Assembly (NCBI RefSeq): GCF_036370855.1
Contig: NC_088102.1
Span: 43,375,835-43,439,834 of the forward strand
From: Dromaius novaehollandiae
Lineage: Eukaryota; Chordata; Aves; Casuariiformes; Dromaiidae
Direction of reading: 5' to 3'
Length of the DNA stretch: 64,000 bases
Of the stretch, positions 1 through 64,000 are shown piece by piece; within the stretch, counting starts at the first letter, position 1; each line of letters opens with the position of its first letter. The notes beneath the pieces were generated by a model. The model ran no database searches. It saw only the letters and a list, made by a program, of their open reading frames with translations, and was not told the origin of the DNA. The translations under genes were made by a program, and so were the position numbers.

Positions 1-1281
1 TAAAGTAAAAAATTTTAGTAGAACAAGCGACTTCTAGGGGACCTTTTGTTAAAGGTCAGATTTCTATGCCAACATGCTTGTGTCACTTAGAGGCAGCTTG
101 CACATACATAGCTTTACAAGCATGTGTGAGCACCTCGAATGGCACTATGAACCACTGTTACTACTCCTCATTACAGCAACTTGAAAAGCCAAAACCTCAT
201 TTGAAGATTGCAGCAGTATCAATTGTCACAACCAAGGTAAGGCTGAAACAGACAACCCTCAGAACTGGCAAAGCCATAACACCAACTGTCATGTGTGTAC
301 TACTGTAAAAAGCCCTCTCCAATTTATACACATCAGCATAGGAAATAGCTGTCTCCCTGTGACTATTCAGTCACACCACCTTTCTACTCAACCCAAGTCA
401 GAGTGCTTTATCTTACCTAATCAGCTACATTACACCAAATCTCAGAAGCATAGATGTTGGGATTCTTTCCTCCAGTTTTGCTCTAGTCTCAGTATTTCTG
501 GAAACCTTCCAGCTTTGCAAGCTTACTCTGACTTTGCATACACTTACAGGTAAAGGTTCACTCCACGCTTCAGTCTGTCTCAACTGTGCTAAGTTAGCAT
601 AAAACTGTCACATAAAACTGCAGGCTTCTTCATACTCTTTAACTTTCTTGCTTTTTAGTATCAATTGAAATCACAAATAAACACCCACAAACCTACATAG
701 TCATGATGAAACCAGGAAAGAAAACAGGAACTTTATCTGGCATAAGAACAGATTCAATGCTCATGTAAAAATATATCTGGCAAAGTTATCGTCATGATTT
801 TTCTTCTTCAATTTCAGTAAAAAACTTGCAAGAACTCTGATTCAGAGCAAACATGTAAAATAATCTCCCATTTGTACCATGCATGCTATATACCCTTTCC
901 CTTCATCGTCATAAGAAGTCTGAGAAGGAAAAGACATCAACAGGAATAAAAGAAAATGCAACTCACACTACAGGTAGGACAAGCTAGAAGGAAGAAAAGA
1001 ATTTTCTAGGAGAAAGTCAAATAATTAAATGTTATACATTCTTCCGTTGAAGCAGTATTACATTTTTAATGGAGTACTTACAGCAAGATTAAACTGGATT
1101 ATATACTTTGAGGCCAACTTCAAGCCATGACAAGTCTAGAAGTCATTTAGACTTCTAGAAACAAAGGAAGCTCTTTGAAAGTAATCTTTGACATCACCAA
1201 CTTTTTATTCTTCAGTGTGAAGTGACATAACTTCACTGAGAGTTGCACTGTAAGTAGATGCACGTGTGTTTGTTATCTTAC
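1..1281 (-). other. RTF1 intron 3 (partial)
   Basis: This follows the exon-3 donor at 1281/1280 and continues off the window. The next RTF1 exon, expected to start with an acidic serine-rich stretch, is not present here. A perfect 10-bp inverted repeat with a 5-nt loop lies at 1135-1159 (arm TCTAGAAGTC). Nothing else stands out. Confidence 0.8.
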
Positions 1282-12515
<11,234 letters not shown>

Positions 12516-12850
12516 GGCGGAGCCGGCCCCCGCCGCCGGCGGGCCGGCGCGGCGCGGCGCTGCACGGCACAGCACGGCACGGCACGGCACGGCGCGGCGC
12601 TGCGAGCGGCCCGGCCTGCCCCGCGCCGCCCGCCCGACCGGGACACAAAGGGCACCGAGCATGCGCAGCGCGCCGCCCCGCCCGCGGGGGAGGGGCCGCA
12701 CCGTGACGGGCGCCGGCGCGGGGCGGGGCGGCGCGCACGTGCCGGGGGGCGGGGCCGGTCCGGGGGCGGGGCTGCGGGGACCGCCCAAAGCGGGGGCGCT
12801 GCGCGCTGCCCGCGCGGGCCGGCGGCTGCCGGGGCCGCTGTGAGCGAGTG

Positions 12851-13800
12851 CGGCAGTAATGGGCAGGATGATGCTGCTTTGTAGCGCGCGTCGGAGAATC
12901 AACGAAAATTGCAATACGCAAGGCTTGACTAGCCAGAAGTTAAAAATTGACTTCTGGCCGCCTGTTGAGAGACAGTCTGGTCTCTCTCTGCACACACAAT
13001 ATGAAGTACGCTTCTAGCAGGTCGCTCTTACAACAGCTTAACGTACAGCATTCCTATGCATATTATATGCCGAGGAGATTTTTTGCTGTGTTTTATAAGC
13101 GTGCTAAATCAGTTCCTCCAGGTAATTCTGAAGAAGCTCGTAGCCTATAGCTTAACCTGTTAAGGTAAACTACAAGTTAAATGAAAAACATATGTAACTG
13201 ATGTGTAATGTACATGGGAACACAGAATGTAAGAGGCCGGAAACTGTACCACTAGGATGGCTAAGGATGGATGTTTTAAAATTTGTCAGCTCAAAATCGA
13301 AACAAGTTCCCTTTATTGATTTAAAATATATGCATAAGCCTGGCATACGTGGAGGATAGCATACGTGTAGGGTAGCAGCACATGGCAAAATCGGTGTTTG
13401 AGTCTGTCCTGGTAGGTGGTGACATCAAAAAAAGTAAGCTAATAATTATGTTTGTGTCTACCTGCTTGTAATCCTTGGGAGTAAAAGCTTTTAATTGCAG
13501 TTTGATGATTGTTGAGCTGACGGTGGTGATTAAAAGCAAGCAGGACCTTGGATTTCCAAAGCTCAGCTAACCAGTGGAATGCGTGAGAAAATGCAGTAAA
13601 GTAAATCAGAAGATATTCCAATGTGCCACATAAAAAGTAAATTTATAATGAAAGGAAGGAGGTAACACCAAGGAGGAGAAGTCGCTAACCAAAGAGGACC
13701 TGGGGCACCCAAGAAAATGACCAGAATGCGGCTTTTGTGACAGGCACCTTCCTAAGGGACTGGGGGTGTTTAGCAGTCCCACCCCACACTGAAGACACGC
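12851..13800. other. Spacer between the RTF1 and NDUFAF1 CpG islands
   Basis: Ordinary AT-rich sequence separating two CpG-rich blocks. I see no exon, repeat family or motif cluster. RTF1 and NDUFAF1 are divergent, so this is a head-to-head spacer rather than a single shared promoter. Confidence 0.6.
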
Positions 13801-13809
13801 TGCAAATAA

Positions 13810-14300
13810 ACTGGTCTGCGCTCGGGCGCCGACGGGGCCCCGAGTGGGAGTGCTGCGGCCTGATAGGGGAGGCCGCTCCGGCCCGCCCGGAACCCGCGCG
13901 CCGCCGCCGCGTTCCCCGGCGGGCCCGGAAGCGCCGGACCGGCGGCAGCTGAGGCGAGACTACGGCGGGACGTCGGCTACCGAGTGGAGGGGGTGGGGAG
14001 CTCCGGATCCGTCCCGAGCTGAGAGCGGGGGCGGCGGGGGACGGCTGGGCGCGGGGCCCTGCCCGGGGGGGCCGTTGGGAAGGGGCGGTTGGGCGCGAGG
14101 CCCTGCGCGGGGGGGCCGTTGGGAGGGGGCGGTTGGGCGCGGGACGGTTGGGAGGGGACGGCGGTTGCTGTCTGCCCTCTGCCGCTCAGCACTCGGGGGA
14201 AGCGAGGGCAGGGCCGAGCTGGGCAGGCAGTAGTCTGCCTTGGGAGGACGGAGGAGCGCGGGTTTCCCCCAGCTGTGCCTTCTCTCGTTTGTGTTTCGGG
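13810..14300 (+). promoter_or_regulatory. NDUFAF1: Probable NDUFAF1 CpG island promoter
   Basis: A CpG-rich block about 1.8 kb upstream of the NDUFAF1 ATG, rich in GC boxes. It contains a 44-bp minisatellite at 14045-14162. A non-coding first exon presumably starts here and splices to an exon whose acceptor may be at 15969/15970, where a T-rich tract ends in GAAG before GTGGAGACAAG. The first-exon donor was not identified. Assignment to NDUFAF1 rests on position and orientation. Confidence 0.55.
14045..14162. repeat. 44-bp GC-rich minisatellite, about 2.7 copies
   Basis: Two full units at 14045-14088 and 14089-14132 (start YTGGGCGCGRGGCCCTG, end GGGGCGG) plus a shortened third unit to about 14162. 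Copies differ at only a few bases. It lies inside the likely NDUFAF1 promoter island. Confidence 0.85.
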
Positions 14301-16085
14301 GGAATTTCTAAGCAGGGCTCAGAAATGGTGCTGGGGTGGGAGGGGGGGGGGAATGGATCACCTTCCGGGCAGGATAACTTCCTGGACGACTTTTATAGGG
14401 TTCACTCGCGGCCGGCGGGTGTGGAGGAGTGTGCCTGTGTTTTCCTTTTGAGAAACTTGCCTCCTATCTTGCTGTGCGTGAGAGAGGAAACATGACTTCC
14501 TTCAGCGTAGTTTTAGGCCACAGCGCACAGCTTAGTCTGTAAGAAATCAAATATGGAAAATCACGTTTGGAGTGAAGGAAGGTATTTGGCAGATAGGAAG
14601 AGAATAGAACATGGTTTGCCACGAGTCCTTTTGCAGCGCTGGCTAATGTGTGGCTTGTTACTTGCAGCTTAGATGTGTTGTGATCGGGTGACAGGCCACA
14701 ATAAGACATTTAGCAAGTGTTGCTGGAAAATAGTATAGCACTACCACTACAGCTAGTCCAAGATGTGGACTGATTATTATAATTGATCTAGCTTCCTGAT
14801 GCTTGCTTCGCTGTGGAAAGCAAGCTTCATCTGTTAGCTCATATTGCAAGAGAAAGAAGTTTAAAAAGGGGGGGCGGGAGACAGAAAAGGACAGGAACTT
14901 CCTACTGCTGTTCCACAGCTGCGGTAACAGAATTATGTGGGACTTCAAAGCTCAGAAGATTTTATGAGTGAAGGGGGGAGTGAGTGTATTTTTTAATTTA
15001 AATATTCTTAATGAGAATGAATAGGTTAAGGGGTCCAATAAGACACTTCTATAAATTGTCTTGAGTGACTCCTTTCTTAAAATCTTTGAGAGTTTGAACT
15101 GATTTGGCATTGTTTTTGGATTTATTCTGTAGCAAAAACAAACAAACAACAAAAAACCCCAGGCAACTAGTGAGTGTAATCTTATGAGCTGGAGATATAA
15201 CAGCCTCTATACACAGTGTTGAATATTAAGGCTCTCCATTATCAATTAGAGAATAACTGTGGCATGGCCATTCCAAACAGCAGTGACACAGAGCAAAACG
15301 AAGAAAAGATTTTCAGATTTTTCAGTGCTTTATTAAAAAATAGTTGAAATGCAATCTTTCCTTTTAATTTTTTTGGTCATTTTAATTCTTTTCAGGACTT
15401 TTTTAATCCTAAACTAGACACACTGAGGGGCCATTCTGTCCCCTCAAGATGGAAGAAGGATGTACTATGATTGCTGCGACTGCATTTTCAGATGCATAAT
15501 GTATGTTATCATCTGTGACTGTCAGCTGACACTGTCATTGTAGTCCATGTGGCACTAGGGTCTAGCTGCTGTGACTTTGTCATTTTATTGCAAGGGATAA
15601 TACTTTCTAGCTGTGTAGGTGCCATCTTTTAAAAATATTTTTTTGTAAGACTGTTTTTGCTACTAATACTTGTAATACCTAAACTTACTTATAGTGAATG
15701 AATGAAGGAGGATTGGGGTTTTTTTTTCCTGTTTTCAATTTTATTTCATCTATTTGACTTAGTTTTTTCCTATTTCCATGGGTCACCGTGGGGAGAAGAC
15801 ATAGGGCAGAAATCACTAAATAAACTAGAGAACTGAACAAATGTAATACTTGAAATTATTTTTGATTCCTTTTTACAATGGGTTAGATTTCTAACTGATA
15901 CTCTCTTTAAAAATCAGTTTTACAAGCATTCAATGTGTAATTTTTTTTATCTACTCTTTTTCATTGAAGGTGGAGACAAGCTACAGTAACTAAAGTAAGA
16001 TACCTGTGGATATTAATTTTGTTGTTAAATTAATTGGAAGCCTGATAATTGCCTTACCGGAAGTGAATCCTTCAGCTTTACCACT
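14301..16085 (+). other. NDUFAF1 5' non-coding region and leader intron
   Basis: AT-rich sequence between the CpG island and the NDUFAF1 start codon. A plausible 3' splice site at 15969 would make 15970-16085 the 5' UTR part of the first coding exon. No other gene is visible. Confidence 0.5.
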
Positions 16086-19000
16086 ATGGCTCTGACTGTT
16101 ACTTTGCTGAGCAGTGCTTTCATACACAGTAGATGCTGCAGGCACAGAGTCTTGTATCCTTTTCTTGGACCTCTCCTCACTGATTCTGTGTCAAAATTGT
16201 ACAGCAGCTACAGGAGGCCAGGGTCACTGCCGGAAAAAACACCGTCTTGGCAAAAGTTTGATTTCAGTTTCAAGAAGGGAGTAGATGTCTTAAAGACTCA
16301 ACTAGGATTGCTGAAGAAGGAGACTAAAGATCATTTAATAGGACCTGAAGGCCGCCCACTCAATGAGTACATGTTAGAACAAACAAGGGTGGTGTGGGTA
16401 TTTCGGAGCCAAGAAGATTTAAATAAATGGGTAATTTCCTCTGACGTAGAGATCGGAGGGAAAAGTGAAGTCTACTTAAAATTGGGTAGGAATAACCAGG
16501 CTGCTCTGCTATATGGGACCCTCAATACTGAAGTACCTCGTGATGGGGAGACAAAATACAGTGGATACTGTAGTATGAGATCCAAACCACTAGTGGTAAG
16601 TACAGCTGAACATTTGTTATTTAATCAGAGAAAACTTTTCTGTAAGGAGAACAGGAACAGAGAGAGCTTTTGGTGACGTTCTCATCCTCGTAAGGACAAA
16701 CAGCCTGCTGTTTGTTGCAGTCCTCACCCTCAGGAACATTAGATATACCTTCACCAGTCCCTTCACGGGTGTGAATGCTGCTGTATCCTTTGACCTGGAA
16801 TGAACTTAAACTTTTTCTCAGATTTGGTTCTCTTTTCTTAGAAGAGGAATATCTTATGTTTAATCATTTAGTACTGTACAATAGGAAATCTGCTCATTAA
16901 TACAGGCCTGAACGCATTATCCTCATAAATGATCTGTAATGAGGCTTTATATCCAGAATTGGTATAATTAAAATAGATGAGTCTTTCTAAATTTGAAGTT
17001 AATCGAATGTGTCGTGAGATAAAATTTCCTGAGCTTTAACTCAGCCCATTCATCAAGCTCTTGTTTTAGGTGAATGAGCTAGTCTTTTTTTTCGCATAGA
17101 GACAAAAGTGTTTTGAAATGTACTTTTTAAAGTACTAATAGATATCAGAAAAAGCAGGAAACAAATCTCTGGGAGCTCTAAATTGAGCAAAACAGAACCA
17201 GAAATGCATGTGCTTACTGTTTATACTGCTGTTTTCCTTTTTTTTAAAACATCTTTAAAAAGCAAGACAACATTTTGACTCGGTGTATAAGATACTTACC
17301 TTTTTTGGTCTGTTTTGTTGTCTGTGACTTAACACAAGAACACAGGTAAAAACTTTTTCTGAGCTAGAAATTTGGAGAACAGAGAATATGATCAAGCAAA
17401 ATCAATGGGAGAATGATAGGTAGATGAACACTGGTTAAAATGGCAACACTGGATCAGGGGAGCAGAACACTAGGTTGAATCTCATCTGAGTTAAATTCCC
17501 AGGACTGCTACTGACTTGGGCAAATATGACTCAATCTTTCACCTCCTAACTCTAAAGTAGCGGAGGTATCAGTCTGTCTTTACAATACAGTTTGAGGTCA
17601 GAGGATGAAGACATAAATACAAAGTCTGGGGCAGGGGGTTGCTTGTTGTTATTTTTGGTTTCGGTTGGGTTTTTGTTTAAGTAAAAAGCCTCAAAACTGG
17701 CAAAAGCACAGAATCAATACAGCCCTTGTATTACTGTATTGATTATCACTGATCATATTTCCTGTAAGATGAGTTGATAAAAGGAGGGTTGAGAGGTAAC
17801 CATAGCACTGCAAAATAGAGGGAAAAACCTCTGGATTTTTGGTGCCATTTTTGACTTGGCTTAAGCAATTTTGGCTGAGAATAGCCCTGCCACCTTCAAT
17901 TGCTGCAGTGACCTCAGTAGAAGTTTCTGAAGGTTCTTGGATCTGCTTATGTGCAGATTGCAATACCAGAACTTTTAAGATCTTCAGTAAAAAATTCAGA
18001 TGAGAATTAGATATGCCTGTAATCCATATCATTATGCACAGTTAATGACAAAAGATGTTGGAAAACTTATACATGGTTTCAGTACTCAAGTCAGTCTTTA
18101 GTAAGGGAAGTTATCACAGGGAATAAGTTATTCCATTTCTTCAGTTTCATGCAGCTTCCTCTGAATAATCTAGTACTGACACAGAGTATTAAACTTAATG
18201 AACTGCAGGCCTGATCCATCACTGTAGCATTTTTGTGCTTGCCTGATAGGGAATTTGGTCCTAGGAAGGAGGTATCATGTCTGATAGTTACACTGCTGTG
18301 ATTTATAATTAAAGCATGGGTCTTTAGAGTGATGATACTGTATGTTGTGGGCTTTAATACAGTGCTGAAATTCAGTGAGATCAGTGACTAGTATGATGAA
18401 AGAGTAACCCAGTTTCTGCTACATCACAGTAGATATTATTTGAAATAAGAACAAGAGAAGTGATCAAAGCAGCAGCACTCTGTTTTTCATAATGAAAATT
18501 CTCATTCAAGGGTTAAACAGGAATAATATTATTTATTAATGTTTTGTAGGGATCTTTTGCTAAGAAGAAATATTATGACTGGTCAAACTTCAATAGTCTG
18601 TATTTACGTGTCCGTGGTGATGGCAGACCTTGGATGGTAAACATTTCTACAGACCCCTACTTCTCCCATCACAAAGATGATCTGTACAACTACTTCATGT
18701 TCACCAGAGGAGGGCCATACTGGGAAGAAATAAAGGTAAATTAATGACTCTTCCAGTAAATCTAAAAAAACATTAACTTTCTTAAATATGTTATTGTTCT
18801 AGAGGTTTCTGAAACAAAGAGAGTCCAAGGGTTCTGACCCTACTTCTTTGAAATAGTAATTCTTTCAACAGTCATAGTTTGTTTCCATTTAAATATGTAG
18901 TCTATTCAACAGTGCTTCTGTTACACAATGACTAATAATCCTGTACAACAGCTAGAAACATCCATCATGGAACAGCATGGGACTGGGGCGAGCTACAAGG

Positions 19001-21356
19001 GGTTAATGAAAGAATTACTCTGACCCATTTCTCTCTGGCTGTTCTATGTACCTGAATGGTGTTGCTACCAGATGTAGAAAGACAGTTATTTTATTTAGTA
19101 AAGCAGGCTTTTCTTTTTAAGTTTTTATTTTATGTACTGTTGACACTGAAGTCTCTATTTTTTTTGCTGTCAGATTCCATTCTCCAAATTCTTTCTCTCC
19201 AGTCGAGGAAGAATCCAGGATGACCAGCATCCTCTCTGGTTAGACAAGGCAAGTTTTCTATAGGTCTCATCTCTGTGAAATTTCCCTTATTTTGTCACAA
19301 TATAGCTAACTGAGAAATCTTTGGGACATCTAATGTTTATGATTTTAAAAATGAAGAGTTTTCCCCCACCCCTGTTATATGGTACTTTTTTTGTGTGCTT
19401 ATCTTTGCCTTTAGATTATCCTACTTTGAGGTTATAATGTCAGTTTACTCCTGAGTAGCTCCAACTTATTTGGCTTTTTAAAAAGCCTTTCTTTTTTTTT
19501 AATCTGATCAAAGTGATTGAGAAAACTAAAATGTGAGTTGACAAAGTACTGTCAAAAACAGTAAAAGTAGATATCTATCATAAACTTCCTTCCTGACGGA
19601 AGACTATAAGGGATATTACAAGATTTTACATGAGGATATGCGTAACATCAGCCACCTTGATGGTGAGCAGTAAACTGATGTATTTATAGTAGGAACTGTT
19701 TTAGTTTCATCAGACTTTGTAGTCCAAGTATTAAACAAATGTGTTGTGTGTTTTTTTTAAATTATTTCTGCAAATAGGTAGATTCATTTCACTAATTAGG
19801 GGATACATGTGGGAAGAAATTGTTTCTGTATCTGTGGGTTTCTTTTTTTTCCTTGAGGAAATGACTTGAGGAAAACTTCCGTATATAACTGAGGGCAGCC
19901 TAATACCCAATGACTATCAAAAGAAAAACAGTGAACATTAGGAATATGTTAGGGGAGAAAAAAATGACCCATTACTTGAGTCAGTGTTAGAGTCACCTAG
20001 AATACTACATTCAGATTCCAATTGCCTTAACAAAAATATAATTTAGGAAAAAGAGGGAAATTATATAAAATATAAAAGACCTATGATCAAATACAAGCAC
20101 TGAAGAACTTAGCAGGATTTGGAGTATACAATTCAATCAGAATGGTTAATGAAAATATAAAACTACCTTGGGTGTTTTAAAATGTTTACCAGGAGTTAAG
20201 GGGATAAAATGGTACTTGATCTAAGCATCCCCCACACCTAACTTTCATCCCTTGTTGTCTTATGCTTAGTATTTCTCGGACAGAGTAATTATAATTCCTG
20301 TAAAAGTCATGAACTTGGTATTTCTCATGTGATATATAGTTTTACCAATGCATTTTCAGAAGCCTATAAATAGGGAAAGCAGCGTGAAGTCAGTTAAGGT
20401 ATATTACAGAGATCTTGATAAAACATTTCAGTCTCTCATGTTACTCTCTGTTTTCCCAGTACCCAACCACAGGAAACATAGGGTGGGTAAACAGGAATAA
20501 AAAGGCAGGAAATAGTCATTGTATCTAGGATTCCTAAAGGAGTAAATTCCTTAGAGCACAGAGTTTGGGTGACTCCCATAGTCATTTGAAACAATAAGAA
20601 GCAGAGGGATGTAGCTTTAAACACTCTTTAGGCTGTACATGCTAAGAGGCAGATTGCAGAGTTTGGTTCTGAGGAAGATAAAGCAGTTGAAATACTAGAA
20701 CAATCTAAGAGAGATGTCAATGTGTTTAATTCTTTTTATCTTTGTTCTATTATTTACTTAGCATGCATCTGCAATATGTACTTATTTCCAATAAAATTCC
20801 TGTGGTTAAAGTTGAATAATCTGACACATTGTAAGAATTATTTTTCTGTATATATGGCATCCTTAAAATCATGGATACAGATCAGACTTGCACTTCTAGC
20901 AGAGCTTGTGGGTACCTAGGATTTAATAGATGCTCCTCCACTGAGTTACATGATTTGTTTTGAGAAATGATAATGCTAGAGGAGTGGTGATGTGCAATAA
21001 GCAAGAAAGCTTTCTGGCAAGCCACAGGCTAGTAGGAAGCATGCCTGAGCCACAGGGATTTTTATGGAATTTATTACGGTTAGAATGAAAAGTATTTTTA
21101 AACAAACTTGCAGGGTAGTGGCCATAGACTTTTGTAAAAGATCAAAGTGTTAGACATTGCATTTGATTTCAGCATTATTACAAACACTATTCTAATGTAT
21201 ACATTTTTAAATTAGATTAGTACCCTTGGATTCACACTGGGAGATAAAGTAGATGGGCCATTCCAGCTGGAGATTGATTTTATTGGCCTGATCAATGACA
21301 GAGCTCATACAGAAGAATTTGCATATGAGACATATGAAAGGAATCCTCGAGTCTAA
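16086..21356 (+). CDS. NDUFAF1: NDUFAF1 (CIA30), mitochondrial complex I assembly factor
   Basis: NDUFAF1 acts in the mitochondrial inner-membrane MCIA complex (with ECSIT, ACAD9 and TMEM126B in mammals) that assembles the proximal membrane arm of complex I. Coding exons are 16086-16595, 18550-18735, 19174-19248 and 21216-21356; all junctions are phase 0 and the sum is 303 aa (human about 327). Residues 1-45 are basic, hydroxylated and poor in acid, as in a mitochondrial presequence. The CIA30 domain runs from about residue 95 to 300, with hallmark stretches [10 protein letters not shown] (193-202), [13 protein letters not shown] (216-228), IPFSKFF (233-239) and [14 protein letters not shown] (268-281). 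The ATG has A at -3 and G at +4. Intron 3 uses a GC donor (AAG|GCAAGT); the others are GT-AG. The gene is divergent from RTF1 and convergent with NUSAP1. Identification is very secure. Confidence 0.97.
16596..18549 (+). other. NDUFAF1 intron 1
   Basis: GT-AG intron of about 2 kb (GTG|GTAAGT to TTTTGTAG|GGA). AT-rich, no embedded gene or named repeat seen. Confidence 0.9.
19249..21215 (+). other. NDUFAF1 intron 3, GC-AG type
   Basis: This intron begins GCAAGT after exon end GACAAG and ends AAATTAG before ATTAGTACC. The reading frame and homology on both sides fix both borders. The remaining donor bases match the strong consensus, which is typical of functional GC donors. No other feature is apparent inside. 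Confidence 0.9.
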
Positions 21357-21656
21357 GATGTCTTGGTGTCCTTTGGAGTATACTTCAGCTGCTTAATTTT
21401 TAACTCTCCTTAAACTATGAGTTATAACAATTTGAAGATTATATAAATACTAAAAAGTTAAATGCATGAACTGTTGTCTGTAGTAATCTGACCCTAACCC
21501 TGGTGTTGGCATCTTCTAGCTGCCAAACGCCAAATCCTAGAGAGACTGTACATGCATGGACTGGAATGGAACATTGCCTGAGACAAGTTTTGATACACAT
21601 TTACAAAGTAGTAACTGTTGACTGTAAAAGGTGGCTTCTATCTGACCCTTACAGAA

Positions 21657-21662
21657 AATAAA
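21657..21662 (+). terminator. Polyadenylation signal of NDUFAF1
   Basis: Canonical AATAAA 301 bp after the NDUFAF1 stop codon, followed by T/G-rich sequence (TTGTGAGCTTGTTG, CTTTTCTTTG). This implies a short 3' UTR. It is the first AATAAA after the stop that I could find. Confidence 0.7.
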
Positions 21663-23790
21663 ACCAATTTGTGAGCTTGTTGTAGCTTTTCTTTGTACCA
21701 CACCACCTTTGCTTTCTATTACATTATGCTGTTTGTAGACATTGTTTTCCCAGTTTAAAACTATTGCATGTAACATTGTTTTACAACTACACTGAGAATC
21801 AATACACTGAGGAACAGTACTGGTGTGACTCAGCCTCTGAAAACAACGATGGCCAGGCCCCAAGTGGAAAGCACAGAAGTACTGCAGCCTTTAAGTTTGA
21901 CTCATGAATACACAAACAAACAAACAAATGCCTTCTACTGTCAAGCCTGGAAGGGTAGCTTGGGGGGGGGGGGGGGGCTTTTTATTTTAGAGCTGGTGAT
22001 GATAGCTTTACTTCTTTTCAAGAACGTTAGCTCTACAAAGTTGCAATGCTCCAAGGTTGGGGAGGAGGGAAGAAGTAGATGACATCCCACCTCACTGTCA
22101 GTTCCCTAAAATGACACAGTTGAGAGCTTGATGAGCACCACTGCTAGGCACTAGGGTTAGGGAGGCAACATAGTGCTGGCAAAATCTGACCACTCTTTCC
22201 AGTAAAAGGGCAGGCAGCTGAACTCAGCAGCATTGTAAAATCACAGGCTCAGCTGGCATCACAAAAGCTCAGCATCTTTGTTTTTGATGAGTTTGTTTTC
22301 CAGTAGTTTAAGACAACATTAAAGTACAATTGTTGAATAGTTTAGTTCCATATGTTTTATAATCTTAGTCTAATCAAAACATGGACATCCTCCACAGTGT
22401 CCTTATTGAAGAGTATTAAAAAAATATTAAATATACCTTTCATATAAAAGACTCATGACAAAGCAAGACACAGATGTCTTATACTATCATTTTCCTCTTG
22501 CACAGAATTAAGTAATAGTTTAAGAGCCAAGCGGGGACAATGCTTATCTTTTCTAAAGTTATCAGAACATACATACATGCATTCAAAAAGCAGTAGGCAA
22601 GCTAATCAATAAGGAAAACCAATCAGTTACAGAAAAAGGAGATGAATAATACTAGAGATGTGAGCAAAATCAGTACTGTACTACAGAGGTAGTTACACAT
22701 AGTGCATGAAAGTGATATAACCACTGATATATACAAAACCAAGATATATACAAACCATTTATTTTTTCACCCATTTTATAAAAAATTGTTTGAACATGAC
22801 ATTTCAGCATATTTGATGTGACAGAAGAGTAAAATAATTATTTCTCACACTTCTAGCTATGAGATTACAATTGCTAAATTACCTTTCCAATCACTGCTTC
22901 ATCCATAATAAATCAAGATAGGTTTTTGTCTACTTTTTTTTCCTCCTAACAGTAATACAAGCTTCAAAATCTGAGATACTAAGTGTGCTTCAGTAATACT
23001 TTTCAGCATTACAGAGAACAATAAAGCAGAATAATTGTTATATTAACATCTGCTATTCAACATGGGAAAGAACAAAATCTTAACTGTTCACAAAGCATCC
23101 AGCTGGTAACCTGAAAAATCACTTTTTAATTGTGACTTTTTAAAAGTTATATTTTAAAATTATGCTATGCCATAAGCTTTGTAGTTTCCCAAAGAATTTG
23201 AATTTTTTTTTATTCTCCTGGAGATTCCCTGCTACTCCATAGTTATACAATTAGAAACGCTGAAAAATTGGTCTAACAGTTGTTAGAAGATTTAAGGATT
23301 GGTTTGGGGAGAGGGGCAAGCAGGTATCTACAACTGCTTTAATTACCAGAAGAACATTTTGAAGCTTGCAATCCAAAGAACACATTCTAGTGAGTAAGGA
23401 ATGCACTCTGGTGGGGGAAGCCTGACTTAAGTTACAAGGAGGCTCTCTGAGGTTTTTTTTTTTCCCACTTACGTTTTCTCCTTTAACATCTTTTAGTTCA
23501 ACAGACTTACTGAATCTACTTGTTGAAGATGCCTTTGTTCAAAGTCGAGAATATCCAGTCAATTCAAAAGTTAAATGAAAATATTATTAAGCAGCTGAAG
23601 GTAATTTTAAGCTCCTAGAAGAGTCAATCACTAAAACATTATGCTCAGACCTATTATGAGGTCTTATTGAAAGCCCTTTGAATTCCACTGCTAATAGCAA
23701 CCTGACACATACTCTAATGCACAGATAGCACAAATATTTACATGAGAGGAACAGTATTTACAGTGAGCTCTTAGGTATTTCTGAATTTTC
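21663..23790 (-). other. NUSAP1 3' UTR and convergent NDUFAF1/NUSAP1 spacer
   Basis: Sequence after the NUSAP1 stop (23791) on the minus strand. Minus-strand AATAAA candidates appear as TTTATT at 22758-22763 and near 21980; I cannot tell which is used. A G16-type homopolymer lies at 21962-21977. No open frame or named repeat is convincing. Confidence 0.5.
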
Positions 23791-26700
23791 CTAAGCCACA
23801 GTTAGTCCTCTACGGTTTCCGAGAGCCTGAGCCTTTTTCTTTTTTCTCTCCTGCTCGTGCTTCTCACGCCTTTCTTCCCTGAAGGGGAAGAGAAAAATAG
23901 TCAGATTGGAGGTCTAAGTTGAGATGCAAACAACCAAAAGGAATCTTAAGTTAATCAAGGCTTAGCATACATTTAACCAAACTTAACATACATTTTACCA
24001 ATGTGCTACATTAGCTATGGGCAGCAAGCAGTTCCATTTTAGATCGACTCCAAACTTCCAGACAAATATTTTCCATTAGAGATACAGATCTAACATTGAA
24101 AGTAAGAGCCTGTCAGTGTTCACAGCTGCTTTCTGAGATTAAGATAAATGTCCAAGTGCTAGGATTAATAACTTCATAGAATAAAAGTCTGTATCTGATT
24201 CATAGCTTCCTTCCATCTTTCTGGCTTTCCTGATACTAGGTGACTATTGGAGGCAAAAATTGCTTTAATATAACAGTATTCTTTCCTGAACTATGTATTT
24301 AAAAATATGTATGAGTTATCATGTTAGCTTTTTATGAGTAATGTTATTTAAAATAATGTTGTACTAACCTTGTCTGGAGATGTGGCTGCTTGTAATCTTT
24401 CTTGTATGAAGAGACGTTGCTGTTCACAGGCTTATTTAGGACAGTATTTTCTTTAAGTTCTCCCCAAGGTTTTAGTCTTCCTATAATTTTGAGGCAAAAA
24501 GGCCAGTGAATTAGTATAGTTCAGTGCTTAACTTTCTTATCCTGAATATTACACTAACTAGCTTGTTTTGCTGGTTGCCTTTGAGGTTAAATGTGAGCAT
24601 CTTCAGCAGTATTATCAGTTTCATCAGTCCATATCTGGTGAGTAGTTTTCTGGAAAACAGCCTTTACACAAAGAGCACATCACTGCTTTGCTTCTCCAAC
24701 AATATTGCACTTTTCTTTATAGAATAAGGCTTACTAAAAAACCTTCTTATTCCCTGTGTGTACATATGTTCAGAGAAAGACAAAGATGTTCATTCATATA
24801 CTTATATGAGTAAAGGTGATAAGGGCATATTCTTTGGTAGTATATGCTTTGCAAAGCCTCCCTATTTACAAATTTAATATCAATGCACAAACCAGGAAGT
24901 TTGCAAACACTGTGTGGGAATGCAGCGTTAATCAGGTATGCAAGAAGACTGAGCAACTTTGTTACATCATGGTTTGTATCAATGTCTTATAAGCACTTTA
25001 CTCTGTGGGATATACTGAAAGCAAATGGCACAAGATCACAGTACCTTTATGGGGCTGATATCGAAGTGGCCTTGAGAGACTGGCTTTGAGGTCAAATGTC
25101 TTCTTTGTGCTTGTGGGTTCTGCAGTATGAGCTGAAAACTTGAAGGGGGTGATAACTACAAAAAGCATAAAGACATCGTATTTAATAAAAAAAGCAAGAT
25201 CATCCTTGTACATAGCTAGTTGGAAAGTGCCCAAGAAGACTACCTTACAACTATCAAAACCCAAAAGGCCATAAAACACTACCTTCAGCTACCTTTGAAG
25301 GCAGAATTCCACAAATACCATGTATTTGAAATGAGGAGTTTTCAGATCTAGAGGAAGCAAGAGGTGCAGAGTAGCATCCTTTTTGCTTTGATTTTAAGTA
25401 GAGTGCCCTGGCAAGCAGCAGATCTGCTACACCTCAAATTGGATGCAGTGATTCTTAGTTTATGCCTAAGTTGTAGGAACAGTTGTGTAAACCACATTAT
25501 GTATATCTTTTGCTACAGAAATGGACTATAAGTTGCATAATTTTATGCTGAAATATAAGGCGTCATTTATACATATTAGTTCTTCAGTCAAGTGGTTCTC
25601 AAGGCATCTTAAACCATAACCTCAGACAACATTTGGAAAGCAAGTTTCTGTAAATATTGTCCTCATCTTCAAGAAGAAAGGGAAATGGCAACGGATTCTT
25701 CCTGAGCCTATTCATTATTCTTTTGGGATATGAACCATTACTTTTATAAAAAAAGAATTAGGGTGCCAAGGTACAACTTTGTAATATGACTAGGAATAGC
25801 GCATATTGCCCCATGTAGTTTTTCCTCATCCTTAGGAACAAGTTGTTTGTCTCCATAGTCTCTGCACTCTTATTTGGTAACCCAGGTAGATTTTTCACAC
25901 ACACAAACAGTCTTCTGGAACACTTCAGCTTCAGATCTACAGAGGGTCTTTCCCCTTCTCCCTCCCCAAATTTCAATACTCTCAGACAGCAAAGCAAGCC
26001 ACTCTGGGCTCTTGAGCTGTGCTAATGTACTTCTGATGCTAGAGTGTTAGGTAGCAGAGCTGAGCTGACGCAGAGATTATTAGTAACGGGAAGATTTCTG
26101 CTTTTTCTTAAAGCTCGGGTTTTGAATCACAAGCCAGCTAAGGTTGCCGAGGGTGATGATACCAGGTTGTCCTAAGACACAGCTAGATGCTTGGTGCATA
26201 TCCCTTTTCTGCAAGAAGACAGATGAGACCCCTGAGAAGGCATCAGGAATCCCTCTCACAGAGGGGAGAAGGATCTCCCTCTATCTGTTCCACAAAGCTT
26301 TTGCTATGTAGTCCATAAAGGTCCAGAAAGGTTTTTATCCCTCCCATCCTATATTAGTCGCTTCTGCAGGCAGCTAAGGCATTTCAAAATCTTCACAATT
26401 ATTGTACCCTTAGTTCTTAGTACCTAAGCATTTTAGTTAAAAGACACAGGAAACTAAAAGAAGCTACTGCAGCTTCTAAAGAATCAGTCATGAATTAGAG
26501 AATTAAATTAAAATGTGGACTACATGAAATTAGGATATGGAAGATTTATATTAGTATTCAGTAAGAAAAAAGTCTTGATTTGAAAAGTCCAGTTATTTAC
26601 CATCCACTTTTCCCTTTGATGCAGTCAGATCATTACTTCTTTCATTTCCCTTGCTGTTTTTCCTACTTATGACTTTGCTGCTCTTCTGGCTATCAGGTGT

Positions 26701-29278
26701 GCAGACCTCCTCCAAGTATGGAGACATTCTGGATGGAGTCTTAGTAAGAGAGCGCTTGTGCTCATTATCTCTCGTGGCTTCTGAGAATCTGAAAATTATT
26801 AGAAATATGTTGACAAAATTAGTTACCTATGTGGAATGCAAGTGATGCAACACTTGGTCCTTTTGCATTCTGTCACATTTTACAAGTACAAAGTTATTGC
26901 ATACAAGATGTTCACAACTAATGCAGCAGCCACACTAAAAATACCTTTGCTGACAATTTTCATCTTACGATCCATCATTATCTGCAACAACTACTGTTAA
27001 GATTTATAGGAAGCTGACTTTCTTGATATTTTGGAGAACAAACATATTTAAATGCAGTAAGCTGGGAAATTTCTTCCCCAAGAGATGTGGTTTACTTTAC
27101 ATTTGGATTCTGTAGTAAAGCATTATAAAAAAGTAATATTTCCTTTAAAATAATTTGTATTTTCAAAGTCAGAAGAAAAGCTAAAAGAAAAAGTAGCAGC
27201 TAGCTGAACTTCACAACTCATCAAGAATAAGCTGAAAGCTGCAAGGTATGGAAAGACAGGGAGTAAATATCGAAGAAAGCTGTTTTGAAGGCTAGAAAGT
27301 TTATGGCTAAGTGCAGCTTGAAAGATCTAGCTCAGCACATCTTTGTACAGATGGACTAGAAGTCTTGTTGTTTTCTGTTTTACGTATTGCCAAAGAATCA
27401 AATAGGGCTGCAGTGAAGAAAAACATAGTTTAATAGGACACTAAAGGCAGAAAGAATATTATTTTCTTACATTGTCATCTTTATTGACAACTGATACAAT
27501 GGAATCAAAATAGGATAAATAGTAGGAATCAAAACAGGATAAATAGTAGGAAAGAGCATGGGAATTGGAATTAGTACATTGAAAGCAGAAACAAAGCTAG
27601 TAAGAATATGCGCTTGATTTTGCACAGACCAGGTAATCCTTATCTCTGAATAGCAAAAGAACTGGCATGAAAGTTGCAAGCCCCATAACTTTTTTTTTTT
27701 TATTTTAATTAAGGGTTGTCAACATTAAAAGTAGTACTATTTGACTTGAGAACCACAGGGGGAAAAAACAAATATTATTCAGGGACATTAAAGAATAGTC
27801 CCAACCACCAGAAACTTCTTGGCATGCAAGTGTTTTGAATAGCTCTTAAGAAAATAGAAAGGTTATCAGAAAAATAGATTATAATGCAGCAGATACTTGA
27901 GATTAACCCTTTATCTTTAGCAAGGGAGAAGGATCAGGGAGAAGTATGGAAAGTCTTAATTTGGATTTCAGTCACTGTGGAAAGTTAAGTAAATTGAAGA
28001 AAATATGGATTAATGCAATAATTGGAAACCAATCAAGAAATAGGAGACAGTGAATTTTGCTGAAAGAAAAGCATCTGGGCAGAAAGGTATTTAGTAATGG
28101 AATACAGTAAGGACTGTTCTTTCAATTCCTTAAGTGTTTTTGTTCAAAACATATTAGTTTACTACTAACTTTTAAGAAAAGTTTATTGATAACAAAAATT
28201 CAGGAGACATTAATACAGTGGAGAATTAGATTACTGTGCAGGAAGAACAAAGAGTCCATCTTGTTTTAAATGGAAGTTAAATTTAATTTAATAGCATCAA
28301 GTATGAGCTCATTCATTTAGGAATTCATCATGACTTTCTGGTGTCAATTTGCTTCCCTTATATTAGTTGATCAAAAGAGCAACTTGGTAACATGGGCCCC
28401 TAAGGTAACATATTTGTTAAAAAACCCATGCAAATAAACCATCTTGAGTATACCTATCGAGGTGTATGTAGACTGAAGTAAAAGAAAGCTGTCTTCATTC
28501 ACAGAGGTTCATTATGAGACTCACCCGAATATAGCATACAATTCTGTGAAGTCATCTCAAAGATGAATTAATTCAAATGTAAAAGACAAGAAAAAGAAGA
28601 AAGTCAAGGATGAAAGAGGCAAAATGTAAACAGTCAAGTTTAAACCAGCCATAAAGTTAGGCTGAAGGTTAGAAATCAGAAATAGTCTCATATATTTCAA
28701 GTTCGGAACAGAGGTAGTCATTCAAATCACAGTCAGTGTTTACTATTTCATGTATAGTATATATCAAATTGCCAACTGATAGTTTTGCTTCATTCTTTTT
28801 ACCTGACATTCATTTTGGTTGTTGAGAGGACAGAAGGATTAAATGAAGATTTCCTAGATAAAATACTCCTATTTGCAGTGTTCAAAGAACTGCGTGGTGA
28901 GCGTCGGAGGTTGCTAGGAGTACAGGTGGTAGAAAATCTGCCTCTCTCTGGATTTGGGCTGAATAAGAATGTTTTGCCATTGGAATGTTTCTAGGGAAAA
29001 GCAAAGCATGAGTTAGCTCATTCCACTAAAAATATATTAGGAAGGCAGCTAAGAGGAAGGAAAAAAATACACACAACAAATCAAAAGCATACAATCTTTT
29101 CAGATTTCAAAGAAAAAAGATGCATTTTAAACATAAGAAGTTTATTATTAAAAAGTGATCTGAAAAACACATACCTTAGAATTGTTGTTATGTGGAGTGC
29201 CTTTTTCTGATACCCTTAAATGATTAGATTTTTTGGCCAGCACCTGCCAAAAATAATCTTAAGTACATATATATATAA

Positions 29279-29312
<34 letters not shown>

Positions 29313-32300
29313 TGTCTGTCATAAAAAAAGAAAAGTGCAACATTGAGGAGTGTTAGGATTTTGATGCATTGACATTAATTCTTGTTCCAGTATTTCTGAC
29401 TCTGTTCAAGTCTGCTACACACTGAAAGAGTCCCTACTTTCAGTTCTCACATATACAAGTACAAAATACAAGAACTGGCAATCAGGGCCACCAAAAATAA
29501 CATAAAATGCCTATAAATTAAGGGAGAGTTGCATGCAGTCATTGGACTAAGGTTCCTTTTTATGCCTTGAAGAAGAATAGTCTTTAACTCTTGCTTTTTG
29601 AAGAATAATTCATCTGCAGTAATTCAGTCATAAATAAAAGTTTCAGAAGATACTACACAAAGTAATTATGACACAAATAGTTAAAACTTATTAATGCCAC
29701 TTTCGAGTAAAATATAACTATATATTAAAAAATATAGTTAATAAAACTATACAAGTTATGTAAATGTTTATATAAGGCACATATAAATAACGATGTATAA
29801 CGAGTTATGTAGGACTCCAGCAGAATGCTATGATCAGTGAAATTGCATGTACACATGAAGAACTATTTAGAGCTCTAAAGTGTTTCTGCAGGACTTTGAG
29901 AGAGCGCCTTTGTGGAGATAAATGAACTTTGACTCTGAGTTTTAAAAGACCGTGTGAACAGTGGATGTTTTCCCATGTCAGAACTTACCTTGACTTCATT
30001 GAGAGAACTGCTGCAGTTTTCAATGATCTTTTTTTTCCTCTCAATGTAGTCAGCAATAGACTCCATTTTCTTGAAGTGAGCCTCATGTAACTTTTTGAAG
30101 TCTAAGAAGTTCCAAAAATAGGAAGAGTTACATATCTGATAAGATCTTAAGAAAAATTACTATTAAATAGAACAGAAGAAGCTTGCAACACCTATCACTA
30201 GGGGCTAGGAGAAAATATAATGCCACCTTTAATGAAAGGCTGTGTATCCACACGCAATGAAACACAAAATGAAATAGCATCTACTTCACCAACTATTTAG
30301 CCAGCTATGTGATGCATGTTCTGCAGAATTCTCTATTTAAAGAGAGAGAAAGAGAGAGAGAAAAAAAAGAGAGAAAGAGAGAGAAAAAAATTCCTTTATC
30401 TTGTGATCCAAAAACTTTAAATGCATGTCTGTATTTTACAGTGATCAAAATGAGCAAATATATGGTAATGCAGCACAAGAGAAGTATTTACAAAGTGAAA
30501 GCTAAACAAGTAGGAATCACAGCACATCTTGCTGCTCTTTGTTTTTTTGGCCACTGTGAATACAAGTAGTATATCCAGAACACATCAAAACTCTCAATAA
30601 ACCACTTTTAGATTAGGTACTTAAGTCATTTACTACAATAAATACACAAGAAACAATTAGAAAATAAACCTCCCAGTGTAACCTTCTAGAACCTTTCTTT
30701 TTTTCTTTATAATTTAAAGAGAGGCTGTTCTCTTTTTCAAGTGAAAAAGAGAAGTTTGATTCATAAAAATTGTAGGGCAAGTCTCCTTTCATACACAGAC
30801 AATACATCTATAAATAGAGATGGTAGGTATCTTACTTGGCGTGGTAGCTTTCATTCCTCTTTTCCCAGACTTAGATCCACGGCCTACATATAAAGGGATC
30901 TTCCCTCCTGCGGAATGAGCTAGAAGAGCATCACCTGGGGCAGCGAGATTAGGAAGGTGGTTAGAACTATGGGGCATTAATTTAGCATCATTAAAGTCTG
31001 TTTTGTAAAGCTAATTAAACCTCAAGATATGCTTTGGAGCATATGCTTCTAATCTCCTCAAAGTACCTCTTTGCTATGAGAAATAAAAAGTCAGCTAGAA
31101 TGAATTTGTCCTTAGTCTCTAAAAGCCTTTTAAATGGTGTATGTCAGTAATGACACGTCCTGGTGAACTACAAGCCCAACATGAATCTCAAAGTCAAGCT
31201 AGGTTATTTTGTTTTGAATTATTGCTTCCTGTATTTTATATGGAAATTCAGCAAGAAAATTTTGCTTGTTAAAACTTAAAAATCACTAGCTTATTAAGCA
31301 GATAAAGACCTTCTGTGAATTTAAAGTTTTGATACCTGATAGAATGAACACTCTTTGGCAAACTTTTCGGCCACTGACTTACCTATACACAGAGCATGAG
31401 TTCTTTTTATAATTTCTGCTCTCAGGTAAGCTTTTTTTTAAATTTTGTCTCTACCTGTGTTTTTAGTATGGTATTAAATTTATGTTATTTTAGTTCTTCA
31501 TTAATTATATTTCATTTAAAAAAAAAAAAAGAAATCAACTACAGTTTTCAGGTTGAGTTCAGGAAGTAGGAAAAGAAAAAAAAAAAAAAAGAAAAAAAAA
31601 AGAAAAAAAAAAAAGAAGCCTGAGGAAGAAAGTTCTCCATTTCTTGCCTCTTTCCAAAGAGGACAAGTAGCATATCAGTGGTATCCCTAAAGGCGCTGAT
31701 CCTAAACAAGGTTCAAGATTCAAATACACTTGGATCTTTGAGAACTCCTTCACTAAAAAAAAAATCAAACAAGACCACACTTCTCAAGTCAAAGCCAGCA
31801 GAACCACTATACTGCAAATTATGTGGACTTTTTTTACAATACATTAAGCAAACAAGTACACAAGCCCAAATTACACAGATTCTTTTTGGGTATCCCCAGT
31901 AAAGTACAATTGGTCTATCAGATCAGCAGACATTCCACAAAATCTCTGTGGGCACAATCAGATGCACTTTTTTGTTAATTTAAGTAGTATGAATGACTAA
32001 ACTTACTCTTTTGGAGTAAGTTTTTACTTACATTCCACTCCACTTCTTTTAGTGGAAATCTTCTCTGGTTGCTCTTTCTGCCCCATACCCATGCCTGAAT
32101 TCTCAATAGCTCTCTTTTTAGTTACTGGTTCATCATTTTGGAATACTTTCTGACCCTTTTCATGCTGGGGCATTTCATTTTCTTTCATTTCTGAATGCTC
32201 CTGTGGTTTAAACATACGTTGGTTAGGCAGATTATTCCAACTGCATATCAGGACAGACTTCTCACTCTGAGGACAGTCAGTCAGTGGAACAGGCTGCCCA

Positions 32301-33930
32301 CAGGGGCTACGCAGCCTCCAGCCTTGCGGTTTTCCAAGACCAGAATAGATAAGGCCCTGAGCAACACGGTCTGACCTCGTAGCTGACCCTGCTTTGAGCA
32401 GGTTGAACAAGAGACTTTCTGAAATCCAACCTGAATTATCCTATGATCCTATCAACCCACACAGCTATAGCATTTTAAAATAAAATTGATTTTGTTGCCA
32501 AAACATAAATTCACTGGCCATGTTACTTTGTGCTACTGTAGCTGTGATTACTGTAGGCTTTTGCTTATTCAAACATCCCAAGAAAGACTCTACCACCTAA
32601 AAATGATTTATCTTCTTCTCATGTCCCTCCTCATTTCATACAGTTCTGTCTTAATTCTCCCACTACTTGCATGTCATTTTAGGGGTGGTAGTGGGGAATC
32701 TTACCTCCCCATGAAAACCACCCCTCTCTCAGTCGTACAACCCATACTTAAAAAAAAACAGAAATAACCACTACCCCTCCCACACACACCCCAAACAACC
32801 ACACCAATACACCCACCATACACTTTGAAATTGAGAGGAATGGGAAACCTCCAGTCCACTCGAGCAATTAATCTGCCTTGTTGCTGGTCTTTATACATAT
32901 TTCTTCACAAAATAATCTGAGAGTTACTTTTTAAATAGAAAAAGGAACTCATATTAAAAAAAGGTAATCATGGAGTTTCTGTGAACTTTTACTACATAGG
33001 AAAGTGAAAGCAAACTGATTTTAGGTAAGTTCTGAAACTAGTCTAACATTTAGGGGAATACTATATGATGAACTAGTAGATATATTCTCATAATATATTT
33101 AGAATGATACATTCCTTAGAGAAATTAAACTTCTTTTTTCAACTAATATTCTCCACCCCACCCCTCCAGCTGAAAACTTACAGAAAGAAGAAGTTATCTG
33201 TTGATTTTGGAGTTGCACATAGTCAAACTAGACAAAGAAAGTGCTATAAAGCACAGAGAACCAATAATACTAGTAGGTCTGCATACCAAAAAGCGAATGT
33301 TATTTGTTAAATAGTGGTAAAATTAACCAAAACTCTGTTTAACTTATGCTTCATTACCGGGGGGGGGGGGGGGGGGGGGGTGCAGGGCAGACACACAAAT
33401 CCAAGCAACATAAATCACCTCTTTCTCAGCAGAAAGCCCTGTATTGTCTTCACTGCTATTAGTTTCCTCATTGGAATTGCTCTTTTTTCTGGTTGCTTTC
33501 TTTTCTTTTCCACGTCTTTTTGTGATAAAACACACTGGATCAGGCGTAAGTTCCTCCTGACTGTTCAGTTCATCTGATTCAACAGAAGCAGATGTGCTTT
33601 TTTCAGAGTCCTGTACCAGATAAATACTATGATGTGGGACATATTTGATATATACATATATCAGGTATTACAAAGAGACAGCTTCAGCATTATTATTGGA
33701 AAAGGCATGCTGTTTAGTAGCACAAGAATTAATGGGTGATATCTAGGTTTCCTTAAATACTAAAGCTGAATTTTGGAAAACTTGGATAGAAAACCTAAAG
33801 TTGTTTCACTATATGCATAATATTCTATGAATGCATTAAAAAGGCCTAATACTTGATATTTGAAACTTGACTTGCATGATGCTGTGATCCTCCAAATTTT
33901 TATATTTCTATGGAATGATCTTTATTAAAA

Positions 33931-33987
<57 letters not shown>

Positions 33988-36397
33988 GACAACAAAAACA
34001 TTCTTCCACACTTTTCATACAAGACTGTAATCAGATGTTGGACAAATATATAACATATTCATGTTGTTACTTAAGCATGTGTCAGAGCTTGGTAAAACTA
34101 AAAATAAACTGACAAGGATTACAGAAGGATTACTCCCCATGTTTTAGAAGCAGATTATAAAGGAAACATTTAAAATCTATGATGTTTTAAACAGATTCTA
34201 GTTTACTCTCTATCAAAGCTGAAGAAACATTGCCACACACAATGAAATGATGCAACTTACAAAAGAGGAAGCTTTAGAAAAAAAATAAGAAAGCAACATA
34301 CTAAGAGATAATTAAAGGAAACATCTCAGTTGTATCTCTTTTGTTATAACATCAGTAAGTAAATTGTAGCAGATAAAAGATACTTTGAGATGAATATCTA
34401 GTTCCTTTCATCTAGGCATTTTTACATTTAGTACTGACTAGCATTTGGAGCTGAACAGACAAGAATTAAGATTTGGTCAATGGAAATTGAAGTGTTAGTG
34501 TTCACAGAGGATAATTTTGTGCTTACACTGTAAAACTCATTGCTATCTTTGACAGTGGGAGACAAATCAGCCTTCAGTCATACATGGGACCACTTTAAAA
34601 CCAATACCAACACATCTCTTTCAATTGATATGCAAGTACATTAAACTAAAGGCACTATCAAAAAAACAGTATTTTTATTACAGTTTGCACCATGTTAAAT
34701 ACAATCCTCCTTACATGCCATACTTTACTAGTTACAAGGGCAGATATATCTTTCTTAAAAAGCAGAGCTAGTTTCTTATTATTACCATATTATCATTTTC
34801 TTGTTTTGTTCCATGAAAGTGTTGCTTCAGTGCTTTCAACAATTTGTCTGCCTGCAGAGAAATCAAAACATATGAACTAAAGATTGCATTAAGTGATCAG
34901 AGACCTGCACAAACCCAGACAGCAGCCTAAAATCAGACCAAGCCAGCAAAGTATTTGCTGAATCCAATAAAACAGAACTCTTAAAGCATGTCTGGAGCCT
35001 CCTTAAAGTCAGTTGAATTTGAGAAAATACTTATGGCCCAGGCTAAGTATGTAGCATATGCTTCACAGAAGCACAAAGATTTCCCTGACTAGGTTTCTTC
35101 TGGTCTATTTTCCACAAAGTTTGATTGTTCTAGGATAAAAGAGACTATTTTAGCAGCCTAACCGAACCCAAATAAAATAGCACCTGATTTCTGCAGTAAC
35201 TTTTTCCTGTTTCACACAATACTACATGCAAAGCAATCTTCTCATCCCTTCTGTATGTTCACATAGAATAATAATAGAAAGTTACACCATCGATGTTTTA
35301 AGCTTTGAGTAATAGACTCCAAAATACTTAACTGGAAAGGTCAGCATAAAATCAAATCTGAACTAGAAGCTAAGCACAAACTAGAAGTTAGGTACAAAGT
35401 AACCCAGAACCAAAGCCCCAAGCAGAAATCTCAGCCCTGTGAAGACAATTAATCCTTGGTTCAAATTTCCACTTAAGTGGCGGATTTGGGGTATTTTTGT
35501 TTCTTTGTTTTTAAAGGCTGTATGTCTTCTTGGACTGGTAGCACAGGCCTGACTTCTGCCGAGGGAGTTACCAGCAGTGCCTGCCGAGATCAGGCCAGGC
35601 TGGGTAGCTGTCACATGCCTGTGGGACCCCAGACAAAGCAGACGGGCATATGCTTTAATCCTTTGTTCTTAATTCCTATCGGTAAGTCAACAAATCCACT
35701 CTCGTCCCTTAAGACCGCCCATGGTTACCGTTCTTGGTAACGCCAGTCCCAGCAGGTACAGGCAGTAGCGGGAGGGCAGCCTGACCCGCCGGCACGCTGC
35801 GGCCGCCGCGGGGCTCAACACGCCCGGGGAGGCGCGCTGAGGCCGTAGGTGCGGCAGCCCTGTGCCGCCCGGGCTGGGCGCCCCTAGGAAGAGGGAGCCT
35901 GGCGCTGTCGGCTTTTCCTGCCGGCTTACACCCGCTCCCGAAGGCGGCAGGGAGCGCTCCGGCACACAACTACCCAGCTGACAGCTCCGTGCCGCCGGCC
36001 CGGCTGCGCCTCCAACGCGCCCTGCGAACCCCCGAGGGGGCGAGGCCCTTCTCGTCGCGGCAGCCAAAGGCAGAACAACGACCGCAGGGCCGCCCTCCCC
36101 ACACGACGCCCGCCCCCCACCTCCGCGGCTCGTATCCCCCACTCCCCCGGCGCCGCGTCAGGGCTCCCGGCCGAGCGGAGGGGCAGCTGCGGAGCCCAGC
36201 CTGCCCGCCAGAGCGCGGGCGGCGCAGACCGGGTAGCCCACAGCTCCCACCGGCCTCTCGCTCGGCCCCGCACCGCCGCCGCCCGCCCTCTCGCCGCGCC
36301 TCACCCGGAGGTTGGCCTTCAGGCCGGCGGCCTTCGCCATGCGCTGGAGCTCGATGTACTTCAGCGAGTCCAGCTGCTGCAGCGAAGAGAGCGCCAT
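23791..36397 (-). CDS. NUSAP1: NUSAP1, nucleolar and spindle-associated protein 1
   Basis: NUSAP1 is a Ran-regulated microtubule-stabilising and crosslinking protein needed for spindle assembly, nuclear in interphase. Twelve coding exons in transcript order: 36305-36397, 34786-34851, 33419-33610, 32032-32200, 30836-30934, 29989-30101, 29175-29243, 28803-28990, 26601-26788, 25045-25155, 24369-24480, 23791-23878. Phases join perfectly to 495 aa (human 441). The N-terminal SAP-like DNA-binding motif covers about residues 9-45 ([31 protein letters not shown]). Diagnostic vertebrate segments follow: [19 protein letters not shown] (exons 5-6), [14 protein letters not shown] (exon 9), [11 protein letters not shown] (exon 10). 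A KEN degron is at residues 439-441, as in the human APC/C-Cdh1 site. The C-terminus is a basic helix ([21 protein letters not shown]). The ATG has purine at -3 and G at +4. It shares its promoter with OIP5. Exons 3-4 are poorly conserved, so homology support is weaker there. Confidence 0.96.
27503..27550. repeat. 24-bp tandem duplication, two near-identical copies
   Basis: Copies at 27503-27526 and 27527-27550 (AATCAAAAYAGGATAAATAG plus TAGG) differ at a single base, which suggests a recent local duplication in NUSAP1 intron 8. Confidence 0.9.
29281..29310. repeat. (AC)15 microsatellite, UG repeat in the NUSAP1 transcript
   Basis: Fifteen AC units, preceded by a TATATATATAAAT patch. In the minus-strand NUSAP1 pre-mRNA it reads as UG repeats starting 37 nt upstream of exon 7. 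Confidence 0.95.
30337..30388. repeat. Purine (GA/A) tract in NUSAP1 intron 5
   Basis: About 50 bp of AAAGAGAGAG-type purines on the plus strand, hence a long C/U tract in the NUSAP1 pre-mRNA between exons 5 and 6. Low-complexity sequence. Confidence 0.85.
31570..31616. repeat. A-rich tract with periodic G in NUSAP1 intron 4
   Basis: Runs of A interrupted by single G over about 47 bp. It could be an old poly-A or a slippage tract; no attached retroelement body was recognised. Confidence 0.85.
32219..32452 (+). mobile_element. CR1 LINE 3'-end fragment in NUSAP1 intron 3
   Basis: Carries CR1 3'-UTR hallmarks in order: CTCTGAGGACAGTCAG, TGGAACAGGCTGCCCA, CAGCCTCCAGCCTTG, GGCCCTGAGCAAC, CTGACCCTGCTTTGAGCAGG, then ATCCAACCTGAATTATCC and a short terminal direct repeat (ATCCTATGATCCTAT). 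It is 5'-truncated, as nearly all CR1 copies are, and diverged by my eye in roughly one base in six or seven from what I remember of the family. The truncated end lies within about 20 bp of the exon-4 splice acceptor. Confidence 0.9.
33359..33380. repeat. G22 homopolymer (C22 in NUSAP1 pre-mRNA)
   Basis: Twenty-two G on the plus strand, 38 bp from the exon-3 border at 33419, so the NUSAP1 transcript has a C22 run soon after the exon-3 donor. The length is likely variable or uncertain in the assembly. Confidence 0.9.
33927..33990. repeat. A-run, (GA)n and (GACA)n compound microsatellite
   Basis: A13, then about 14 GA units, then about five GACA units, in NUSAP1 intron 2. In the transcript this is a long polypyrimidine tract. 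Confidence 0.9.
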
Positions 36398-36788
36398 AGC
36401 GGCACGATCACCGCCGCCCGCACCAACCGCCGCGTTTCGAATCTCGCGCTCAACTGACACGGCGCGTTGCCCCGCCCCCACCATTCGAACTGGCCCGCCG
36501 CGCCCTTCCACTGGCTGACCTTGGCGAAGGGGACGGGCCTGGGGGCAGAGCAACCGCCAATGGCGGCCCGGCTGCAGTGTTGTGTTTTTTTCAAACGCGA
36601 TAGGTGCTCCGGGCAAGGGGAAGCCCTGCCCCCTCTTGCCTGATTGGGCGGTGGAAGGAGCCAATCCAATCCTCAGGCGGCGAGGATTGACTCGTCTCTC
36701 GCCCAGTGGTAACGCAGAGCTGTGTTACCACTCTCCAATGGGGAAACCGAGAAGACGGGTGCTGCTCTCGAACACAGGGCGGGAGAAG
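36398..36788. promoter_or_regulatory. NUSAP1/OIP5 bidirectional promoter with NF-Y and CHR motifs
   Basis: Only 391 bp separate the two start codons, so the genes must share a promoter. CCAAT boxes lie at 36557-36561, 36661-36665, 36666-36670 and 36735-36739, and an inverted one (ATTGG) at 36643-36647. Cell-cycle homology region (CHR) matches are TTCAAA (inverted TTTGAA) at 36590-36595 and the TTCGAA variant at 36436-36441 and 36484-36489. NF-Y with CHR is the known layout of G2/M genes controlled by DREAM and B-MYB/FOXM1, which fits both products. There is no TATA box. The motifs are seen; the regulation is inferred. Confidence 0.8.
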
Positions 36789-39700
36789 ATGGCGGTGCGG
36801 CGGCGTCTGCAGGAGCTGTTCCAGGACCCACAGCTCGGCGGCGTCATCACCGTGGAGCGGCCGCTGCCACCGCCGCCCCCCGCAGCCGCGCGGGTCCAGC
36901 AGCCGCCGCCGGCCGCGGGCTCGGTGGGGGCGCCGCGGCGGCTGCGGCCGGAGGAGTGGGCCGTGTTCCAGTGCCGCGGCTGCCGGGCGGTGCTGGGGGA
37001 CTCGCTGCACCTGTGCGCGCAGGAGGAGCGGCGCCTCGGGCTCCTCGCCTGCCTCAGTCAGTGCCGGCGGGGCGGGGCGGGGCGGGGCGGGGGGCGCCGC
37101 CGCCGCTGCGTGTCGCTGGGGCCCCAGCGCGGGTCCGGGCCGGCGGGCCAGGGCGATGAGCTTTTACTAATGCGGGTTAATAGCGACGTGGAAACTTCCA
37201 CCCGCGTGTTATAAAAGGGCCTGCTGTGCGCCTCAGCGGGTCTCTGGGTCGCCTGCCGCGCCGGGGGGCGCTGGGCGACCGGAGTGGCTTTTCAATGTCT
37301 CCGTCTTTCTTTGCAGAAGTCACGAATGACGTTGTTTGGGAAGAGTCGCTAATGATCGGCCTTGAAGGAGCCCTCCTAGGGTGGTAGGTAGTGGACGTAT
37401 CTCTTGCTTTTGGCATCACGTTTTAGTCGTCAGATGAAATATACTGACAAAACCAGGCCTCTCCAAAGTCGGAGGCAAAGAGTTCCTGAAAGTGTTCCGG
37501 CTTGTGCGCTGACACGTCTTGTGGAATCGATAAAGTCCTAAGTGATTTTTGGACCTGTACTTCATAACTTTCAAATGAAAAATCTTTTGTACACATATAG
37601 CTTTAACTTTCATCAAAATCAAAAGAAGTTTTTTCAGCATTTACCTTTGTTAGTGGGGAGAGAGGAACATTTGAGCAATGCAGTAAAATGTAGCCTAGCC
37701 TTTAACTCTTCTTCAGCTCCTGCCTTATAAAGCATATATTATCTAAATTAAAGCATGCCTTTTCATATACTGAAAGTGAATAACTTCTGCTGTTCTATTC
37801 ATTAGCCAATCAGTAAGAGGTAGCTTTGGTAAGTCTGGAATTAGTCTGATGAGAACGAAGTAAGATGTTACTTGAAGACTGGAAGAATAGCCACCTATTT
37901 GCAAATTCGGTGAGAACTAATAGAATCAGTATTTAAATGTTGTTTAGAAGGTTATTTCACAAGCCGCAAGGGCTAGAAACTTTCTAAAAGAAAGATTTGC
38001 ATTTTTCTCTGCATGAGGCAATAATCCATTTTATCAGGAGGAATTTTTTCATCTACCTACACAGCCTATCGCATGTAGAGGTTTGGGCACAGGTATATTG
38101 TACTTTTTTACTGGTTAAGTCATATCTGACTAGTATAGCTTAAACCACTCTGTGGTAATGAGTCTTTTATGTTCTTCTCTGATTGCAGCTTCACTTATTA
38201 CAGAAATTACTTCTCACACAACATGCCCAACTTCTCATGTTCCCCTCCTTTCTGTGATTGTTTATATATAAAGAAAAGTAACATCACGCATTTTGTTTGC
38301 TGTTTTGGTAAAACTGATAATCTGATGTCCTCTGACTAGCAGGCAGTATCTATGGTTTTAAAAGCTTCTGTTTAAACATATTATTTTTCCTTTTCTCCTT
38401 TCAGCACTTTCAATGCATTATTCTGTCGTTCATGTGGCTTGATTGTGGGCTTCATTCTATATTCTACTTTCAGTGATCTGGCTTATCTCCGAGGCTTCTT
38501 CTGTTTCTTCAAGGACAGCATCCTTTGGTGAGTATGCTGTTTTATTATGGTAAATGACTTCACAGGAGTTTGCAAGTGATTAAAACAGCTGTTTTACTTT
38601 TGACTGAGTGCATTCATGCATGGGTTTTAATATTCTCTCTATTTAAATTGCTCATGTTGGCACAATTTCATTTGATTTGCCTTATGCTTTTAAAGTGTCC
38701 TCATGTAATGTCAGGGATTAAATTTAGTTGCTTGCTTCACTTCACTTCCAGATCCACTTAAGTAATGTAAGGTTTCAAAACAGTTCCGTGCTAGATTGAA
38801 GACTTGATTATAGAAACTATAAATTACTTTCAGTTGATGATGAGAGATCTTATGGTTTTTAAAGTAAAAGTATTGTTATAAATATTTTCATAATGTATTG
38901 ACTACTTCTGACAGCACTTTTAGGATCTGCTTTAAAATTGTCTTAAATAATCTGTCTAAACAATGAATGCAACCATGTTACTTAAAAAGTGTTTTTCTTG
39001 TCTTTCCCCTTTCCCCACTTGTCTTCCAGTTATCTCTTAAAAAATAAAATGATAATAGAAGCCTCTAAGGTAAAATTTCCTGCTTTGAGCCTAAAGGAAG
39101 AACTCGGAAAAGTAAGGTTTCTACATGACTTTGTATGTAAAATGCAAAAAATGCCAAGTCTTTTTAGAGATCGGTCCAAAAATATTGATACTTTTTTTGC
39201 TTTTTTGTTTTTAAGTGCAGGTGATGTAGAAAATACTGGATTATAATGTAGCTATAATACATGTGCAGAGCATACAAAACATTTTCTGTAACAACTTATC
39301 TGCAAAACATATAAAGTTCTATCTAACTTTCTGATAAGTATGTTACCCTGTGGTGAATGTTCATGTTTTTGTGGTACCTGAATGTCATCAAGAGAGAAAG
39401 GATTTCTCTGCATCTTGAAAAGAAAAACCCAGAACTGTTCAGAAAGCATTCAGCTAAGTATTACTAAATGTGTTGTCCCTAGGATTGATAAGTCACTTTT
39501 GCAGAATAAAAAAATACCCATTTGTTGATTTTTAAAAGGATTCTAGCACAGTCTTGTTTCTGGCTATGTGAGCTCAAAACAGCTGCAGACTCTTGAAAAT
39601 ATCCACTCTCCTAACCAGTTTTGGTAACAAAAATTCTTAAGAGAATTAATCCAAATCTTTCCATTTGTCACAGAACTATCCTTTTGGGGGATCTTAATGT

Positions 39701-40592
39701 ATTAGGCAGCAGGTCAACAGATGCCTTCTACAGTAGCCATCTCTCTTTCTGCTCCCTTTACTAGCTGTTCATGAATCTAACCTTTCTGGTAATAATGTTA
39801 CCTAGGGAGAAAAAAAAATCCGTGCTTTCTTAGTAGGTCATACATTTGCAGCATTTCTTTAGGGAAAGAGTGCTTGATTTTTCACTCCAAATGCATACTT
39901 TATTTTTATGTATGTTTGCCATCTGTTTCCCCACTTCCTTCTTTTACATTCCCTTCAAAGCACATATTCCATCTTGAGTAAAAATATAATATAGCAGATG
40001 AGTATTTTTAGGTGTACTCCTAAGCAAAGATGAAACAGTCTGTCCAGATCTTGTCAAAAAAGTTATCTGGCTTTGCTAAACTTGTAATGAATTAACCGGG
40101 AAAGATTATGTTGGTCTTAGTAAGGCTTCAGCAGCTCTTGCTGCTTACTTAAGTGGAAAAGTTCTATGCATCTCTGAAAGGGGTTCTGCTGACATATGTT
40201 CATCTCGTGTAACACAAGCTTCTGATTTGGGTGCTAGTTTTGGCTGTGCTAAACATACAGTATAGAGATATGCCATATTAGATACTAGTGATACAATAGA
40301 GCCCAGTATCACTTTCCATCTTGAAAGTCAGCTGCTTTTTAGCTACTGAAGGTGGGGTATACATCTTTCAAGGACCCAATGTTAGGACAACATTTTTCTG
40401 TTTTTTTTTTTTTCATTATTTCTTTTTTTCTAGCTAAAAGAAAAGCTTGTGACGGTCCACATGCGCCTAGAATTGCTGATGAAGAAGATGGAGGAATTGA
40501 ACCAAAAGAATAATGTGGCAGAAAAGCAAAGCACTGCATCAGATGCAGCTGGCCTCATGCCACGATATGCAATAGTCAAGATGAACAAATAA
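36789..40592 (+). CDS. OIP5: OIP5 (Mis18-beta), centromere CENP-A loading factor
   Basis: OIP5/Mis18-beta pairs with Mis18-alpha and M18BP1 to license centromeres for HJURP-mediated CENP-A deposition after mitosis. Coding exons: 36789-37056, 37317-37383, 38405-38527, 39030-39111, 40434-40592, totalling 232 aa (human 229). The split codons join in frame (A|AA, TG|C, TG|T). The Mis18/Yippee zinc fold is clear: CxxC at residues 62 and 65 (VFQCRGCRAVLGDS) and CxxC at 119 and 122 (ALFCRSCGLIVGF). A C-terminal helix (LRLELLMKKMEEL-type, about residues 181-210) suits the known Mis18 oligomerisation coiled coil. The N-terminus is proline- and alanine-rich and poorly conserved. I chose ATG 36789 for its strong context (A at -3, G at +4); an in-frame ATG at 36738 overlaps a CCAAT box and is weaker. 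Identification is very secure. Confidence 0.96.
37057..37316 (+). other. OIP5 intron 1, very GC-rich with (GGGGC)n array
   Basis: A 260-bp intron between A|GTCAGT and TTTGCAG|AAG. Positions 37067-37095 hold a run of GGCGGGGCGGGGC units, giving several Sp1-type boxes and G-quadruplex potential on the coding strand. Confidence 0.85.
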
Positions 40593-43500
40593 TATGCCAT
40601 TTTAAAGAACTACTGGAATTGTTTCTGCATCTCTGCAGGGTTTGTTCATTATGAGGAAATAATGCACCAGAATATGTCAGAGACTTAATCTGTCACTTTA
40701 TCTATGTATAGAAAGAACTTATGCTAAAGCGCACCTCTTCAAACTAGGGGGAATACCTGAAAATCTTAACATCCTGAAGCTACGCTGTGAAAAACAAATA
40801 GCTCACCCTTACAGCACAGTACTCTCTGAAGCAGTAGAACCACTGCTGTGGTTCTCCCTAAAAACTTTAGGGGAAAAAAGCAGACTTTAAAAAGTTGAAC
40901 TCAGGTTTTAGGGACTATATAAAACATACCAATAAGGTGATATACAAGAGGAACCATTATAAATGAAACCTTCTTACAGAGATCTAGAATATTTTGTCTT
41001 ATCTTTTCATATGGATACAATGTTTATGGCAGCTAGCTGTTGGTCAAGTGGCTTGTTAGCCACATCAGGTATGAGAAGCACTGCTAAATGGTGTCCTGGT
41101 AGTTCTTTTAAACTTACTTCTGTGCATGGCCTGCAAAAGGGGCCAGCTAGCATGTCATAGAGGCTGCACAGCACGCTTGATGCATGGGCATGGAAGGCAC
41201 ATTGCTACCTGGAGCACAAGATTTCGCACTATAAGTTCAAGCACAGTGCAAGTGCCTGCCAAGTCCTCTGGAAGAGCAGCTTCGTGGCTGCACTGGGCTG
41301 GGTCGGTTTCTGTCTGCTCTGTTGGCCTCAGACCGTGGGCAACTGCCTTTAATAGATTTGAGCCCATCTCTCTGAGGTTGAAACCATGAAACTAAGGAAA
41401 GCTCTTTTCACCTCTCTTCCCTTCTGCTCACTCATGGCTCTGCTGAAGCTGTGATAGTCTACCTGCTGCCTTCCCTTGGCCAGTCAAGCTGTTTCACAAA
41501 ACATAGCGAAAGGGTCCTCATTAGCATTTCTGTTAGTTTTGCATAGGTTCTGCTCCTCTCCAAACATTTAGAAACTCTTTTGATGGAGAGGAAAGAATGC
41601 TACTTAACCCTTGTTATTGGGACAGAACATCTTAGTCCTTAATTCTCAGTAGTTGGAAGATTAAGGGTCCTTTTCCTCTCCCTCCTGCTGCCTAAAAGTT
41701 TGATGTTTTAAAGCTTCCATTAAGCTTAGTAATTGCCCGTAATAGTCTAGAGAGGAATGTATTTACTTGATTGACTTAATTCTGGTGATGTGATTTGCCC
41801 TCCCCTGCTTCCACACTATACTCTGTGTATCATGGTCTTAGTTGTTTTGATCTATTTGTAAAATAACTCTTATAATTGATTGGAGGGGAGGGGATGAAAC
41901 TCACTGCAAGGCACCCTAGGGGTTTAGATGGGCAGCTGGTACTTATTCTGCTACTTATGTACAGTGTACTGCTTTTTGGTTAACACTTCTGGATGCTCTC
42001 GAAGTTTGTTCTGATTGAGCTATAGCATAGAATATCAACAGCTGTTCTGCTGCAAGAGGAGCAGGTCTCCTTCAGTTAAATTATGGTACTATATGCTACC
42101 GGAATGACTATTATTGCTAGTTCTAGATCTTTGAAAGGCATGAGTGCAGAAATGCAGTGCTTTTCAATGACTGCTAAATTCAAGATATCAAAAGTAACTA
42201 CTTGAAATAACATCTTGCAGGAGCATAATGTTTTCATTCTCTGTAATGATAAATGTTATCCTCTCTAAAAAGAGCTCTAGCACCCATATCCAGGGAGCTG
42301 TTCTTTTTAGAGTTGTCATTGTATATTCGTGTAAGGTTGTAATTGCTGTATTTGATTACTTCATTATTAAGAACAAGGATTTTTTTATAAAGTGTTCTAA
42401 GTGACTTCTGCACCATGTTTAAGGGCCTGTTGGTCTTTAAGTGGGGTCTTGTGACAAAACTCATTTTGTATGAACATCCACCCATCTCAGGTGAACGTTT
42501 TCAGTTGTATAACTTCACTTTTTGTCTTAATTTCTACGTGATGGCCCTTTTGTTGTTGCATCAGTCTTGGTTGATTGATTGATGGGACTATTGAAAGAAA
42601 CATGACTGATAATGGGACTATTTACTTTTGCCCTTTCATTTTGGTTTCTGCATTGATTTTGCTTCTTACTATATACTTTACATCTACTCTGTGTAATGTA
42701 AATAGTGGTAGTGTCTTGCTTCATGTTTAATATTCTGGATGCAGGAATCGTATTCACTGAATTTAGCTAAGCATCCCTAAGTGGAAAAAGAAGCTGTCAG
42801 TTATATTTGTTATGATTTTTACCTTTACAGTTGTAAAGAAGAAACTTTCTTTAATTAAAAAAAACCCCTGAAATTCAGAAATACATGTTATACAGATCAC
42901 ATGTACTATCATGTGAGTCTTGAGTTGACTTCTTTTACTTAGGTTATGTTTGCAGCAAAGACCATCAATTTATCTTGTACATGCAGATCCTGGCTTATTA
43001 TGAAGCACTGCATTAATGCAATGCATTCCTTGCATTACTTTGCCTGCTTAGCATAAGCAACTGTCCATGATTTTAAGCAGTAAGTATGTGCTAAATAATA
43101 GTTGGTAAACTTTCTCAGGCTAATATTAAAGTACATTTCACTAACCTTTGGAACTGGAAATACCACAGGTCTGTTGAGTCCTTCATGTCCAGTAGTCAAA
43201 CAGTGCATTTTCTTAGAACCAGCTATAGCCTGATGTACCTGTTGGCACTAAGAGCAGTACAATGCCATAACTAAATTTCTGTTGAACAAACAAACCACCT
43301 CAATTTACGGAACATAAAGTAAATGCAATGCTATCCTCAATAGTTTGAGGTGAACATTTACTGAGATACCAACTTAAACCTAAAGGTGCATTTTGAATTA
43401 TATGATGCTTAACTTTTTCCTGCTGAAAGATTCAGCTTTGGATCCCAGTCTGGCCTGGATTCAGATTCCTCTTAATTTACAGTTGATCAGTGAATATTCA

Positions 43501-45580
43501 TTGTTTTAGTGGAACCTAATCTCTAGCTAGGCATCTTGAGAGATGTGTTCTTACTCTGCTAAGTGCAGCTGGACCAGTTTGGCTCAGGAAGGATAGATTC
43601 TATTTAAATGAATGCCAGCTGCTTAAAAAGCAAGTCTCAAGGTCAGGCCACAGCTATTTTTATTCTTATATGTGCTAACCTGCAGCTATCTTCTCTGGAA
43701 CTGTATTCCTAAAGACAAAAAACTGTATTCCTACAGACAAAAGCGAGCAGAAAATGAAACAAATTAGGTGATTGAGAAGGCTACTGAAGCAACAATCCTA
43801 CTGCGTAGCTTTTATAAGCTAGTGTGTAAGGGGTAGCAATCTGTAACAGGTTTTGGAAAGCATGCAGCAGGCTTGGGAGGCATGGCCGCTTCAGCACATG
43901 CGAGGTGACGTCCTGCTACTGTGTTACAGCAATTCTGAAAACTGCTCTCAGCAGCAATTGCAGAGAAAGTTGTGCTTGCCTCTAGGCTGCCACATACATA
44001 CCCATCACAGAAGGAATTTGGGGGAAATATAATTGCCAAAACAACAAAAATGTGTGAAACAGTTTTTCCCAGGGACTTATTACTGTTTAGTCAAGCTTTT
44101 ATATAAGCAACAGAAGTTTTCTGCTACCATCTAAAACAATCCTTAAAGCTTTTATTTGGTAAGCTGCCCATCTTAATATGATTAAAGTGCCAGACTTCCT
44201 TAGCTGCCTCCCAGAAGTCAAGAGAACTCTTCTGTGTGAAGTCTCCTGGAACAGCTGGACCAAAAGCAGATATCAAGCATATGTAAGTTAGTCCAAATTG
44301 TTAAATTCTGACAAAGTTACAGCAAGTGACAACATGTCTTAGAAGTGGAAGCGGTTAGCAACTCCATGAAGATGCAGTGTATAGTGACTTGGTTAATTTT
44401 TCTTTTGAACAAATGACACAAGAAGTTTTTAGTGCATTCTCAGCCTGTGCTGCTTTATTGCTAAAAAAAAATTTGTATACAGGTGCAGAGTTTCCAAGTT
44501 CATTTTTAAACAGTTCCTCTTTACGGTGTCAAAAGAATAAAATCTTATCTCGAAATCCCCGAATATGCATAGATATAAAAGCAAGCTGCCTTTTGGAAAA
44601 ACTTTAGAATTCACAGGGAGACATTCTTGTACTGTTATCATGTAAAACGTGTGCAATGGGAGTACATAGTTCATAGTGATACCAGTAATTTCCTCCACTA
44701 ACCCATGTAAGCATGCCATCAGAAGCCCCATATAAGAAGTGTTCTCTAACCTGGTTTTTAGGTATTAACATAACTCTTAAGAATCTGCTACAACTGTCTA
44801 ATACTTCTCTTCTGCTGCTACATCATACTTTTCAAAAGGAGGATAGCTTCACTGAAGTCCTAAAGTACCTTACTTCCCCTGGTTTTGTATTGAAGAGGAT
44901 AAGCATTAAGAATGGATACAACTACTTACTCTTCACATGAAAGAAAATACATTTAACAGGGTTTAAGACCATGCAAAGCATTCTGTAGAATATCAACCAG
45001 GTTTTAGATGGCCATTGTTAACCACCGGGCTAAAATGGTTTTACAAATTCCCTTTTTGCTTGAAGTTGGCTCAAAGGATTTCATTTAATCTAGTTTCTGA
45101 TACTACAAAATAGTTATCTTCTTTTCATATTCCAATCTTCATTTGGCAATTTTTGTGTATTGATAGAAAGGGCATTCATGAGGAAAACATGGTCCCTGTT
45201 CTAAACCCAATGGTGCTTTGTGGATGGTTGGCTAAGAAGTGTGAATGGGAATTAACTTGACACATAATTTCTTCCTCTAAGACCCTTACTCTTTCTATTT
45301 AAGAAGGCTGAGCCTCAAGTACATGGAGGAATGTTTGCACAAGTTAAGCCCACCTATAAAATTAAGCTAAGCTAGAATTATGGAATCCTGCAGTAAACAA
45401 ACTAGTATTCTACTTGTTTGAATACTTCAGACTAGGAAAAGCATTAGTGATATAGGCTATGCCACAGATTCTATGTTATTTTCATACTGCCAGCAGAAAT
45501 TCACTGCATCACCCACTAAAAGACTTGGGAAATAATACAGAGAACACACTAAAAGTTTACAGAAAGATGGCACCCAATTT
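40593..45580 (+). other. OIP5 3' UTR and downstream spacer
   Basis: No canonical AATAAA was found close behind the OIP5 stop codon, so the transcript end is undefined. A GC-richer block at about 41020-41400 stands out from AT-rich surroundings and may be an old transposon. A 22-bp tandem duplication lies at 43701-43744 (unit CTGTATTCCTAMAGACAAA). At 45585-45606 a minus-strand signal (TTTATT) and a plus-strand AATAAA sit back to back. No protein-coding exon is recognised. Confidence 0.5.
43701..43744. repeat. 22-bp tandem duplication, two copies
   Basis: CTGTATTCCTAAAGAC and CTGTATTCCTACAGAC copies in direct tandem, nearly identical, in the OIP5-to-Cyrano interval. Confidence 0.85.
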
Positions 45581-45584
45581 CCCT

Positions 45585-45606
45585 TTTATTTAATAAGTGA
45601 AATAAA
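45585..45606. terminator. Back-to-back poly(A) signal candidates, both strands
   Basis: TTTATT at 45585-45590 (AATAAA on the minus strand) and AATAAA at 45601-45606 on the plus strand. This could be where convergent OIP5 and OIP5-AS1 transcripts end, but such hexamers are common in AT-rich DNA and I have no other support. Confidence 0.2.
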
Positions 45607-48600
45607 GAAAAAATATTATATTGCAACCTGTGTTGCAGAAGATAAAGACCTCCAGTGATCAAATCTCATTTTCTGTTTTTAAAAATCTCTTTTGTCAAAG
45701 AACTTAAAAAATATACAAGATAACCAGTATTTTCAGGTTCATTCCTGCAGATGCCATTATTGCTGGCTGATACCAGTATGCTTCAGTACAGCTGCCTATG
45801 TGGCTAGAGTTACCTGAAAATACTGTCTATTAAAAAGCTGTTCAACACCTGAAATATATGTACTGTGCTTATTGATTTCAGTCTTCTCCAAATAATTTCT
45901 CTCACCACACCCAAGCCTTTTACCTACTGTCTGGCAAATAACCACTCAATCTGAGTCTGTTGTTTCTGTTACTGTGGTTTTTTTGTTTGTTTTTTTCCAT
46001 GAGTTGCTTCCCCCCTGCACCCTGTGAGAAACTCTGCACCCTTTTCCTTGCTACAGCTGCAGCAGGTGAGAAACCTCATCTCGCCCCTAAACATGCTTAG
46101 TTCATGCCCTGCTTTTTACATGCCCAGGGCACTAATGTGAACCAGACAAGAGGTTATAAAGGCGAGTTCTGCTGATCCTGGTTCCTGATTTGCTGTTTTG
46201 GTGCCATGCTTCTGTCCCTATCTGTACATTCTGCCCCTTTCTCTACAGGAGCAGTGCATTCTCTAAAAACAAAATTTGAGAATCAAAGCAGGAAGTTCAA
46301 GCTATTGGTATATTAATTCCTATTGCTTCATTATGTATAAATGCATATCTCAATTTACTGGTAATAACTACATTACACTAGACATTTTGAATCATGCATA
46401 ATTAGAATACTAACTCTAAGATTTGGTTTGTGGGCCTGTGCTACTTTCCTTCAGTTTCTCCATACAGTTCTTCCTTCTAAGGCATCACAAAGAAGCCTTC
46501 TTTTATTGGACTTGCAAACATGCTCATTTGGAATGGAAGAGAAGCAATCAGGATTAACACAGGACACACTAGGTAGTAAGTTACGTTACCTTTTATCTTT
46601 AATAGTAGATGTTGTAAAGTCTTAGGGAATCCGTACGATAACCTGGTACACAGGCTCAGTGACAGAAACACGTTCCTTCCCTAAAACTATTGGTCAGTAG
46701 AAAGTGCAGAGCAGACTGAAAGAGTTCAGAAATCCATAGTTAGTGTTCTGCACTAATAAATGAGATGCCCTGGTTCCATTGCTGGCTTTTGTGTGCTAGT
46801 CAAAGTGCTGTAGGGGCAATATGCTGGATCATTCATTAGAAGAAATCCAAAGGTATCTAACTTGAACTGCCATTATGCAGCTCTGTACCTGAACAGCAAG
46901 CAGGATTATTAGGTTTTGAAGGAAGACCAGACAGTTTCTTAGAGAAGTGGGGAAGCAGATATTTCAAAGATTGGTTGTTCATCAAAAACTGTTCTGCTCT
47001 TCCATATTCTTCTCTGCCCAGAAATACACTGCCAGCTCTTGTCAATGTACTCCTTGTGTAAAGTGTTAGTGTCCTGGAGCTTGATACAATTTTTTCTCTC
47101 AATATTTAGGAGTCTTTGCAAGACTTTTTTTTGTTTCAAGTCCTGAATTAACAATTACCTTCAGAAGAAGTTGCAATTCCCAACATAATTACTGACTAGA
47201 CCTTCTGCAGCAGCACCACTGGGTAAGGAAACTATATACATGCATCACCTAAGCTTAGTACTGCTAAAGGAGTCATGTCTTTAGTGCACACTACATATTT
47301 GATATCCCACAGTGAAACATAGTAGCCTCTGACATTTCTGCTGAGTTTTAGAAGCAGTGAAATCAAGGCCTTGGGGGCCACGTCACACAATAGTTCAGCA
47401 GCTGTAAGGCAATGGGATTTCTGTTGCTGCCGTGAAACATAATTTCTAGTCTAGTAGCCCACAGAGTACAAATCATTATAAAATCTGAACTGGGATGCAT
47501 ATGTGGACAGCTTGCCTGGCTACTGCAGTCTTATTATTTTCCCCTTCTCTAAATGAATAAAGCCTTGAGGAATTCTATTCAGTCACAAAATTTATACTTC
47601 TGAAGCATGAACATGACCATGTTTTCATTATTATGCAAGTATATTTGATAACCACTGACCAGAATGAATTTATAACTTATCTAGTACTATCTAATAATTA
47701 AATTAAGGTTTCCTATGGCCAGCTTCCAGTTTTATCAATAATCCAGTAGCTGGAATTTAAGCTGATTACAACCTTCCAGATCAATTAGCTTTTCATATGC
47801 ATATTACATATTAGCTAACACCTAATGTAGTCATCCTCATGTTTATCTTGGTTACTTTAGACTGTAAAAATGCTCACAGCCCTCACAGTCTCATTATCAA
47901 CTTATGACGAGCCAAAGGATTTCACTTAAAGTAATTTTAGAATAGTAGCCTCCCTTCAGATATAAGTTATGGTTCAAATTACTTCACCTTTCTAGAAGAA
48001 ATCCAACCAGACAGAGCTACATCTCTGATGTAATAGTTCTGTTCACAAGAGTATTATGTATTGGGCCCTACTGTCTCTACAGACTACATATCTACACTGA
48101 AAACGGAGTATCAAACAGACTACTTAAAAAACAAACAAACAAAAAAAAACACGAACAGAGGCTACAGCTGTAGATCAATACCCCCTTCTGTTTAGAGGCT
48201 TCACAGCACTTGCCTCTCCAAAACTTTAGACAGAAATCAACCATGGTCTAAAACAGGGTGTTTAGCAAGTCCAAAATTACTTTTGCTGTAAAGTAATATT
48301 TTTAGAATCCTACAGTTCTGTTTGGGAAGTAAAAATGTTTCAAGTGTCAAGTGTTCTCCAATAAACTTTTTTTTTTTTTTTTAAAAGACCTGTCACCATC
48401 TCAAATTGGTCTTTTTAAACAAAGAAAACAAAAAGCACTTCATGCAATAAAATGCCTTCTAACAACAGAACCAGGTTCTCTTCACAGTTCAGTACTTGGA
48501 AGGGTTCAGTTTTACCTCAGAGAAACAGCAAGTACTAGACTACAAAAAAGAAAAACAAAATAGGGTAACTTCACCCATACTTTCAGAAAGAACTGCCTGC

Positions 48601-49632
48601 TCTTCCTCAGCACACCTTGATTCAGACATGTGACAAAACTAATCAATGTTTTTCATACCAGGTTCATTAACAAAGCATTCAAGTGCGAAGTTCCCTCCAA
48701 TGAGAGGAACATTAAGAGAAATTTACCCATCTTCTTAGGAAGAGACTTATGGTGCAACTCCCTGCAGCACAGAACGCCACAAACTTATTTGGTTATTACC
48801 CACTTATTCTACTGTACAATCTTGCTAATGCAAGTTATTTACTTTATTTACTATCACATGCAAAACAGTTATTGCTACTAAAGTTCTATTTTTTCTTATT
48901 AAATCATCTTATGGCTTTGTTTGCATCAGGGATTCTTCCCCCTACATACTGTGCTATTTTGCATTCCAGTTTCAGAGGTATTTTTCAAATAATTCTCCCA
49001 AGCACTAAACTACTTTATTCAATGGTACAGCTACACAGCTTCTTTTGTTCAGAACTGAACCTAACTCCAACGACAGGTCCCCCAGACCTCTGCTGTAAAT
49101 GGCCCACCTGCCCAATTTTCTTGGAGATGTAGTAAATGCATTTTTTTTTGTTACATACATTAACTCTGCAAGTATTACTGGTTTTGCACCCAAGTATACA
49201 CTGCTTAATTACTTTATACTTATGTTAAAATTACAAAACCAAGCTACTCATTCCCTCCCTCCCCCTAATGGCCATTTACAGGCAGGTCTCAGGAAAAAAA
49301 GATGCAGTATCCTCTCTAAGCTGACAGAGAATTTTGTTCTTATAAAAGAGAGAAATGGGTGAAAAGAAACACTGCCACTGAATAAAACACTTTTTCCTAG
49401 GAAATCAAGAGGATGCCATCTACAGAGCATTGCAAATCTTAGGGATCATAACAGTCTCTTATTTGACCAGTCCAAGCTGCCCATTCAGTACTAAATCATT
49501 TGGACTTCCCGTGGTCTAAACTTTCCTTCTCAAAAAGCAGAGGGAGAGATGAAAACTATTAAATTTGAGATTAGAGGTGGAAAGCAATACTAGAGGTTAT
49601 CCAAAATACATGGTATTGAGTTCTCAATAATA
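45607..49632 (-). other. Probable 3' part of the OIP5-AS1 unit or downstream spacer
   Basis: AT-rich DNA with no coding exon recognised. A 7-mer miR-7 seed match is present on the minus strand at 46920-46926 (GGAAGAC on the plus strand). Whether this stretch is transcribed cannot be told from sequence. Confidence 0.35.
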
Positions 49633-49826
49633 CAGGGGTGGGGAATCTATGATCCGTAGGCTAAATACAGCCTACTGAACAGCTACAGTCCGCAACATTG
49701 ACTTTTAACAGCCCTTGACCTTATTATATTCTCCCATGTTATTATTAAGATGTGTGTAAATGCAGGATCCACCAAAGGTGTTAAGAGATTCAATAGGACT
49801 TCAGCAAAAAAGGTTTCCAATTCCTG
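49633..49826. mobile_element. hAT-type non-autonomous DNA transposon relic (MITE), 194 bp
   Basis: Starts CAGGGGTGGGGAATC and ends GGTTTCCAATTCCTG; the ends match as imperfect terminal inverted repeats at 10 of 15 positions. It is flanked by an 8-bp target duplication, CAATAATA (49625-49632) and CAATAATG (49827-49834), 7 of 8 identical, as expected for hAT. The interior (GATCCGTAGGCTAAATACAG and CAGTCCGCAACA) recalls Charlie-like elements with GGCCCGCGGGCC cores, decayed at CpGs. No transposase is present. It lies within the likely OIP5-AS1 transcription unit. Confidence 0.7.
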
Positions 49827-50459
49827 CAATAATGGATAAAAGTTTTCTACGTAAAATTAGCAGATAGCATTTTGCAACCATTAATTTATAAGATGATGAG
49901 GCTCATGTTTAACTTGTTATAACTATATAGTCAGATCTGCAAAGTTGTTTTGACTTAATTAACAGAGTTTGTAAATGATAATCTTAAGGTAGCAGAGATG
50001 TGTACAAAATGCACACTAGCTCTTTAGCATATTCATATTTTCTGAGTATATCATAGGATGGGTAGTAATAAAACTGAAAATGCTGCTCGTGGAAGAAATC
50101 ACCTTCACTAAAGACTAAAGAAAAAAAACACCACTGGTAAAGAGATGAGAATTCTGGATGCTTACATACAATAGTTTACTATTGCAGTTGGACAGATTTA
50201 CTAAAAAGTCAACTATGATTCTATGAAGCCCATTAAGTGAATACATTCCATTTCTAAAGATAGCATGACCATTGCCAAAGGGAGGATACTGCATATTTAG
50301 ACCATGTTTGTGACATTTTTACTGTATCCTTTCTATTGTTAATTACATTATCACTGTTTATTAATAAATTTGTCACTCTGAAATTGTAAAAATACTACTA
50401 GGCTCATGCACTGATCCTAACATGGCACTACAGTTTGCTACAAAGCACTAATGCTTATG

Positions 50460-50530
50460 GAACTATACACATCTCAAAATGGAAGACATTGGTGATTTTG
50501 TTGTTTTCAAACAACTTGTAACATCATTTT
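50460..50530 (-). ncRNA. OIP5-AS1: OIP5-AS1 (Cyrano) lncRNA core with miR-7 site
   Basis: Cyrano is a conserved vertebrate lncRNA that triggers target-directed decay of miR-7. On the minus strand 50504-50480 reads ACAACAAAATCAC, CAAT, GTCTTCCA. Against mature miR-7 (UGGAAGAC UA GUGAUUUUGUUGU) this gives eight seed-side pairs, a short internal loop, then thirteen 3' pairs, the architecture known for Cyrano. The gene lies beside OIP5 on the opposite strand, as in human and fish. The transcript probably begins in the CpG island near 61 kb and ends below 50.4 kb, with this element in the long last exon. I could not define the last exon's borders; minus-strand AATAAA candidates lie at 50357-50362, 48843-48848, 46502-46507 and 45585-45590. 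Open frames across this element are spurious. Confidence 0.93.
50480..50504 (-). promoter_or_regulatory. Extensively paired miR-7 target site (TDMD element)
   Basis: Complement of miR-7 nucleotides 1-8 at 50480-50487, a four-nucleotide central loop at 50488-50491 facing two miRNA nucleotides, and complement of the miRNA 3' part at 50492-50504. Such central-loop, fully paired-tail sites direct ZSWIM8-dependent miRNA decay instead of slicing, as shown for Cyrano in mammals. Confidence 0.93.
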
Positions 50531-53500
50531 GTCCACAAGTATTAAAATATATATATGTATATATATATGATCTATTGCACATGCCCCTTATTTTTGTAAT
50601 CTTTCACATGGGAAGATTTCCAGCCAACATAGAGAAACAAAGTGGAGCAAGAAAAAGTAAGAATGCTGAGGCAGCATTTCCTAACAGCAGTTTTATATAG
50701 AAGCTGGCTGGAAAGATACGGCAGTGGGGGTCTCTAGGGCATGCACTACTGGAGTACTATTTCTGTGAAAGCCACAGATCTTTAGCCCTGCTAAAATATG
50801 TTATGATCTAAAATTAAGTTTAAAAACTAACATTATCACATCATCAGGGATAGGAGAAGTCAGGAAAAATCAATAGCTCTATTTCTTTGTTAGAATGCAG
50901 GGTTATAAAATGTTGAGTTACTCCTATGGACATGGCATTAAAGAGCTTAAGGTGTGTTTACTCTCTAATCAGAGTTCTGTACATACCCGCAGAAAAGAAA
51001 AACACATTCCTGTACCCCATATATTTTGTCACCAAGCTGTGCTAGAAACAGCTGCTAGCTCTAATGTCCAAAGGATAATGAGTACAGGTAGAAGAAAGAA
51101 AAAGAAATTCCCAGATTTAGGAACAGATGTTTCTTATGCCAGATACCTTCCAACCTCATATAATCCTATGATATTGACAATATTTTCCATCACTTAGAGA
51201 TGGATCCTGCTTCTACAGACATCTACATTAAATCCCATTAATTTCAACATAAGGAGGACCTACAAGGAAGTGCATTTCTAGTTGCCTCTAAAACAGTAAA
51301 ATTCAGACTGTGTTCAGCAAAAAAATCCTACATTCTTAAAAGAAGTCAGGCGAAGTTTGTGGTTGCCTTGCCACAATTAACATGACTCTTGCACAGCTCA
51401 TCAGAGTGTTACCCACAATGTTAGTGCACCTCTGCTCATTACAATTGGCTTTGTTCTGACATGCAGTGTCTTGCCCACCACTCCTTAACTTATAAGCCTG
51501 CTCTTTTCTTCATGGAAACAAAAAATGGGTAAAGCTGTTATTAAATCTTGTTGTTACAATGCATGTCTAAATGTGGATCTAACTGAACTCTATTATAAAA
51601 GACCAGAATCAAAATCAGTATTTGTCCTCACTCTACTATGGAACTTGTTCCCCATTAAATTTCACTACATTTTAAATATCAGAATGCTGCCCTTGCAATC
51701 TATCATTAAGATCTATGAAGAATTTCAGCTGTTGCTTTTTTTCAGCCATTTTCAGGCTGTCTGGCTCTCTCCAGCAGTTTTCTAAAAGGAAAAATAAAAC
51801 AACTCCCCTCCCCAAAATGTCCCCCAGCCCTGCTACTATCCCCCCAAACCCTATTAACAGAACCTATATACCTTTATTTGATCCAAATTTGAAAATATTA
51901 TTTTAAGCTAGTAAGTCACATTTTCTAAATCACAAGCTTGGAATAAGGTGCACTAAGAAGAGCTCCAGATCAAAGTGGAATAGAATACATATCCTATTTC
52001 TCTTCTGGCTCTTTTGCCAAGAAATCATACTTGTCATATGTAATACCACAGCAGGGAGCAGGTGAGCATTATAAGCTCGCATCTCAGAATGGCAGAAAAC
52101 ATCCCAAATAATCACAAATGATGGAGACAAAGAACGCTATGCAAACATAAAAACAACAGATTGCTCCTTAGTTTGGGAACGAAATTCAGGAGGAAACAGA
52201 AAAAAAGCCCATGCTATGTATTTCTGCTCTTCAACACATCACTCTTAAGTGGCTAAGAGTTAATTCTATTAGGCCTATTTCTATCTGTATGATGGAAACA
52301 TGTAGGTCATCTCGGTTCTCCATCAGCCAAGCCAATTCCATCAGCAGTATGAAAAGCTGAAACTGTGCCAAGGAAGCTGAATGGATAAACTGGAGTTTTA
52401 CACCTCTGGTCTCTTCCATCATACTAGAAGAGAATTCCTTTAAGAAATAAGAGTTCTGCCCCATCTCTTTGATGGCAGAATGTTTTTGTTCCTTTTGCTG
52501 TTTAGGATTCTTAAGAAGCCATGGAGAGGGAATGATTTAACATAAACCCGATCATTATCCTGTAACTCTAGAGGTCTTTAAAGCTTCATTTTCTTCGTGA
52601 AAAATGAAATGTGCAGAGTAATTTCTCCTTCTGGTCAAAGCTCATCATATCCAGCACTTATGTGGATTTACACATGCACAGATATATTTTGATCACAGAT
52701 TGGGATGATGCATTTACACACTATAGACAAGGTGACTCTGCATTTGTTCCTTTGCATTAGCTGCTTTATGCGAGTTGACATCAAGACATCTATCTACAGA
52801 GTCAAGCCTGGGTCCTGGACTAGAAAATACCTGCTATGGGGCTTCCCCAATTGTTTGGTAGGTTTCTTCCTCATTTCAGAGTGGAAAGTATATTTCAGTT
52901 TTCCTGTTGTAACCTCTCATACACATCAGGACAGCCTGGCATAGCAAAGCACGCAGACACTTTATCTGATAGGCGCTCTAATATGACACAGCAAAGAATT
53001 TATCCCTCCTAAAATGAAGGAGGAAGTATCAGTGAAGAACACCGGCTTCTCCATACATTTGATTACAAAGTATTTCTCATTTTAAAACAGAATGCAGAAA
53101 GCTGAATGAAGAGCTGGCACAGGAGACAGTTCTTCAGGGAAACAAATGCTCACTTCTGATACTCTACTTTTGAGTTTTGGTAACATGGTGTGGTGCTTCT
53201 GTGGGAGAAGCCATCTGGTGACTCAAATGTTGGGTGAAATGATGGCAACAGGAAGTGGAGAGGTCTTTGTTCATTCAGCTCCATGGAAATAAAAGACAGG
53301 CTTTCTCTTGCTAGAAAAGAAAGATCTGCATCTCACAGCCTATGAGTAGTCACCAAGAAAAAGCAACAGGCCACCTTCTCAAATGTCAAGAGAAGATCTG
53401 GAATCCCAAAATGAAAAGCAGAAAAGGTAGTTTAGGAAACAGAATAAAATACATTCAACACCAAAATAACAAGTTAATTTCTTCAAAAGTTTGATTCTAA

Positions 53501-56500
53501 TGAGTAAAATTAGCTGGCTTCACAAACTGCAAGAATCCCTTGTTCTATAAGATTTTAAATTGCAGACGTTTGTAGGCTGGCTAAGAAAATACTATGGAAA
53601 TGCTGAGTTAACTTATAGGTTTACTCAGAAGCAATGCATTCAAAAATATACAGGTGTTAATTAGCTATGGGGTTTCTTAACTATGACTCTAAAAATAACA
53701 TGACAATGTTGAGGTAGCACCAGAATACACACTGCACACAGAGTGTATATTCTACATTAACAGGTCACAATTCAAAGATCACAGAGATTAGGCATTTTCT
53801 TTTACACATTTCTCCCCACTTGTCCACAATGTAGATATACTTTAACAACTGTCATCATGTCACTGCTCTCCTGGCATTTCACTTATCAGTGATACTCACC
53901 TGGTATGACCTAGTCCTGTACTGCAATGAGAGAAGTGTTTTTTCTTTTCCCTCTCCGCACTCTTTCTTTCACATACAAGAACATGGGCATACACAGTATT
54001 TTCTGCCCCTTTCCTCTCTTCTCCCTGACCTTTCTTTGCCTGTATTTCTCAACTTACTCCAATTACCTTAACCCTTTAGTTGATCGAGTTCTGAAATAAT
54101 CTTCCAGTGATAATTTTCAACTCCTATATTAGCAGTAGCAAGTAGATCATGAAAATGGATATACAGCACACATCACCGCTTTCTCTCTGAGGCACTCGAA
54201 TACTTCAGCTGATCATAAAGTTGGCCATCCGTGCCCACACTGTTGGGAAAGTCTTATTCTTGTTATGAAGGTGGGGAAAACCAGAGGCCTGGAGAGCTGC
54301 AACAAAACACGCCAAAGATTTGTGGCAAAGCTGAGAACAGAATCTAGCATTTCCTAACTCTAGTACGTATCTTAACTACCAGAATGCCTTTACTTATTCA
54401 CTGGACAAAAACTAAATCAAAGCTCCAGAAGCTGACTGTCATCCTTAGAAATTTTGAATTTACTTTTTTCTACTTGATAACTCATATTTTGACTGTTACC
54501 ATTCTTCTTATGCTACTGTTTAACAAATATAAATTTTAAGATGACTATTCTAAGCTAAATTTATACAATGTGTCTTTTAGCAGACTAAAATGACAGCATG
54601 AGACAAGTATTTCTTAACTTTAAAAGCATTAATTCTTTTTTAGAATACACAGTTAAATCAGGCTTTCTTTCACAAGAAGCCCAACCCAAAAGCTGACACT
54701 GGTAAAATCCTGGTGCTCTCAAAGTACCCTAAGAAAAATTAAAATCTCAGTGACCGATTTAAGTGGTCTGAAAGAAAGGGGAAAGGAAACAAGCCAAAAA
54801 TCTGAGAACTTTAGCACTTATCAGTATCCTGATTGCTTTACTTACCATTATTTGTCACCAACCAACAGTGAACCTAGACAGAAAGAGATGAACAAATAAG
54901 ATTAAATTTGCAGCTAACAAGCTATTCAGACGATAGAATACCTGCATAAGACACAGTAGATTAGTCATACCTTCCAGAAATCAGTTAAGACTTTTAGCCA
55001 TTCCATATAAACCATGCTGATGTTACTTTCAAATTATCATAGATGCCCTCTTCTTTTAGTTTAGGGGAAAAGATGGTCAAGCAAGTCAGGACTAACTCTG
55101 GAAGACCCAGGACAGACAGCTTTCTCTAAGAACAGGGTAGAGAGGAGGAGCACATGCCCAAAACATGCTTGAAAGGCTTTCGTTCGAAAGCCATTCTGTT
55201 TCCTAGAGTAAAACCATGCATGTCATTCCACAGAATATATCCTACAAAGTAATGAATTCCCTTCTTTCCTAGAATTTGTTAATTCTTACTTCACTGAGAG
55301 CTGCCAGTAGTACATGCTCAACTGACTACACCTGGAGACTTAAGTATCATTGCTACCCAAACTACTTTTTAATTGAGCATATTTTGAAAATAAACAGTCC
55401 TTTTTATGGTAAACTATCATCAACAGACATGTTCCAATTCCATAGGAACAGAGATGGACACAACAACTGCAGGCTCCAAGAAGACAAGGAGCTCTTTCAT
55501 GCTTGCACAGACCCACTACAGCGAGGAGGTGTAATACCTGTTTCTCAAGGACGCTCTGAGCTGACAACCTAACCACAATAATGGATTGCTGTAAGCAGGA
55601 CTATCTCATTATACAAGACTTACACGACTAAAAGCTCCCAATGTCCTCTCTGCAGTATTCCTAATTTCCATTTTCCTGCACCAGAGCATTTCTGCAAGCA
55701 GTAGAGCACCCCCACTTTCACAAAATTGCTGTCAGCAGGCAATCCTTAACCCTGTGTTTCAGGCCAGTCATTCCATCCTTATGGTGTCAAGTTCTGACCC
55801 CTCCAATTCAAATCCTCCCCAAGAACCTAACAAGCACTATGTCACCTTGAGAGGTTGGCAAATCAATAGCAAGTCATTCACAAAACAATTAATTTGATAA
55901 AGAAAAGTTATCATGAACTCTCACATGCTTACTTATGCTAGTGGAAACAAAAGACAATCCCCAATGTCAGTCTTTGAAAAGTTAGGTTTTCTTTTACTCC
56001 TTCAAAACCTGCGAATTACTCAACTAAATACTACATTAACTCTTATTATAAAAAGGCAGCAAGTGACACTTAAAGCAACTCATGCAGAGGAAATGCTTCG
56101 ACCAATACTGAAATTCAGTTTGCTTTAATCCATTTTTTGAGAAGTTCTTTGATTCTGGATGCTTCAGTTTCTAACTACTCTGCTTGATATACTTTCTACC
56201 CAACTTTCATAGATGATGCGAGAGCAGAGCTCACACTAGTATCAACAGAACTTGAAAACGCAACCGAGGTTCTTTAAAATTAGCGGGGACTGAAATTGAC
56301 AGTGACAGTATCCACTCCATAATTAAAATCTAGTGGAAGCTTTGGCTTATTAAAAAGACTAAGTTTTTTTGTTTCATAACTGACTGACTGCACACATAAT
56401 CAACTGATCTGGGACAAGAAACTGGTTGTGAAAACTCCACATTATACTTATTAACCTTTTCTGTTAAAATACTTAAAAATATATTTTATGCAGTTTTTAC

Positions 56501-59500
56501 TATCTTCCACTCACATTTCTTTTGCTCTACTACATGAACTTTAAATCTCACATTCACATAGACATTTTCTTGAATACAGACAACTTCAGGAACTTCAAAG
56601 CCAAAAAGACATGAAGAAACATCTCATTAAAAAAAATTGTAGCATTTGTCTTCTCATTTAGATCAATTTATCCTATTTCCAATGGACCAACTGGGGGAAA
56701 AAAAAGGCAGTCTTTAACATAATCAGCACACTGGAAATGGAAGCTATACTGAAATGAATAGCGGTATAACCATGCTACTAAGCTTCACCACACTCCTCAC
56801 CTTCAAATTTAAGGTATCTTGAGTTTTAATCAGATTAATCAGCAAGAATTCAGATCCATCAGATGTGACTCTCCAAAATAACACCTATAAGTTGTACTTA
56901 CAGATATAATATACACACACACAAATGCTCAAGGAGATAATGGGAAGAATTAACAGGAACATAGATGATAGACAGGTTCTAGGAACAAGATGAATAAGAA
57001 GCATATGAGGAAGGGAAGAGCTAGAAATAGGTTTATGGAGAAAGGCCAAGATGTGAACGTTTGAAGGTTATGTGATGGAGGTATGTGAAGATACAAAAAG
57101 AAAAATGAGTGCTATAGGTTGCAAGTCCACTGAGATCTTTTTAATGGCTTAACAAGGTATGCCTTGGAAAAGTAATTGACACGCACAACAGTTCTTTTTT
57201 AAATAAGCAAACTAGAAGAATAGTTACTTTAAAATGTAGTTTAACACAGTTTAAGTTACTATACATAATCGCACTAAACACTAACTGCTTCGTAACTAGA
57301 AGTCTTCAGTTTTTGTCTTCCCTGTAGGTCTGTCCTTCTCAATCACTAGTATTTTTTAAAATACAGATATGGCCAGAACAGTAAGCATATGTGGGAGCCT
57401 GTAACTTGATTCTTTTTTTTTCCATTTAACTTTCAGTAATTTCTTCTAGCTTCTTGAATTAAAAGAATATGCACTTTTTCTCTAGCAGATTCAATTAGAT
57501 TCCATTCTGCCTTATATATGATAAATTTTTCAATGATATGTCAATGGAAGAGTTTTTTCTGGAAGCTGGTGTTTACATAAAATCAAAACTGAAGTAATGT
57601 GCTCATTAAGACCAGTAGAAAATTAACAGAACTTATAGGTAAGAAATAGTTTTGATGGGTACAATAAGGAAGTTAATGTGTGTGGAACTGGTTTATCAGT
57701 TTATAGCCCCTCACTATCTTAACCAACTTCCAAATTTACACTGTACAGCTGATAATGACAAAATTTAATTCATAGACACAGTGTACAATAGAATAGCTTA
57801 CAGTCCTACAAAAAATGACAGCCTTTTGTGCTCTTTTCACTTTCTAGGCAACTTTTTTTAAAAAAAGAATCTAAACCAAATCAATCTATGCAGTGGTGCA
57901 GAGAACTGTAACAGAAATGCTAAGATTGTTGTGAATGGAGAGTGAATGGGAGTGCCTTGGTGTGGAGCCACCAAAAGGGGGACACAGTAGGAAGCATGGC
58001 CTCTGCTGATGGCACCCAGGTTAGCAAGTCATCAAGATCATAGCACATCCCCTGCACTTTCCGAAGACACCCAGATTTGAAGACAAAGAACAGCGATTAC
58101 TTCTAGAAGGGGGGCAGGACTGAGACACTGGTCACTGTCAGCTCCAAAAGCATACACAAAAGCTTATCTGAAACCTATGCATGGTTGTCAACCTAAGAAC
58201 AACCCAGGAGACATGAGAACTTGAGAGCTGATGTCCCTTGTTCTACGTGTCATTGCAAAGGAACCCTGGACCTAAGATCAGCCACAGGCACCACGAGCAA
58301 CATGGTGCCAACTGCTGGACAGACGGCATGAACACCCCTGTTGTGGTGCTTAGGTGCCGCACAGACTTCTTGAGCAACTGCACACATTCTGGTGCTTGTA
58401 GGAGACTCAGAGCGCAAGTGACAAGTCTTAGTTTCACTTTCTATTTTAAATAAAAATACCCTCCCCTTCTATGAGGTTTCCAAGTGGATATTGGCTACAT
58501 TGTTGATACAGTGTTGCAATAGTATTTTCTAGAACAACTGAGAAAACAAAGACGACTATTTTACAGCTGAGTTTTCGATTTCATGATACATACATCGCAG
58601 CAAAGTGTTACTCGAATACTGTCTAAAGAACAAAACATCCCTTCCTTCTCATTTTGGGAAAATCTTTTTTTCTTTTAAATCTTCAAGGACTGCATGGACC
58701 TTGCATCCTGCATTCACGTAACCTCCAGCATGCCTCAGGACTGCTCTCAAACATTGCTCCTTTCCTACTTTTAGCAACTAAGTTGGAACTGTTCAAGAGG
58801 TGCTCTAGACTCTTCACAAATTCAGTCAGTTTTTAGCTTTAGTTGGCCCAGGATGTTTGAAATACCTGAATGGCAGGTCACCATTGTAAGGTGCCTGGCT
58901 CAGTCATGCAAATCTCCATATTGCACATAGGCACAGTTGTGTGCAAGACTGTAAAGCAGCGCACAGAGTTACTGGTGTAACAGAAAACTCCAGGATTTTT
59001 TTTTTAAGATATTACTTCCCATAGCTCTTAAGCATTCAGTGTAATTAAGAATAAATGTTAATCCAAGTGACATTTACTTACTGCTAAAGTAGTGTACTAC
59101 TTCATGTGAAAGAAAATTGATTGCTTATTATTCTTTTAATTCTAATATAAAGCAGAATTCTCTTTATACGTAATATGCCAGCAGTAAATCCACTTCTTTC
59201 AAAGCTCAGTTTAAATCCTCACAAAAGGAAGTTCTTACATTCCGTTTCTTAAAAAAAGATCTTCTCACTATCAGCTGCATGTCAAACTGAGTGCATTCTT
59301 CCTGCACATCCAGAAAAATTAAAATCATACTCCTCAAAAAGATGGTCAGACAAGCCTATCGTGACAAAATTTTGGAGACATGTATAAGTAGATATTCATC
59401 AGTAGCAGCGTATTGTGTCTTGGTGTTATGTTGGTCATAAACTGCTATTACTGTTATTAAGTGAATAATATACACATGGAATGCACAAAACATTCTGGAG

Positions 59501-59827
59501 GAAGTTTTTCTCATTAGCAGACATTGCTTTCAGAAGCAGTTGCTGCAGACACACTTATCATATTGGAGTTACTTCAGTTATATGCAACCTCTTCATTATC
59601 AGATCATGTAAGATAACATGCCATATGTTCACAGGATCTAAAGCTATGCTTCTCACTTAGCCACTGCAACTTTTAGATTTCACCTGACAAGAACGTTGAA
59701 AATGCAGTCACTTATAATAAACTAAAGATTTAAGACGGTGCTATAAAATAAGCAACATAAAGAATTTCCTGCTAGTGACAGTAATCATTTTAGGTGTAGT
59801 AAGTGACAATTTCTTTAAACATAGTAC
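50531..59827 (-). other. OIP5-AS1 exon or intron territory, borders unknown
   Basis: About 9 kb without a recognisable protein-coding exon. It contains a second 8-mer miR-7 seed match at 55099-55106 (minus-strand GTCTTCCA), a TATATA patch at 50548-50571, and a somewhat GC-richer block at about 57.94-58.45 kb of unknown origin. Part must be the last exon and part intron of Cyrano. Confidence 0.35.
51143..51172 (+). mobile_element. Possible CR1 terminal fragment
   Basis: AGATACCTTCCAACCTCATA followed by TAATCCTATGAT resembles the last bases of CR1 elements (CTTCCAACC then ATTCTATGAT). It is very short and old, and could be chance. Confidence 0.4.
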
Positions 59828-59902
59828 CTTTCTATAGTAAAACAAAAATCAAAGAATCTTGGCTGAAAAATTTAGTACAAATCTGATCTGCATGTTGCTA
59901 AC
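59828..59902 (-). ncRNA. OIP5-AS1: Candidate internal exon of OIP5-AS1 (75 nt)
   Basis: On the minus strand a strong acceptor (CTTTTTTTCCTTTTCAG at 59903) precedes GTTAGCAACATGCAG, and a donor AAG|GTACTATG ends it at 59828. It sits about 1 kb downstream of the CpG-island donor. This is splice-signal evidence only. Confidence 0.3.
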
Positions 59903-60229
59903 CTGAAAAGGAAAAAAAGTGTTTTTACTAATACTCTTTCACGTTTCGTTATATGTAAGGTCCTTTTCACCTCGTTATTGTCGGTAATCACACGAACTCA
60001 TAAGCCTACGATCAATTCCACTGTCAGCATCTCTTCGCTCTCTGTAAAACTTCCTTTCCGCTGGGAGCTTGCTCATACCTTGTGATTCTGTTCGCCAGAT
60101 CGCTCGGCGGTCATCCCCTTTGCGCACTCCAGCCAGTATGACATACAGATGTCAGAAAAGGACGCAACTACTCACATTATCAAGTTAACGAGAGCTAGTA
60201 TACAGACTCCATGAGCAAGGGAGAGAAGA

Positions 60230-61680
60230 GAAGAGTAACGCAGCGCTATTCCTGCAGCCCGAGCGGAGAAGCCTCGTTCCCCATTACGCGCTTTGATTTC
60301 TTTCCCACGCGCCCGCGGCCGGCTGCAGCTCCTCACCGCAAACGCGCTCCCGGCCGCGGGTGCCCGAGGCGCGCCGTACCACTACGCAGGAAACCCGCTC
60401 CCGCGGCCATCGGCGGCAGCCGCCGCGCCGCTCGCTCGCTGCCCGCTCCGAAGTTGCTCCGACTTCCCCGCGGCGGCCCGGAGCGCTGCCCGGCAGTGGT
60501 CCCGGGGCAACGACCGCCACCACCCAGCGCCGCGGCTCCCGCCCCGGGGGCCGCCGCGGCGGGGAGGCCGCGCTGACCCCCCGCCGCCGCCGCACGCGCG
60601 GCCCGGCCCGGCCCGGGGCAGGCGGCGCGGGCGAGAAGGAGGGAGAGTCTGGCCGGGCCGGGCCGGAGCCCGCGGCGCCCGCGCAGCGCGCCTCAGGCAG
60701 CCAGGGGGCGAGAACGTGCCCGGGCCCAGCCCAATCAGGGAGAGGCGAGGGGAGGCGGGTGCGCGGCGCCCGGGCCCAGCCCAATCAGGGAGCGGGGCAG
60801 CCGGCGCCAGGCTGGGTGCGGCCTCGCACCGGGGCCGTTGTTCCCGCCGCACTCACCTGCGCGCGGCCGAAGCCGCCGGGCCGCGGCCGGCCCCGGCCCC
60901 GGCCCCTCCCGGCCCCTCCGCCTCTTCCTCTCACTCCGCCATCTTCCCCTCCTTACCTCGGCCACCCGCCGGGGGCCCGCAGCGCCCGGCGACGCCGGGC
61001 CCGCCCACTCGAGCGCAAGCCTATTGGGTGCCGCTCCTATGCATCTGCCGTCCACTCTCGGCGATGATTGGCCATCGGCGACATCCATCAGAGGGGCCTG
61101 CCTCCCGCCTCCGAGGCTCTCCTTCCCGATTGGCCCCTTGGAGGACACACGCCTGAGAAAGGATTGGCTAAAGCCTCGAGAGCAGGGCTGGCCTGGGGCT
61201 AATCCTCCGGTGACCTCGACGACAATTTAAAGGGGCCGCCCGAGGAGGGCGCGCGCGAGGCGCTAACGGCAGCACCGCGAGCACGGCGGGGGGCGCACCG
61301 CAGCGCAGGGCCAGGCAGCGCTGCGCGCCACTGGTCTGCCGGCTCCGGCCCGGCCCGGCCCGGCGGCCGTCGAGCTCCGCCCGTCCTAGGCTCTGCCGGC
61401 GCCGGAGCGCGGAGAGCAAACCCGGGTCCCGCGTGCCCCTTCCGGAGCTCCCTGCCAGCCCCTCTCCCTCCCGTGCCCTCGCGGCACCACCCCGCCGGCC
61501 GGTGGTTCGTTAACGGCCGGCGGGACAGTTAGCGGCCGTTAGCGACCGGAGCCTTCGCGGCTAGGTCCTGCTCCCCGTCCTCCATTTCACTGCGCAGCAC
61601 CGCGGCCTCCCCCGCGGGAGGGGCGGCGAGGTGGTGGCCGGAGCCGCACGCCCTCCGGAGCGGGCCTCGCTGTCAAGCGA
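60230..61680 (-). promoter_or_regulatory. Large CpG island, likely OIP5-AS1 promoter, with NF-Y array
   Basis: About 1.45 kb of CpG-rich DNA. Minus-strand CCAAT boxes (plus-strand ATTGG) are at 61023-61027, 61067-61071, 61129-61133 and 61163-61167, and plus-strand CCAAT at 60731-60735 and 60781-60785, the last two inside a duplicated 25-bp word spaced 50 bp. Three MYB-type YAACNG cores cluster at 61511-61541. Long open frames on both strands are composition artefacts. A plus-strand transcript from here is possible but unsupported. Confidence 0.65.
60857..60960 (-). ncRNA. OIP5-AS1: Candidate first exon of OIP5-AS1
   Basis: A consensus minus-strand donor, GCAG|GTGAGT, ends an exon at 60857. 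Upstream on the same strand, AAGATGGCGGAG (near 60937-60948) matches a YY1/initiator-type motif, and its ATG is closed after three codons, which suits a non-coding transcript. CCAAT boxes lie further upstream at 61023-61167. The 5' end is a guess. Confidence 0.45.
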
Positions 61681-64000
61681 TGCTAATTGCGCGGAATGAC
61701 TGCCTTAATTCACTCTGACAGGTTTTGTGTCATCTGCAAAAACATTTTTTTAACAACAGTAATTTTACACTTCAAGATGACTGATGAATACGGTGAACAG
61801 TGTGAAGAGGAGTACTTACCCATTCAGAAAACTCTCGAGAAACACCCCCATTTAACAGCGATTCACCACAGACAACTACTACAAGCCATTTCAGTTGAAA
61901 ACTTCATCCATTTAATGCACACTTTTCTACTATGTAGTGCTTTTTAATTCAGACTGTCGCATTAAATGAAACACTTTAGCCAACTTAAATATTACATCCA
62001 CACATTATTTACAACTGAAATTGTAATGTCAAAGAATTGACAGCAGACCTTTAAAGTAATTTTTCATTCAAAAGTTATAGAAACTAACATTATTTTTATT
62101 CCTGTTCTTTATGATTCAAATCCTGTATTCAGATTCTGTTATTTTGCCCAGATCTGATGCCAAGTTAACAAGCCTACAAGTCTTCAAGTCAATTCATCTG
62201 CCCCCTTTCAGCACTGATTAGCTATTAATCCTCTTCCAGATTTCTGTAGTCTTTATAGTATTCCAACAGTTAATGAAAACTATTTGTAACAACAAGTTTC
62301 TGCAGCCAATCATTTCAGAGATCCTCAGTGTAAGAAATTGGGGTCTGCTGATTTGAAAATAGATTTTAATTTCCATTTACCATTAGACTGGAAAGCCCTT
62401 TTTAATTCCTATCCCTCATACTGCTTTTTCAAAAGATGGAGCAGAAATATTCAATAGTTTTGCCTTTAAGCTGATGTTCTTATCTCCCTTCCAGATTTTA
62501 ACATTCATGGATCACCTTCATTGTCAAGAAGACTTAAGGATAACTTCTACAAGCAAGCGGGTACACTAGAAATATGGCTTTTGTGGAGATCTGCTTACAT
62601 CTGTAGCGATTAGTTTTGTATGATCGTCAATCCAACATAAACTTAAGATCTTTAAAACATCTCTTAATGTCATACATACCTAATATGTAAATCTCAGATA
62701 ATCAAATGTGACACTCAGTTGCAGACAGCAGGAGCTGTGAAACTAGAGCACTATGCTTTTCTTCGTATTTTCCTCTCAGTTTATCCTTAGATGGCTAGTA
62801 ATGGGCAAATTCTTGTTAAAGCTTTTCCCTCAGAAAGGCTACTAACAATATTTCTTAATCAGATCTTCATAAAGCAAGGTAAGAACTTAGCATCTTGAAC
62901 ACTCACCTATCTTTGAAACTGGTGTGTAGACTTTGTAAAAAAATACTATGAACAGGCATAAACACACATGCTTATATTTGTCCTTCTATAGCTTTTCATC
63001 CCATGCGTCTACCAGGTGATTACACAGCTAACAAAGTTAAATTCTGCTGGTTTAAGTGTCTTTTTTGTTGTTGTTGCTGTGCACGTATTAATAGTATTTG
63101 GGTTCACCTTAAAGTACATTAGCAAGAGAATCTGTCCATATAAGCCCCTAGCTTAGAAATCAGATTTCTCAAAGTAGTATTATTGGTATTACACTGGTAT
63201 GACACACTTCAAATAGAACAGCACTGTGAAGGGGGCAAGGAATTTAGTCTGGAACCATGGACAAGTGTAAAGCTTCATACTGCAGTACTAGGACTGAACT
63301 GTCCTCTTCCAGATCTTATGTTTTGCACTAGCTTCTTCACTCCACCAGTGGAATGAAGGATTTTTGTTAGCTCGGTTTAAGTGATTAAGTGATAAAAATC
63401 AAACTGTAAGGCCTGCTAATAGTAGTATCCTGGTATTTAACTTTTCCAGTCATTAGAAGATAGTCAGTTACCAGACAGAAATAGTTTTTACAGTGGAGGG
63501 TTTATTTATGGATTGATTAATACAATATCCAGTCTCACCATGACAATAAGGCACAACTGTGGGTTACAACTATATAGCCAGAAAGGAAGAGAACACCACC
63601 TACTTTTAATAAGCAGATCACAATGCCTACAAAAACTTGTGTATTTTTAAATTTAACATTGTTACATTCCTATTTAACATGACATGGTCATAAAATCAGA
63701 ATGTTTCTTTCTCATATAGAGTAAATATTTTTAATTTACATTTCGTTCTAGACTTGTTATGCTGCAGTCTGCAAAACAACAAAGTGCAATGTTTCACTTT
63801 GCAATTCCTTAATTTAAAACAAAACAGAAATCCTCCAGAGACTTGCACAGTATTCTTTACCACAGATGATGATTAAAGGAACTGAGAAGAAAGGAAATGC
63901 ACATTTGAGGGTATAGTTTGAGACTGGTAAGTATTTATAGAAATGTTAACATGTGACATAGAGAAGCAGTTATAACACTGATTCTTCAGTAAAGAATCTC
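61681..64000. other. Right-hand flank, no gene recognised
   Basis: AT-rich sequence without a recognisable exon. By synteny the next gene should be CHP1 on the minus strand, so part of this could be its 3' UTR or spacer. Minus-strand AATAAA candidates exist (for example TTTATT near 63501-63508), but nothing confirms it. Confidence 0.3.

Follow-up and report, generated by a model that had tools for sequence, protein, structure and literature searches.

The DNA analysed here, referred to as the window, is a stretch of 64 kb of the emu genome in which genes follow one another in the order RTF1-NDUFAF1-NUSAP1-OIP5-(Cyrano)-CHP1, the parentheses marking the predicted long non-coding RNA (lncRNA) with which this analysis is concerned. 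The positions of all features are listed in Table 1. CHP1 lies on the minus strand just outside the window and was recognised by its matches to solved CHP1 (E-values of 2.3e-21 and 4.2e-13). When ten open frames were compared with Pfam, exon 1 of OIP5 taken alone and the third NDUFAF1 frame stayed below the cut-off and four more had no family above it, two of which were placed as RTF1 by the PDB search. The first 170 residues of NDUFAF1 are identical to those of both emu records and differ from those of cassowary, kiwi, tinamou and brush-turkey. Three CpG-rich stretches (11751-14500, 35501-37500 and 60001-61750) occur where the head-to-head RTF1/NDUFAF1 promoters, the head-to-head NUSAP1/OIP5 promoters and a Cyrano promoter are respectively expected.

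The OIP5 gene, which encodes Mis18-beta, had to be identified from its spliced exons because its single exons give weak matches in the PDB (E-values of 0.33 and 0.019 to Mis18-alpha and of 0.48 to Mis18-beta). Its five exons encode 249 aa in the window. These match the record of emu Mis18-beta isoform X2 (P0123) exactly, except for 23 residues at the beginning of exon 3 (38405-38527) that are missing from the record; they form part of the zinc-binding Mis18 domain, and an inner CAG of this exon is a possible alternative acceptor.

The putative Cyrano locus is found beside OIP5 and downstream of CHP1, on the same strand as the latter. The original prediction had placed it at the syntenic position of OIP5-AS1, and its location between the convergent OIP5 (plus strand) and CHP1 (minus strand) bears this out, the order used for comparison being OIP5/Cyrano/CHP1, which we take to be that of the human genome. 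In zebrafish, oip5 is also described as the neighbour of cyrano (PMC6347452).

Table 1. Features placed in the window, with their strand and the basis of each placement
Feature	Position	Strand	Remarks
RTF1 exons in open frames	9751-9620, 1483-1208	minus	PDB search, 5.3e-16 and 2.7e-14
NDUFAF1 exons in open frames	16029-16673, 18550-18741, 21216-21353	plus	PF08547, 5.9e-13, 9.2e-13 and 0.21 (third)
NUSAP1 exon in open frame	29878..30156	minus	PF16006, 9.2e-18
OIP5 (Mis18-beta), convergent neighbour	36738..40592	plus	spliced exons 1-3: PF03226, 5.4e-25
OIP5 exons	36738-37056, 37317-37383, 38405-38527, 39030-39111, 40434-40592	plus	stop included
Predicted first exon of Cyrano	60857..60960	minus	ends CAG/GTGAGT, donor GT begins at 60856; 5' end is a guess
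Element 1, ATGGCG	60937..60942	minus	near 5' end, in CpG island; letters from PMC7798263
Predicted last-exon body	44430..50706	minus	holds all elements except ATGGCG; prediction only
Element 2, TGTGCAATA (miR-25/92 seed match)	50573..50581	minus	letters from PMC7798263
miR-7 site of TDMD type	50480..50504	minus	duplex prediction: 8 pairs, 2x4 loop, 13 pairs
3' pairing block ACAACAAAATCAC, an element	50504-50492	minus	pairs with miR-7 nt 11-23; letters from PMC7798263
Loop CAAT	50491-50488	minus	opposite miR-7 nt 9-10
8mer seed match GTCTTCCA, an element	50487-50480	minus	pairs with miR-7 nt 1-8; letters from PMC7798263
Element 6, TGTATAG (Pumilio-type site)	50463..50469	minus	letters from PMC7798263
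TGCATGA (Rbfox motif WGCAUGA)	50404..50410	minus	letters from PMC7798263
CTATGCA (miR-153 seed match)	44566..44572	minus	letters from PMC7798263
GCAATAAA (poly(A) signal and miR-137 site)	44454..44461	minus	predicted 3' end of transcript; letters from PMC7798263

The site complementary to miR-7 had been located by the original prediction at 50480..50504, and inspection of the minus-strand letters showed these coordinates to be correct to the base. From 50506, the minus strand reads AA-ACAACAAAATCAC-CAAT-GTCTTCCA-TTTT. When aligned with mature miR-7, whose letters, as used for all pairing at 50504-50480, are those that we presume it to have, the site offers eight seed-side and 13 contiguous 3' pairs, with nt 9-10 of the microRNA unpaired opposite four target bases; the pairing announced earlier, of eight seed-side and thirteen 3' nucleotides around a small loop, was thus recovered, the loop being 2x4. 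Position 50505 is also an A, so that 14 contiguous 3' pairs would form with a miR-7 of 24 nt whose last letter is U; the review PMC10899785 states "14 contiguous" 3' pairs for Cyrano and miR-7. According to the same review, triggers of target-directed microRNA degradation (TDMD) are characterised by a seed match, an unpaired centre and at least 6 contiguous 3' pairs, all of which are found at 50504-50480. As expected of Cyrano, this extensively complementary site lies within the conserved core. A 19-letter stretch of it, in DNA and RNA letters and on both strands, gave no match in a paper-text search.

Several in silico estimates bear on how readily such a site could arise. In a scan by 36-nt windows with a step of 6, the duplex at the site (-28.6 kcal/mol, RNAduplex) was the strongest that miR-7 forms on either strand of the window, the next distinct one on the minus strand reaching -23.3 kcal/mol (at about 24970) and the best on the plus strand -21.1 kcal/mol (at about 9775). 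None of 60 mononucleotide-shuffled miR-7s, scanned over 61000-44400, attained -28.6 kcal/mol (best -24.4), and a looser bipartite pattern, ACAAAATCAC N0-12 GTCTTCC (10+7 letters with a gap of 0-12), arose in one of 400 single strands of 64 kb simulated with a first-order Markov model of 60000-44000. The earlier assertion that the match was very unlikely by chance agrees with both results. For a genome of 1.468 Gb and both strands, an independent-base estimate predicts 2.9 occurrences of the loose form and about 0.015 of the full 13+8 form. A whole-genome search of its own genome with the 130-base core returned a single match. Within the window, the 13-mer ACAACAAAATCAC has a single minus-strand copy and 0 on the plus strand, while the 8-mer GTCTTCCA occurs on the minus strand at 50487 and 55106 and on the plus strand at 39021.

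The 8-mers at 55106 (minus) and 39021 (plus) were discarded as no 3' pairing of the site's kind occurs in the surrounding sequence. The one on the minus strand is a second miR-7 8mer (55099-55106) devoid of TDMD-type 3' pairing, located in the region that separates the predicted first exon of Cyrano from the predicted last one. Weaker minus-strand seed matches at 46927, 50096, 46540, 57551, 41660 and 41275 were likewise rejected as decay sites for want of such 3' pairing, and the remaining miR-7 seed matches of the window were judged through the energy scan only.

An indication of what the locus is comes from its flanks. Their conservation with vertebrate Cyrano loci, whose absence had been named beforehand, jointly with absence of minus-strand transcription, as the refuting result, was found by means of published elements. 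Nine deep Cyrano elements are described as conserved in 17 or all 18 of the vertebrates studied, chicken included (PMC7798263), and our comparison covers the eight of these nine whose letters were read in that source (LncLOOM set). All eight occur on the minus strand, where they follow one another from 60942 to 44454 as published. Their spacing is also close to that given in PMC7798263: TGTGCAATA precedes the miR-7 site by 68 nt (about 60 published), with an AT repeat inside this gap, the Pumilio and Rbfox elements are 52 nt apart (about 55 published) and the miR-153 and poly(A) elements 104 nt apart (about 100 published). The core running from TGTGCAATA to TGCATGA has a single copy on the minus strand and none on the plus strand. 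A pair formed by CTATGCA and GCAATAAA at 70-130 nt, which is independent of the miR-7 site, was obtained in three of 400 simulated 64-kb strands. Because most of the elements are short and each recurs readily, with 2 to 12 minus-strand copies in the window (ATGGCG 3, TGTGCAATA 2, TGTATAG 5, WGCATGA 12, CTATGCA 3 and GCAATAAA 2), the weight rests on their order and spacing. The other two minus-strand copies of ATGGCG are both inside the CpG island at around 36.4 kb.

At the 5' end, ATGGCG opens a three-codon ORF (ATG GCG GAG TGA). The context of this AUG, GAAGATGGCGGA, is TISU-like and agrees in 11 of 12 letters with what we take to be the TISU consensus; the exact form of that consensus gave 0 matches, the perfect 12-letter context thus being absent from the 5' AUG. 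The published Cyrano 5' ORF has 2-3 codons (PMC7798263), and both the AUGGCG and an ORF of this size are therefore present in emu; a perfect 12-letter TISU at the Cyrano 5' AUG is reported in the same source, which does not treat it as essential to Cyrano.

Cyrano RNA is typically spliced, polyadenylated and enriched in nervous tissue. The predicted transcript contains both a splice donor and a poly(A) signal, and the 5' boundary of its last exon is uncertain, with candidate acceptors at 50707, 51781, 53008 and 53101. Over 50700-44430, the predicted last exon shows neither a coding signal nor a long ORF: the longest ATG ORF is 60 aa, compared with a simulated mean of 71, and at least 60 aa were reached in 217 of 300 simulations. 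Within 44430-50700, the Rbfox core GCATG occurs 13 times on the minus strand versus 3 on the plus strand, a count of 13 being reached in one of 300 simulations, and this strand bias is in line with the Rbfox motif enrichment published for Cyrano (PMC7798263). The minus-strand density of GCATG in the last exon (2.07 per kb) is not unique to it, the RTF1 part coming close with 1.74 per kb and the upstream part of the locus with 1.72. In this one sequence of the predicted last exon, neither the full WGCATGA (3 copies, a number that 45 of 300 simulations reached) nor the full Pumilio site (2 copies, reached by 57 of 300) is significantly enriched. Folding of the core (50590-50396), where a conserved fold would be expected of Cyrano, was, again for a single sequence, no better than that of shuffled versions (z of -0.48, 55 of 200 as good), and an Rfam scan of the 64-kb window returned no family at the gathering score.

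At the 3' end, two poly(A) signals face each other within 44454-44541, the plus-strand AATAAA at 44536 and that of Cyrano on the minus strand at 44459. If OIP5, whose coding part ends at 40592, used the AATAAA at 44536, the tails of OIP5 and Cyrano would overlap by roughly 100 nt; other plus-strand poly(A) signals lie in between.

Because eight ordered elements at near-published spacing coincide with OIP5/CHP1 synteny and with miR-7 complementarity, we hold with strong confidence that the minus strand at about 60960-44440 is the avian ortholog of Cyrano (OIP5-AS1), whose site at 50504-50480 is predicted to trigger target-directed miR-7 degradation. Judged from sequence, the locus very probably represents an ordinary ortholog of this well-studied lncRNA, not something new in kind. 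Cyrano is indeed known across vertebrates, chicken included (PMC7798263); the gene, the site and the mechanism are already well known. The original prediction had spoken of an otherwise unannotatable lncRNA: its identity as Cyrano stands and the word unannotatable does not, as six further elements, most of them short and individually common, together with synteny point to Cyrano without the miR-7 site.

That the complementarity to miR-7 merely arose by chance in AT-rich DNA is hardly credible. The surroundings are indeed AT-rich, with an AT repeat about 40 nt from the site, but the duplex energy was matched by none of the shuffled microRNAs, even the looser pattern appeared in just one simulated strand, and six further Cyrano elements are arranged in order around the site; ordered elements and synteny are here counted as already refuting such an accident. 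It is also very improbable, if slightly less so, that the conserved block was kept as DNA, for instance as an enhancer or other genomic element, with an incidental miR-7 match. Transcription of the emu locus is a prediction, which leaves some room for this reading, but the elements are of RNA type and all on one strand (poly(A) signal, miRNA seeds and motifs of RNA-binding proteins), and the Rbfox core differs between strands by 13 versus 3.

A further alternative accepts that the locus is Cyrano and proposes that the bird site only binds miR-7, as a sponge or an ordinary target, with no destruction of the microRNA. It draws on the fact that decay in birds is deduced and that, according to PMC10899785, most targets are themselves destabilised while only some induce miRNA loss. 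On the other hand, the geometry of the site (8mer, short loop, 13 contiguous 3' pairs) is that of the mouse Cyrano site reported to remove miR-7, and 13 pairs exceed the 3-5 supplementary pairs occasionally seen in targets (PMC10899785); a sponge should moreover need many sites, as argued in PMC11260338. We consider this alternative unlikely, and retain decay of miR-7 at the Cyrano site as the preferred reading.

By analogy with mammalian experiments, Cyrano RNA would be transcribed from the minus strand and bound by AGO-miR-7 at the predicted site 50504-50480, where the extended 3' pairing would draw the 3' end of miR-7 away from the PAZ domain of AGO; AGO would then be ubiquitinated by the ZSWIM8-CUL3 ligase and degraded, and the released miR-7 would be destroyed while Cyrano would be re-used. 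The Pumilio, Rbfox, miR-25/92, miR-137 and miR-153 sites would tune the Cyrano RNA itself. The mechanism and architecture of TDMD are reviewed in PMC10899785, in which the Cyrano site is reported to remove >98% of miR-7 in some mouse tissues. In human cells, added Cyrano lowered miR-7 and a version mutated at the site failed to do so (PMC7265490). Zebrafish without cyrano and its site are reported to have no overt phenotype, being viable and fertile with normal development (PMC6347452), so that the value of the site to the animal may be subtle.

With sequence as the only input, Cyrano landmarks have here been mapped to the base in a ratite bird, and a few published elements together with gene order proved sufficient to place this fast-evolving lncRNA. 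Since Cdr1as is reported to be eutherian-specific (PMC10899785) while the full miR-7 site is intact in a ratite, the ancestral job of Cyrano may have been to destroy miR-7 for the benefit of its protein-coding targets, with the Cdr1as loop added later in placental mammals, a proposal to which we give an even chance. If true, birds would be a natural place for reading out the older function of Cyrano. Should the report on Cdr1as hold, emu would offer a setting expected to be without it, where the original selective reason for destroying miR-7 could be sought.

Compared with published Cyrano/OIP5-AS1 (PMC7798263, PMC8764876), the emu locus shares the place beside OIP5, the strand, the 5' ATGGCG mini-ORF and, in unchanged succession at almost the same distances, the miR-25/92, miR-7, Pumilio, Rbfox, miR-153 and poly(A)/miR-137 elements. 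Nothing categorical differs, emu departing by its 68-nt gap with an AT repeat and by a TISU context one letter off the consensus that we assume. Among other systems, Cdr1as is a member of the same mammalian miR-7 network but has many seed sites where Cyrano has one extensive site. The triggers NREP/libra for miR-29 and Serpine1 for miR-30b/c would act alike, by seed pairing, an unpaired centre and extended 3' pairing; they are different genes with different microRNAs, and no homology to them is claimed.
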